From contig CACZDC010000014.1 of assembly GCA_902779785.1 (NCBI GenBank), positions 1 to 49,175 of the forward strand: a stretch of DNA of 49,175 bases, written 5' to 3'. Position 1 is the stretch's first letter. Every line of letters starts with the position of its first letter. The stretch is from an uncultured Bacteroidia bacterium. GTDB lineage: Bacteria > Bacteroidota > Bacteroidia > Bacteroidales > UBA932. A program made the position numbers and the translations under genes. This document shows, piece after piece, positions 1 to 49,175 of this stretch. A model generated the notes under the pieces. The model saw only the letters and a list, made by a program, of their open reading frames with translations. It made no database searches and had not been told where the DNA came from.

Positions 1-87
1 GACCGAGACGATGGCCGCTGGACCTATCCCATCCTCGCCGACAGCCTCAAGAAAGCCTGGCGGGACTATCAGGTCGAACAGCAATAG
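1..87 (+). CDS. GH5 family glycanase, C-terminal end (5' truncated by window)
   Basis: The first 28 codons, ending in TAG at 85-87, encode a tail containing RWTYPILADSLKKAW. This closely matches the tail of the GH5 protein ending at 2534 (NWTYPVLAAGLSQAW) and those ending at 27149 and 29047. It is therefore the end of another GH5 paralogue whose body lies before the window. No catalytic residue falls inside the window, so the assignment rests on paralogue similarity alone. Together with the next gene it suggests a tandem GH5 array ahead of the large operon. Confidence 0.75.
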   Translation, partial: DRDDGRWTYPILADSLKKAWRDYQVEQQ

Positions 88-94
88 ATTATAG

Positions 95-145
95 AAACCG
101 GTTTGCAAAAAGAGAAAAAAAATCAGACCAGTGCAAACCGGTTTG
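95..145. promoter_or_regulatory. Paired operator, LacI-type palindromes (copy A)
   Basis: A perfect 10-bp palindrome AAACCGGTTT lies at 95-104. A 12-bp palindrome CAAACCGGTTTG lies at 134-145. Their centres are 40 bp apart, about four helical turns. The 17-base string TCAGACCAGTGCAAACC (123-139) leading into the second site recurs exactly at 2657-2673 before the large operon. A palindrome centred on CG and flanked by AAAC/GTTT is typical of LacI/GalR-family operators (family knowledge). No such regulator is encoded in the window, so the protein is inferred. Confidence 0.7.
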
Positions 146-154
146 AGAATTGGT

Positions 155-162
155 TAACTTTG
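155..162 (+). promoter_or_regulatory. Bacteroidetes -7 promoter box TAACTTTG
   Basis: TAACTTTG fits the Bacteroidetes sigma-ABfr -7 consensus TAnnTTTG. It lies 15.5 bp after the centre of the second operator palindrome, so the operator covers the -33 region. A start near 170 would give a leader of about 40 nt before the small ORF at 211, and 226 nt before the lipoprotein at 396. Confidence 0.55.
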
Positions 163-210
163 CAGTTGTTAGTACCATATGAAATTTTTAACCAATTAAA
201 ACCGTCTATA

Positions 211-378
211 ATGAATCGAAAACTCCATTATGAGCAGCCCGTGAGCAAAGAACTCAGGCTCTGGGTAGACACTACTTTCTGCGCTTCGTATACCGGCCCG
301 CAAACCACTTATACCGGTCAGGTAAATGACTTCAGCGACATCGACGAAGTGGATATCAGCAATCTTTGGAACAATTAA
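211..378 (+). CDS. Small hypothetical protein (55 aa)
   Basis: A short ORF reads from ATG at 211 (MNRKLHYEQPVSKEL...) to TAA at 376-378. It ends 17 nt before the ATG of the fimbrillin-like lipoprotein at 396. It has no signal peptide or membrane segment, one cysteine, an acidic Asp-rich C-terminus (FSDIDEVDISNLW) and no clear Shine-Dalgarno site. An upstream extension to 103 would start inside the operator and is unlikely. The MxRKLxYEQPxxKEL opening resembles small leader-like proteins that I associate with fimbrillin-type genes in Bacteroidales, but I cannot assign a function. It may be a real small protein or simply leader sequence. Confidence 0.4.
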   Translation: MNRKLHYEQPVSKELRLWVDTTFCASYTGPQTTYTGQVNDFSDIDEVDISNLWNN

Positions 379-395
379 TCAGGAGGGAACGTATT

Positions 396-1415
396 ATGAG
401 AACAACGATTAGAATCATTGCAGCCGCTTCCGTTCTGGCCCTTATCTCCTGCAGCAAAGAACTTGGAGACAAACAGAACACCCCTAAACTTATCACTGAT
501 TTCCCCACGACTACTGTCGAGTGTGACCTCGATGCCCCTGTAGTTGAAACCGAGACTTCCACAAAAGTTTATGGTTATGTCGACGACCCCGATAACGCGC
601 CCGGCAAGCATACCGTCAAATGGAAAGCCGGTGACCAGATTTCTCAGTTCAGCGTCGTGTCCAATAAAGGCAATGTGACAGATCTTAACGTAGGCGACGT
701 AATCAATTTCTCCAACCTCCGCTCCACGCTTAAGAACGGAGACGGAACCAATACTTTTACAATGGAGATTCCGGACTTGAAGACACTGTACGGAGCTTCC
801 AGCGGCGTAGCCACCTATCTATGCGCCATTTATCCGGCAACGACTTTCAGTGATATCACGACGACAGTGGATGGTACCAAAATAAATGTTACTGCTACTC
901 CCGTTAAATTGAATATTCCCGACGTGCAGGACGGAACCGGCTGGAAATACAGCGTTTTCTTTGCCCGGAGCGCAACGTTCTCCGCTCAATACAACAACCC
1001 TACCGGCGGCGGAAAGAGTACTTTCAATCTGTTGAGCACAATTCTCAGGCTCAAACTCAACTCCACCAAGAATATTACAAAGGTTGTTCTGAGCAATACG
1101 ACAGGCTTTATGACGGGAGATGTGACCAGTGTCACCATGAATTCCTTCCATTATGCGACGGATATTCAAAAGAACTCTTCGCTGGCCGCTGGATGCCCCG
1201 GCAAGACCCTGACCATCGAAACCGGCGACGTCCTTCCCAATGACTTGTACTTCGCCATTCGGGAGCTTCGCGATGGCACCGATTTCACCTTCACCTTCAC
1301 GGCTGAGGACGGTACTGAGACGACACGTTCCTTCTCCAATCCTGCCGGTTACGCCAACCGTAAATTCAAGAAGGTACTCTCTCTCGGAGAGATTACACTT
1401 GACGACTGGCACTGA
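396..1415 (+). CDS. Fimbrillin-like lipoprotein, N-terminal half of a GH5 glycanase interrupted by TGA
   Basis: The start is set at ATG 396 because AGGAGGG lies at 381-387, 8 nt upstream. An in-frame start at 366 would sit inside the preceding small ORF. Residues 1-19 form a lipoprotein signal ending in ALISC, so the mature protein is a lipid-anchored surface protein. The remaining 320 residues are a beta-rich domain like the fimbrillin-type N-terminal domains of the two GH5 lipoproteins at 25311 and 27146. In those proteins the domain runs straight into GH5. Here the domain ends at KVLSLGEITLDDWH, then TGA (1413-1415, codon 340). The same frame reopens at once and reads into the GH5 linker. 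As it stands the product would be a non-catalytic surface lipoprotein of 339 residues. Confidence 0.75.
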   Translation: MRTTIRIIAAASVLALISCSKELGDKQNTPKLITDFPTTTVECDLDAPVVETETSTKVYGYVDDPDNAPGKHTVKWKAGDQISQFSVVSNKGNVTDLNVGDVINFSNLRSTLKNGDGTNTFTMEIPDLKTLYGASSGVATYLCAIYPATTFSDITTTVDGTKINVTATPVKLNIPDVQDGTGWKYSVFFARSATFSAQYNNPTGGGKSTFNLLSTILRLKLNSTKNITKVVLSNTTGFMTGDVTSVTMNSFHYATDIQKNSSLAAGCPGKTLTIETGDVLPNDLYFAIRELRDGTDFTFTFTAEDGTETTRSFSNPAGYANRKFKKVLSLGEITLDDWH

Positions 1416-1454
1416 AGGGGAGACGCTGAGTCTGCCGCTGACGCCGTCCGCAAT

Positions 1455-2534
1455 ATGGGGATGGGCGTCAGCGTAGGCGGGCTCGAGAGCGTGACTGCGA
1501 CTACGGAAGCCATCCCGGAGCGCGCGGACGCCAATGGGATGCATATCTTGGACCGAAACGATCCTGTCACCTACGAGACCAACGGTTCCAAGGATCGCAT
1601 TACCCAGTCCACTATGGATGCGCTCTATGCGGCAGGCTTCCATACTGTCCGCCTTCCTATCACTTGGCTTCCGCACATGGACAGCCCGTCCAGCACGATT
1701 GACGCAGTGTGGCTAAACCATGTCCAGAGCGTGGTGGACTTGGCCCGGAATGCCGGGATGTATGTGATCATCAACCTCCACCACGACGCCGGTACTCCTG
1801 ATTTCTGCTGGCTGAAGGCAGATTGGGCCAACTACAGCACCATCAGCGCCAATCTCAAGAATGTATGGCGGCAGATTGCCACGCATTTCAAGGATTACGA
1901 CCACCACCTGCTGTTTGAGGGTTATAACGAGATTTGCGACGAGAACAAGTCCTGGTGGGCTCCAACCAGCAACAATGGCTTCAAGGCGGCCAACGCCTTG
2001 AACCAGGATTTTGTGGATGTCGTGCGCGCCACTGGCGGCAACAATGTCCTCCGCAACCTGATTGTCAGCACCTACACGGCCAGCGAGACGGCAGAGGCTC
2101 TGGACGGATTTGTGATGCCGGAGGATTTGTTCACCGATCATCTTATGGTACAGATCCATTCCTACCGCCCCAATGAATTCGTCACGGCGCGAGAGGTCGG
2201 CGACCGGAGCCGGATGGAGTTCTACGAGTCTGACAAAGCGGAAATCGATGAGATGTTCGCCCGCCTTCAGACAAAGATCCTCGACAAGGGCTGGCCTTGC
2301 GTCATGGGTGAATACGGCGCCTTCCATAAGATGGACGCCAATGGCAACCGTAACGAAGAGGGTCGCGCCGCCCACGGCTACTACTACACCATCCAGGCCC
2401 TCCGAAAGGGTATAGCCCCGGTCTACTGGTACAATCCGATGAACTACCGCGACCGTGACACCGGCAACTGGACTTACCCGGTCCTCGCCGCAGGTCTCTC
2501 ACAGGCTTGGACCGATTTTCAGGCGGAACAGTAG
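1455..2534 (+). CDS. GH5 family endo-beta-glycanase catalytic domain (downstream of in-frame TGA)
   Basis: A clan GH-A (beta/alpha)8 domain of the GH5 family, probably an endo-beta-1,4-glucanase or xyloglucanase related to GH5_4 (subfamily uncertain). Visible motifs are GFHTVRLPITW, NLHHDAG, the acid/base Glu in EGYNEICD (codon 1929-1931) and the nucleophile Glu in VMGEYGAF (codon 2310-2312). The frame is the same as the lipoprotein half at 396-1415. The codons between the TGA and the ATG at 1455 read RGDAESAADAVRN, matching the linker position of the paralogues (compare EKASEAVKHMGVGVN at 27146). The ATG at 1455 has no ribosome site and no signal peptide, so if translated alone the product would stay cytoplasmic and be of little use. 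Most likely this is one gene (396-2534) broken by a nonsense codon. Confidence 0.8.
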   Translation: MGMGVSVGGLESVTATTEAIPERADANGMHILDRNDPVTYETNGSKDRITQSTMDALYAAGFHTVRLPITWLPHMDSPSSTIDAVWLNHVQSVVDLARNAGMYVIINLHHDAGTPDFCWLKADWANYSTISANLKNVWRQIATHFKDYDHHLLFEGYNEICDENKSWWAPTSNNGFKAANALNQDFVDVVRATGGNNVLRNLIVSTYTASETAEALDGFVMPEDLFTDHLMVQIHSYRPNEFVTAREVGDRSRMEFYESDKAEIDEMFARLQTKILDKGWPCVMGEYGAFHKMDANGNRNEEGRAAHGYYYTIQALRKGIAPVYWYNPMNYRDRDTGNWTYPVLAAGLSQAWTDFQAEQ

Positions 2535-2570
2535 CGCTCTTTAAAATCACAACCTAAACCAATCCTACCG

Positions 2571-2610
2571 GCCCGGAGGCGATTCAAGCAATCCCTCCGG
2601 GCTTGTTTTT
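2571..2610 (+). terminator. Rho-independent terminator after the GH5 gene
   Basis: GCCCGGAGG (2571-2579) pairs perfectly with CCTCCGGGC (2594-2602) around a 14-nt loop and is followed directly by TTGTTTTT. It lies 36 nt after the GH5 stop and separates that unit from the promoter of the large operon. Confidence 0.85.
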
Positions 2611-2627
2611 CGTGCGCACGCGTGCAT

Positions 2628-2675
2628 AAACCGGTTTGCAAACAGCCGTAATTTTTTCAGACCAGTGCAAACCAG
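2628..2675. promoter_or_regulatory. Paired operator (copy B) of the large operon
   Basis: The palindrome AAACCGGTTT recurs at 2628-2637. The second site at 2657-2673 repeats the 17 bases TCAGACCAGTGCAAACC found at 123-139, but its right half is degenerate (AGCATAG instead of GGTTTGA). The centres are 41 bp apart, against 40 bp in copy A. Promoters A and B therefore share the same two-site layout, which supports co-regulation by one dimeric or tetrameric DNA-binding protein, most plausibly LacI-type. Confidence 0.7.
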
Positions 2676-2689
2676 CATAGAAAAACTTT

Positions 2690-2697
2690 TATATTTG
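2690..2697 (+). promoter_or_regulatory. Bacteroidetes -7 promoter box TATATTTG of the large operon
   Basis: TATATTTG matches TAnnTTTG and lies 16.5 bp after the centre of the second operator site, almost as in copy A. No TTTG is visible at -33; that place is taken by the operator. Transcription would start near 2705, leaving a leader of about 68 nt before ATG 2773. This is the only good promoter seen ahead of the 21-gene run. Confidence 0.6.
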
Positions 2698-2772
2698 TAG
2701 TTGGAAGTCATTAAATTTTTTTAATAACATCCTCACTATACTAAACCATATTCTCAACATAGGACTCTGCTT

Positions 2773-4332
2773 ATGAAAAAGGAACCTATCTATTTTCTTT
2801 GCACGTTGTCTCTTGCACTGCTTTTAGCGTCTTGCGAAGAAGGCAACGAAACGTCCAGTCCCGCCCAGCTCGCGGTTAAAAGCACCACGGTGTCCGTCCC
2901 CTCGGACGCCGCGCTCCTTCGTGATCCATTCGTGGAGGAAACGCCCGTGGTGATGGACACCGTCTGGGTCAACTCCTCCCGTTCCTGGACTGCCAGGATT
3001 GAAACAGCGGACGGAGGAGACTGGATTCGCGCAAACGTAGACGCGCGCATCAATGTCACAGGGAAACCGGAGACATATCCGCTTGTCGTCACATTCGACC
3101 GCTACCGGGGCAACCAGCCGCGGGAAGCAACGCTCACTCTCTTTGGAGTAGATATCGAAGAGCCTGTTGTGATAAGTTATACACAGGAGGCTTATACTCC
3201 GAAACTGGAGGTCTCTACTTTGGACGGGGGAGACATCGTAGCTTCCGAATCCGGTGAGACTTACGCAATCGTCAAATCCAACACATCCTGGTCGGTAAGC
3301 GTGGACGAGACAGTCTCCTCGGTCGTTCCCGCCCTGTCGGCTACCGCAGGTATGGACACCCAGGCGATTCTGGTGACTTTCCCGATGAATCCCGACGACG
3401 AGAAGGCGCGATTTGCCCGCCTCGTCATCAAGGCGGCCGGTTGCGTGGACCAGACCCTGGATCTCATCCAGACCCAGAGCGAGCGCTTCTTTTTCCTTTC
3501 CTCTCCCGTCGAGGAGCATAGAGAGCCGTATGAGAGCAGTATCTTCATTCCTCTCCGCTCCAACGGCCCGTGGACTGCCGAAATCAGCGACTGTACCTTC
3601 GAAGATGCCGTTCTGACTCCGGCCGCCGGATTGCTTTCCCAGAGCGGATTTACCTTCGAAGCCTCCCATGGCTTTGACCCGGAGGTGGAAGAGAAGCACG
3701 CTACCGTCACCATCAGACGGGACGGCATGGAACCCATTGTGGTGAAACTCAGCCAGCGGGGCTCTATCCACCTGAATGTGATGTCATATGATCCAGAGTA
3801 CGAATACACCGGGAATGACCCGTACGGAATGGACACCCCTTACAGGCCTTACAAGTCAAACGGAAGTCCGTTCGCCTATCCCAGTTCATTGCCCGGCTCA
3901 TTCTCTTCCGGGACCACCTACAAGGGTGTAGAGCTCGAGTGTGGAACAAAGAAAGGTGACTATGTCTTTACCTTATATGGGCAGGATTGCGGCGTATGGA
4001 TGAGCACTTCGGAGCTCGGTCTTTGCGTGGGTAAGATTAAAGGAGACTATGTCCTGCTTCCCGCCCTCGAAGGCTACAGGCTTTCAACCATGTATTATGA
4101 AGCATCCTGCAAGGCTGTCACGCCTTATACCGTACGCACGGAGGAAGGCGATATCATCAAGGGAGGCGAGTACTCGGTTACCAAGCAGGTATTCCCCCTT
4201 ACCTCCGAGCACCACGATGTGCATGTGCACCAGTTCCCCGAGACCCTTCCCGGCGAGCGCTACCGCCTCACGCTGGAGGAGGATCTAAGATTTATCAGCA
4301 TCAAAGAATTGTGTCTTGTCTATGAAAAATAA
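2773..4332 (+). CDS. BACON-domain surface glycan-binding lipoprotein (519 aa)
   Basis: The product opens with a lipoprotein signal (LALLLASC) followed by EEGNE, an acidic start of the mature protein that fits a Bacteroidetes surface-export signal. Roughly residues 35-330 contain three immunoglobulin-like repeats of BACON type, each with an SW(S/T) turn (SRSWTARI, NTSWSVSV, NGPWTAEI) and a closing beta strand. The C-terminal 180 residues form another module that ends in FISIKELCLVYEK and shares spacing with the C-termini of the lipoproteins at 11897 and 13457. It is first in the operon and overlaps the next gene by 11 nt. The likely role is non-catalytic binding of the target polysaccharide at the cell surface. 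The specific ligand cannot be read from the sequence. Confidence 0.8.
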   Translation: MKKEPIYFLCTLSLALLLASCEEGNETSSPAQLAVKSTTVSVPSDAALLRDPFVEETPVVMDTVWVNSSRSWTARIETADGGDWIRANVDARINVTGKPETYPLVVTFDRYRGNQPREATLTLFGVDIEEPVVISYTQEAYTPKLEVSTLDGGDIVASESGETYAIVKSNTSWSVSVDETVSSVVPALSATAGMDTQAILVTFPMNPDDEKARFARLVIKAAGCVDQTLDLIQTQSERFFFLSSPVEEHREPYESSIFIPLRSNGPWTAEISDCTFEDAVLTPAAGLLSQSGFTFEASHGFDPEVEEKHATVTIRRDGMEPIVVKLSQRGSIHLNVMSYDPEYEYTGNDPYGMDTPYRPYKSNGSPFAYPSSLPGSFSSGTTYKGVELECGTKKGDYVFTLYGQDCGVWMSTSELGLCVGKIKGDYVLLPALEGYRLSTMYYEASCKAVTPYTVRTEEGDIIKGGEYSVTKQVFPLTSEHHDVHVHQFPETLPGERYRLTLEEDLRFISIKELCLVYEK

Positions 4333-6787
4333 AGTATTCATCCTCGCTCTTGCGATTTGTCTCGCAGGCGTAAGCGCGGCTGCACAGAATACGGTACAGG
4401 ATACGCTGGAAGTCACCAAGGCTGCGGCACAGACGCCGGCTGCCTTGATTGCCGGGCAGGTTTCCGGCGTCAGGGTGTCGTCGGTGGACGGCGGCCCCAA
4501 CGGTGCCGTAAACACCAACATCCGCGGCATCAACACCCTTCGCGGCAATTCCGAGCCACTCTGGATTGTCAATGGTGTTATGTTGACAAATGCCCTGTCG
4601 CAGAACCTGAACGCCTTCTGGCAGAAAGGCGGCTATACCACCAAAGGCGACTTGATTCCGGACTACTCGGAGCTGAGCTACAGCGCTGCTTTGAACGGAA
4701 CGGCCTTCCTGAATCCCTACGACGTAGAGAAGATCGAAGTCATCAAAGACCTTTCTGCAACCGCTATTTACGGTGCTCAGGGCGCCAACGGTGTAATCAT
4801 CGTTCAGACACGCCTTCCCAAGGAGGACAAGCTCATCGACTGGCACTCCAACGTGATGTTGGATGTCGCCAACCGTACGGGCGAAGCTTTCCGTCCCGGA
4901 TTCCGCCACAGCCACTCGCTGTCTTACAGCGGCAATGCAAACAATACCTATTATCACTTGTCGGGAAGCCTTCGCCACAATCTTGGCGTGGTAAAGCGCA
5001 CCGGCAGCCTCTACGGCGGCCTTAACGCCTCCCTCGAGACGCGGGCCAATCCCTATATCTGGTTCGGCCTGAACAGCACGCTCTCCGCCGGCGCACAACA
5101 CAATGCTTCCGGCAGCGCCTACCTGGGCAAGCCTTCCACGATGATTCTTTCCCGCTATCCCAGCCGTTTCGCCGGCAACACCCTGAAGGGCTGGGAGGAG
5201 GACTACGATGACGATGTGGAAGACTATCGTGCCGTCACTGCCGTGTGGATCCAGGTCAACTTCCTCCCGTCGCTCTATCTGAAGGCCTCCCTCGGCGCCG
5301 ACTTCCAGAGCAATACCCGCCGTATCTGGTACGGCAACGGCACGTCATTCGGCGTTGCTAACAGCGGAGCGGCCTCCATCCTCTCTTCCACCTTGTTCAA
5401 TTACAACGGCAAGGGAGAACTCGGATATTCGGTCTACATCCTGTCTGACCATCATCTCCAGGTAAAAGCCGCGGCCGAAGCTGTCGGAAGCCTCAATAAA
5501 TTCGGCGTCATGAACGGAACCAGTTTCGAGCTTCCGTACCTGAGGGCCCGAGGCCTGGCTTCGATGGGCAGCCGCGCCGTACCTTATAAATTTACGCGCG
5601 ACTACATTATCTGGGGTGTCTACGGTCTCGTGAGCTACGACTACAAGCAGATGTTCGGCATCCAGGGTGTCTGGCGCTCGGATTTCTCCCCGAAATACAC
5701 GCCCAAGACCCCCATCAACACCCCCGGCGCCAACGCCTGGTGGGATATCCGCCGCTCCTTCCTGCCGGATAACCGGATCCTGACCGTCCTACGTCTCGAA
5801 GGCGGCTACGGTATCGCAGCTCGGGAAGAATACATCCCCTACGAACTTCTGGGCAATTACATGCGGAACTATCCAGAAGTGGACCGTGGCTCGGAAGTCT
5901 ATTACGACGGTCTCAACCGCATCAAGAGCCGGGAATGGAACGTCGGCATCCGCCTCGGATTTGTCGACCGCGTAGAGCTTGCCGTCAAATACTATGACAA
6001 GCGTACTGACGACAGTATGGACATCTACAACTTCGGCAAGAGAATCGGCGACTACTACGACTGGACCAACGCCTACAAGGTGGATTACACCACGATGGGG
6101 AGCCTCCGTAACTATGGTATCGAAGGTGATATCAGCGCCACGCTTCTCAGGCATGGCGACTGGACATGGACCGCTTATGCCAATGCTGCCTGGAACATAG
6201 GCCACGTAACCGATGTCAGGTACGAAGACATGGCTGGGCGCAACATCGGCAAGAATATATGGGTCAGCATCATGGCCCCGAACCAGCAGATGGGCGCCCT
6301 CTACGGCTATCTGGACGATCCGGGAGGCGGTTTCCAGGACCTCAACAACGACGGTGAGATCACCGATGCCGACAAGAAGATTCTCGGGAATACGATTCCA
6401 ATTCTGAACGGCGCACTGGGCACCACCCTCCGGTGGAAGAGGCTTACCCTCGACATGCAGTTGATGGGTGCCGCCGGCTTCGAGATTGCCAACCTCAATA
6501 AGGTGATCGCGGAAGGCCGTACCAAACTGTCATCCCGCTATGTAGAGAAAGGCGATTATCTGCGCCTTTCGAATCTTACCCTCGCATATGAAGTTCCCGT
6601 CAAGGCAAAAGCTTTCCGCAACGTGAAAGTCTTCGCCAGCGGACTCAACCTTGCGACCCTCACCAACTACTCCGGCTGGAATCCCGATGTCAACTGCTTC
6701 GGCAGCAGCATTATGTCCAATGGAGTTGACTACGGATCCTATCCTACCGTAAGAACCTTCATCCTGGGTGTACGTGCCAACTTCTAA
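4322..6787 (+). CDS. SusC-like TonB-dependent receptor lacking the N-terminal extension
   Basis: ATG 4322 is preferred over an upstream TTG (4316) because it opens a clean signal peptide (MKNKVFILALAICLAGVSAAAQ). The plug domain follows almost at once, with NIRGINTLRGNSEPLWIVNGV and the SusC signature VEKIEVIKDLSATAIYGAQGANGVI. The rest is an outer-membrane beta-barrel ending in VRTFILGVRANF with terminal Phe. At 821 residues it is about 250 shorter than the next gene. It has no carboxypeptidase-regulatory-like domain and no VVVGYG segment before the plug. No SusD follows it directly. It could be a second glycan porter, an accessory receptor sharing the SusD at 10034, or a specialised receptor without a lid. 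Outer-membrane SusC family membership is certain; the role of the short form is open. Confidence 0.85.
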   Translation: MKNKVFILALAICLAGVSAAAQNTVQDTLEVTKAAAQTPAALIAGQVSGVRVSSVDGGPNGAVNTNIRGINTLRGNSEPLWIVNGVMLTNALSQNLNAFWQKGGYTTKGDLIPDYSELSYSAALNGTAFLNPYDVEKIEVIKDLSATAIYGAQGANGVIIVQTRLPKEDKLIDWHSNVMLDVANRTGEAFRPGFRHSHSLSYSGNANNTYYHLSGSLRHNLGVVKRTGSLYGGLNASLETRANPYIWFGLNSTLSAGAQHNASGSAYLGKPSTMILSRYPSRFAGNTLKGWEEDYDDDVEDYRAVTAVWIQVNFLPSLYLKASLGADFQSNTRRIWYGNGTSFGVANSGAASILSSTLFNYNGKGELGYSVYILSDHHLQVKAAAEAVGSLNKFGVMNGTSFELPYLRARGLASMGSRAVPYKFTRDYIIWGVYGLVSYDYKQMFGIQGVWRSDFSPKYTPKTPINTPGANAWWDIRRSFLPDNRILTVLRLEGGYGIAAREEYIPYELLGNYMRNYPEVDRGSEVYYDGLNRIKSREWNVGIRLGFVDRVELAVKYYDKRTDDSMDIYNFGKRIGDYYDWTNAYKVDYTTMGSLRNYGIEGDISATLLRHGDWTWTAYANAAWNIGHVTDVRYEDMAGRNIGKNIWVSIMAPNQQMGALYGYLDDPGGGFQDLNNDGEITDADKKILGNTIPILNGALGTTLRWKRLTLDMQLMGAAGFEIANLNKVIAEGRTKLSSRYVEKGDYLRLSNLTLAYEVPVKAKAFRNVKVFASGLNLATLTNYSGWNPDVNCFGSSIMSNGVDYGSYPTVRTFILGVRANF

Positions 6788-6799
6788 AAGAGAACGACT

Positions 6800-9700
6800 A
6801 TGAAAAAGATCATATTCATTGCCCTTTTGTTTGCCGAAGTGCTCGCTTTTGCACAGGGCAGCCATACTGTAAAAGGCACGGTCAAAGACAGCAACGGTGA
6901 TCCGGTCATCGGGGCAGCCGTGATGCTCGACGGCGTCACCGGTACAGGATCCGTGACGGACATGAATGGTAACTGGCAGTTCAGCTACAGCCAGAGTGCC
7001 GGCAAAAAGGCGCGTCTCCGCGTCTCCTGCCTCGGTTATGCCGAGCAGGTGCTTGAAGTCGGAGACCGCACAGTCATAAACATTACGCTTGAAGAAGATG
7101 CCGAAGAGTTGGAAGACGCTGTGGTCGTGGGTTATGGCTCAATGCGGCGCAGTGACCTGACAGGATCGGTGACTTCCGTCCGTATTGATGAGACCGAGGC
7201 CAGCCAGAACGCCAGCCTGAGTTCACTCCTCCAGGGGCGTGCGGCGGGTGTTCAGGTTACCAACAACAGCGCTTCTCCGGATGCCGGCGTTTCCATACAG
7301 ATTCGCGGCGCCAGCTCCTTCAACAGCGGCTCCGAACCCCTCTATGTGGTCGACGGCATCATCATCAATACCAGCGGTGAGACATCCTTGATGAGCGGCA
7401 ACCTGGGCGGTGACAACTCCGGTCAGGACGAAGCCACCAACGGCCTGATGGGTATCAACCCGATGGATATCGCCTCGGTGGAAATCCTCAAGGATGCTTC
7501 GGCAACGGCCATCTACGGAAGCCAGGGCGCCAACGGCGTTATTCTCATCACCACCAAAACGGCGATGCGGGATAAACCTGTCATCACGGCATCTGTCGGC
7601 GTAGACTTTTCAACGCCTTACAAGAAGCAGCCGATGCTGAGTTTCAACGAATACGTCGATTATCTTCGCGCACTAGTGGACAGTCCTATTGTCCAGACGT
7701 ACAACCCGGATATAGGCAACACCGCCAGAAGCCGCCTGAATGTCGTCCGCAACGACTACTTCTATAATCGTTACGAGCCTATTGACTGGCAGGACTACCT
7801 GATGCGTACCGCTGTAAACCAGCGCTACTATGTCTCCGTAGCCGGTAAGCCCAAGAACAGCAACTATCTCTTCTCTATTGGCTACAACGATACCCAGGGT
7901 ATCATCAAGACGACCGGCTTCAAGAATTTGACCGTCCGTCTGAATATGGAGCACAACCTGAGCAAGAAGGTTCTTATTGGTATGCGTTCCGGTGTCTCTT
8001 ACCTGAATTCCAAACTAACTCAGGGCGCTTCAATCGGTACGCTGACCGCCGCTACCTCCTTGATGCGGAGTATGCTTACCTCGGCTCCGTACAGTAAGAT
8101 TCTGGATTACGACGACGAAGGCGACGTGGTCGACCTGGGTAACGATGAGAACCAGCAGTACGGCCCCAACCGCTGGATGCAGGGTTTCGTCAACAACCGC
8201 GTGGAATACCGTGTCAACCCCAGTGTCTATGTCCTGTACAAGTTCTACCCCGGGTTCAGCGTCAGAAGCACTTTCGGCGGCGACTACCGCGTGACCGAGC
8301 AGAGCAAGTTCAAGTCCCGTCTCCTCACCTCCAACCCGACCGGATCCACGGCTGCCATTGCCCATACGGACCGTCTGGCATGGAACTGGGACACCCAGCT
8401 GAATATTTACAAGCGTTTCAAAAAGGTCCATCTGTTGCAGGGTACGGTCGGTATGTCGATGTCGCAGCAGGGCACTACGATTCAGACAACGGAAGGCGCC
8501 AACATTGACGAATGGAAGGCCAAGGAGAAATCCCTGAATGCAGCCGCCTATGGCTATTTCACCTATTCGGAGGCTTCTTCTTCCCTGATGTCCTTCTTTA
8601 CCCGCGCCATTTACAATTATGCGGACCGTTACGTTCTGACCACCACCTTCCGTGCGGATGGTTCCAGCCGCTTCGTCGGCAAGAACAAGTGGGGCTTCTT
8701 CCCCTCGGCGGCATTCGCCTGGCGTGTCAGCAAGGAACCATGGTTCAAGGTGCCTGCGATTTCGATGTTAAAGCTGCGCCTCGGTTGGGGACAGGTCGGT
8801 AACCAGAATATCGCTTCCTACGCTACCATATATAATTATACGAGTTCATATTATCCCGATCACGGCAATGCGGCGGCTCAGAAGGCTCTGATCACTACGA
8901 CCAGCAACCTTCCTAACCGCGACCTGAAGTGGGAGACCACGGAACAGACCAACCTCGGTCTGGATCTCGGCGTCTTCGAGGGAAGGCTGACCTTCTCGGC
9001 CGATGCCTACTACAAGAAGACCAGGGATCTGCTGCAAACAAAGACCCTGGCCCCTTCTGCCGGTCTGGACAATCCGTGGGTGAATATGGGCTCCATCCTC
9101 AATAAGGGTCTGGAATTCACCCTGGATGCCGTCCCGATCAAGATCGGAGACTGGGAGTGGAGCCTCGGCGGCAACATTTCCTTCAACCAGAACAGAATCC
9201 TATCTATCAATCCGGACGGAATTGAGAATGACTGGATTTACCTTAGCCCGGATGACCGGCAGTTCGTATCCTTCTTCTACGGAGACAGGATCGGTTACGG
9301 TAATGTGATGAACACCTTCCTCAACATCTTCGTGGAAGGCCAGCCTATGTCGCTCTTCTACGGTATCCCTACCAACGGTATCGTACAGGAAGGCCAGATG
9401 GGTATTCCTTATTCCGACTCCGACAACAGCTACCGTGGCCCCGGTGCCATCGACTACATCGACGTCAACAAGGACGGCTACATCACTGAAGAGGACCGTA
9501 CTATCATCGGTGACCCGAATCCGCTCTTTACCTACGGCTTCAATACCAGCCTCCGCTGGAAGAGCCTGTCGCTGACGGCAACCTTTGTGGGTGTTTATGG
9601 CAATGATCTCTACAACGTCAACAAGATGATGGACACCAATACGTCCTACGTGATGACAAATGTCACCCGCGCCACCGTCAATGACCAGTGGACCCCGGAG

Positions 9701-10018
9701 AATCCCAACACCTGGTATCCGGCTCTCGGTGCCCTGAACGGAACCGACGTGAAGTGGTCCAGCGACCGTTATGTGGAAGACGGATCCTACCTGCGTCTTT
9801 CCAATCTGTCGCTTTCTTACGATATCCCCATCAAGAAGAATTTCTTCATCCGGGGCGTAAACCTCACCGCTTCGGGCAGCAACCTCTGGATATGGACCAA
9901 ATACTCCAGCTGGGATCCCGATGTCAACAGCTACGGCGGTATCCGCCGCAAGGGAGCCGATATGGGTTCATACCCCGGCGCTCGAGGCTTCAAGCTCGAT
10001 GTTAAATTCACATTCTAA
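6800..10018 (+). CDS. susC: SusC-family TonB-dependent outer-membrane glycan transporter
   Basis: A full-length SusC homologue of 1072 residues. The signal peptide (MKKIIFIALLFAEVLAFAQ) is followed by a carboxypeptidase-regulatory-like beta-sandwich (about residues 24-95: HTVKGTVKDSNGDPVIGAAV). Next come the TonB-box region (AVVVGYGSMRRSDLTGSV) and the plug (IQIRGASSFNSGSEPLYVVDG; VEILKDASATAIYGSQGANGVI). A 22-strand-type barrel ends in GARGFKLDVKFTF. The segment DVNKDGYITEEDR looks like a Ca-binding loop and is common in this family. With the SusD encoded 15 nt downstream it should form the pedal-bin complex that imports oligosaccharides across the outer membrane using TonB energy. The gene starts 12 nt after the short SusC. 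Confidence 0.93.
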   Translation: MKKIIFIALLFAEVLAFAQGSHTVKGTVKDSNGDPVIGAAVMLDGVTGTGSVTDMNGNWQFSYSQSAGKKARLRVSCLGYAEQVLEVGDRTVINITLEEDAEELEDAVVVGYGSMRRSDLTGSVTSVRIDETEASQNASLSSLLQGRAAGVQVTNNSASPDAGVSIQIRGASSFNSGSEPLYVVDGIIINTSGETSLMSGNLGGDNSGQDEATNGLMGINPMDIASVEILKDASATAIYGSQGANGVILITTKTAMRDKPVITASVGVDFSTPYKKQPMLSFNEYVDYLRALVDSPIVQTYNPDIGNTARSRLNVVRNDYFYNRYEPIDWQDYLMRTAVNQRYYVSVAGKPKNSNYLFSIGYNDTQGIIKTTGFKNLTVRLNMEHNLSKKVLIGMRSGVSYLNSKLTQGASIGTLTAATSLMRSMLTSAPYSKILDYDDEGDVVDLGNDENQQYGPNRWMQGFVNNRVEYRVNPSVYVLYKFYPGFSVRSTFGGDYRVTEQSKFKSRLLTSNPTGSTAAIAHTDRLAWNWDTQLNIYKRFKKVHLLQGTVGMSMSQQGTTIQTTEGANIDEWKAKEKSLNAAAYGYFTYSEASSSLMSFFTRAIYNYADRYVLTTTFRADGSSRFVGKNKWGFFPSAAFAWRVSKEPWFKVPAISMLKLRLGWGQVGNQNIASYATIYNYTSSYYPDHGNAAAQKALITTTSNLPNRDLKWETTEQTNLGLDLGVFEGRLTFSADAYYKKTRDLLQTKTLAPSAGLDNPWVNMGSILNKGLEFTLDAVPIKIGDWEWSLGGNISFNQNRILSINPDGIENDWIYLSPDDRQFVSFFYGDRIGYGNVMNTFLNIFVEGQPMSLFYGIPTNGIVQEGQMGIPYSDSDNSYRGPGAIDYIDVNKDGYITEEDRTIIGDPNPLFTYGFNTSLRWKSLSLTATFVGVYGNDLYNVNKMMDTNTSYVMTNVTRATVNDQWTPENPNTWYPALGALNGTDVKWSSDRYVEDGSYLRLSNLSLSYDIPIKKNFFIRGVNLTASGSNLWIWTKYSSWDPDVNSYGGIRRKGADMGSYPGARGFKLDVKFTF

Positions 10019-10033
10019 AAGGAGGAACAAGTG

Positions 10034-11884
10034 ATGAAAAAGATTTTTAGCATTTTCGCAGTTTCCATCCTTGTCGCAGGATGCTCTTTCCTCGACGAGA
10101 ATATGAACACCCATTATTCTGCTGAGGACATCTTTGGCTCCGAAGAGGCTCTGGAGGCATATGTAACCGGTTGTTACAAGACCTTCGCGGAAAGTGGCTT
10201 CTATGCCGGTACGAACAACGAATGGTTCGCCCCCGGCTCGACTCTGCTGCACTGGAGCCTTCCCTCCGGTCTGTCCGACCCCCAGAAGCGCTGGATCGAC
10301 TGCCTGAGTCTGACGCAGTTCTCTCGCAATCCTTATAATGTTCTTGCTTACAAGGGGAAGTACACTACTATCTACAAGTGCAACAAGCTCCTTGCAGAAT
10401 TGCCCGGAAGCTCTGTAGACCAGAAGTACAAGGACCAGATTGAAGCGGAAGGCCGCTTCATCAGGGCGATGGCCTATTTCGACATCGTCCGCCGCTGGGG
10501 TAACGCTCCTATCCACACCGAGGTTGCCACTAACATCTCTGAGACCAGCGGTCCCAGGGAGCCCTTCTGGAAGCTCTACAAGCTGATCCTCGATGATCTC
10601 AGCTTCGCGGAAGAAAACGGTCGTGAATACGATGTGCAACGGAGTATCGCCGGCATCGGCACGGGCCGCATCTGCCGCGACGCCGCCACTGCGATGAAGG
10701 GTTTGGTTTACCTCACGATCGGCACCCTGCTGGAGCATTCCGCCCCGAACGACAACTTCTGGGTCTGCTCCAATGATGAAGTCTTCGCAGGCTTCGCCGA
10801 AGCCGGGGTCATCTCCGCAAAGGACGCCTTTGAAAAGGCGCTTGCCTGCGCCAAGGCGGTAATGCCTGAGACCGCGCCCAACTCACCGTACAAGCTGGCT
10901 TCCAGTTATGCCCAGCTCTTCCGTTGGACCGATCCCGAGGACTGGCAGCTACGCGAGCGCATCTTCTGTATTACCTCCACCAATGAGGCCGGTAGTTCCC
11001 AGCTCGCAACCTGGAGCCTGCCCCAGTATTACAACAATACCGGCAGTAACAACAACTACGGCCGTATCCGCCCGTCGCGCTTCCTTTTCCAGAAATGGTG
11101 CGAGACCTACGGCGGAGTGCTGGGAGCCGGTGATGCTGCCAACATTTACGTCAAATGCGGTGATCCGCGTATGGATGCTTCGTTCATCTACAACGAATTC
11201 CTGGGGCAGGACAACGCAGTCAAGTACTGCTATCCCTACTCCACCTGCGTTAAAAACAATCAGAAGCACCAAACCTTCCCGTTCTTTAAGAAGTACTACG
11301 ATCCGAAGTATGACGCCACTGCGGGTTATGCGGATCTTTACGTGATGCGTCTCGCGGAAGTGTACCTGATTGCAGCAGAGGCCGCCGCCAATCTTTGCGG
11401 TGCCCCTGGTGACAGCTACGGGCAGGAGGCCATCGGTTACGTGAATATCCTGCTCAACCGCGCGCGTCACTCGACCTCCGACGGAAGTGAGTCCGTCGAG
11501 CCTGCCGATTGGACGGCTGCCAACATACCGACCAAGGACGAGCTCATCGACAGGATCTTCTGGGAGCGCGCCTTCGAGATGACCGGTGAGCAGCACGAAT
11601 GGTGGGATACCCACAGGATGGGCGCTACATGGCTCGGACAGCACGTGACCTCTAAGGCCAATGAATTCCTCTTCCGCCCGGAACAGGATGATTTCGGCAG
11701 CAATTCGGATGGTCACCGCCGCTACTATTACGGCCTGGCAACCCACGGTGAAGGCAAGATCTACCCCGAAGAGCAGGCCGACGTACGCAAGGGCCTTATC
11801 TGCGCTTTCCCCAACGACGAGCTGATCTACAATTCCGCCCTGTCGCTGGAAGACCAGAATCCTCCTGAAATTTTCTGTGAATAA
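10034..11884 (+). CDS. susD: SusD/RagB-family surface glycan-binding lipoprotein
   Basis: ATG 10034 is chosen because AGGAGG lies 8 nt upstream; the GTG at 10031 would leave only 5 nt. The lipoprotein signal is MKKIFSIFAVSILVAGC, followed by SFLDENMNTHYSAEDIFGSEEAL, the usual SusD start. Typical SusD features follow: an early helix with EAYVTGCYKTF, EAEGRFIRAMAYFDIVRRWGNAP (the TPR region), LYVMRLAEVYLIAAEAAANL, and IFWERAFEMTGEQHEWWDTHRMG near the end. At 616 residues it is of normal to large size. It forms the extracellular lid of the preceding SusC and presents oligosaccharide to it. Confidence 0.93.
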   Translation: MKKIFSIFAVSILVAGCSFLDENMNTHYSAEDIFGSEEALEAYVTGCYKTFAESGFYAGTNNEWFAPGSTLLHWSLPSGLSDPQKRWIDCLSLTQFSRNPYNVLAYKGKYTTIYKCNKLLAELPGSSVDQKYKDQIEAEGRFIRAMAYFDIVRRWGNAPIHTEVATNISETSGPREPFWKLYKLILDDLSFAEENGREYDVQRSIAGIGTGRICRDAATAMKGLVYLTIGTLLEHSAPNDNFWVCSNDEVFAGFAEAGVISAKDAFEKALACAKAVMPETAPNSPYKLASSYAQLFRWTDPEDWQLRERIFCITSTNEAGSSQLATWSLPQYYNNTGSNNNYGRIRPSRFLFQKWCETYGGVLGAGDAANIYVKCGDPRMDASFIYNEFLGQDNAVKYCYPYSTCVKNNQKHQTFPFFKKYYDPKYDATAGYADLYVMRLAEVYLIAAEAAANLCGAPGDSYGQEAIGYVNILLNRARHSTSDGSESVEPADWTAANIPTKDELIDRIFWERAFEMTGEQHEWWDTHRMGATWLGQHVTSKANEFLFRPEQDDFGSNSDGHRRYYYGLATHGEGKIYPEEQADVRKGLICAFPNDELIYNSALSLEDQNPPEIFCE

Positions 11885-11896
11885 AATTGGATTGCT

Positions 11897-13444
11897 ATGA
11901 AATACAGACATCTATTCATACTGATTACAGCCGCGGCCTTCCTGCTCGCCTGCAGCCCTCAGGAAAACCCGCAGCCCAGGCCTGAGCCGGAGGATACTTC
12001 CTCCGTCACCCTCTCGCTGAAGTCCCTGGCCCTCTCTCCCGAAGAGGGTAGCACGGCCAGTGTGGAAGTCATCACCGAAGACGCCTGGACCTTGGAAGGA
12101 ATGGGCGATGGTGTCCGTGAATGGCTCGGTGCGGATGTCGAATCCGGAAGCGGAAACGGCACTATCACCTTCAGTAGCCTCGGCTTCAACCCGTACAATG
12201 AAACCCGTATGGCGGTCCTTACCGTCCGGAGTGGCAAGTCTGCGGCCGCCGTCGTCGTGAAACAGGCTCACGATCCCGAGCGTGTCATCACGATTTCGGA
12301 AGAGGCTCTGGTCTTCAAGGGCCCGGTCGGGGAAGAACTGACCGTCGATGTACAGACCACCAAGCCCTGGGAACTGGACGGCTATACCGACGAGATGAAG
12401 CAGTGGCTGTCCGTCGAGCCCGTTTCGGGCGAAACGAACGCTACGGTTACCTTGAAGGTCCTGACTGAGAATATGGATCTTGCCGACCGCGTGGCATCCC
12501 TGGGCTTCCGGATTGACCGCGTACACTGCGCGGAACTGAAGGTATCGCAGGCCACCGGCATCACGATCGAGGCCGCAGAAACAGAACTCTCCTTCCCGTC
12601 CGATACGCCCACCTCCAAACAAGTGGTAATCACCACAACCACGGACAAGTATCCCTGGAAAGTGGAAGGTCTTACGGACGAAGTGAAAACCTGGCTGAGC
12701 GTCACCCCTGAATCTGCCGCCGGACAGACCAGCACGGTCACCATCAGCACGCTGAATGCTAATGAAGGGGCCTCGGCACGCACGGCGACGCTTACGTTTG
12801 CTTTCACGGAGACGCTCGGCTGCAGCATTACCGTCTCCCAGGACTCCCCCGTTCTGGAGACTTTCGTGATTACCTGGAAAGGTTCCGGCAGCTACAAACC
12901 GCTGATCAAAGGCTCTGATTCTTCTCCCCATACGTCATTCCCTTGGCTGGACGGCTCCACCACGCTGAGTTCTTTCCCCAGTTTCCTGAATGGGAAAGGC
13001 GGTGAGGTGGTCTCCACAGGCGGCAATTATACGAATACGGCAACCTGGTTGTTCAAAGACAACGTTACCGGAGAGTGGATTCCCCTGGAAATGGGACCTG
13101 CCAGAGCGACAGCATCCAATACAGCCCGGGTTTACTACCATAATCACGGAAATGACAATCTCCGCTGGTGTGGGACCTATATCAAGATTCCGGCCAAGGA
13201 AGGGTTCAAACTCACGCACATCTATATCAACAGCTTCAACAGCGCTTCCAGCAATTGCCTTACGCTCTCGACGGACAAACTGGCCACGCAGGCGGTCGAG
13301 GGTTATAGCAAGGTCAAGTGGGGCAAGAATGACATATTTGACAAAGAGCTTACCGAAACGCAGGAAGGTGTGGATTATTACCTCAGCACGATTGCGGACC
13401 GATGGGTGGACTCCTTTACTTTCACTTATACCGAGGTCCGATAA
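11897..13444 (+). CDS. Surface glycan-binding lipoprotein with three BACON domains (SusE/F position)
   Basis: The lipobox is FLLACSPQE. About residues 35-315 hold three near-repeats with the pattern EDAWTLEGMGDGVREWL, TKPWELDGYTDEMKQWL and KYPWKVEGLTDEVKTWL. Each ends in a TVTLK/TVTIS strand and a VxQxx closing strand, as in BACON domains. The C-terminal 200 residues form a separate module ending in WVDSFTFTYTEVR that parallels the C-terminus of the next lipoprotein. Its place straight after SusD is that of SusE/SGBP genes, so a surface role in glycan capture is inferred. The ligand-binding site is probably in the C-terminal module, with the BACON repeats as a spacer, as is known for several Bacteroidetes SGBPs. 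Confidence 0.82.
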   Translation: MKYRHLFILITAAAFLLACSPQENPQPRPEPEDTSSVTLSLKSLALSPEEGSTASVEVITEDAWTLEGMGDGVREWLGADVESGSGNGTITFSSLGFNPYNETRMAVLTVRSGKSAAAVVVKQAHDPERVITISEEALVFKGPVGEELTVDVQTTKPWELDGYTDEMKQWLSVEPVSGETNATVTLKVLTENMDLADRVASLGFRIDRVHCAELKVSQATGITIEAAETELSFPSDTPTSKQVVITTTTDKYPWKVEGLTDEVKTWLSVTPESAAGQTSTVTISTLNANEGASARTATLTFAFTETLGCSITVSQDSPVLETFVITWKGSGSYKPLIKGSDSSPHTSFPWLDGSTTLSSFPSFLNGKGGEVVSTGGNYTNTATWLFKDNVTGEWIPLEMGPARATASNTARVYYHNHGNDNLRWCGTYIKIPAKEGFKLTHIYINSFNSASSNCLTLSTDKLATQAVEGYSKVKWGKNDIFDKELTETQEGVDYYLSTIADRWVDSFTFTYTEVR

Positions 13445-13456
13445 AAAGCTACAGCC

Positions 13457-14935
13457 ATGAAACGAATCTCCATATTATTTGTAACGCTGACCGCTCTGTG
13501 GGCTTGTGACATCAAGCCCGCAGAGGAGCCTATCGCCAACACCGGCGCCGCCAACTTTACCGCCTCCTTCGAGACTCCGGCGGGAATTCCTGCATATTGG
13601 GAGAGCGATGACAAACTGCTGGTGGTTGATTCCAATGATAACCTGCACCGTTTCGATATTGATGCAGGCATCGACAAACTCACCGGAGAATTCTCGGGCA
13701 CACTGTCGGAGAATAGTCAGGTAAAGTATATCGCTTACGCCAACGACCCCAATTCCATCGGGTATGAAGCCGCTTCGGAAGAATTTTCAATGGTGGTGCC
13801 TTCGGTGTACACGGCCAGGACGGCGAATGCCCTGGTGAAAGCAAATTCGGCCGCCATCGGTACGCTTCAGGGCAGCGAAGTTTTCCTCCATTCGGTCTGC
13901 GGCTTTATCAAATTCACACTGGAGCCCAACGGCAAGACCGTCGAGCAGGGCGGCAAGACCTACAACCTGACGGACCTGAAGCTGATTACCTTCAAGTCCA
14001 ACGAAGAAGACAAGTCCTTCGCAGGAACGGTCCACGCACGCTGGCCGGAAGGAGCCGCCACCCCGGAATTCCTGGACGTGGAAGACGGATCTTCCTCTAT
14101 CACTTTCCGTACCCGGATGGTCACGACGCCCGAGGGTGACATCTATTACGAGGCCGGCGACTACTACATCCCCGTCGTCCCGCAGAACTTCGAAGATGTA
14201 ACCATAACGGTGGAGGATGCAGACGGCAACGAAGCCACCGCCTTGGCGCACCGGGCCATTGATGTCAAGACCGCTGCCCAGTCCAATCTCAACATCATCC
14301 AATGGCCTACAATCGTTCTGGAGGTCAATCTCCAATGCGCCTCCAAGACAGAAGAACAGACGCACGCACAGCTGACCACCCTGCCCACCAATGGCCTGTC
14401 CGTGGATCGGGTCAACAACACCACGGGTGAGAAGGTCGAGGGGCTCTTCCCTAAGAAGACGGAGTACATCTTTGTTGAAAACGGGCTGGAATACAGTTTG
14501 TGGACGACAGCCGGTGTAGGACGCCAGACGGCGAGCGTAGGAGGCGGACAATATGCTATGTGCGACCTTTGCTTTGCATATTACAACGCCAACTGGAGCT
14601 ACCAGAGCCAGTCCTGGACAGCCGGGCAGCAAAGCAGCGTCTCCTGGATCAAACTCCCTGCCTATGACGGCATCCTGACCAAAGTTGAGATCAACAATTA
14701 CCACACGGGATCCACTGGCGCTATGAGCCTTTCATCCGAAGTGGACCCGGATACAGGTATCGGTGACCACGCGTATTATTATACAGAGAAACTCGTCGGC
14801 TCCAACGGATCCTTCAAGTGGGACTCCTTCCCCATTGCTGATGCAAAGCGCGGCGAGTCGGCCTATTTCTGTATGGAGTCCGGCAATAACTGGCGTATCC
14901 GCGGCTGGAGATTATCCTATAAAGTGTTTAATTAA
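13457..14935 (+). CDS. Fimbrillin-like lipoprotein with a C-terminal glycan-binding-type module
   Basis: A lipoprotein signal (MKRISILFVTLTALWAC) is followed by a fimbrillin-like N-terminal domain (about residues 30-280). The lines AYWESDDKLLVVDSNDNLHRF and SAAIGTLQGSEVFLHSVCGFI are of the type found in Bacteroidales FimA/Mfa-like proteins. The C-terminal 200 residues contain ISxIKLPAYDG-like and IRGWRLSYKVFN segments. These align by pattern with IKIPAKEGFKLTHIYIN and the end of the protein at 11897. The gene starts 12 nt after the previous stop. The likely role is a third surface glycan-binding protein using a fimbrillin fold as spacer instead of BACON repeats. This is inference; no adhesin polymerisation partner genes are nearby. 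Confidence 0.7.
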   Translation: MKRISILFVTLTALWACDIKPAEEPIANTGAANFTASFETPAGIPAYWESDDKLLVVDSNDNLHRFDIDAGIDKLTGEFSGTLSENSQVKYIAYANDPNSIGYEAASEEFSMVVPSVYTARTANALVKANSAAIGTLQGSEVFLHSVCGFIKFTLEPNGKTVEQGGKTYNLTDLKLITFKSNEEDKSFAGTVHARWPEGAATPEFLDVEDGSSSITFRTRMVTTPEGDIYYEAGDYYIPVVPQNFEDVTITVEDADGNEATALAHRAIDVKTAAQSNLNIIQWPTIVLEVNLQCASKTEEQTHAQLTTLPTNGLSVDRVNNTTGEKVEGLFPKKTEYIFVENGLEYSLWTTAGVGRQTASVGGGQYAMCDLCFAYYNANWSYQSQSWTAGQQSSVSWIKLPAYDGILTKVEINNYHTGSTGAMSLSSEVDPDTGIGDHAYYYTEKLVGSNGSFKWDSFPIADAKRGESAYFCMESGNNWRIRGWRLSYKVFN

Positions 14936-14941
14936 TTGCGT

Positions 14942-16996
14942 ATGAGAAGGATACTCTGTCTTCTTCCGGCAGCAATGCTGCTCGCCTGTTCCGAGCACGG
15001 AGATGTCGTGCTCGGGGCGCCGGGCGTAGAGGTCGTCCCGCATTATGCGGCCACTGTGGACATTAAAGATAACGCAGTCGATGTCACCGCTCTCAAAGAA
15101 TACGGCGAGGGTGGTGTAAGTATCAAAGGTCAATGGGACCTGACGGAGTACAACCGCCTGCGCTTCAAAGTTTCGAATCTGGAGCCGCTGGAGCATCTGA
15201 CGCTGGTCGCTTCCCTGTGCAATGAAAAGCAGGAGAAGATTCCCTGGCGGAGCACAGTGTTCGCCGGTCTGTTGAGCGAGCGTTTCCACGTGAAGCCTGG
15301 CGAGACGCTCACGCTCACGCTATGGCTCCCCGAAGCCGTCGCGCATCCGGAGATCGACAGCCTCTTCACCACGATGCAGAATACGCCCTACTCCTGCGGA
15401 AGGTTCAGTTACAACATCGATTGGAGCGACATCCGCGAGATACGCTTCAACCAGCGCTGGAACAAGGCGAATAACCATTTCCGCATCTCCGAAGTGGAAC
15501 TTTTGAAGGGAAAGAAGCAGAAAGGGCCGGAGTACCTGTCCTACAGCGCGGATGAATTCTTCCCCTTCATCGACAAGTACGGACAGTTCAAGCACAAGGA
15601 CTGGCCCGGGAAGATTCACTCCGACGAGGAACTCGCCGCAGCACGGGAAGAAGAAGAGCAAGACCTCACAGCCCATCCGGGACCGGATAACTGGGACAAA
15701 TGGGGCGGCTGGGCCAACGGCCCTCAACTGGAGGCCACGGGCCGTTTCCGCACCGAGAAAATTGACGGGAAATGGTGGCTGGTGGACCCGGACGGGCATC
15801 TGTTCTGGAGTCACGGTGTGCTGCGGATTTCCCCCGGCAATGCCGTCACCCCACTCAGTGCGCCAGGCCTTGCAGACCGGCGGAAGTTCTTTGAGGAGCT
15901 TCCGGCAAAGGATGATCCCGACTTGGGACACTTCTACGAAACTTTTGACCCGCTGCTTGGCAGCTATTACGCCGCCCGCGGCATCGATGACCACTTCGAC
16001 TTCTCCAGCGCCAACTGCTACCGCAAATACGGCCCGGATTACATGGCCGTGTACGGTAATCTTTGCCACCGGCGTCTCCGCAGCTGGAACATGAATACTA
16101 TGGCCAACGCCACCGAGCCCTCCATTACCTCAATGGGACGTACGCCCTGGTGCGACCGCTTCGAGATTGTCTCGAAGCCCATGTCCACCTCGGCCAAAAT
16201 CCTCTGGTGGAGCCTGCCTGATCCCTTCGATCCGTCCTTCAAGGCGGAGATCGACCGCCAGCTCCTGGCCCGGGAGAAGGAGCTTCAGGATCCTTGGTGC
16301 ATAGGCTTTTTCGTAGACAACGAGCACGCCTGGGGCAACCCGACGCATGTTACGGAATGCTCCCTTGATGCGGATGAGAATGCCGCCGTCAAGAAAGCGC
16401 TCCGAGGCTATCTGAAGGAGAAATACGGCAAAGCCGTTCCCTTCGAGGCCATGACCGAAGAGGACAAACTGGAGTTCAACGATATCGTCATCGAAAAATA
16501 CTACAGCACAATTAGGGAGGAATTCAACCGTCTCGCCCCCGGCCTGCTCTATCTGGGATGCCGCTTCGGCGGGCATCCGCACAATCCCCGTGTAATCGAG
16601 ATCGGGGCAAAATACTGCGACCTGCTGAGCTATAATATTTATAAGTACAATCTGGATTGCTTCACTCTTCCGGAGGGAGTCGACAAGCCGGTCCTGATCG
16701 GGGAATTCCACTTCGGCGCCATGGACCGCGGTCCCTTCCATCCGGGTCAGGTCTGGACGGCTGACCAGGCGGAAAGGGGCGAATGCTACAAGGATTATGT
16801 CCGTTCCGCTCTGGAGCACCCGAATTTCGTCGGCACCCACTGGCATCAGTTCTCAGACCAGGCCACAACGGGCCGCTTCGACGGCGAGGATTTCCAGGTC
16901 GGCTTTACCGATGTGTGCGACACTCCTTACAAAGAGACCGTTGAGGCTGCCCGGGAGATCGGCGCCAAAATGTATCAGATACGCTGGGAAAAATAG
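14942..16996 (+). CDS. GH50/agarase-like clan GH-A glycoside hydrolase, lipoprotein
   Basis: ATG 14942 gives a lipoprotein signal (RRILCLLPAAMLLAC); a TTG two codons earlier is less likely. Residues 30-200 form a beta-sandwich, carbohydrate-binding-like region. The catalytic part opens with DKYGQFKHKDWPGKIHS and WGGWANGPQLEATGRFRT then KWWLVDPDGHLFWSHGV, the signature run of proteins annotated as beta-agarase/GH50. The acid/base is probably Glu461 in FFVDNEHAWG and the nucleophile Glu588 in VLIGEFHFGAMDRG. At 684 residues it is of usual length. No sulfatase, GH117, GH86 or GH16 gene is present, so agar is an unlikely substrate. A terrestrial beta-galactan-like or other plant linkage is more plausible. 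Being lipid-anchored, it should act at the cell surface. Confidence 0.7.
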   Translation: MRRILCLLPAAMLLACSEHGDVVLGAPGVEVVPHYAATVDIKDNAVDVTALKEYGEGGVSIKGQWDLTEYNRLRFKVSNLEPLEHLTLVASLCNEKQEKIPWRSTVFAGLLSERFHVKPGETLTLTLWLPEAVAHPEIDSLFTTMQNTPYSCGRFSYNIDWSDIREIRFNQRWNKANNHFRISEVELLKGKKQKGPEYLSYSADEFFPFIDKYGQFKHKDWPGKIHSDEELAAAREEEEQDLTAHPGPDNWDKWGGWANGPQLEATGRFRTEKIDGKWWLVDPDGHLFWSHGVLRISPGNAVTPLSAPGLADRRKFFEELPAKDDPDLGHFYETFDPLLGSYYAARGIDDHFDFSSANCYRKYGPDYMAVYGNLCHRRLRSWNMNTMANATEPSITSMGRTPWCDRFEIVSKPMSTSAKILWWSLPDPFDPSFKAEIDRQLLAREKELQDPWCIGFFVDNEHAWGNPTHVTECSLDADENAAVKKALRGYLKEKYGKAVPFEAMTEEDKLEFNDIVIEKYYSTIREEFNRLAPGLLYLGCRFGGHPHNPRVIEIGAKYCDLLSYNIYKYNLDCFTLPEGVDKPVLIGEFHFGAMDRGPFHPGQVWTADQAERGECYKDYVRSALEHPNFVGTHWHQFSDQATTGRFDGEDFQVGFTDVCDTPYKETVEAAREIGAKMYQIRWEK

Positions 16997-16999
16997 ATA

Positions 17000-17752
17000 A
17001 TGTCGGAAGGGATTATATTCAGCATCGAGGAGTTCGCTGTCAACGACGGCCCTGGAATCCGTACTACGGTATTCTTGAAGGGTTGTCCGCTCCGCTGCGC
17101 CTGGTGTCACAATCCCGAGGGATGGAACCCTGCTCCTGAAACGCTTCTCAAAAAGGGGAGGGAGGAGATGTGTGGTTATCGGATCAGCGCTGAAGAGCTT
17201 GCAAAGCGCCTGTCCCGCGATACTGACCTCTTCCGCGACAGCGGCGGCGGGGTCACATTCACTGGCGGCGAACCGCTGCTGCAGGCCGAATTCCTTGCAG
17301 AAGTGATGGATCTTCTGCCGGATATCAACAAGGCGGTGGAGACAAGCGCTTACGCCCCGGAGGAGAGTTTTCGGAAGGTGATGGAGCGGGCGGATATTCT
17401 GCTATTCGACATAAAACTGATTGACCCGGATATGCACAAGCGCTACACCGGCGCCGACAATGGCCCTATTCTCCGCAATCTTGATATACTGAAGGCGTCC
17501 GGCAGGCCTTTTATCGCCAGGATTCCCCTGATTCCCGGGGTCAACGACAGTAAGGAGAACATGGAGGCAAGCGCGGATTTGCTTCGGGATGCTCCGGGGC
17601 TCAAAAGGGTCGAATTGCTGCGCTACAACAAGATTGCCGGCGCCAAATATCCGATGCTGTCTCTCACCTATGCTCCTCCCTTTGATGAAACGATAGAACC
17701 TGCCATCCACGATACATTTACAGAGAAAGGTATTAAAATGATTATTCCATGA
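17000..17752 (+). CDS. Glycyl radical enzyme activating enzyme (radical SAM), short form
   Basis: The 250-residue protein has the radical-SAM cluster C29-x3-C33-x2-C36 in KGCPLRCAWCHNPEGW, the SAM motif TGGEP at residues 88-92, and the opening DGPGIRTTVF typical of glycyl-radical activases. It generates the glycyl radical on its partner by reductive SAM cleavage in the anaerobic cytosol. Most activases of the eliminase class carry a ferredoxin-like insert with eight cysteines after the first cluster. Here the insert is missing and only Cys58 remains, so the layout resembles pyruvate formate-lyase activase. The gene starts 3 nt after the preceding stop and overlaps the glycyl radical enzyme by ATGA (17749-17752), which fits a dedicated pair. 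Confidence 0.92.
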   Translation: MSEGIIFSIEEFAVNDGPGIRTTVFLKGCPLRCAWCHNPEGWNPAPETLLKKGREEMCGYRISAEELAKRLSRDTDLFRDSGGGVTFTGGEPLLQAEFLAEVMDLLPDINKAVETSAYAPEESFRKVMERADILLFDIKLIDPDMHKRYTGADNGPILRNLDILKASGRPFIARIPLIPGVNDSKENMEASADLLRDAPGLKRVELLRYNKIAGAKYPMLSLTYAPPFDETIEPAIHDTFTEKGIKMIIP

Positions 17753-19818
17753 TAGAAAGACTTCAAACGCTTCGTGCGTTTATACGTTCGGGCGGCCATC
17801 ATAAGTTCCGCCATACCCCTGAAGAATTCGGCCTGGACCGCCTTGCTGAAAGCTTCCGCGCTGAAGCTGTTCCCCCTGTGGAGCGGAGCGCCAGGATGCT
17901 CAGGGCACTGCTCAATGCGGAAATGCCCTTGATCCTTGAGGGCGAGAAAATTGTCGCGACCCGCACTATCAGCCGTATTCCCTCTATATTTACGGAGGAA
18001 GAATGGGCGGAGATACGCGCCCATCATACCCTGCATGAGCGCGGTACCGTCTCCAACCTTTCCGCCGACTACGAGGGCATCCTCCGGGACGGCCTGGGCA
18101 AGCGTAAGGCTGAGGTAACGGCCCGTTTGGAGGATCCGGCCCTTTCGCAGGAGCAGCGCCTCTTTCTCTCCGCTGCCCATGAGAGCATTACGGCCGTTCA
18201 GGACTTCATTTTGAAGTACCGCGACTGTGCCCGCAACGCAGGGATGGACGAAACGGCAGAAGTCCTGTCCCACATCCACAGCGCAGGGGCAAAAACTCTC
18301 AGGGAAGCCCTGCAATTGCTGCGCATCGTGCATTTCGCCCTATGGGAAAGTGACTGTTATCACAACACGCTTGGCCGTTTCGACCAGTATATGTATCCAT
18401 ATTACCGGACTGATATCGCCGCCGGGCGTCTTACCAAAGAACAGGCCTTCGACCTGATTGAGGAATTCTTCCTCACTTGCAACAAGGATAGTGATCTCTA
18501 CGTCGGCATGCAGCAGGGTGACAATGGCCAGAGCATCGTGCTTGCCGGCCGCGACCCCCAAGGGAATTATCTCTTCAACGAAGTGTCGAAGATGTGTCTC
18601 AGAGCCAGTTATGAACTTAATCTGATTGACCCGAAGATTAACCTTCGCTGCGATGCGCTCACTCCGCTTGATGTATTCGTTGAAGGGGCGAAACTCACCA
18701 AGCGAGGACTTGGATTCCCCCAGTACGACAATGACGATGTTGTCATTCCTGGCCTTTTGAAACTCGGCTATAAACCAGAAGATGCATACAATTATGTAGT
18801 CGCAGCCTGCTGGGAATTCATCATACCCGGCAGTGGGATGGAGATTCCGAACATCGATGCCCTGTCATTTGCCGGTATCGTCAGCGAGGCCGTAGAGGAT
18901 CTCGGAAAGTTTGACAACTACGATGCATTTTACTCCCATATCGACCTCAAGATTAAGGCAGAGTGCGACCGGATAACTGCCGCACACGACAATCTCTACA
19001 TAGTGCCGGCGCCTTTCCTGTCGATGATTATGAGCGGAACGATTGAGCGCGCGCAGGATATTTCTCTGGGTGGTAACACCAACAATTATGGGGTCCATGG
19101 TACAGGTCTCTCGACGGCGGCGGATTCGCTCGCTGTAATCAAGAAGTACTACTTTGAAGAAAAATCCCTATCTTTAGAAGAACTGATGGATGCTGTCCAC
19201 CATAACTTCAAGGGGCATGAAGCCCTTCAGGAGCGTCTCCGGAATGAGGCGCCCAAGATGGGCCTGGACGATGACGGCGCCGATGCCATCGGAACCGCTC
19301 TGCTGGATTCCTTCTCCACGGGGCTCCGAGGCAAGCGCAACGAGCGTGGAGGCATCTGGCGGGCCGGTACCGGCACGGCAATGTACTACATTTTCCACGC
19401 AAAAGACCTTCCGGCGACCCCGGACGGCCGCAGCTGCGGGGAAGTCATCCCCGCTAATTTTACTCCGAGCATGTTTCTGAGGCAGAAGGGGCCCGTTTCC
19501 GTAATGCGCTCCTTCTCCAAGCAGCATCTCGAGGATGCCATCAACGGAGGCCCGCTCACAATAGAACTTGATGAGAGCATCTTCCGCAGCGAGGAGACTG
19601 TGGAGAAACTGGCTATGCTGATCCGCTCCTACATCAAGCGCGGCGGCCATCAACTCCAACTTAACACCCTCAATAAGGACACTCTCCTCGATGCAAAGGT
19701 CCATCCGGAGGAGCACCGCGACCTGATTGTCCGCGTCTGGGGATGGAGCGGATATTTCGTGGAACTGGACGAGTGCTATCAGGACCACATTATTGAACGT
19801 ATAAAATACAAGATATGA
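17749..19818 (+). CDS. Short glycyl radical enzyme of unknown substrate (PFL/eliminase superfamily)
   Basis: 689 residues, shorter than the usual 780-850. The family frame is clear: HNTLGRFDQYMYPYY, the catalytic thiyl-radical Cys354 in VAACWEFIIPG with Glu356 two residues on, and the glycyl loop near the C-terminus with Gly665 in VRVWGWSGYFVELD. The C-x-E pair is the mark of dehydratase/lyase-type enzymes and differs from the Cys-Cys pair of pyruvate formate-lyase. The loop has Trp before the radical Gly, where Ser, Ala or Thr is common. No substrate can be named; glycerol, propanediol, choline, hydroxyproline and isethionate enzymes are all larger in general. It is coupled to its activase and to a sugar carrier by ATGA overlaps, and is one of very few cytosolic enzymes in the operon. 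I infer that it acts on a sugar or sugar derivative released from the glycan. Confidence 0.9.
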   Translation: MIERLQTLRAFIRSGGHHKFRHTPEEFGLDRLAESFRAEAVPPVERSARMLRALLNAEMPLILEGEKIVATRTISRIPSIFTEEEWAEIRAHHTLHERGTVSNLSADYEGILRDGLGKRKAEVTARLEDPALSQEQRLFLSAAHESITAVQDFILKYRDCARNAGMDETAEVLSHIHSAGAKTLREALQLLRIVHFALWESDCYHNTLGRFDQYMYPYYRTDIAAGRLTKEQAFDLIEEFFLTCNKDSDLYVGMQQGDNGQSIVLAGRDPQGNYLFNEVSKMCLRASYELNLIDPKINLRCDALTPLDVFVEGAKLTKRGLGFPQYDNDDVVIPGLLKLGYKPEDAYNYVVAACWEFIIPGSGMEIPNIDALSFAGIVSEAVEDLGKFDNYDAFYSHIDLKIKAECDRITAAHDNLYIVPAPFLSMIMSGTIERAQDISLGGNTNNYGVHGTGLSTAADSLAVIKKYYFEEKSLSLEELMDAVHHNFKGHEALQERLRNEAPKMGLDDDGADAIGTALLDSFSTGLRGKRNERGGIWRAGTGTAMYYIFHAKDLPATPDGRSCGEVIPANFTPSMFLRQKGPVSVMRSFSKQHLEDAINGGPLTIELDESIFRSEETVEKLAMLIRSYIKRGGHQLQLNTLNKDTLLDAKVHPEEHRDLIVRVWGWSGYFVELDECYQDHIIERIKYKI

Positions 19819-21137
19819 AAACAGGATTAAAGGCTTACATGTTCTGGGTGGCTTTCGTGGCCTCCCTCGGCGGACTGCTGTTCGGTTTCGACACGGCTGT
19901 AATCTCCGGTGCCGAGAAACAAATCCAAGCGGTTTACGGCCTGTCAGACTTTGCCCATGGCTTCACGATTGCAACGGCTCTTGTCGGCACCATAATCGGT
20001 GCCCTGTTTTGCGGAAAACCGGCGGAGCGTTTCGGCCGCAAGAAGTCCCTTATCGTCATCGGTATTCTGTACCTTATTTCCGCAGTATTTAGCGGGGCGA
20101 TTGTTAACTGGTACTCCTTTATGTTCTTCCGCTTCCTTGGCGGTCTGGCCGTCGGAGCATCTTCAGTGGTCGGTCCCATGTTCATAGCGGAGATTTCACC
20201 GGCAGCCTGGAGAGGACGCTTTGTCTGTTTCTTCCAGTTCAACATAGTACTGGGTATAGTGCTGGCCTATTTCTCCAACTACTGGATTTCCGGCGTGCCC
20301 AACGACTGGCAGTGGATGATCATGGCAGAATCCATTCCGGCCTTCCTGTTCAGTGCCCTTATGTTCACTATGCCGGAGAGCCCGCGCTGGCTGGTTAAGC
20401 AGGGAAGAGAAGACGATGCAAAGCTTGTCTTTGAGAAAACTGGAGAAAAGGACATTCCCGGCGAACTGGAGGCCATCCGTCAATCTCTGGCCGACGCCAG
20501 CGCCAAGGGCGGCAAACTCTTCCAGAAGAAGTACTGGAAACCTCTCCTTATTGCCTTCCTGATTTCCACGATCAATCAGCTCAGCGGTATCAACGCTATA
20601 CTTTACTATGCTCCGCGCCTGCTTGAGATGTCCGGTGTATTCCGCGAGGGAGCCATGCTGCAGAGCATAATCATAGGCCTTACCAACCTTACCTTCTCCA
20701 TGCTCGGCATGGTCCTGATTGACAAACTCGGACGCAAGACGCTTATAGGCATCGGGGCAATAGGCATGGTGATCTGCCAGGCAATGGTGGCCCGCGGCTT
20801 TGCCCTGGAGGCCTTCCATGGCTACTACATGCTCATCTTCCTGGTAGGATATGTGGCCTTCTTCGCCCTCTCGCTCGGCGCCACCATCTGGGTGGTCATC
20901 GCCGAAGTCTTCCCTAACGACGTGCGTGCCGGCGGCCAGGTGTTCGGCAGCATGACCCACTGGGTATGGTCGGCCCTCCTGACCTGGTTCTTCCCGATGT
21001 TCCTGTCAATCGGCGGACAGTACATCTTCACCTTCTTCTCAATCATGGCTGCTCTGGCTATCCTCTTTGCATGGTGGATGCCTGAGACTAAGGGAAAATC
21101 ACTTGAACAGATTCAGAAAGAATTAGTTAAAGAATAA
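19815..21137 (+). CDS. MFS sugar porter family transporter (XylE/GalP-like)
   Basis: 440 residues with twelve predicted membrane segments. It carries sugar-porter signatures: GGLLFGFDTAVISGA in helix 1, GKPAERFGRKKSL after helix 2, PESPRWLVKQGR at the end of helix 6, QLSGINAILYYAP in helix 7, DKLGRKTL, and PETKGKSLEQIQKEL at the C-terminus. This family moves hexoses, pentoses, polyols or inositols across the inner membrane, usually by proton symport. Its start overlaps the end of the glycyl radical enzyme by ATGA. Import of that enzyme's substrate or precursor is therefore the simplest reading, although it could equally carry the main monosaccharide released by the periplasmic enzymes. Confidence 0.92.
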   Translation: MKTGLKAYMFWVAFVASLGGLLFGFDTAVISGAEKQIQAVYGLSDFAHGFTIATALVGTIIGALFCGKPAERFGRKKSLIVIGILYLISAVFSGAIVNWYSFMFFRFLGGLAVGASSVVGPMFIAEISPAAWRGRFVCFFQFNIVLGIVLAYFSNYWISGVPNDWQWMIMAESIPAFLFSALMFTMPESPRWLVKQGREDDAKLVFEKTGEKDIPGELEAIRQSLADASAKGGKLFQKKYWKPLLIAFLISTINQLSGINAILYYAPRLLEMSGVFREGAMLQSIIIGLTNLTFSMLGMVLIDKLGRKTLIGIGAIGMVICQAMVARGFALEAFHGYYMLIFLVGYVAFFALSLGATIWVVIAEVFPNDVRAGGQVFGSMTHWVWSALLTWFFPMFLSIGGQYIFTFFSIMAALAILFAWWMPETKGKSLEQIQKELVKE

Positions 21138-21144
21138 ATATATT

Positions 21145-22599
21145 ATGAAAAAAGTACTTCTGGCCTCCCTGGCCATCCTGCTGACCATCAGCGCATCCAC
21201 ACAGGAACTCAAGAAATCCGTCACCTGGGACAAATTCCGCGGCCGTCCGGCTCCGATTAAGGTGATCGGAGAATTGGTCCCCACCCATTCCAGCCTTGAC
21301 CGCCCGTCCTTCTGGTCGGTAGGCTGCGAGACGATGGACCGTGATTACGCCCTCTTCGAGAAATTCCATCAGTACGTGGGCGAGACCGGTGTCGGCTACG
21401 CCCGCCTGCAGAGCGGCTGGGCCAAATGCGAGCCCAAGAAGAAGGGGAAATATGACTTTGCCTGGCTGGATGCCCATGTCGACGGTCTCATCGCTGAGGG
21501 AATCCATCCCTGGATGTGCCTGTGCTATGGTAATCCGCTCTATACTGACGGCGGCAAAGATCTGAATGCCCGCCTCTTCGGTGACGGCCCCATTATGGAC
21601 GGCTGGCTCAAATATGTCAAACAGGTCGTAAAGCGTTACAAGGGCAAGGTTACGATGTACGAGGTATGGAACGAACCGGACGGTGCCCGTGATGCCAACG
21701 GAAAATGGGTGGCGGCCAAGAACTGGGCCGATTACGCCCTGCTGTTCGCCCGCACGGCCCAGGTCATCCACGAAACCGATCCAGACGCCAAAATCTGCGC
21801 CTTCGGAGCCTTCTCCATCCGTACGGACTACTTCAAGGAAGGAATGAAACGGATTGCCGAACTCGGCGCCGGAGACCTTGTGGATTATGTTACCTACCAC
21901 GCTTACTGGCCGCAGCCGGAGCGCCTCATTCCCCTTGTCAAAAAACTTCAGGATGACATCCACGCCGTCAATCCCAACACTATCCTTCTTCAGGGCGAGA
22001 GCGGCTGTCCTTCACGTCTGGACTACGGCCACGCAATGTGTTTCAGGGAGTGGACGGAATACAGCCAGGCCAAATGGGATCTTCGCCATACCTTGATGAA
22101 TTTCTCCCTGGGCGTTCCTTCTTCCATCTTCACGATGGTAGATCTCCATTACAAGGATTATATGATCCAGAGTTTCGGTCTTATCTGCACCAACCTAAAG
22201 AGCGAACCTCAGTACAAGCGTCCCAAGTTCTACGCCATCCAGCACCTGACAAGTGTGATTACAGCGGACTGCAAGGCCTCCGACGATTACCGGATCACCG
22301 GTGCGAGCGTCACCGACGACATTACTCTGGTTGGTGTGCGGAAGGCCGATAAGCCGGTCGGTTTCCTGCTATGGCTCTCCGGTGAAGAACCGGGTAGCAG
22401 CCTGGACCGCAAACTGGTGGATTTCACCGTCAGCGGCCCGCTCCTGAGCGATCCGGTGTATGTGGACATGGTGACAGGTTTTGTGCATGAGATGAAGGAT
22501 CTGGAGAAGCGCTTCGACAATACGACCCGTTTCAACGCCTTCCCCATCTGGGATGCCCCGATTTTTGTATGTGAAAGAAACGCTGTGAATTTCAAATAA
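21145..22599 (+). CDS. Clan GH-A glycoside hydrolase, GH39/GH51-like, periplasmic
   Basis: A signal peptide (MKKVLLASLAILLTISASTQ) precedes a (beta/alpha)8 domain. The fourth-strand motif YEVWNEPDG holds the acid/base Glu177; YHAYWP and LLQGESGCPS hold the seventh-strand region with nucleophile candidate Glu285. About 80 C-terminal residues form a beta-sandwich. The order and spacing fit clan GH-A families such as GH39, GH5 or GH51, but no family signature is decisive. It may be an unassigned family. No lipobox is present, so it is expected in the periplasm, where it would trim imported oligosaccharides. The gene sits 7 nt after the transporter stop. Confidence 0.7.
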   Translation: MKKVLLASLAILLTISASTQELKKSVTWDKFRGRPAPIKVIGELVPTHSSLDRPSFWSVGCETMDRDYALFEKFHQYVGETGVGYARLQSGWAKCEPKKKGKYDFAWLDAHVDGLIAEGIHPWMCLCYGNPLYTDGGKDLNARLFGDGPIMDGWLKYVKQVVKRYKGKVTMYEVWNEPDGARDANGKWVAAKNWADYALLFARTAQVIHETDPDAKICAFGAFSIRTDYFKEGMKRIAELGAGDLVDYVTYHAYWPQPERLIPLVKKLQDDIHAVNPNTILLQGESGCPSRLDYGHAMCFREWTEYSQAKWDLRHTLMNFSLGVPSSIFTMVDLHYKDYMIQSFGLICTNLKSEPQYKRPKFYAIQHLTSVITADCKASDDYRITGASVTDDITLVGVRKADKPVGFLLWLSGEEPGSSLDRKLVDFTVSGPLLSDPVYVDMVTGFVHEMKDLEKRFDNTTRFNAFPIWDAPIFVCERNAVNFK

Positions 22600-22608
22600 A
22601 GCCTGACT

Positions 22609-25314
22609 ATGCTCTCCGCTCTATTGGTCGCCATGCTCCTGCAGGCGGCGCCGATGTTCCCGTATGTTCCCACGCATAATGCGCCGGCGAATATCACTAA
22701 CGTATCAACCTGGCCCTCCTGGAAAAAAGGCAAAGCCGGAGACAGCGGATTCATCCAGTCGGTGGATGACCATTTCGTGGACGGGACCGGTGCCCAGCGC
22801 CGCTTCCTGGGGACGAATATCTGTTTTACCGGTTGCTTCCCGACTCATGAGGACGCTGACAGAGTGTCCGCGGAACTCGCCCGCTACGGTATCAACCTGG
22901 TGCGCCTGCACTACGTCCATCACCGCCTCCCGAAAGAACGGGCCTATCCTAAACCCAATTCTTTCCTGGAGCCCGAACAGCTGGAGCGTTTCGACTATCT
23001 CTTCTCCAAGCTGAAGGAGCATGGCATCTACATTTATTTCCAGCTTAACATTTCCCGCAAGTTCGGAGAGGTCAATGGTATTGTAAACGCCAAGCAGCTG
23101 CCCCATTTCTATCACGGGGTAGACAACTTCGACTACCAGTTCCTCGCCCTCCAGAAGAATTTCATCACTGAAATCCTTGCCCATGTTAATCCGTATACCG
23201 GCCTCGCCTATAAGGATGAACCGGCAATCGGGATGCTGGAACCAGCTAACGAGAACACCATTACCTATGCGTGGTTTACTCCGCGTTACCGCTTCCCGAA
23301 CCTGGTGGAGCCCTATATGTCGGAATTCAAGACGATGTGGAATTCCTGGCTCAAGGACAGGTACAGCAGTACCTCGGAACTGAAAGAGGCATGGATGTCC
23401 GGTTTCGAAGGGGATGGGACCGAATTCTTCCCCGATGGCGTACTCAGCGAGAACTACGACAAGACTAACTGGATGCTGCAGCTGGACGGAAAGGCCGAAG
23501 GATTTATTTCTCTGGAGCCTGCCGCGCCGAAGGACAAACTTAAGGGGACGCACTATATGCGCGCCGTCGTGACCAAGAAAGGCGCTACGCCCAACATGCC
23601 GCAGTTCTGCAAAGGGCCCATCGCTGTCAAAAGCATGGCCCCATATACGCTGAAACTTAAGATGCGGGCCGATAAAAACATTGCGGTAGATATGCGTCTG
23701 AGCCAGTCCCATGCTCCCTGGCAGGTGGCCGGCCTCACGGTGACGGGCATTCAGCTCACCAAGAAATGGCAGGAGTTCACATTCCCGTTCGTGGCGAATA
23801 TGGACGATGAAGCCGTGCGCCTGGTGGTCTGCAGTTTTGAGCCTGGCACCTACGAGTTCGCTGACCTTTCCCTTACCGCCGGAGCCACGGTGAAATGGCC
23901 TAAGGAGTGGAGTCTGGAAGAAGGGAACATTCCCATCCCTACCCGCGCGCAGTGGTCCATGCCGCCTCAGCGGGCCGTGGATTTCACTGCTTTCCTGAGC
24001 CATCTGGAGGACCTTTATTTCGGCCAGATGTACAGCCATGTTAAAGTGGGCGCCGGAGCCAGGCAGCCGGTGACAGGGACCCAGATTCTCTGGGGCTTCT
24101 CCCAGCCTCATTCCCGCACTGACTACATAGATCTTCACAGCTATTACAACCATCCCATCTTCCCCAATACCCTCAAGGACTACCACAACTGGAGCATGGG
24201 CTCCGGAGCGCTGGTCAACGAAATGGGGAAGAACAATGAGAACAGGCTTTCGTCCGATGCCCGTGCGCGCATTCTGGGACGTCCGCTCACCATCAGCGAG
24301 TACGACCATCCCAACTTGAGTTATTGGGCGGCCGAGGGCAATGTGATAGGGTCTGCCATTGGGGCCTTCCAGAACTGGTCCGGCATCCTTCAGTTTGCCT
24401 GGAGCCACTCAGATAACTTTTTCAGGGATGTGATGGACAGCCGTTTCGACATGTGCAGCGCACCGCAGAAGCTGGCCCACCTGCCGGCCTGTTACTCGAT
24501 GTTCGTTCGTGGAGACGTCCAGACCGGTTCGGCCGATACCCTGGTGGCCCGTCTGGCCCGCATCGAGGACGATATCAAGACGGTGGCCATTACCCAGGGA
24601 CCTTCGGCCCATAACCGTGCCCCTTCCCGCGGCCTGATGGAAACGCTTCCTGTCATGATGCGTTCCGGTACCGTGATTATGGAAAACGAGGGGCAGTTCC
24701 CTCTGGAAGGACACACCGTCATAACCAAAGAGGAGGAGGTCCCGCAGCATTGGAAAGATGCTTACGAGGCCAGGAAGATGATTACTTCCACCGGGGAATT
24801 AACCTGGGACTGGCAGGAGAAAGGTGCCGGCTTCTTCAAGGTGGATACGGACTATACAAAGGCCTTTACCGGCTTTGTCCACGGCCGTAGTTTCGAATAC
24901 AAGGGCCTTACGCTTACCCCCGGTGAAACCCAGAAAGACTGGCTTACCCTAACCCTTACCTGCAAGGCGCCCGGAAAACTGCAGCCTGGCGGTAAACTGG
25001 CAAAAGGCAGCTGGCTGCTGGCGGTCACCGGACAATGCCGCAATACTGATGAGGTAATTGTAACGCTTGCGCAGGGTAAGCGCATATCGGCCAGTGAGGC
25101 TGACGGCGGCAAGGTCGGAGTGGCTCCTATCCTCTGCGAAGGGGTGCCCGCGCAGCTCCGTCTGAAGGGACTCGCCGGCAGAGTGCAGTTCTTCGCCCTG
25201 GATGTGGACGGCTTCCGTAAAACCATGATTCCCGTCACGGCCGACGGTGGGGACGCTCTGCTCCAGACCGGGCCAGACTATCAGACATTCTGGTATGAAA
25301 TAGTAGTGAAATGA
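22609..25314 (+). CDS. Large clan GH-A glycoside hydrolase with an inserted CBM-like domain
   Basis: 901 residues with a signal peptide (MLSALLVAMLLQAAP). The N-terminal part of a (beta/alpha)8 barrel contains RRFLGTNICFTGCFP, INLVRLHYVHH and the acid/base Glu215 in MLEPANENTI. Roughly residues 285-440 are a jelly-roll module (WMLQLDGKAEGFISLEP ... EFTFPF...AVRLVVCSFEPGTYEFADLSL) resembling CBM4/9 folds. It is placed inside the barrel gene before the barrel resumes with the nucleophile Glu564 in LTISEYDHPN. The last 250 residues form beta-sandwich domains. Similar proteins are often annotated only as cellulase-like hydrolases. Substrate unknown; probably periplasmic. It starts 9 nt after the previous stop and ends in an ATGA overlap with the next gene. 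Confidence 0.7.
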   Translation: MLSALLVAMLLQAAPMFPYVPTHNAPANITNVSTWPSWKKGKAGDSGFIQSVDDHFVDGTGAQRRFLGTNICFTGCFPTHEDADRVSAELARYGINLVRLHYVHHRLPKERAYPKPNSFLEPEQLERFDYLFSKLKEHGIYIYFQLNISRKFGEVNGIVNAKQLPHFYHGVDNFDYQFLALQKNFITEILAHVNPYTGLAYKDEPAIGMLEPANENTITYAWFTPRYRFPNLVEPYMSEFKTMWNSWLKDRYSSTSELKEAWMSGFEGDGTEFFPDGVLSENYDKTNWMLQLDGKAEGFISLEPAAPKDKLKGTHYMRAVVTKKGATPNMPQFCKGPIAVKSMAPYTLKLKMRADKNIAVDMRLSQSHAPWQVAGLTVTGIQLTKKWQEFTFPFVANMDDEAVRLVVCSFEPGTYEFADLSLTAGATVKWPKEWSLEEGNIPIPTRAQWSMPPQRAVDFTAFLSHLEDLYFGQMYSHVKVGAGARQPVTGTQILWGFSQPHSRTDYIDLHSYYNHPIFPNTLKDYHNWSMGSGALVNEMGKNNENRLSSDARARILGRPLTISEYDHPNLSYWAAEGNVIGSAIGAFQNWSGILQFAWSHSDNFFRDVMDSRFDMCSAPQKLAHLPACYSMFVRGDVQTGSADTLVARLARIEDDIKTVAITQGPSAHNRAPSRGLMETLPVMMRSGTVIMENEGQFPLEGHTVITKEEEVPQHWKDAYEARKMITSTGELTWDWQEKGAGFFKVDTDYTKAFTGFVHGRSFEYKGLTLTPGETQKDWLTLTLTCKAPGKLQPGGKLAKGSWLLAVTGQCRNTDEVIVTLAQGKRISASEADGGKVGVAPILCEGVPAQLRLKGLAGRVQFFALDVDGFRKTMIPVTADGGDALLQTGPDYQTFWYEIVVK

Positions 25315-27149
25315 GAAAGATCTTCCTACTGTGCGCTTTCGTTGCCCTCCTTGCTTCCTGCGGGAACGGAAAGGAGGACGCCGGCAATATGGTGCAGCGG
25401 AATTTCACGCTCTCTCAGGACCCGTACAACATGACTTTCCTGGGGATGGAGTCGTCCATCCCCTCGAGTATTTCCTTGGCGGCGGGGGAAAAGATTCTGG
25501 TGGTCTCAGGCGTAAAAAGCGCCACTGAGGCCACCGTCTCCGGCGGGCGTGTTGCGGCGCAGGTGGATGAATCGGCCAACAAGATCACTTTCGTGCGTGG
25601 AAAAGCCTCCTTCTCGGGGGGCGTCGCCATCATCAATCCCGCCTACGACGGCTCGGCTCCCGATGCCGCCCTTGCCACTGGGCAGGGGACAGTTTCCGGC
25701 GGTTCGGTCAAGTTAGACCCTATCGGCGCCGTGCTGCGCTTCTCTGTGGCGAATCCGGACATACGGAAGGTCTCCTTCTTTAGTTCGGAATCAGTGTTTC
25801 CGGGCAAGGCCACCATGGACCTGGCCCGGCAAAAGCTCGATTTTACGACCCGGAAACAGTCGGTAACGGTTTCCGTGAGCCGGACAGGAGAGTTCTACAT
25901 ACCGGTGATTTCCGGCTTTACGGCCATCACCCTCAAACTGGAGTGGAAGGATGCCTCCGGCACTGTTCTGGGCACCAAGCGCGGCACTGTCGAATGGGAT
26001 TGTTCCGCAGGCGACATGCTCAATCTGGGTAACATTGAAACCTGCGTGCTTGAAAGCTCGGACATTCCGCTACCGGATCCGAGCATACCGCAGTCCGAGG
26101 TGGCCGTCCAGGCCGTGTCCGGAATGGGAGTGGGCATGAACCTGACCGGATTGGAACACTGCTGGGAGAGCCTTATCACCAAACCCCAGCGGGATGATCC
26201 CTCCTATTATGAGAAGGCCGGAGGCTATGGCCTCATTACGACCAAGACCATGCAGACCATTGCCGATGCGGGCTACAAGTGCGTCCGAGTTCCCGTCACC
26301 TGGCACCTGCATATGGACAGCATCACCGGCGCTATCGACAAGCCGTGGCTGGACCGGGTGGAAGAGGTCGTGGACCTGGCCTTGAACGCAGGCCTGTACG
26401 TAATCATCAACCTGCACCATGATGCCGGGACAATTATCGGTGTATGGTGCATCTCTGACATAGAGCATTACGAAACCACCAGCGCCGGTCTCGTCAATAT
26501 ATGGACACAGATTGCAGAGCGCTTCAAAAACCACGACTACAAACTCCTGTTCGAGGGATACAATGAGATGCTTGACGGAGCCAATACCTGGACCTATCCC
26601 AAACAGTCCTCGTCCATCGACGTGTGCAATCAGCTGTGCCAGGACTTCGTGAATGCGGTGCGCCGGACGGGCGGGAAGAACTCTACCCGCAACCTTATCG
26701 TCAGTACCTACGCCACCACGGCTACCACACGTGCCGTGGAGGCCTTCAAGATGCCCAAAGATGTTGCTGCCGGCCATCTGTTCGTCCAAGTCCATTCTTA
26801 TGCTCCCAGCGAGTTTTGCTCGCAGCAGGCTACAAGCCGCAATAATCTCATCGAAGGAGATTTTGCATCGATGGAGGCGGTCTTCGAACCTCTGGACCGG
26901 GTGTTCCTGGCAAAAGGATATCCCGTGGTTATGGGTGAGTTCGGGGCCTGCCCCCGCGAGGGTCGCAGCGAAGATGACCGTGCCATCCACGCAGGTTATA
27001 TGACGAAACTATGCCTGCAACACAAGGTCGTGCCCATCATATGGTACAACCCATTGAATAACGCAGAGCGCTCGGACGGAGTTTGGAAGTACCCGAATGT
27101 CAGGGATGCCATGATTGACGCTTATAACGATTATATTGCCATACAATGA
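25311..27149 (+). CDS. Fimbrillin-like/GH5 endo-beta-glycanase lipoprotein
   Basis: 612 residues. The lipobox LLASC is followed by GNGKED and a fimbrillin-like beta domain (about residues 25-245, with AVLRFSVANPDIRKVSFFS and GEFYIPVISGFTAITLKLEW). A short Pro-rich linker leads to GH5 at about residue 268 (SGMGVGMNLTGLEH). Motifs are YKCVRVPVTWHLHMD, NLHHDAG, the acid/base Glu419 in EGYNEMLDG and the nucleophile Glu543 in VVMGEFGA. It should be an endo-acting beta-glycanase at the cell surface, possibly GH5_4-like xyloglucanase or glucanase. The fimbrillin domain presumably holds the enzyme away from the membrane. It is a paralogue of the genes at 396-2534 and 27146, and overlaps both neighbours by ATGA. 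Confidence 0.87.
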   Translation: MRKIFLLCAFVALLASCGNGKEDAGNMVQRNFTLSQDPYNMTFLGMESSIPSSISLAAGEKILVVSGVKSATEATVSGGRVAAQVDESANKITFVRGKASFSGGVAIINPAYDGSAPDAALATGQGTVSGGSVKLDPIGAVLRFSVANPDIRKVSFFSSESVFPGKATMDLARQKLDFTTRKQSVTVSVSRTGEFYIPVISGFTAITLKLEWKDASGTVLGTKRGTVEWDCSAGDMLNLGNIETCVLESSDIPLPDPSIPQSEVAVQAVSGMGVGMNLTGLEHCWESLITKPQRDDPSYYEKAGGYGLITTKTMQTIADAGYKCVRVPVTWHLHMDSITGAIDKPWLDRVEEVVDLALNAGLYVIINLHHDAGTIIGVWCISDIEHYETTSAGLVNIWTQIAERFKNHDYKLLFEGYNEMLDGANTWTYPKQSSSIDVCNQLCQDFVNAVRRTGGKNSTRNLIVSTYATTATTRAVEAFKMPKDVAAGHLFVQVHSYAPSEFCSQQATSRNNLIEGDFASMEAVFEPLDRVFLAKGYPVVMGEFGACPREGRSEDDRAIHAGYMTKLCLQHKVVPIIWYNPLNNAERSDGVWKYPNVRDAMIDAYNDYIAIQ

Positions 27150-29047
27150 GAAGATTGATTCCGATTGCGGCGCTGGCCGCGCTCTTTGTTGCCTGTCAGG
27201 GCGAAAAAGGCCCCGCCGCCACGTATGATGATCTCAATGTCCAGGTCAGGATGGCCGCCATAGGCGGACACACCGCTACTTGGGCTGCAGATGATATCGT
27301 CTATTTCAGCGATGACGCTTCCACCAAGCCCGGCTATCAGTTCAAGGCTGCCTCAGGCGATATTTCCGCCGACGGAAAAACGCTCAGCGCCACGTACAAA
27401 TCGGCCGACCCCGCTGCCAAGACTATTTATGCAATCCACGCCTCCCAGGGCCGTATCCGCTTTAAAAAGACTGAAACGATTACCGTTGTCTATGATGGTA
27501 CGCTGGGCGGATCCGCCATGCCCGTCGGGGAGGCCGCCAAAGGCTCTTCGGTCCTTACTCTCTCTCCCATTGTCGGCGTCGGAGAATTCACCCTGCAGCG
27601 CGGCTATGTTGCGACGGTGCGCATTTCTTCCAATAAGTCCATCTTCCCGAAGACACTGACCTACGATTTCGGCGGAGCCGGGGTTAACATTAACAAGACG
27701 ACGGACCTCATCGAGGTGAGTATCTCCGGCAGCGGCCCGTTCTATATCCCGCTTGTTCCGGGGAATGAGGCCGTCAGCTTCAATGTCGACCTTCTCAATG
27801 AAGAAGGGCAGACCGTCGCTTCCGGCACATATTCCGGCAATTTAGCCGCTTCTTCCGGTACTATTACGGCCATCGGTGTTCTTGATAAAGATGCGGAGGA
27901 CCTCTTCGACCCCAACGTCGAAGAATTCGAGAAAGCCTCTGAGGCCGTGAAGCATATGGGCGTGGGCGTGAATTTGTCCGGCAGTTTCGAAGTCCTCTGG
28001 AAGGATAGTGCCCCCAGTGCTGACCGCAACAATCCCGCTTTCTACGAAAAACAGAATGGTGCCGGGCCCTCGACGCAGGCGACAATGGACTCCTTTGCCA
28101 CTGCCGGTTTCAAGAGCGTGCGCATCCCCATCACCTGGTGGATGCATATGGATGACGTCTATACGGCCAACACCATCGACAAGGTGTGGCTGGACCGCAT
28201 TGAGGAGGTCGTGAATTACTGCCAGAAGGCCAACCTGTACTGCATCATCAATATGCATCACGACGCCCATGCCCACGAGGCTCAGGGAGGGCAATGGATC
28301 TTTGCCGATATCAAGAATTACGACAAGATCTCCAAGGCTTACAAGGAAATCTGGCAGCAGATTGCCGCCCGTTTCAAGGATTATGACCAGCGGCTGCTGT
28401 TTGAGAGTTATAACGAAATCACGGATGCCAGCGGCACCTGGACCTTCCCCAAGAATGCCGACGACATCACGGCGGCCAACAATCTCAACCAGGATTTCGT
28501 GAATACCGTGCGAAAGACCGGCGGGAACAACACCACCCGCAACCTGGTGGTCAGTTCGTACAGCTGCTCCGTTTCGGACCGGCCGCTCAACGCCTTCGTA
28601 ATGCCCTCTGACCTACGCTCAGGCCATCTGATATGGCAGGTGCACAACTACGCTCCGACTGCCTTCTGCGGTTACAATCCCACCACTCCCAAAGACACTT
28701 TTGGAGATTCCCAGGATTACACCGAGATCCAATCGGCCCTCAGCACCATCAAGCGGTTGATTGTCGACAAGGGATACCCCTGCATCATAGGGGAATACGG
28801 CGCCCCGTCCGAGCGCCAGGCGAAAGATGCCGAATATCAGCAAAGCGGTTCGTGGCGGGTCAAGAAATCCCAGGAGGAACGGGCCGAACACGCCTATTAC
28901 TATACGAAGGAAGCCTTGAAGATCGGCGTCTGCCCTATGTTCTGGTACACACCGCAGGAAGGAAATCACCGTTCTACCGGCGCCTGGACTTACCCGAAGG
29001 TTAAAGACGCTCTTATCCAGGCTTGGACAGATTATAACAGCCAGTAA
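27146..29047 (+). CDS. Fimbrillin-like/GH5 endo-beta-glycanase lipoprotein (second copy)
   Basis: 633 residues with the same layout as the gene before it: lipobox LFVAC, a fimbrillin-like domain (about residues 25-250, including ATWAADDIVYFSDD and GPFYIPLVPGNEAVSFNVD), then GH5 from about residue 270 (MGVGVNLSGSFEVLW). Catalytic motifs are FKSVRIPITWWMHMD, NMHHDAHAHE, the acid/base Glu424 in ESYNEITDAS and the nucleophile Glu550 in CIIGEYGAPS. Loops differ from the sister enzyme (HEAQGGQW after the HHDA motif and a longer segment near residue 560), so the two probably cut different sites or chain decorations. It overlaps the GH3 gene by one base (TAATG). Confidence 0.87.
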   Translation: MRRLIPIAALAALFVACQGEKGPAATYDDLNVQVRMAAIGGHTATWAADDIVYFSDDASTKPGYQFKAASGDISADGKTLSATYKSADPAAKTIYAIHASQGRIRFKKTETITVVYDGTLGGSAMPVGEAAKGSSVLTLSPIVGVGEFTLQRGYVATVRISSNKSIFPKTLTYDFGGAGVNINKTTDLIEVSISGSGPFYIPLVPGNEAVSFNVDLLNEEGQTVASGTYSGNLAASSGTITAIGVLDKDAEDLFDPNVEEFEKASEAVKHMGVGVNLSGSFEVLWKDSAPSADRNNPAFYEKQNGAGPSTQATMDSFATAGFKSVRIPITWWMHMDDVYTANTIDKVWLDRIEEVVNYCQKANLYCIINMHHDAHAHEAQGGQWIFADIKNYDKISKAYKEIWQQIAARFKDYDQRLLFESYNEITDASGTWTFPKNADDITAANNLNQDFVNTVRKTGGNNTTRNLVVSSYSCSVSDRPLNAFVMPSDLRSGHLIWQVHNYAPTAFCGYNPTTPKDTFGDSQDYTEIQSALSTIKRLIVDKGYPCIIGEYGAPSERQAKDAEYQQSGSWRVKKSQEERAEHAYYYTKEALKIGVCPMFWYTPQEGNHRSTGAWTYPKVKDALIQAWTDYNSQ

Positions 29048-32000
29048 TGAAGAAATACTTATTGATATTGACAGCTTGCGCTGCGGCTATCTCAGCTGCG
29101 GCGCAGCCGCTGCTTCGTCCCGACAATATCGACGAAGTCCTCTCCGCCATGAGCCTGGAGGAGAAGGTCGCCCTGCTGGTGGGCGGCGGAAAAGAGTTCC
29201 CGGGAAGGGCTAAAGGCCTTCCTGCCGGCAGCACCCGTGCTTTCGAGCGCTACGGCATCCCGTTGACTTATCTTGCCGACGGCCCCGCTGGCGTCCGCGT
29301 GAACCATCCCTGTACCGGTTTTACGATCGGGACGCTGCTCGCCTCGTCCTGGGATACGTCCCTGGTGGAGGAAGTGGCATCGGCGATGGGAGATGAGGCG
29401 CGCGCCTACGACGTAGGGCTTCTGCTGGCTCCCGGCCTGAACATCCACCGGAATCCGCTCTGCGGCCGGAATTTCGAGTATTTCTCGGAGGATCCGCTGC
29501 TTAGCGGCAAGATGGCATCGGCCTATGTTAAAGGCGTCCAGTCCCACGGCGTGGGGGCTACCGTCAAGCATTTCGCTGCCAACAACCAGGAGTCGCTCCG
29601 TACCACGCTGGACGTCCGGATCGGGGAGCGCGCCCTTCGGGAAATCTATCTCAAAGGCTTTGAAATCGCCGTGAAGGAGTCTGCTCCCTGGGCGGTGATG
29701 GCTTCCTACAACCAGATCAACGGAGACTACACCCAGCAGAAGGAGGAACTGCTCACCGGCATCCTCCGGGAAGAGTGGGGCTTCGACGGCCTGGTGATGA
29801 CCGACTGGGGCTTCAAGGCCGGCACCGTGAAGGCGGTCCAGGCTGGGAACGACCTGATGGAACCGGGCTACGACGGCGAAATCCGGAACATCCTGACGGC
29901 CGTAAAGTACGGGAAACTGGACGTGGCCGATATAGACCGCAACGCCCGCCGTGTCCTGGAATACATCGTGAAGACGCCCGCTTTCCTGGGGCAGCCGGGC
30001 TCCGGCGCTCCGGACCTGGAGGGACACGCGAAGCTCTCCATCCATGCCGCTACGGAAGGAATGATCCTGCTGAAAAACGACGGGATCCTTCCCCTTAAGG
30101 CCGGTGGAAAAATCGCCGTCCTGGACCTTTCCGAGAAAGGTTTTGTGGCGGGCGGCACCGGCTCCGGCGCTATCGCCAAGGGCGGGGTGACGAGCCTCGA
30201 ATCGGCCCTGAAAAAGGCTGGTTTTGAGATTTCTCAAGAGGCCGATGTGGCCGTCGTCACCATCGGCCGCCGGGCCGGGGAAGCGAAAGACCGCGTGATC
30301 CCGGACGACTTCTGCCTGTCGGAAAAGGAACGCCCGCTCCTGGAGCAGGCCTGTGCCACCTACCGGAAAGTGGTGGTGGTGCTTAATATCTGCGGCGTGG
30401 TGGAGACCGCCTCCTGGAAGGAGCTTCCCGCCGCCATCCTGCTTCCGTGGGCCCCGGGCCGTGACGGCGCTTATGCCGTGGCCGATGTCCTCTCCGGCAA
30501 GGTGAATCCTTCCGGGAAACTCCCGATGACCTTCCCGGTAGATTACTGGGACGACCCTTCATCGGCCAATTTCCCCTCCGACAGCGCCTCCATCAAGCCT
30601 TTCGTCAATTACGAGGAAGGAATTTACGTAGGCTACCGTTATTATTCCACGGTGGGTAAAACCGTTTCCTATCCCTTCGGATACGGACTCAGCTATACCT
30701 CGTTTGCCTACTCCAAACCCAGGGTAAAGGTCCGCTCCGGCATCATCGAGGCGCGGATTACCGTGAAGAATACCGGCTCCGTCCCCGGCCGCGAAGTGGT
30801 CCAGCTCTATGTGAGCGCCCCTTCCGGAGGCTTGGAAAAACCTGTCCGGGAACTTAAGGCTTTCGCCAAGACGGGCCTGCTCGCTCCCGGCAAGAAAGAG
30901 ACCCTGGTCCTGCGGCTGAGCCCGTATGACCTGGCTTCCTACAATGAGGCCACATCGGCCTGGGAAACGGCTGCCGGCAAGTACGAGTTCCTTTTTGGGG
31001 CCAGTGTGGAGGACATCCGAGCTACTGCTGCGGCCCGCCTGAAGAAGCCGCAGTCCTGGCCGGTGAAGCGCCGCTGCGCCCCCGTCGCTCCGATTCAGGA
31101 ACTCCAGGACGCCGGTTTCGTGTTCATGGATACAGGGAAGGAGTTTGCTCCCGGTCCGGCTTATCTTTTCAATGTGCTTGGGGACAGGCACATCGGCAGT
31201 GACGCCTTCCTGGACAAATACTACGAACCCCTTCGTGCGAAGTATCCGGATTACATTACCCGCGAGCCTATCGGCGTGGACGATTCCGGTAAATACACTC
31301 AGTGGTGCTATAGCTTTACACCCGCAAATTATAAGAAGACAGTCTATCTGCAGGCCGGCGTGCACGGGCGCAACGAGTTCGAGAGCTATCTTGCCGCGGC
31401 GCTTTTTATGCGCATGATTGCCGACATTCCCAAGGGGGAAGAACATCTGCGCTATCTGCGGGACAGCGTCCGTTTCATCGTTGTGCCCTTGGTGAACGTG
31501 TACGACGCCAGCGAGTGGACTTATAAGCCCAATAATTCCGCCAATATCAACCTGAACCGGGACTGGTTTGACCAGCGCTCGCAGGAGGTGCGCAACATCA
31601 AGGCTCTTCTTGCCCGCTACGATAGCGGGGAAATTCAAATCGCCCTGGACCTGCACACCGACCCCGAAGGCATTCCCGGCTGGGGCGCTTACCTGCTGCC
31701 CTATGCCGATGAAATGCCGGCGGAGATTTCGGACAGGATGGTGGCTGTGAACAACTACCTTTACGACAGGAATATCCCCGGGAAAGTCCTATGGGAGGGA
31801 AAGGACCTGCTAAAAGCCTTTATGGGCCCCAAGCGGGAGTATCCATCCTCTTCCAAGGAGTGGCGTGAGAACCACGACGGTGATTATAAACGCGGCACGG
31901 CCTGGAAATCCATCTCCTCAGGCATCTGGAAGGACTGCGGCATTCCGGCGGCCACCCTCGAACACGGGGCCCGGAAGTTCGGTCCGCGTGGCTCGGCCGT

Positions 32001-32058
32001 GGAAATGGCCCGCGCCGTGGAGCTTTACCTGAACCATATTCTGATCCAGACAAAATGA
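29047..32058 (+). CDS. GH3 beta-glycosidase fused to an M14 carboxypeptidase-like domain
   Basis: 1003 residues with a signal peptide (MKKYLLILTACAAAISAAAQ). Residues 25-660 are a complete GH3: VKHFAANNQE, the nucleophile Asp253 in GLVMTDWGF, the second sandwich domain with GRRAGEAKDR carrying the likely acid/base, and a fibronectin-like end (VVQLYVSAPSGGLEKPVRELKAF). It should remove terminal beta-Glc, Xyl or a similar sugar in the periplasm. Residues about 680-1000 are an M14-type zinc hydrolase fold. Candidate ligands are His773 and Glu777 (AGVHGRNEFES) and His870 (ALDLHTDPEG), with the general base Glu972 (ATLEHGARK). The usual first motif is HxxE; here one extra residue gives HxxxE. The domain may be a peptidase, an amidase/esterase acting on glycan decorations, or inactive. 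The fusion is in one frame without a break. Confidence 0.85.
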   Translation: MKKYLLILTACAAAISAAAQPLLRPDNIDEVLSAMSLEEKVALLVGGGKEFPGRAKGLPAGSTRAFERYGIPLTYLADGPAGVRVNHPCTGFTIGTLLASSWDTSLVEEVASAMGDEARAYDVGLLLAPGLNIHRNPLCGRNFEYFSEDPLLSGKMASAYVKGVQSHGVGATVKHFAANNQESLRTTLDVRIGERALREIYLKGFEIAVKESAPWAVMASYNQINGDYTQQKEELLTGILREEWGFDGLVMTDWGFKAGTVKAVQAGNDLMEPGYDGEIRNILTAVKYGKLDVADIDRNARRVLEYIVKTPAFLGQPGSGAPDLEGHAKLSIHAATEGMILLKNDGILPLKAGGKIAVLDLSEKGFVAGGTGSGAIAKGGVTSLESALKKAGFEISQEADVAVVTIGRRAGEAKDRVIPDDFCLSEKERPLLEQACATYRKVVVVLNICGVVETASWKELPAAILLPWAPGRDGAYAVADVLSGKVNPSGKLPMTFPVDYWDDPSSANFPSDSASIKPFVNYEEGIYVGYRYYSTVGKTVSYPFGYGLSYTSFAYSKPRVKVRSGIIEARITVKNTGSVPGREVVQLYVSAPSGGLEKPVRELKAFAKTGLLAPGKKETLVLRLSPYDLASYNEATSAWETAAGKYEFLFGASVEDIRATAAARLKKPQSWPVKRRCAPVAPIQELQDAGFVFMDTGKEFAPGPAYLFNVLGDRHIGSDAFLDKYYEPLRAKYPDYITREPIGVDDSGKYTQWCYSFTPANYKKTVYLQAGVHGRNEFESYLAAALFMRMIADIPKGEEHLRYLRDSVRFIVVPLVNVYDASEWTYKPNNSANINLNRDWFDQRSQEVRNIKALLARYDSGEIQIALDLHTDPEGIPGWGAYLLPYADEMPAEISDRMVAVNNYLYDRNIPGKVLWEGKDLLKAFMGPKREYPSSSKEWRENHDGDYKRGTAWKSISSGIWKDCGIPAATLEHGARKFGPRGSAVEMARAVELYLNHILIQTK

Positions 32059-34511
32059 AACGCTTTTTCCTGCTTTTAGCCTTGACGCTTTGCTTCCTGC
32101 CGGCGAATGCCCAGTATGGCCGGAGGCAAGGGCCTGAGACCGCGCAGAACAGTGATTTCGCGGCCTTCGAGGCGCAAAGCAGGACGCTCTTCAACTTTGA
32201 CTGGAAGTTCCGCCTGGGCGCCTGCGAAGGGGCCCAGGATCCCGCCCTGGATGACAGCTCCTGGCGGCAGCTGGACCTCCCGCACGACTTCCGCTTTGAA
32301 CTGTCCTGGGACGGCACGCTGCGTTCATCGGCTAACGACTTCAAACCCTCCTGCGAAGGCTGGTATCGGAAGGAGTTCAGGGCCGATTCATGCTGGCAGG
32401 GGAAGAAAGTCTACCTGGACTTCGACGGAATCATGTACGTGAGCGATGTCTATGTGAACGGGCATAAGGTAGGCTCCGGCGAGTATGGTTACATCGGCTA
32501 TGCTCCGGAAATCAGCCGCTATCTGGACTACGACAAGCCCAATGTGGTGGCCGTTTACGCTTCCACGGGTGTAGCCGTGAAGTCTTCCCGCTGGTACACC
32601 GGCGCAGGCATCTTCCGGGACGTATACCTTGTGGTTAAAAACCCCACCCATGTCGTCCGTGACGGCGTTTTCATAACTACCCCACAGGTGAGCCCTTCCC
32701 GTGCGACAATTGCCGTCCAGGTGGAACTGGAGGGCCATTTCGGCCACGACATCGACCTCAAGGCTCGCTTTATATCCCCCGAAGGGCTGGTGGTAGAGGA
32801 ATCCCGCACCCACAGTGACAAGATATCCAAAGCTGTCGCCATCGAGGTTCCGCTGCCGGAGGTCGCCCTTGCGAATCCGGCCCTCTGGTCGCTGGAGAGC
32901 CCGTCCCTCTATGAGGCGGAAGTAGAAGTCTGGGCCGACGGCCTCCTGGTGGACCGCGTTCGCGAAAACTTCGGCATTCGCAAAATCGAGTTCACGAAGG
33001 AGCAGGGCTTCCTGCTCAACGGGGAGAAGGTTTTCCTCAAGGGAGTGGCCAACCATCATGATATGGGCGCTCTGGGAGCCGCCGCCTTCGACACTGGCAT
33101 AGAGCGGCTGTTCCGTACGCTCAAGGAATTCGGCTACAATTCGGTGCGCTGTTCGCACAACCCTTACAGCCGGAGTTTTACCCGCATCGCCGACAGGATG
33201 GGCATCCTGATCGTGGATGAACTGATAGACAAATGGGCCGACGACATCTTCTGGGGCGGACGCCTTCCCTTCTCCGATTACTGGCCCAAGATGATTCCCG
33301 CCTGGGTCAAGCGCGACCGCAACTGCCCCTCCGTGATTCTTTGGAGCCTGGGCAATGAACTGCAAGTGCGCGAGAATATGTGCGGTTATCCCACCGGGGA
33401 CTGGGGCGTGACCACATATCGTATCTTCGACGTGATGGTCAAGCGCTACGACCCTACGCGTGTGACTACGGTGGCCCTTTCTCCCGGCAAGGCCGGCGGC
33501 CTGGTGTTCTGGGACAAGGAAGCCGATCTGGTCAAGGAGCCCCCGGAACTTTCCGCCGCAACGGAAATCGCATCCTTTAACTATTACTGGCGTTTCTACA
33601 GGCAGTTCCTGGAGTGCAATCCGGACCTGATTATCTACCAGAGTGAGGCCACCGTCCGCGAGTTCCTCTCGCCTTATTTCGGGATGGACCGGGACAAGAT
33701 GGTGGGCATCGCCTACTGGGGTGCCGTGGAATACTGGGGCGAGTCCAACGGCTGGCCCAAGAAAGGCTGGGACCACAGTTTCTTTAGTCACACTCTGGAG
33801 CCTTACCCCCAGGCCTGGCTCATCAAGAGCGGGTTCTGTCCGGAAGAGCCCATCGTGCGTATCGGCGTGGTGGACGGCGCTCCAGAGGCTGAGGAATGGA
33901 ACGACATCATCGTGGGGAACCAGCGATATACTTCCAGCTGGAATCATGAAAAGGGCTCCAGCCAGGCTGTGGCGGTCTTCTCCAATGCCGACGAGGTGGA
34001 GTTGATTGTCAACGGCAGGAGCCTTGGCCGTAACCCCAACAATGAAACAGAGGTGGGCCGGCCGAACGTGGTGTTGTGGGACAATGTGTCCTATGTCCCC
34101 GGGAAGGTTGAGGCCGTCGGGTACAAGAACGGGAAACTATGGGCCCGTCATCAGATCGAGACGGCCGGTAAGGCCGTGAAACTGCAGGTAGTTCCCGAAA
34201 CGCCGGATTCCTGGCAGGCCGACGGACTGGACCTGCAATACCTGAAAGTGTACGCTGTGGACCGCAAGGGCCGTGTAGTTCCTGATTTCGACGAAAGCTT
34301 GAGTTTCTCCCTGGAAGGTCCCGCGACGTTCGTGGCGCTGGATAACGGCGACCACTATACCGACGAACTGTTCTACAACGTGACCACAAAGAAAATGAAG
34401 GGCGGGTTTATGCAGCTAATCCTGCGCAGCAAACGGGACGAAGCCGGAGCGGTGCGAGTGAAATTGACTACCCCTTCCTTGAAAACCACTGTTAATCTGG
34501 TAACGAAATGA
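32055..34511 (+). CDS. GH2 family glycosidase (beta-galactosidase-like), periplasmic
   Basis: 818 residues with a signal peptide (MKRFFLLLALTLCFLPANAQ). The GH2 order is clear: a sugar-binding jelly roll (LFNFDWKFRLG, LPHDF, GWYRKEF, LDFDGIMYVSDVYVNG), an immunoglobulin-like domain, then the catalytic barrel with FLKGVANHHDMGALG, SVRCSHNPYS, the acid/base Glu435 in SLGNELQ and the nucleophile candidate Glu531 in IYQSEATV. C-terminal beta domains begin with VELIVNGRSLGRN. A beta-galactosidase removing side-chain galactose would fit a xyloglucan or galactoglucomannan locus, but other GH2 activities are possible. It is coupled by ATGA overlaps at both ends. Confidence 0.88.
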   Translation: MKRFFLLLALTLCFLPANAQYGRRQGPETAQNSDFAAFEAQSRTLFNFDWKFRLGACEGAQDPALDDSSWRQLDLPHDFRFELSWDGTLRSSANDFKPSCEGWYRKEFRADSCWQGKKVYLDFDGIMYVSDVYVNGHKVGSGEYGYIGYAPEISRYLDYDKPNVVAVYASTGVAVKSSRWYTGAGIFRDVYLVVKNPTHVVRDGVFITTPQVSPSRATIAVQVELEGHFGHDIDLKARFISPEGLVVEESRTHSDKISKAVAIEVPLPEVALANPALWSLESPSLYEAEVEVWADGLLVDRVRENFGIRKIEFTKEQGFLLNGEKVFLKGVANHHDMGALGAAAFDTGIERLFRTLKEFGYNSVRCSHNPYSRSFTRIADRMGILIVDELIDKWADDIFWGGRLPFSDYWPKMIPAWVKRDRNCPSVILWSLGNELQVRENMCGYPTGDWGVTTYRIFDVMVKRYDPTRVTTVALSPGKAGGLVFWDKEADLVKEPPELSAATEIASFNYYWRFYRQFLECNPDLIIYQSEATVREFLSPYFGMDRDKMVGIAYWGAVEYWGESNGWPKKGWDHSFFSHTLEPYPQAWLIKSGFCPEEPIVRIGVVDGAPEAEEWNDIIVGNQRYTSSWNHEKGSSQAVAVFSNADEVELIVNGRSLGRNPNNETEVGRPNVVLWDNVSYVPGKVEAVGYKNGKLWARHQIETAGKAVKLQVVPETPDSWQADGLDLQYLKVYAVDRKGRVVPDFDESLSFSLEGPATFVALDNGDHYTDELFYNVTTKKMKGGFMQLILRSKRDEAGAVRVKLTTPSLKTTVNLVTK

Positions 34512-36156
34512 AGCATCTTTGGATTATAGCCACCATCCTGCTGCCGCTTGAACTGGCGGCTCAGCCCTATACCGCCACGGTGGAACCGCTTCCAGGCGAA
34601 TACTGGTGGGGCGCCGTCATTGAAAAAGGCTATGTGCAGCCGTTCTACAATTTCGACACCAACCAGCAACGTCTTCCATGGCAGGAAATTGAAACGGGTG
34701 TGCGCAATGAAACTATGACCTGGGCCTGCACGGCTCCAAGGGCTTCTCGGCTCCGCTCCTGTTGTCCAATAAAGGCCGCTACGTCTGGAGCGATCGTCCT
34801 TTCGCCTTCGAGTTCCGGGAAGGGGTCCTGCACCTTGTTTCCAAATACGAGCCGCTCGCCCCGGTGACTGCCGGAAAAACGCTGAAAGAGGCCTATCTGG
34901 AGGCCTGCAGTAAGCATTTCCCCTTCGACGGAAGAGAACCGGCCGAGCTGATGTTCACCTACCCCCAGTTCAACAACTGGATTGAGACTGTGGTACTGGG
35001 TATCAATCAGGAAAATGCCGAGAAATTCGTAGATGCACTTCACGAGAGCGGCTTCCCTTGCGGGGTGGTAATGATAGACGGCGGCTGGCAGCGCTATCAT
35101 GGCTGCCGGGACTTCAATCCTGACACCTTCCCCGATGCCACAAAGCTCTTTGACAAGATTCACGACTATGGGTACAAAGGTATACTCTGGTGCTCCTATT
35201 TCCTCACCCCCGACAGCCGTCCCGAATATGTGAACTACCGTCCTGGCGGCCAGAACATCCTGGTGCGCCGCAAGGATAAGCCCAATGAAGCGGCCCTGGT
35301 ATGGTGGTGGAGCGGAATCAGCGTCACCATGGACCTTACCGCTCCTGCCGTGCGCAAAAAGTTCACGGATGAACTGAAGGCCATGGCCGAGCGCTTCCAC
35401 TTCGACGGCTTCAAGTTCGACGGCGGAGACCCGGAGTATTTCCGGGAGAATGCCCTCTTCAGCGAGCCTTGGATGGAACCGGCCGACTTCGGCCACGCCT
35501 TCAATCTGGTGGGCCTGGAGTTCCCTTATAACGAATACCGCGCGGGCTTCAAGGCCGGCGGCCTGCCGCTGGTAGTGCGCCTGCACGATGTGGGCCACAG
35601 TTGGGAGGAGCTCGCGACCATCGTTCCTGATATGCTGGTTGCGGGGCTCTGCGGCCAGCCCTATGTGTTCGCCGATATGATTGGCGGCGGTCTCTCCTCC
35701 TGCTTCTACCCCGGGAAGAGCTTCTCGCACAAGCTGTTCATTCGCTCCTGCCAGGTCCAGGCACTCACGCCTATGATGCAGTTCAGCGCAGCTCCCTGGC
35801 GGGTTCTTACTCCCGAGGAGTGCGAGATCTGCCGTAAGTATGCCTCTCTCCATGTAGAATTCGGCCCATACATCATGGAGCAGGTGCACCATGCATCGGC
35901 CACAGGCGAACCCATTATGCGCAGCATGGAGTACGAATTCCCGAACTGCGGGTATGAGAACGTAACCCAGCAGTTCATGCTGGGGCCGAAGTACCTTATA
36001 GCGCCGGTCACGAACGAAGATGACAGCAAGATTATTTATCTTCCCGCCGGACGCTGGAAAGATGATCTGGGCAAGACGTGGAAAGGGCCCAGGATATTGG
36101 ATTTGAAAGATATTCCCATCGAGAGACTTCCCTATTACGAAAAGATAAGCAAATGA
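34508..36156 (+). pseudogene. GH31 family alpha-glycosidase, frameshifted near 34710
   Basis: The gene starts at ATG 34508 with a signal peptide (MKHLWIIATILLPLELAAQ) and runs in frame to about 34711 (IETGVRNE). It must then jump to the next frame, where NYDLGLHGSKGFSAPLLLSNKG continues without a stop to TGA at 36154-36156. One base is missing within or beside the GAAA at 34709-34712; restoring an A reads NENYDLG. The body has GGWQRYHGCRDFNPDTF and the nucleophile Asp (codon 35419-35421) in FKFDGGDPEYF. That GFKFDxGx form is seen in MYORG-like GH31 alpha-galactosidases. It lies between ATGA overlaps, so until recently it was a working operon member. The break may be an assembly indel. Without it, it should be a periplasmic exo-alpha-glycosidase. 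A start at TTG 34762 would lack export and the N-terminal domain. Confidence 0.85.
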
Positions 36157-37166
36157 CAAGACCTTCTGTTTTTGAGATTAAGGGCGGCGGCCTCACGATG
36201 GCTGTCACGGATTACGGGGCACGCGTTGTATCCCTGCGGGTGCCGGACCGGAAAGGCCGGCTTGATGATATATGTGTGGGATACGCCACGCTCCAGGAAT
36301 ACCTGGACTGCCCGGGCGAACGCTTCTTCGGTGCCGCCGTAGGCAGGCTGGCGAACCGCCTCGGAGGCGGATCTTTCACTTTAGACGGGAAGAAGTGCCA
36401 TACTGCCCGGAATGATCACGGCAACACGCTGCACGGCGGTTTTACAGGCATCGACAGGGTGCTGTGGAAAGTCGTCGCCCGCACGGAAGATTCCATCACG
36501 CTTACACTGCGGGATCCTGCCGGCAGCGACGGCTGGCCTGGTAATCTGGATATCGAATTGAAATACTCCCTGACGGAAGATCATGCCTTCAAGGTGGAAT
36601 ACAAGGCCGGGACCGATGCCCCGACGCTGTGCAACCTCTCTCATCATACGTTCTTCAACCTGACCGGAGATGCTTCAAAGCCCATTCTGGACCATATTCT
36701 CCAGATTGAGGCGGACCGTTTCATTCCGACGGATGACAAACTCATTCCGACGGGTGAAATCCGCGCCGTAGCAGGGACGCCGCACGATTTCCGACTTCCC
36801 AAGCGTATCGGACAGGATATCGGTAACGACGACGAACAGCTCCTGCGCGCCGGCGGTTACGACCATAACTGGTGCCTCTACGAGGGAAAGGGCATTCGAC
36901 GGGCCGCCACGCTCTATGAGCCCGTATCCGGGCGCAGGATAGAAGTCTGGACAGACCAGAGTGGTCTGCAGTTCTACAGCGGCAATTTCTTTGATGGAAG
37001 TTACGCCGGCAAGGGCGGTCAGACAATCGGGCACCGCTGCGCCCTCGCCCTGGAGACCCAGGCCTGGCCAGACGCCATCCACCATCCGGCCTTCCCCAAT
37101 ACGGTCCTCCGTCCTGGAGAGACCTACACCCATACCTGTATTTACAAATTTGGCGTATCTTTGTAA
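36153..37166 (+). CDS. galM: Aldose 1-epimerase (mutarotase)
   Basis: ATG 36153 overlaps the GH31 stop as ATGA and is preferred to an in-frame ATG at 36078 inside that gene. The 337-residue product has the galactose mutarotase signatures: GRLANRLGGGSFTLDGK, NTLHGGFTGIDRVLW, the catalytic His in NLSHHTFFNLTG, DHNWCLYE and ALALETQAWPDAIHHP with the catalytic Glu. It interconverts alpha and beta anomers of aldoses released by the glycosidases. No signal peptide is visible, so it probably works in the cytosol on sugar brought in by the MFS carrier. Confidence 0.93.
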   Translation: MTRPSVFEIKGGGLTMAVTDYGARVVSLRVPDRKGRLDDICVGYATLQEYLDCPGERFFGAAVGRLANRLGGGSFTLDGKKCHTARNDHGNTLHGGFTGIDRVLWKVVARTEDSITLTLRDPAGSDGWPGNLDIELKYSLTEDHAFKVEYKAGTDAPTLCNLSHHTFFNLTGDASKPILDHILQIEADRFIPTDDKLIPTGEIRAVAGTPHDFRLPKRIGQDIGNDDEQLLRAGGYDHNWCLYEGKGIRRAATLYEPVSGRRIEVWTDQSGLQFYSGNFFDGSYAGKGGQTIGHRCALALETQAWPDAIHHPAFPNTVLRPGETYTHTCIYKFGVSL

Positions 37167-37170
37167 GACC

Positions 37171-38856
37171 ATGAAACGCATCTTGCTAGTTCTCGCTTCG
37201 CTGACAGTATATCTTTATGCCGGGGCTCAGGCTCCAAGGCAGATTGTCATACGCTTTACTTCCGAAGACCCTGCCGCGGTCGTTGCTGCGGTAGATGCTT
37301 TCGAGAAGGCCGACATCCAATTTACGATGGAACGGACGATTCTCCGGAACGATACGCCCGAGATGAAAGAGGCGCTCACCAAGGTCAAATGGAAGAACAA
37401 TGAACTTGTGAGCAAGATCGGCATCATCCCCGGGGTTTCCGTGGTCGATGCCAATCCGGCCAATATATCCGAGGTGATAGGGAAAGCAAAAGCGGAAGGA
37501 TGGAAGATAAACACTCCCAGCGCCTGGCGACAACTTCTCACCAATGCGGAAAGGACTTTCGGAGGGAGGAACTATTACGTATCTGAGGATGGGAACGATG
37601 AGGCCGATGGCCTCCATCCGGATTCGGCCTGGCGTTCCCTCGAAAAAGTAAATTCGACGTTGCTGGGCTATGCCGACACGGTGCGTTTCCGCTGCGGAGA
37701 TATCTTTCGCGGTCATCTTGAAGCCCAGTCCGGAAGGCCGGGTGAGGCTGTGGTATATACCTGCTTCGGAAGCGGCTCCAAGCCTGTAATCGAGCCTTCT
37801 TGGGACGCATCTTCCCCGAAAGACTGGGTAAAAGTGGAAAAGAAACTATGGAAATGCGAGAAACCTTCCCGTCTTGAGCTGGGCAATATCATTTTCAACC
37901 ACGGAGCCAAGGGCTGTGCCCGCAAAGTGGACAAGCCGGAGCTGCTTCAGGGCCGCGACCGGAGCTTCTGCTGGGTAGAGGCAGACAAAGCCGTATATCT
38001 TGTGAGCCATCGTAACCCCGGGAAACGTTTTTCTTCCATCGAACTGGCCGAGAAACAGCATATCATCCTCGAAGGGAATTGTCACGACATCGTTTACGAT
38101 GGTCTGTCACTCCGTTACGGTGCCGCCCACGGTATTGCCGGCGGCAATGTGTCCCATATAGTAATCCGAAACTGTGACATCAGCTGGATCGGCGGAAGTA
38201 CCCTGTACTACGATGATGGCGGCCGCGGGGTGCGCTATGGCAACGGTATCGAATTCTGGGGCAACGCATCGGATATCCTCGTCGAGAACTGCCGTGTCTG
38301 GGAATGCTGGGATGCAGGCCTCACCAACCAGTCCAATGTCGTGGGTGCCGTCCAGAAAAACATCACCTACAGGAACAACGAGATCTGGAACTGCGAATAT
38401 TCTTACGAGTATTGGCAACAGGGAGACGGCGCCCGCACTGAGAACATCGTATTCGAAAACAATGTCTGCCGGGACGCTGGTTACGGCTGGGGACATAAGC
38501 AGCGCTGGAATCCGAATGCCGGACATCTTATGTTCTATGACACGACTGCGGAGACCGACGGATTCATCATCCGGGGCAACCGCTTCTACCGCACGAAGGA
38601 CTGCGGGCTCCGGCTCTTCAATGCCTGGTATCCTCGCTGGACGATGGAGAATAACATCTGGAGAATCCCGCACGGATGGCTGTGCCGCTATCACGCCCGC
38701 CCCACCGACAGCCTGATTTATAAATATCCCGACCATCTGGACCGGATACACGATGACAATGAGGCTGAGATCCAATCCCAGACCGTTGAGGAGCCGATCA
38801 GGCTCCGTGGTAACCGACGCGGGATGAAACTGTTCAACGAAAAATTCTGTAAATGA
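37171..38856 (+). CDS. Right-handed beta-helix protein, secreted, function unknown
   Basis: ATG 37171 opens a clear signal peptide (MKRILLVLASLTVYLYAGAQ); longer readings into the mutarotase gene are false. Residues 22-125 are a small alpha/beta region (IVIRFTSEDPAAVVAAVDAFE ... SKIGIIPGVSVVDANP) that I do not recognise. From about residue 130 (NYYVSEDGNDEADGLHPDSAW) the protein is a parallel beta-helix with rungs such as HIVIRNCDISWIGGS, DILVENCRVWECWDAGL, NITYRNNEIWNCEYSYEYW and NIVFENNVCRDAGYGWG. Polysaccharide lyases, GH28-like enzymes and epimerases share this fold, but no catalytic signature can be chosen. Tyr/Trp-rich rungs suggest carbohydrate contact. Its last codon overlaps the esterase start by ATGA. 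Confidence 0.72.
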   Translation: MKRILLVLASLTVYLYAGAQAPRQIVIRFTSEDPAAVVAAVDAFEKADIQFTMERTILRNDTPEMKEALTKVKWKNNELVSKIGIIPGVSVVDANPANISEVIGKAKAEGWKINTPSAWRQLLTNAERTFGGRNYYVSEDGNDEADGLHPDSAWRSLEKVNSTLLGYADTVRFRCGDIFRGHLEAQSGRPGEAVVYTCFGSGSKPVIEPSWDASSPKDWVKVEKKLWKCEKPSRLELGNIIFNHGAKGCARKVDKPELLQGRDRSFCWVEADKAVYLVSHRNPGKRFSSIELAEKQHIILEGNCHDIVYDGLSLRYGAAHGIAGGNVSHIVIRNCDISWIGGSTLYYDDGGRGVRYGNGIEFWGNASDILVENCRVWECWDAGLTNQSNVVGAVQKNITYRNNEIWNCEYSYEYWQQGDGARTENIVFENNVCRDAGYGWGHKQRWNPNAGHLMFYDTTAETDGFIIRGNRFYRTKDCGLRLFNAWYPRWTMENNIWRIPHGWLCRYHARPTDSLIYKYPDHLDRIHDDNEAEIQSQTVEEPIRLRGNRRGMKLFNEKFCK

Positions 38857-40286
38857 AAAGAGTAGTCCTCGTTACGCTTGCACTGTTCGCAGCAGCGTCG
38901 CTGCAGGCAAAGGTGGATCTGCCCTCCATATTCAGCGACAATATGGTGCTGCAGCAGAAGGAGAATGTTGCAATCTGGGGAACCGCCACCGGAAAGAAGG
39001 TGACCGTCACCGCCACGTGGTCCAAGAAGAAGACAGTCGTCACGCCCGATGCAGAAGGGAAATGGTTCACCCGCATCGCCACCCCGGCGGCCGGAGGACC
39101 GTATGAGATTACCGTCAGTGATGGCGAGAAATGCACCCTGCACAACGTCTTGATCGGCGAAGTGTGGTTCTGCAGCGGACAATCCAATATGGAAATGCCC
39201 CTGAAAGGCTTTGAAGGGCAGCCCGTGGAGCACGGCGTAGATTATATCCTGAAAGCCAGTCCCAAGGTTCCCATCCGGATCTGCAACATTCCCAACAAAA
39301 AAGCCGCCGTTCCGCTTAAGGTCTCTGAGGGATCCTGGAAAGAGAATACCCCGGGTATCGTGGCCAAGACCAGTGCCACGGCCTATTTCTTCGCCTGCAA
39401 GATGCAGGAGATTCTGGATATTCCGATCGGACTGCTCATTGCCGACTGGGGCGGCTCCGCCATTGAAGCCTGGCTTACCAGAGATCTTATCGAGAAGGAC
39501 TTCGCCGGTGAATTCGACACGTCTTTCCTTGATGCAGGTGATCTTGCTGACCGCAAAGTCGGCAGCAACTGCTGTATTCTGTTCAACGGAATGGTCGCTC
39601 CCCTTATTCCATTCACATTCAAGGGGATGCTATGGTATCAGGGCGAGACCAACCGTGGCCGGCCCGAACAGTATGTCCGCCTGCAGACCGCCTATGTAAA
39701 AATGATGCGGGAACTGTTCCAGAATCCTGACGCACCCTTCTATTTCGTGCAGATCGCACCATATCCCTATTCCCAATATGCGCGCCTCTTCACTTCCGGA
39801 TATTTCTATGAGGCACAGCAGAAGACCCTCGAACTGATTCCTCACAGCGGGATGGCTCCCACGGTTGATCTCGGATCATATTATACCATCCATCCTCCCA
39901 AGAAAATGGAAGTGGGCAACCGCCTGGCTTATCTCGCCCTTGTCAACGATTACGGCCTGGAAGGGATTAATCCAGTGGCTCCTTCATACAAGAGCGTGGA
40001 ATTCAAGGGGGCGGAGGCGCTGGTAGCCTTTGATACGGATAAACTCGGGCTTTCGCCGAGGATGACACCGCTGGACGGATTTGAACTCGCCGGGGAGGAC
40101 AGGGTATTCCATCCTGCCACAGCCAAAGCCGACAAGAACATCGTTACGGTCACTTCCGAGGAGGTCAGTGCTCCGGTGGCCGTGCGATACTGTTTCCGGA
40201 ATTGGAGTACAGGAACCCTCTTCAATGCTTACGGTATTCCCGCCCTCCCCTTCCGTACCGATAACTGGAACGATCTGAAAGAATAA
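38853..40286 (+). CDS. Carbohydrate acetylesterase (SASA/CE6-like, sialate O-acetylesterase family)
   Basis: 477 residues with a signal peptide (MKRVVLVTLALFAAASLQA). After an N-terminal beta-sandwich (LPSIFSDNMVLQQKENVAIWG) comes the SGNH-type core: the nucleophile Ser111 in WFCSGQSNMEMP, the oxyanion region GLLIADWGGSAIEAW, MLWYQGETN, and Asp339/His347 in VDLGSYYTIHPPKK. This family is labelled sialate O-acetylesterase but includes acetylxylan and other polysaccharide deacetylases. In this setting removal of O-acetyl groups from imported plant oligosaccharides in the periplasm is the likely job. No sialidase or sialic acid gene is present. The next gene starts 1 nt after its stop. Confidence 0.85.
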   Translation: MKRVVLVTLALFAAASLQAKVDLPSIFSDNMVLQQKENVAIWGTATGKKVTVTATWSKKKTVVTPDAEGKWFTRIATPAAGGPYEITVSDGEKCTLHNVLIGEVWFCSGQSNMEMPLKGFEGQPVEHGVDYILKASPKVPIRICNIPNKKAAVPLKVSEGSWKENTPGIVAKTSATAYFFACKMQEILDIPIGLLIADWGGSAIEAWLTRDLIEKDFAGEFDTSFLDAGDLADRKVGSNCCILFNGMVAPLIPFTFKGMLWYQGETNRGRPEQYVRLQTAYVKMMRELFQNPDAPFYFVQIAPYPYSQYARLFTSGYFYEAQQKTLELIPHSGMAPTVDLGSYYTIHPPKKMEVGNRLAYLALVNDYGLEGINPVAPSYKSVEFKGAEALVAFDTDKLGLSPRMTPLDGFELAGEDRVFHPATAKADKNIVTVTSEEVSAPVAVRYCFRNWSTGTLFNAYGIPALPFRTDNWNDLKE

Positions 40287-40287
40287 A

Positions 40288-42663
40288 ATGAAAAAGCTCC
40301 TTTTCTCTGCATTGGCAGGGTTATTTCTGACATTTGAGGCTGCGGCGCAGCCTTCCTGGACGGTCAATCTGCCTGGTGGGGAAACCCTGCAGGCAACGGC
40401 CTGCGCTGACAATATCTTCCGTATCCGTATCTCTCCCTCCGGGGCATTCCCGGAGACACTGACGGAGCGCTATGGCATTCTCAAAACCGATTGGGAAGGT
40501 CCGGAATGCATATCCCTGAACCGTGAGAAAACGTTGTTCATCCAAACTGGGACGCATTCGCTGAGCATCGACAAGACTGACGGCTCCGTCACCCTGCTGG
40601 ATACTTCCGGCGCCGTCATAGCCGGACCAGTTTCCTTTGCGCCGGCCGGGAGCAGGCTCAGCCATAAACTCAGCGAGGCAATTATGTCGAAATACGGTGA
40701 CCTGTATGTTCAACGCAACAGCCCGATTATAGGTGATGACGACGGCACCCTCTCCGAAAAGGACAAGACGGAGGCGGGAGATCCCGACAAGAGTTGTGTC
40801 ATCCGCATCGCGATGCAGGATGGTGAGCGCTTCTACGGCGGCGGCAACACCTCCAGGGAGCACATTCAGCACCGTGGTGAACTCCTTAGGATGTGGGCTA
40901 CCTACCAGCAGACCGAAATTCCGATGCCCTTTATGATGAGTTCCCGCGGCTGGGGCATCTACAGCAATTCCACCCGCAAGAGTTACTTCGACATCGGGTC
41001 GACTGAATCCGACTGGTTCAACATTTATACGACGGAGCCTGAGGCTGATTTCTTCCTGATGGCAGGCGGCGATATGCCGGGGATTCTCAATGCTTATACT
41101 CTAATCACTGGCCGCAATTATCTGCTTCCAAAGTGGGCCTATGGCTTTTGTTTCGGGCCAAATATGAAAGAGGATCAATGGGATATTCTTCGTGATGCCG
41201 TAGCGATGCGAGAGATGGGGATGCCCTGCGATGTGCTCTGGCTCGAACCTCAATGGATGTCAAAGCACTATGATTTTTCCACGGCCAAAACTTGGAACTA
41301 TGAAAAATTCACTCCGGAGTTTTTCTGGAAGCAGAACAAGCCTGAGAAAAAATACTACCCTTCCCTGTTCATCGGAAAACTTCGGGATATGGGGTTCCAT
41401 CTCGGGCTGTGGGTCTGTGAGGAATATGATTTATCTATTGCCGAGGAAGATGCGCTTCCGGGAGCTGAGCATTCCGGGCAAGAGCATTGGATGGACCACC
41501 TGAAACAGTTCGTCGATATGGGGGCCGAAGGGTTCAAGTTGGACCCGGCCCGGACGCTCGACGAGCATTTGTACCGCAAGTATTACAACGGCCGGCCTGA
41601 CAAAGAGATGCACAACTTGAACCAGGTGTTGCTGCCCAAGCAGATGAACCTTATGTACCGCGAACACACAGGCAAGCGGGGCTGGCATCATTACTGCGGC
41701 GGCTGGAGCGGGACTCAGCACTGGGGCGCATCCACCAGCGGGGACAACGGTGGTGGCAAGGTTGCGCTCTTCGACCAGCTCAACCTCGGGATGAGCGGCT
41801 ATATGAACACGTCCTGTGACGTAATGTTCGTAGACCGAAATGAGGAGATGCAGAGCCTCCATTTCGGCACGTTCCTTCCCTGGTTGCAGATTAACAGCTG
41901 GTGTTCCATGATGCACCCTTTCTACTATGTCGGGAATGAACGCGAAACCTACCTCAACTACATTCGCCTCAGATACGAACTGCTTCCCTATATCTATTCG
42001 TCGGCCATTGAAGGTACGCAGACGGGGATGCCTGTCGTGCGCAGTATGCCGCTCGTCTTCCCTGACGACCGCACCGTAGATGATATGTGGGAGCAATATA
42101 TGTTCGGACCTTCCCTGTGCGTGGGTATTTTTACAGAAGATATTTACCTTCCGGAGGGAACCTGGACAGATGCCTGGACAGGCCGGAAGATTCGTAGCCG
42201 TGGGGAAACCGTCCATATGTCATACCCCGACGACAGGGCCGGTTTGCTTATGATTCGAGGCGGTGCGATTATTCCGACTGCAACCATCTCCGACTGCATC
42301 AGCACGGAGCCAATGAATACAGTCACTTTGAAAGTTTATCCCGATGGCGAAAGCGATTATACACTATATGACTGTGATGCGGAGAGTTACGGATACGAGA
42401 AAGGCCAAATCGCCAGAACTCATATCCATTGCTCGGCTTCCGGAAAGGAGGTCCGTCTGACCGTAGAACCCGTGGAAGGAAGCTTTGAGAATATGCCCTC
42501 CTCGCGAATATTGAAGTTCTGCGTTCAGATGGAGCAAAAACCTTCTAAGGTAACTCTTAACAAGGTAAAACTCAAGGGATGGACCTGGTCGGAAGGTGTG
42601 CTCTCTGTGGATACCGGAGAGCAGCCTGTTTCAGCCCGCATCATTTTGCAAATCAACGCATAA
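40288..42663 (+). CDS. GH31 family alpha-glycosidase (alpha-glucosidase/xylosidase-type), last gene of the operon
   Basis: 791 residues with a signal peptide (MKKLLFSALAGLFLTFEAAAQ). An N-terminal beta-sandwich ends in ERFYGGGNTSREHIQHRG. The barrel contains LLPKWAYGFCFGPN, MPCDVLWLEPQWM, the nucleophile Asp419 in EGFKLDPARTL and the acid/base Asp486 in ASTSGDNGGG. It is followed by YELLPYIYSSAIEGTQTGMPVVRSMPL, a common GH31 run, and proximal and distal beta domains. It is intact, unlike the other GH31 of the operon. An alpha-xylosidase would fit a xyloglucan locus, but the nucleophile context KLDPA differs from well-studied alpha-xylosidases, so specificity is open. It is expected in the periplasm. 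Confidence 0.88.
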   Translation: MKKLLFSALAGLFLTFEAAAQPSWTVNLPGGETLQATACADNIFRIRISPSGAFPETLTERYGILKTDWEGPECISLNREKTLFIQTGTHSLSIDKTDGSVTLLDTSGAVIAGPVSFAPAGSRLSHKLSEAIMSKYGDLYVQRNSPIIGDDDGTLSEKDKTEAGDPDKSCVIRIAMQDGERFYGGGNTSREHIQHRGELLRMWATYQQTEIPMPFMMSSRGWGIYSNSTRKSYFDIGSTESDWFNIYTTEPEADFFLMAGGDMPGILNAYTLITGRNYLLPKWAYGFCFGPNMKEDQWDILRDAVAMREMGMPCDVLWLEPQWMSKHYDFSTAKTWNYEKFTPEFFWKQNKPEKKYYPSLFIGKLRDMGFHLGLWVCEEYDLSIAEEDALPGAEHSGQEHWMDHLKQFVDMGAEGFKLDPARTLDEHLYRKYYNGRPDKEMHNLNQVLLPKQMNLMYREHTGKRGWHHYCGGWSGTQHWGASTSGDNGGGKVALFDQLNLGMSGYMNTSCDVMFVDRNEEMQSLHFGTFLPWLQINSWCSMMHPFYYVGNERETYLNYIRLRYELLPYIYSSAIEGTQTGMPVVRSMPLVFPDDRTVDDMWEQYMFGPSLCVGIFTEDIYLPEGTWTDAWTGRKIRSRGETVHMSYPDDRAGLLMIRGGAIIPTATISDCISTEPMNTVTLKVYPDGESDYTLYDCDAESYGYEKGQIARTHIHCSASGKEVRLTVEPVEGSFENMPSSRILKFCVQMEQKPSKVTLNKVKLKGWTWSEGVLSVDTGEQPVSARIILQINA

Positions 42664-43002
42664 GCATATCTGCTCCGCAGGACGGCTCATTTATATCTTT
42701 CATTTATTATTGTGAACCAGAAGTAACATACAACACTACAATGTGTTTACAAAAATTTCACAAAAAGCAAACAGTTTAAAATCGGCCTCTCAGTATACCG
42801 TGTGGCGGATTTGACCTCCTTCTGAAATTTAAAATCGTGTAAAATTGGCGATATTTTAATATCGCGCGCGACAGAAAACGGCCTCTGACGGTACTCAGGG
42901 GCATCTATTTCAATTAAACGTTTAATTTTCGAATAAAACGGATAAGTTGTGTAATCTTTGTGGTCATCGTTATTTGATGTTTAACTTTAAAACAGTACAA
43001 AG
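42664..43002. other. Intergenic region after the large operon (339 nt)
   Basis: The AT-rich spacer holds no ORF that I support. It contains a hairpin GCGATATT/AATATCGC (42848-42855 with 42858-42865, 2-nt loop) and a perfect 16-bp palindrome AATTAAACGTTTAATT (42912-42927). A poor promoter-like box TAATCTTTG (42952-42960) stands before the Rpn-type gene. The words CGGCCTCT occur twice (near 42784 and 42880). No strong rho-independent terminator for the large operon is visible; the hairpin with A/T-rich flanks may serve. Confidence 0.5.
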
Positions 43003-43898
43003 ATGACACAAGAACAAATGCAACAATTCGAGGCGGTCGTGAACGAGTTCGAGAAACTCCGCAGCCTGACCCAGGAAGAAAAAGAACTGCTGATCCGGCA
43101 TATCATGTCGGGAACATTTATGGACCTGCGATGTGACTGGGCTTTCAAACACGTGATGCGGGACGAGGCAATTTTGAAGATGCTGCTGAATGACGTGCTG
43201 CCGGAGGAGGTCGACGAGATTGACTATGACCCGAACGAAATTGACCGCTTCTCGCCGGAAGACAAGGATGCGACGATGGATGTGCTGTGCCACAACCGAC
43301 GGACCGGGAAATCCTTCATCGTGGAGATCCAGCAGAAAAGGAAGATCTCATTTCGCGACCGGATGTTTTACTATGGAGCGGCGATGCTCGCCTCGAAGGT
43401 GAAACGGAGTGAAGAATATACACGCTTGAGGCCGGTGTATGTACTTTGTTTTATGGATTTTACCTATCAGCATCTGTCGGACCAGCTGGTATACCGCTAC
43501 GCGATGCGGGAAGAAGCGACGCACGAACTTTACGGGAACCAACTGAACATTTACTTCTTCGAGATGCCACGCCTGCGGAAGGAGTCGATGGACGGGATGA
43601 ATCCGCTGGAGGGATGGTTGTATTAGTTGCGGAATTTGCATAACTTTGCGGATGTACCCCAAGGGATGGATAAGCGATATGCGCGTGTTGTGAAGGCGGC
43701 ACGGATGACGATGCTCCCTGGGGCGGAGCAAACAAAGTATTTACGGGCTATGATATCGGAAAGCGAAAAGTTGCCCAGGGAGTTGCCCAAGGCAAGGCTG
43801 AGATTGCCAAGGCGATGCTGGCGGACGGTATGGACGTTGCGATCGTTGTCAAGTATTCCGGCCTCTCCCCCGAAGAAATCGCCGCGCTGGAGGTGTAA
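43003..43898 (+). pseudogene. Rpn-family PD-(D/E)XK nuclease/transposase-like, degraded
   Basis: The reading frame from ATG 43003 encodes a typical Rpn-family protein: FMDLRCDWAFKHVMRDEAILKMLLNDVLP, then the nuclease core ATMDVLCHNRRTGKSFIVEIQQKR (Asp...Glu-x-Gln) and FRDRMFYYGAAMLASKV. It stops at TAG 43624-43626 in GWLY. The same frame goes on with LRNLHNFADVPQGMD and LRAMISESEK, the usual continuation, so TAG replaces a sense codon (likely Trp). Near 43767-43771 a one-base loss shifts the frame. The true tail (VAQGVAQGKAEIAKAMLADGMD ... SGLSPEEIAAL) is then read in another frame to TAA 43896-43898. Two lesions make it a pseudogene. Rpn proteins are linked to recombination and phage defence. 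Confidence 0.85.
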
Positions 43899-43925
43899 GT
43901 CCACACTGCCGTCCATTCCTCCCAT

Positions 43926-43957
43926 CCGTGCCCGCAAAGGGCCATTTCCCGGCACGG
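43926..43957. terminator. Possible bidirectional terminator hairpin
   Basis: CCGTGCC (43926-43932) pairs with GGCACGG (43951-43957) across an 18-nt loop that includes GGGCC. It lies between the convergent Rpn pseudogene and dehydrogenase gene. There is no T run on either strand, so function as a terminator is uncertain. Confidence 0.3.
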
Positions 43958-43976
43958 GCCAGCGCTTAAGCCGCCC

Positions 43977-44903
43977 TTACCAGCCTCTCTTGATGTTTTC
44001 GGCCATCTCGTGGGCGAGGCGGGCGCGGGCTTCGTTGCTGGACCAGGCGATGTGAGGGCTGAGAAGCAGGCGTTCTGGGTGCTGCATCCTGAGGAAGGGA
44101 TGGTCAAGCGGCAGAGGCTCCCTGACAAATACATCGATGCCGGCACCGGCAATCAGTCCCTCGTCCAAAGCCCTGGCAAGATCTGCTTCGACGGCAATGC
44201 CTCCCCTGCCGGTATTTACCAGAAAGGCGCTGCGCTTCATCTTAATAAAACCGTCATAGTCGATCAGTCCCGCCGTCCTCTCGTTGTAAGGCGCGTGGAT
44301 GGAAACGACATCCGAGTCCGAAAGCAACTGCCCGATGCCGACCGACGGATACTTCCGGCAATGCGAAGTGCCTGAGGTAGAATAATATATAACCTTCATA
44401 CCGAAGACCTCCCCTATCTCGGCGACCTTCTGTCCGATTGCGCCCATACCGACGACCCCGAGGGTCTTTCCCGCAAGCTCGGTAAAAGGATGGGCCGGGT
44501 CGGTATGGACCTTGCCAGCCGAATAACGGCCGTCCCGCGCGTAGGCATTGTAATGGAAGGCCCTCCCGGCAAGGTTCAGGATGTGCATCCAGGTGGTCTG
44601 CGCCACCGACTCGGTCGAATAGGCCGCGACATTGCGAACCAGCACCCCCCTCTTCTCGCAAAGTACTGAGTCTATGTTGTTTATCCCGGTCCCGGCCTCG
44701 CAGATCAGCCTCAGCCGAGGTGCGCTGTCGAGAAAAGCCTGGTCGACAACCACCTTGTTGAGTATGGCCACATCCGCGTCAGCGACCCTCTCCCGGGCCT
44801 CCTCGGCCGTGGAAGAACTGTAACACACAAACTCTCCGAGGGCGGCAATCTCGTCCATCGGAGTTTCGCCCATAGTCAGGGCATCGAGAAATACAATCTT
44901 CAT
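43977..44903 (-). CDS. D-2-hydroxyacid dehydrogenase (NAD-dependent, glycerate/lactate type)
   Basis: 308 residues. The Rossmann signature is GKTLGVVGMGAIGQKVAEIG. The catalytic set is Arg in LVNTGRGGI, Glu in DVFVREPLP and His in LLLSPHIAWSS, as in the D-isomer-specific 2-hydroxyacid dehydrogenase family. The substrate-binding part has ICEAGTGINNID. It reduces 2-keto acids such as hydroxypyruvate or glyoxylate, or runs the reverse reaction, in the cytosol. Exact specificity is not readable. It is transcribed against the large operon and has its own promoter box close to the start codon. Confidence 0.88.
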   Translation of the reverse strand: MKIVFLDALTMGETPMDEIAALGEFVCYSSSTAEEARERVADADVAILNKVVVDQAFLDSAPRLRLICEAGTGINNIDSVLCEKRGVLVRNVAAYSTESVAQTTWMHILNLAGRAFHYNAYARDGRYSAGKVHTDPAHPFTELAGKTLGVVGMGAIGQKVAEIGEVFGMKVIYYSTSGTSHCRKYPSVGIGQLLSDSDVVSIHAPYNERTAGLIDYDGFIKMKRSAFLVNTGRGGIAVEADLARALDEGLIAGAGIDVFVREPLPLDHPFLRMQHPERLLLSPHIAWSSNEARARLAHEMAENIKRGW

Positions 44904-44911
44904 AATAACTG

Positions 44912-44919
44912 CAAATATA
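44912..44919 (-). promoter_or_regulatory. -7 promoter box TATATTTG of the dehydrogenase gene
   Basis: On the minus strand TATATTTG (44919 to 44912) lies only 8 nt before ATG 44903. With the usual 6-8 nt from box to start, the transcript would begin at or next to the initiation codon, leaving almost no leader. Confidence 0.5.
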
Positions 44920-44936
44920 GAAGATTTTTCTTTTTC

Positions 44937-45638
44937 TCAGAAAGTGACAGCCAGGCCGGTGCCGCTGAAAGAGAGGGCCGCACGCTTGCAGCCGTTGTGG
45001 CCGATTATGACCATCGTCACTCCCCCGGCAAGGCAAATGACGCCAGATATTGCAAGAGCATTAAGTACCTTAGCGTCAAGCACCGGGACATGTGACCCTC
45101 CAACCTGCCTGGAGGCATCACGGATGACACGCAGCAGTTTGTCCGAGCCCCATGGCAAGGTCAGCAAGACGCCGCCGAAACAAGTCAAAGCACCTGCATT
45201 GTAAAGCTTTTTGTATGGACGTATATTCTCCATGTAGAAGTCTTCGCCGAAATATCTTTTCGTCTCGGCGATGCTCATCTCGTAGACCCCCTCCAGCAGC
45301 ATTCCGGTGCCGGAATCCACTTTGACAAAGCCCGGATTGAGAGTCTTGTCGAAAAGCAGCCCCTGCTTGTCGAAAAACATCTCGCAGCCGTCCTTGAAGC
45401 GGACACTTGTCGCGTAGGAGAACGGAACCTTTGTATCAAGGCCGGACTCCCTGGTCCCCTTAAGACGAAGGTACTTTCTTTTGGGAGCTTCTTCAGGGAG
45501 AAGTTTCGAACGGTCCACGCGGTCAATCTTCACAACCTTCCTCACCACCGTTTCGCCGGTCACGGTCCGGATTTTATCCTGGGCCCATGCCACCATGGAC
45601 ATGCACAACAGGATGGCTGCCAAACAGGTCTTTCTCAT
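44937..45638 (-). CDS. Exported protein of unknown function with C-terminal membrane segments
   Basis: The start at 45638 opens a signal peptide (MRKTCLAAILLCMSMVAWAQ); 26 upstream in-frame codons lack such a feature and overlap the neighbouring gene. The mature part is beta-rich and basic (RTVTGETVVRKVVKIDRV, RKYLRLKGTRESGLDTKVPF). It ends with two hydrophobic stretches, ALTCFGGVLLTLPW and LNALAISGVICLAGGVTMVII. The 233-residue protein is not one I recognise. It follows the outer-membrane protein gene at 45649 by 10 nt, so it probably belongs to the same envelope-related operon. Confidence 0.65.
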   Translation of the reverse strand: MRKTCLAAILLCMSMVAWAQDKIRTVTGETVVRKVVKIDRVDRSKLLPEEAPKRKYLRLKGTRESGLDTKVPFSYATSVRFKDGCEMFFDKQGLLFDKTLNPGFVKVDSGTGMLLEGVYEMSIAETKRYFGEDFYMENIRPYKKLYNAGALTCFGGVLLTLPWGSDKLLRVIRDASRQVGGSHVPVLDAKVLNALAISGVICLAGGVTMVIIGHNGCKRAALSFSGTGLAVTF

Positions 45639-45648
45639 CGCTTCCCTT

Positions 45649-46395
45649 TTAAAAGTTAAAACGGATACCGCCCGAGAGGCTGAGCTGGAACAGGCTCTCC
45701 CTCTGGTCATGCTCAAGAACTCTCGTTTCGTTCACGCTGCCGCTCTTGATCTTAACGGCCCCGACGCTTCCGCTGACCATTGAGCCCTGCACGCCAAGCC
45801 ACAACCCCGGTGCAACCCTGAAGTCATAGCCCAGGTCAAAGGCATATCCAAGGGTGCCACCGGTCATCTTTACGGTCTCATCTATAACCCTTTCCGTTTC
45901 ACTTATCCTGGCGTAACCCATGGACGCATTCATAATCATGTAACCACGCCCGGATTTGCTGATCAGGCGGGTGGTGAACTGCGGTCCTATGAAAAAAATG
46001 TCCGCCTGGCTGGAAATGAGACCGCTTTTCTGACTCCCGTCTTCATAGGTCGCAGTGCCGTATGCCGACGCCTTGACGCGCATATTGCTTGCCCGAAGCC
46101 CGGCGCCGATCTGGGAAGTGAAGAACCAGGAGACGTCACCCCCAACCCATGGTCCCCGCTTCATCTTCTTAAGGTACTGCAGCTCATCCTCGGAAATCCC
46201 CTGCGGAAGTTCTCCAAGTCTATACCCATAGCCACCGTGGATGGCGATGCGAAGACGTCCCGGCGACGGCGGCGCGGAGAAAGGGTCCGTAGTCTCAACC
46301 TCGGCCTCAACCTCCGTGTCGGTCGTCTCGATATCCTGAGCCCAGATCACCATGGGCAGGAAAAGAAGTAATGTTCCAATCAGAATCTTTTTCAT
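45649..46395 (-). CDS. Outer-membrane beta-barrel protein, unknown function
   Basis: The start at 46395 gives a signal peptide (MKKILIGTLLLFLPMVIWAQ). An acidic Thr/Glu linker (about residues 21-45) leads to amphipathic strands such as RLRIAIHGGYGYRLG, ADIFFIGPQFTTRLIS, YMIMNASMGYARIS, LWLGVQGSMVSGSVG and a final LFQLSLSGGIRFNF with terminal Phe, the usual outer-membrane insertion signal. At 248 residues it would be an 8- to 10-strand barrel. It starts one base after the stop codon of the upstream lipoprotein (TGA then TATG), indicating translational coupling. Confidence 0.75.
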   Translation of the reverse strand: MKKILIGTLLLFLPMVIWAQDIETTDTEVEAEVETTDPFSAPPSPGRLRIAIHGGYGYRLGELPQGISEDELQYLKKMKRGPWVGGDVSWFFTSQIGAGLRASNMRVKASAYGTATYEDGSQKSGLISSQADIFFIGPQFTTRLISKSGRGYMIMNASMGYARISETERVIDETVKMTGGTLGYAFDLGYDFRVAPGLWLGVQGSMVSGSVGAVKIKSGSVNETRVLEHDQRESLFQLSLSGGIRFNF

Positions 46396-46396
46396 A

Positions 46397-47149
46397 TCAA
46401 TCGTTTTCTTGCATTGCATCGTATTCGGCGCGCCCGATCCCCGGAAGGACCTGTTCAAATGCCGGACGGCCAACTATTATCCCTATGGAAACGCCGCAGC
46501 GAACGTAGTATTCTTCGCCAAGTTTTATGTCCAGAGGGTAGTCTGTCCGCGATTCCGTAGCGGCATGAAGGGTCATTTCGCGGGAAGAACGGATCTTGAC
46601 CTCACACTTGTGCCCCACCCTTGAATGGAACACCTTGGTGTCATCCAGATACACGTCGTAACTCACCAATGGACCTGAGCCGAAGGGACGATACAGATAC
46701 AACACGGCATAATCCGGATGGGAGGAGACCTTTTCCGAAGGCGCCGACAATATGGGCTTATCTATTTTCAGCACTTTAAACTCCATACGATGGGTCGAAT
46801 ACATTATGTCCGGCAGCTGATGGCGAGTGACCAGTAGGGCGTTTCCCCCTGCCGAACGCGCTTCCTGTCTGGCAAGCGAAATGACTTTTTCGTATGTACC
46901 CTTCGACGGGGGCGTCAATCCTGAATCCCCAATGCTCACAGTTCCAAGCACTTCCGCCTCATCGGGAATATCCGTCCCAAGCGGCAGGACCATTATGTCC
47001 ACCGTATCCGCAACCGCGCTGTACTGGCTGCTGAACTGGCTCGTCACCCTCGGCGAGCAGCTCGAAAGCAGCACTCCAAGAAGTAACAGGACAACAATGA
47101 GCAAAATCAAAGATATGTCATTCTTTCTAATATCCAATAGAATACTCAT
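46397..47149 (-). CDS. DUF2846-like lipoprotein, first gene of an envelope operon
   Basis: 250 residues. A cytoplasmic stretch (MSILLDIRKNDIS) leads into a hydrophobic helix and the lipobox GVLLSSC. The middle part contains TVDIMVLPLGTDIPDEAEVLGTV and an Ala-rich helix typical of small lipoproteins that monitor or bind envelope parts. The last third, YAVLYLYRPFGSGPLVSYDVYLDD with VFHSRVGHKCEVKI, resembles DUF2846 domains. No catalytic residue is visible. It is followed at once by the barrel gene and the protein at 44937, which suggests that the three act together in the envelope. Confidence 0.7.
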   Translation of the reverse strand: MSILLDIRKNDISLILLIVVLLLLGVLLSSCSPRVTSQFSSQYSAVADTVDIMVLPLGTDIPDEAEVLGTVSIGDSGLTPPSKGTYEKVISLARQEARSAGGNALLVTRHQLPDIMYSTHRMEFKVLKIDKPILSAPSEKVSSHPDYAVLYLYRPFGSGPLVSYDVYLDDTKVFHSRVGHKCEVKIRSSREMTLHAATESRTDYPLDIKLGEEYYVRCGVSIGIIVGRPAFEQVLPGIGRAEYDAMQEND

Positions 47150-47220
47150 CTAAACCGAACATATTAGTTGAAGTGAGCTCCAAGTCGCGCGATGAATAGC
47201 GGAACCCTATTTAACTCCCG

Positions 47221-47228
47221 CAAAGATA
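47221..47228 (-). promoter_or_regulatory. -7 promoter box TATCTTTG of the three-gene envelope operon
   Basis: On the minus strand TATCTTTG (47228 to 47221) matches TAnnTTTG and lies 71 nt before ATG 47149. The predicted leader is about 64 nt. A T-rich stretch covers the -33 area; no clean TTTG is seen there. Confidence 0.5.
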
Positions 47229-47490
47229 AGTACTTTTTCCGAAAAAAAAATCTATGTGCTGCAGACGAAGGGACTTCCGAGTTATCCGTGTGCAAATAAG
47301 GGTTGTTTTACCCCCGACGGGGCAACTACCAACAAATCCGTGCCCGGAAACTGGCTACTGCTGGCGCGAAACGGCAACAAAACAAACTGATAATCAATAC
47401 ATTAATATATAGTTTTTGTTCCGTTTGGGACAGAGACTTATTAGGAAGTTGCAGGCGTTCAACAACTTATCCTGCGGCACTATCATTGAC

Positions 47491-47566
47491 GCCTTCGCCG
47501 AGTGGCAAGGGCGAAGGCTTGCGAAAGGGAGCGCACCGGCGCGGCGCAAAAAGCACGCGCCGCGCC
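47491..47566. repeat. Tandem strong hairpins, REP-like intergenic element
   Basis: Two perfect inverted repeats stand side by side: GCCTTCGCC (47491-47499) with GGCGAAGGC (47510-47518), 10-nt loop; and GGCGCGGCGC (47538-47547) with GCGCCGCGCC (47557-47566), 9-nt loop. The DNA here is much more G+C-rich than the A/T-rich spacer around it. Neither stem has a T run. The layout recalls REP/BIME-type palindromic elements scattered in intergenic DNA. The wider spacer 47150-47640 otherwise holds only the minus-strand promoter and the -7 box at 47628; I see no gene in it. Confidence 0.5.
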
Positions 47567-47627
47567 TGAGGGGACCTCCGCGAACTCGCCGAAAGGGCCA
47601 AGATATACAAGTATAGAAGATTTTTCG

Positions 47628-47635
47628 TATATTTG
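47628..47635 (+). promoter_or_regulatory. -7 promoter box TATATTTG next to a TTG start
   Basis: TATATTTG ends only 5 nt before the TTG at 47641. A start 6-8 nt after the box would fall on that codon, so the transcript would be leaderless or translation would start further in. Confidence 0.45.
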
Positions 47636-47640
47636 ACGGC

Positions 47641-48075
47641 TTGAAAACCACATTGGACAAAAGCTTCTCATATCAAGCCTATTTCCCGGGAGATCCTGCC
47701 GCCGCCATTCAGACGGAGGCCGAGGAGAGGCGCTATGCCTCGGGACGTTATACGAAAGCCCTCTATGACGCTTCCGACAGGGCGGCTCTTGCCGATGCCG
47801 TGGCCGACCTTGCGTTTGCCCAGATCCAGCGCTGCAAGGTCGTGGTCCCTCCCTATACGGATGAGTATGAGCAGCTTTCAACCTTCGTCTGTTCGGTCTA
47901 TGCGGAGGCTGCGGTAAAAATCAACCAGCTCCCCGCCTCAGAGGAAGGGGCCATTCAGAAAAGGGCCTTGGAGAATTATTTCGAACTGCTGTCAGCAAGG
48001 ACGGTGAGGCGTCATCTGGACAAGAGCTGGCCGGGAAAATATGCACCGAGGACGACTTTCTACCCTCTCGGCTGA
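47641..48075 (+). CDS. Conserved-looking small cytosolic protein, function unknown
   Basis: 144 residues read from TTG 47641 to TGA 48073-48075; no ATG is available near the 5' end. The protein is mostly helical and soluble, with no signal peptide. It has the segments SYQAYFPGDPAAAIQ, RYASGRYTKALYDASDRAALADAV, YTDEYEQLSTFVCSVYAEAAVKIN and a basic C-terminus RRHLDKSWPGKYAPRTTFYP. I do not recognise the family. Codon use and the closing overlap of 16 nt with the convergent recX argue for a real gene. The start codon is uncertain because the promoter box is so close. Confidence 0.6.
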   Translation: MKTTLDKSFSYQAYFPGDPAAAIQTEAEERRYASGRYTKALYDASDRAALADAVADLAFAQIQRCKVVVPPYTDEYEQLSTFVCSVYAEAAVKINQLPASEEGAIQKRALENYFELLSARTVRRHLDKSWPGKYAPRTTFYPLG

Positions 48076-48521
48076 GCGAGGCGGTCGATGGCCTTCTCAA
48101 CCTCGTCATAGGAATAACCGCGCCCGAGAGCGAATTTCAGCAGTTTCAATCTCTTCTGCGGATCGCCCTCAAGCAGACGTGCCTTGTCCGAGACAAGCTT
48201 GTCCAGTTTCCTCTCCGCCTTGCCGGGATCAATTTCTTCCAGGGCTGCGGAAATAATCTCGTCCGGAATCCCCTTGGAGCGCAGCATAAAGCGGATTTTG
48301 ACCGCCCCCCAGCCTTGAAGCGAAGACTTCTCGCGGGAGAATGCCGCCGCATAGCGTCCGTCATCCACGAAACGCTCCCTGACAAGGGCCTCCACTATCC
48401 TGGAGGCAGCCTCGGAATCCCCTTCCATAGCCTTGAGAGCCTTGCGGCGCACATCCGAGCTGCAGTACTCCGCCTTCGAACACTGGCGCTGAAGCCTCTC
48501 GAGTACCTTTTTCTCTTCCAT
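48060..48521 (-). CDS. recX: Regulatory protein RecX
   Basis: The start is placed at ATG 48521 (MEEKKVLERLQRQCSKAEYC); a TTG four codons earlier overlaps the preceding gene. The 153-residue protein has the three-helix repeats of RecX: SSDVRRKAL, IVEALVRERFVDDGRYAAAFSREKS, WGAVKIRFMLRSKGIPDEIISAAL and LKLLKFALGRGYSYDEVEKAID. RecX binds RecA filaments and limits recombination and the SOS response. It begins one base after the stop of the outer-membrane protein gene at 48523, so the two are co-transcribed. It converges on the small gene at 47641, with their ends overlapping. Confidence 0.9.
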   Translation of the reverse strand: MEEKKVLERLQRQCSKAEYCSSDVRRKALKAMEGDSEAASRIVEALVRERFVDDGRYAAAFSREKSSLQGWGAVKIRFMLRSKGIPDEIISAALEEIDPGKAERKLDKLVSDKARLLEGDPQKRLKLLKFALGRGYSYDEVEKAIDRLAQPRG

Positions 48522-48522
48522 A

Positions 48523-49175
48523 TCAGAAATCAAAACCCAGAGCGACGTAGAAGCCCACTTTCTTTGTCAGCGTGGACCAGGACAGATTTGCCTTCAGCGG
48601 GCCCACAACCGTGTTGTAGGCATAACTGAGCCCGAAACCATAGACATTCTCACCCTCCTCGAACTGATTGAAATTGTAGAAATCCCGTTCGTAGTTGAAA
48701 ATACCCGTGACATAATGGTTTATCCCAAGGCGGACTCTTGCGTCCATCCTCGCCACAATCATATAATTGCGCCTGAAAGCCGCATTGTCTATGCCCATAA
48801 ACGGGATCTGATGGTCCACATAACGTCCTTTGAGGTCGCCGCCCAGCACATTGGCATAGGTAATCGGGATGTCATCGCCGAATATGAAGCGGAGGCTTCC
48901 CTGCGGGATCAGGGTGAAACGGCCCATACTGACCGGCATCTTGCCGTCCATTGACAGGACACCGAAGAACTTCGCCGGGGCGTCCTTTTCGAAATAGCGG
49001 GACATAAATTCATAGCGAAGCCCCGCCGAGACGCCCTGGGTGGGGAAATAGCCGTCGTCCATAGTCTCCATCCTTCCGTTCACGAAAACCCCGGGATAAT
49101 CCAGGGAGCGCTCTTCCAGAGAGTAGTCGCCGACCACCGAATTGCTCAGCACCCTGTTGATGTTGAAGAAATCAT
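48523..49175 (-). CDS. Outer-membrane barrel protein, C-terminal part (patatin-like/Omp85-type), truncated by window
   Basis: The frame is open to the window edge (DFFNINRVLSNSVVGDY...), so the gene continues outside; the GTG at 49152 is internal. The visible 217 residues are amphipathic strands typical of the C-terminal half of an Omp85/surface-antigen barrel: GVSAGLRYEFMSRYF, SLRFIFGDDIPITYANVLGGD, YMIVARMDARVRLGINHYVTG, and the end VGPLKANLSWSTLTKKVGFYVALGFDF. In Bacteroidetes this ending is common in patatin-like phospholipase proteins with a fused D15-type barrel, but the catalytic part is not in view, so the name stays tentative. Confidence 0.65.
   Translation of the reverse strand, partial: DFFNINRVLSNSVVGDYSLEERSLDYPGVFVNGRMETMDDGYFPTQGVSAGLRYEFMSRYFEKDAPAKFFGVLSMDGKMPVSMGRFTLIPQGSLRFIFGDDIPITYANVLGGDLKGRYVDHQIPFMGIDNAAFRRNYMIVARMDARVRLGINHYVTGIFNYERDFYNFNQFEEGENVYGFGLSYAYNTVVGPLKANLSWSTLTKKVGFYVALGFDF

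Follow-up and report, generated by a model that had tools for sequence, protein, structure and literature searches.

By its motifs, scores and tree position, the glycyl radical enzyme (GRE) encoded by the window (the whole stretch of DNA that was analysed, a complete contig of 49175 bases) belongs to a sharply bounded GRE family, distinct from the characterised GREs. Most likely these enzymes constitute a new family of eliminases for a plant-derived sugar, for which L-arabinose is the most likely candidate. The reactions catalysed by GREs rank among the most difficult in the anaerobic gut. For many of the abundant gut GREs no function is known, according to a 2024 review (PMC11574389). The family described here spans several phyla and is linked to plant-fibre sugars. 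In the window, which comes from a gut-type bacterium, the genes of an undescribed oxygen-sensitive radical enzyme, of its activator and of a sugar importer stand together, and this trio may open a so far unrecorded route of sugar fermentation. A search of the open-licence literature returned no account of such a GRE family, nor of a GRE linked to arabinofuranosidases.

The gene trio and its surroundings

Three genes on the + strand code for a radical-SAM GRE activase (17000..17752, 250 aa), the GRE (17749..19818, 689 aa) and an MFS sugar porter (19815..21137, 440 aa) whose nearest match is XylE. All three ORFs are intact and each junction is a 4-base ATGA overlap; ORFs, Pfam and NCBIfam bear out the preliminary description of the trio. 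The activase scored 69.7 bits with Pfam Radical_SAM and 235.7 with NCBIfam TIGR02494 (cut-off 174.35), and with its CX3CX2C motif (C29/C33/C36) it qualifies as a GRE-activating enzyme. The porter scored 348.6 bits with Pfam Sugar_tr and 328.2 with the sugar-porter model TIGR00879 (cut-off 237.8). The GRE was above the gathering score in both superfamily domains, PF02901 (PFL-like, 294.5 bits) and PF01228 (Gly_radical, 77.0 bits). Its residues Cys354 and Glu356, read from AACWEFII, and Gly665, read from RVWGWSGYF, are at the positions previously claimed. It was the sole PF02901 match found in its assembly (2.78 Mb in 126 contigs, 95% complete, 4.8% contamination).

The glycan-locus setting described earlier was confirmed by an adjacent SusC/SusD pair (6800-10018 and 10031-11884), characteristic of a polysaccharide utilization locus, and by glycosidase genes. 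The pair belongs to a segment coding for a TonB-dependent receptor, a SusC-like receptor and SusD (4316..11884, +). Directly 5' of the activase gene is that of a beta-agarase-like protein (14936..16996, +; 290 bits), which we take to be GH50. The stretch from the porter to the aldose 1-epimerase gene (36078..37166, +) is filled by a glycosidase run (21145..36156, +) encoding a weak GH39 match, a 901-aa protein without close solved relative, two GH5, GH3, GH2 and a disrupted GH31. These are followed by the genes of a right-handed beta-helix protein (36961..38856, +) and a GH31 alpha-glycosidase (40288..42663, +). The surrounding locus as annotated encodes two TonB-dependent receptors, SusD, BACON, three GH5, GH3, GH2, two GH31 and SASA. 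The PDB matches of the GH5 and GH31 proteins include xyloglucanases and alpha-xylosidases. The epimerase has no signal peptide discernible by eye, and its true start is probably an internal ATG; the real start of the beta-helix protein is probably an internal MKRILL, with a signal peptide.

When the window was compared with the loci of 13 relatives (designated by L numbers; flanks up to about 10 kb), strong counterparts were found only for the activase, the GRE, the porter, the epimerase, the beta-helix protein and GH31. The last three come after the trio in L036, L038, L039 and L040: the epimerase gene of relatives adjoins the trio (the window's epimerase has 69% identity to that of L040 and 68% to that of L036), the beta-helix protein comes after the porter in L039 (59%) and, in L038 (64%), after the epimerase, and GH31 is immediately 3' of the epimerase in L040 (67%). 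No close counterpart was found in the 13 loci for the SusC/D segment, GH5, the beta-agarase-like protein or the run 21145-36156; SusC, GH3 and GH2 gave weak matches (28-31%). The trio thus seems to belong to a small sugar module whose genes, in the window, are interspersed with those of a larger glycan locus, and this weakens deduction of the substrate from that locus. The proposal that the radical step is dedicated to the window's glycan was not sustained. The statement that nearly all other enzymes are exported needs a correction: not all of them are, as the epimerase apparently has no signal peptide, and it belongs with the trio.

Extent of the family and recurring partners

A scan of genome contigs for relatives of the GRE gave 582 confirmed stretches, of which the best 80 were taken. 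Seventy-seven of these loci (L036 to L112) contained members of the family, and L113 to L115 fell outside. The hosts are Bacteroidota, Clostridia, Spirochaetes, Verrucomicrobia and Planctomycetes, mostly from animal-gut and rumen assemblies, and include named strains, e.g. Diplocloster modestus ASD4241. Motifs were counted in these 77 loci plus L033 and L131-L139, i.e. in 87 sequences from 86 loci (L133 is the L067 locus). C-W-E was present at the catalytic cysteine in 87/87 sequences and W-G-W at the radical glycine in 83/87, the exceptions (L056, L070, L096, L111) ending before the site. In an alignment of 74 sequences (window and L033 included, L053, L056, L068, L071 and L077 excluded, partial sequences scored as gaps) N103 was found in 71/71, H205 in 72/72 and N368 in 73/73. 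The invariant polar residues of the family, N103, H205, Q255, D258, N259 and N368, are mostly absent from the compared GREs of the order, and would be expected of an enzyme accommodating a polyhydroxylated ligand. In PflD, YbiW and the 28 other GREs of the order that were compared, the radical site reads Ala-Gly-Tyr and the position of W355 is Val or Ile; that of N103 is His in 29 of the 30, with a gap in the remaining one. R538 was dropped as a family-specific residue because Arg was also present in 18 of the 28 other GREs.

The family stays separate in the tree, where the window enzyme is placed in a well-supported Bacteroidota/Verrucomicrobiota clade. Among the matches listed from 393 genomes of the order there was one close relative (G289, 59%) beyond the window's genome, the others having at most 39% identity. 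The two genomes of the same genus and three of the same family that this sample contains gave no match at an E-value of 1e-20, which makes acquisition of the gene probable. Viral contigs yielded one distant partial match in one search and none in another; plasmid records yielded 18 matches, all below 60% identity, the ten listed being each below 30%.

An activase gene was found within 5 kb of the GRE gene in 72/77 loci. Four of the others (L056, L076, L080, L096) are near a contig end, and L074 has no activase gene within 10 kb in either direction. The XylE-like porter is encoded in 14 of the 16 Bacteroidota/Verrucomicrobiota loci (L033, L036-L045, L047, L050, L055); the L070 sequence breaks off within the GRE, and in L096 the 10 kb downstream contain no MFS gene. 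Within 1.5 kb the porter was detected at 13/77 family loci versus 0/28 other GRE loci, whose flanks of ~1.3 kb are too short for glycosidases. The recurrence of the activase-GRE-porter set, which the preliminary description had proposed as a check, rules out a chance insertion. Between CX3CX2C and GGEP, the activases of the 13 Bacteroidota/Verrucomicrobiota relatives that were read have 0-2 cysteines and that of the window has one; elsewhere the clostridial activases mostly have 7-10 and those of the AraC-type sub-clade 4-9, with 8-10 in L050 and L055 and one in L106. To judge from these counts, the activase of the Bacteroidota/Verrucomicrobiota clade has evidently lost the cysteine-rich insert, ferredoxin-like in character, that most of its clostridial relatives carry.

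Genes for arabinofuranosidases (PF07944 or PF06964/PF22848) were present in 19/86 loci: beta-type (PF07944) in L033, L042, L043, L044, L045, L051, L054, L061, L066, L086, L096 and L138, and alpha-type in L041, L042, L054, L061, L063, L065, L077, L083, L084 and L097. Direct Pfam confirmation was obtained for the beta-type in L033, L051, L066, L086 and L138 and for the alpha-type in L041, L042, L054, L061, L084 and L097; the remaining assignments were made by clusters, BLAST or a genome-level PF07944 search, the weakest being L065 (24% identity) and L096 (two pieces). The 42 GRE genomes (138.7 Mb by rounded sizes) contain 99 PF07944 genes. At the density threshold 8/40 loci had one, compared with 0.55 expected (Poisson p about 1.2e-7, ignoring the general clustering of glycosidase genes); L066, whose protein was just short of the density E-value, is left out of this count. 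The other 67 of the 86 loci were without arabinofuranosidase in the available, often short, flanks. Arabinofuranosidases were the most frequent among the glycosidase partners looked for, other glycosidase families having had no systematic search. In the window itself no gene is assigned as an arabinofuranosidase by Pfam annotation, a point against L-arabinose.

The aldose epimerase, a recurring partner in Bacteroidota, was detected by BLAST in 7/86 loci. Further partners are pentose-type transporters, two-domain sugar ABC ATPases and LacI regulators. In the compact loci L066 and L086, a regulator of the LacI type, the activase, the GRE and GH127 are encoded one after the other; unassigned genes come next, in L066 with transport-like ones among them. 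GH36-like or raffinose-synthase-like genes are present in 11/86 loci, GH78 adjoins the GRE in L059 and L107, and GH106 occurs in L047. The glycosidase partners searched for were all missing from the AraC-type clostridial loci, and a tally of 76 operon proteins revealed no dominant enzyme. In L052, genes for a split transketolase, a Zn-alcohol dehydrogenase and an aldehyde dehydrogenase lie 5' of activase and GRE.

An extended cluster is found in three Lachnospiraceae genomes, L058 (Diplocloster modestus), L107 and L059 (labelled C. symbiosum). Common to them are the GRE, the activase, GH78, a GH88-like hydrolase, a sugar ABC transporter, LacI, DeoC, an FGGY kinase, a Zn-alcohol dehydrogenase and an SGL-type beta-propeller (the beta-propeller and the GH88-like gene of L059 were assigned by first-residue similarity). 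The two DeoC proteins scanned scored 229.3 and 243.1 (cut-off 117.3), and the catalytic Lys/Asp, at what we presume to be their positions in these proteins, are kept in all three. The FGGY kinase is xylulokinase-like (XylB; 375.0 and 396.8, cut-off 380.25). An aldo-keto reductase of L058 resembles L-glyceraldehyde-3-phosphate reductase (411.9, below the cut-off of 448), and a 58% relative of it is encoded directly 5' of the GRE in L068; the L059 enzyme is of a different, YdjG-like type, and the L107 stretch examined has none. The position of DeoC beside the GRE implies, for these few genomes, an intermediate of the 2-deoxy type. The clue from the aldo-keto reductase likewise comes from few genomes; an L-glyceraldehyde-phosphate reductase would suit an L-pentose.

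Proposed reaction and competing explanations

Gene order, family, fold, residues and partners were computed; substrate, regiochemistry and pathway order were deduced. Our preferred reading, held tentatively and at somewhat less than an even chance, is that the GRE is a C-O eliminase (dehydratase) of a free, unphosphorylated aldose, most likely L-arabinose, and that the deoxy product is reduced, phosphorylated and split. The XylE-like porter would import the monosaccharide to the cytosol, and the epimerase would equilibrate its anomers. The activase would set the radical on Gly665, from where it would move to Cys354, and Cys354 would take a hydrogen from the sugar carbon adjoining the carbon that loses oxygen. 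Elimination of water, with H205 and E356 as the likely acid/base residues, would give a deoxy-carbonyl sugar. In the Lachnospiraceae relatives the Zn-alcohol dehydrogenase would reduce this product, the xylulokinase-like kinase would phosphorylate it and a DeoC-type aldolase would cleave it, in keeping with loss of the 2-OH. The window contains neither kinase nor aldolase, and we infer that its GRE shares the chemistry of the clostridial relatives.

The intact C-W-E/W-G-W machinery and the proximity of C-O eliminases in profile and fold favour an eliminase. A sugar substrate, and arabinose in particular, is favoured by the arabinofuranosidases, the XylE-like porter, the epimerase, the sugar ABC ATPases, LacI and the DeoC/XylB-like/Zn-alcohol dehydrogenase set. 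Against L-arabinose, the DeoC clusters are found in three genomes only and their GH78 and GH88-like genes point to rhamnose or uronate, the GH36-like, raffinose-synthase-like and GH106 neighbours suggest other sugars, and the AraC-type loci are without the glycosidases sought. If the GRE does dehydrate an ordinary free sugar, this would be a new first step in plant-pentose fermentation, and the enzyme a biocatalyst for deoxy sugars. The observations of the preliminary description were confirmed and its interpretation was supported in part; dehydration of a sugar is still the best choice.

Less probable, and rather unlikely in our estimate, is that the same dehydratase chemistry is directed at another free aldose, D-galactose, L-rhamnose or D-xylose, perhaps varying by sub-clade. 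D-Galactose has the C2-C4 configuration of L-arabinose, and the GH36-like/raffinose-synthase-like, GH78 and GH106 genes, the XylE-like porter and the beta-agarase-like and GH2 genes of the window are all consistent with other aldoses; the predominance of arabinofuranosidases among the partners looked for argues the other way.

A narrower form of the L-arabinose proposal is modelled on ribonucleotide reductase. The GRE would take a sugar hydrogen and expel the 2-OH of free L-arabinose; reduction, phosphorylation and DeoC would then lead to acetaldehyde and L-glyceraldehyde-3-phosphate. We regard this as improbable. If true, it would represent a new anaerobic pentose pathway bypassing AraA/B/D, with extra electron-accepting acetaldehyde.

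It is quite improbable that reduction of the sugar to a pentitol comes before the GRE step, in which the pentitol would be dehydrated, in the manner of glycerol dehydratase, to a 2-deoxyaldose for the kinase and DeoC. Such an alditol dehydratase would agree with glycerol and diol dehydratases as nearest solved relatives and with the aldo-keto reductase genes near the GRE in L058 and L068. However, the recurring aldose epimerase of Bacteroidota argues for a cyclic aldose, and His164 and Asp447 of the diol dehydratases are Asn in the window GRE.

A radical aldose-ketose isomerase or ring opener, acting on an aldose in the manner of YbiW/PflD and replacing the arabinose isomerase AraA, is very unlikely. 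The kinase near the GRE is of the ketose type, AraA was over the cut-off in 14/42 GRE genomes, and 8 of the 11 GRE genomes with ribulokinase over the cut-off had no AraA, versus 5/48 Bacteroidales. The controls removed this signal: AraA was present in 51/199 Bacteroidales, and among 196 Clostridia, 15 of which carry the GRE, ribulokinase was present (E <= 1e-100) in 46 genomes, of which 35 had no AraA above 100 bits and only 3 had the GRE. Moreover, an isomerase would leave DeoC unexplained, and after the Bacteroidales and Clostridia controls AraA replacement was dropped. The AraB/AraD neighbourhoods of AraA-less genomes contained no clear substitute gene; the window's genome had no AraA, no AraD and weak kinase matches only.

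Finally, it is scarcely credible that the enzyme is in fact one of the known GREs (AG6P/AM6P lyase, hydroxyproline dehydratase, choline lyase or sulfopropanediol dehydratase): the fold and the C-x-E and R-V-x-G motifs are common to all, but scores of 70 to 270 bits versus equivalog cut-offs of 994 to 1150 (set for full-length known enzymes), the distinct clade and the distinct active-site residues ruled these functions out.

Comparison with known glycyl radical enzymes

The AlphaFold model of the window GRE (pLDDT 92.3, pTM 0.91) has the GRE fold, with TM up to 0.89 versus solved GREs. Foldseek ranked glycerol dehydratase (1r8w; TM 0.89, 25% identity) first, followed by propanediol dehydratase and choline lyase; PflD came 18th. 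The profile search gave 393 bits for glycerol dehydratase (1r8w), 381 for PflD and 370 for diol dehydratase, choline lyase being also among the top; arylacetate decarboxylases and succinate synthases were below the eliminases in the fold/profile comparison. Identity to the 50 solved GRE chains listed was at most 25%, and the scores were far below all NCBIfam equivalog cut-offs tried (HypD, CutC, sulfopropanediol dehydratases, PFL, indoleacetate and 4-hydroxyphenylacetate decarboxylases). In agreement with the preliminary description, the enzyme clusters with no characterised GRE.

In the profile alignment, His164, His281 and Asp447 of glycerol dehydratase, which we take to be its acid-base network, correspond to N103, H205 and N368. 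Only the His281 equivalent of this B12-independent glycerol/propanediol dehydratase network is kept. Because fold and profile lie near the eliminases and His164 and Asp447 are replaced by Asn, the enzyme is regarded as a GRE of the eliminase type whose active site has been remodelled. It shares with the glycerol and propanediol dehydratases (1r8w, 5i2g) the fold (TM 0.89 and 0.88-0.89), C-x-E, the radical Gly, the eliminase branch and H205. It differs from them, apart from the low identity and the two Asn, in being about 100 aa shorter, in its CWE and WGW motifs and in the sugar-locus setting.

Class III anaerobic ribonucleotide reductase is a GRE that removes the sugar 2-OH via a 3-carbon radical. 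Its chemistry is the model for the proposed 2-deoxygenation; the substrate is a nucleotide, the protein is different, and the analogy is one of chemistry. A known ring-dehydrating GRE resembles the window enzyme in fold and, with regard to the proposed reaction, in dehydration of a ring, but identity is 22% and the score 269.7 bits versus a cut-off of 1100.

YbiW and PflD split 1,5-anhydrohexitol-6-phosphates, phosphorylated substrates brought in by a PTS (PMC12441222). GREs acting on sugar derivatives were therefore already known, and the earlier list of known GRE substrates was incomplete. Like the window GRE, YbiW and PflD are tied to sugar genes, and their reaction cleaves a C-O bond in a sugar derivative. 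They differ from it in sequence (22-25% identity), form separate tree clades and have His at the N103 position; the neighbour of E. coli ybiW is FsaA, not DeoC. YbiW and PflD are the nearest functional precedent for the window GRE.

Glycosidase and flanking genes of the locus

The GH31 gene at window positions 34508-36156 appears to be disrupted, since its N-terminal portion (119 aa) overlaps a second portion of 464 aa that lies in a different frame. The GH5 catalytic ORF at 1455-2534 has no signal peptide and is preceded by a 349-aa ORF (region 366-2534). Since in the neighbours at 25311-27149 and 27146-29047 a long N-terminal part and GH5 are joined in a single ORF, the GH5 gene of region 366-2534 may be broken as well. 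Directly before the activase gene, the GH5/GH31 locus encodes a beta-agarase-like protein (14936-16996), which would be surprising if the target of the locus is a land-plant glycan. A PDDEXK-family transposase-like gene (43003-43626) lies just past the operon.

Relatives in other genomes

Two matches to the glycyl radical enzyme (GRE) with CWE and WGW motifs were found in each of the genomes G421, G424, G447 and G618. In locus L096 the GRE ORF (2-1300) ends ahead of the radical glycine region and the DNA runs on beyond that point; this ORF is frameshifted, degenerate or misassembled.

The loci L091, L093-L095, L098-L100, L102-L104, L109 and L110 form a clostridial GRE sub-clade, in most of whose loci an AraC-like regulator (cluster 4) adjoins the GRE gene. 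The glycosidase partners searched for were not found in these loci, and this AraC-type sub-clade may use a different substrate.

In L042 the porter gene is adjoined by a fusion of a 3-keto-disaccharide-hydrolase-like (LamG) domain and an alpha-arabinofuranosidase C-terminal domain (13451-15919). Upstream of the activase and GRE genes of L052, genes for a split transketolase, a Zn-ADH, a MerR-type regulator, an aldehyde dehydrogenase and an unassigned 266-aa protein (2467-8897) possibly constitute a second downstream route.

The cysteine-rich insert of the activase

The cysteine-rich ferredoxin-like insert is missing from the activases of the window (17000-17752), L034, L036-L045, L047 and L070. 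These activases belong to the Bacteroidota/Verrucomicrobiota clade and represent natural single-cluster GRE activases, whereas most clostridial relatives have kept the insert.
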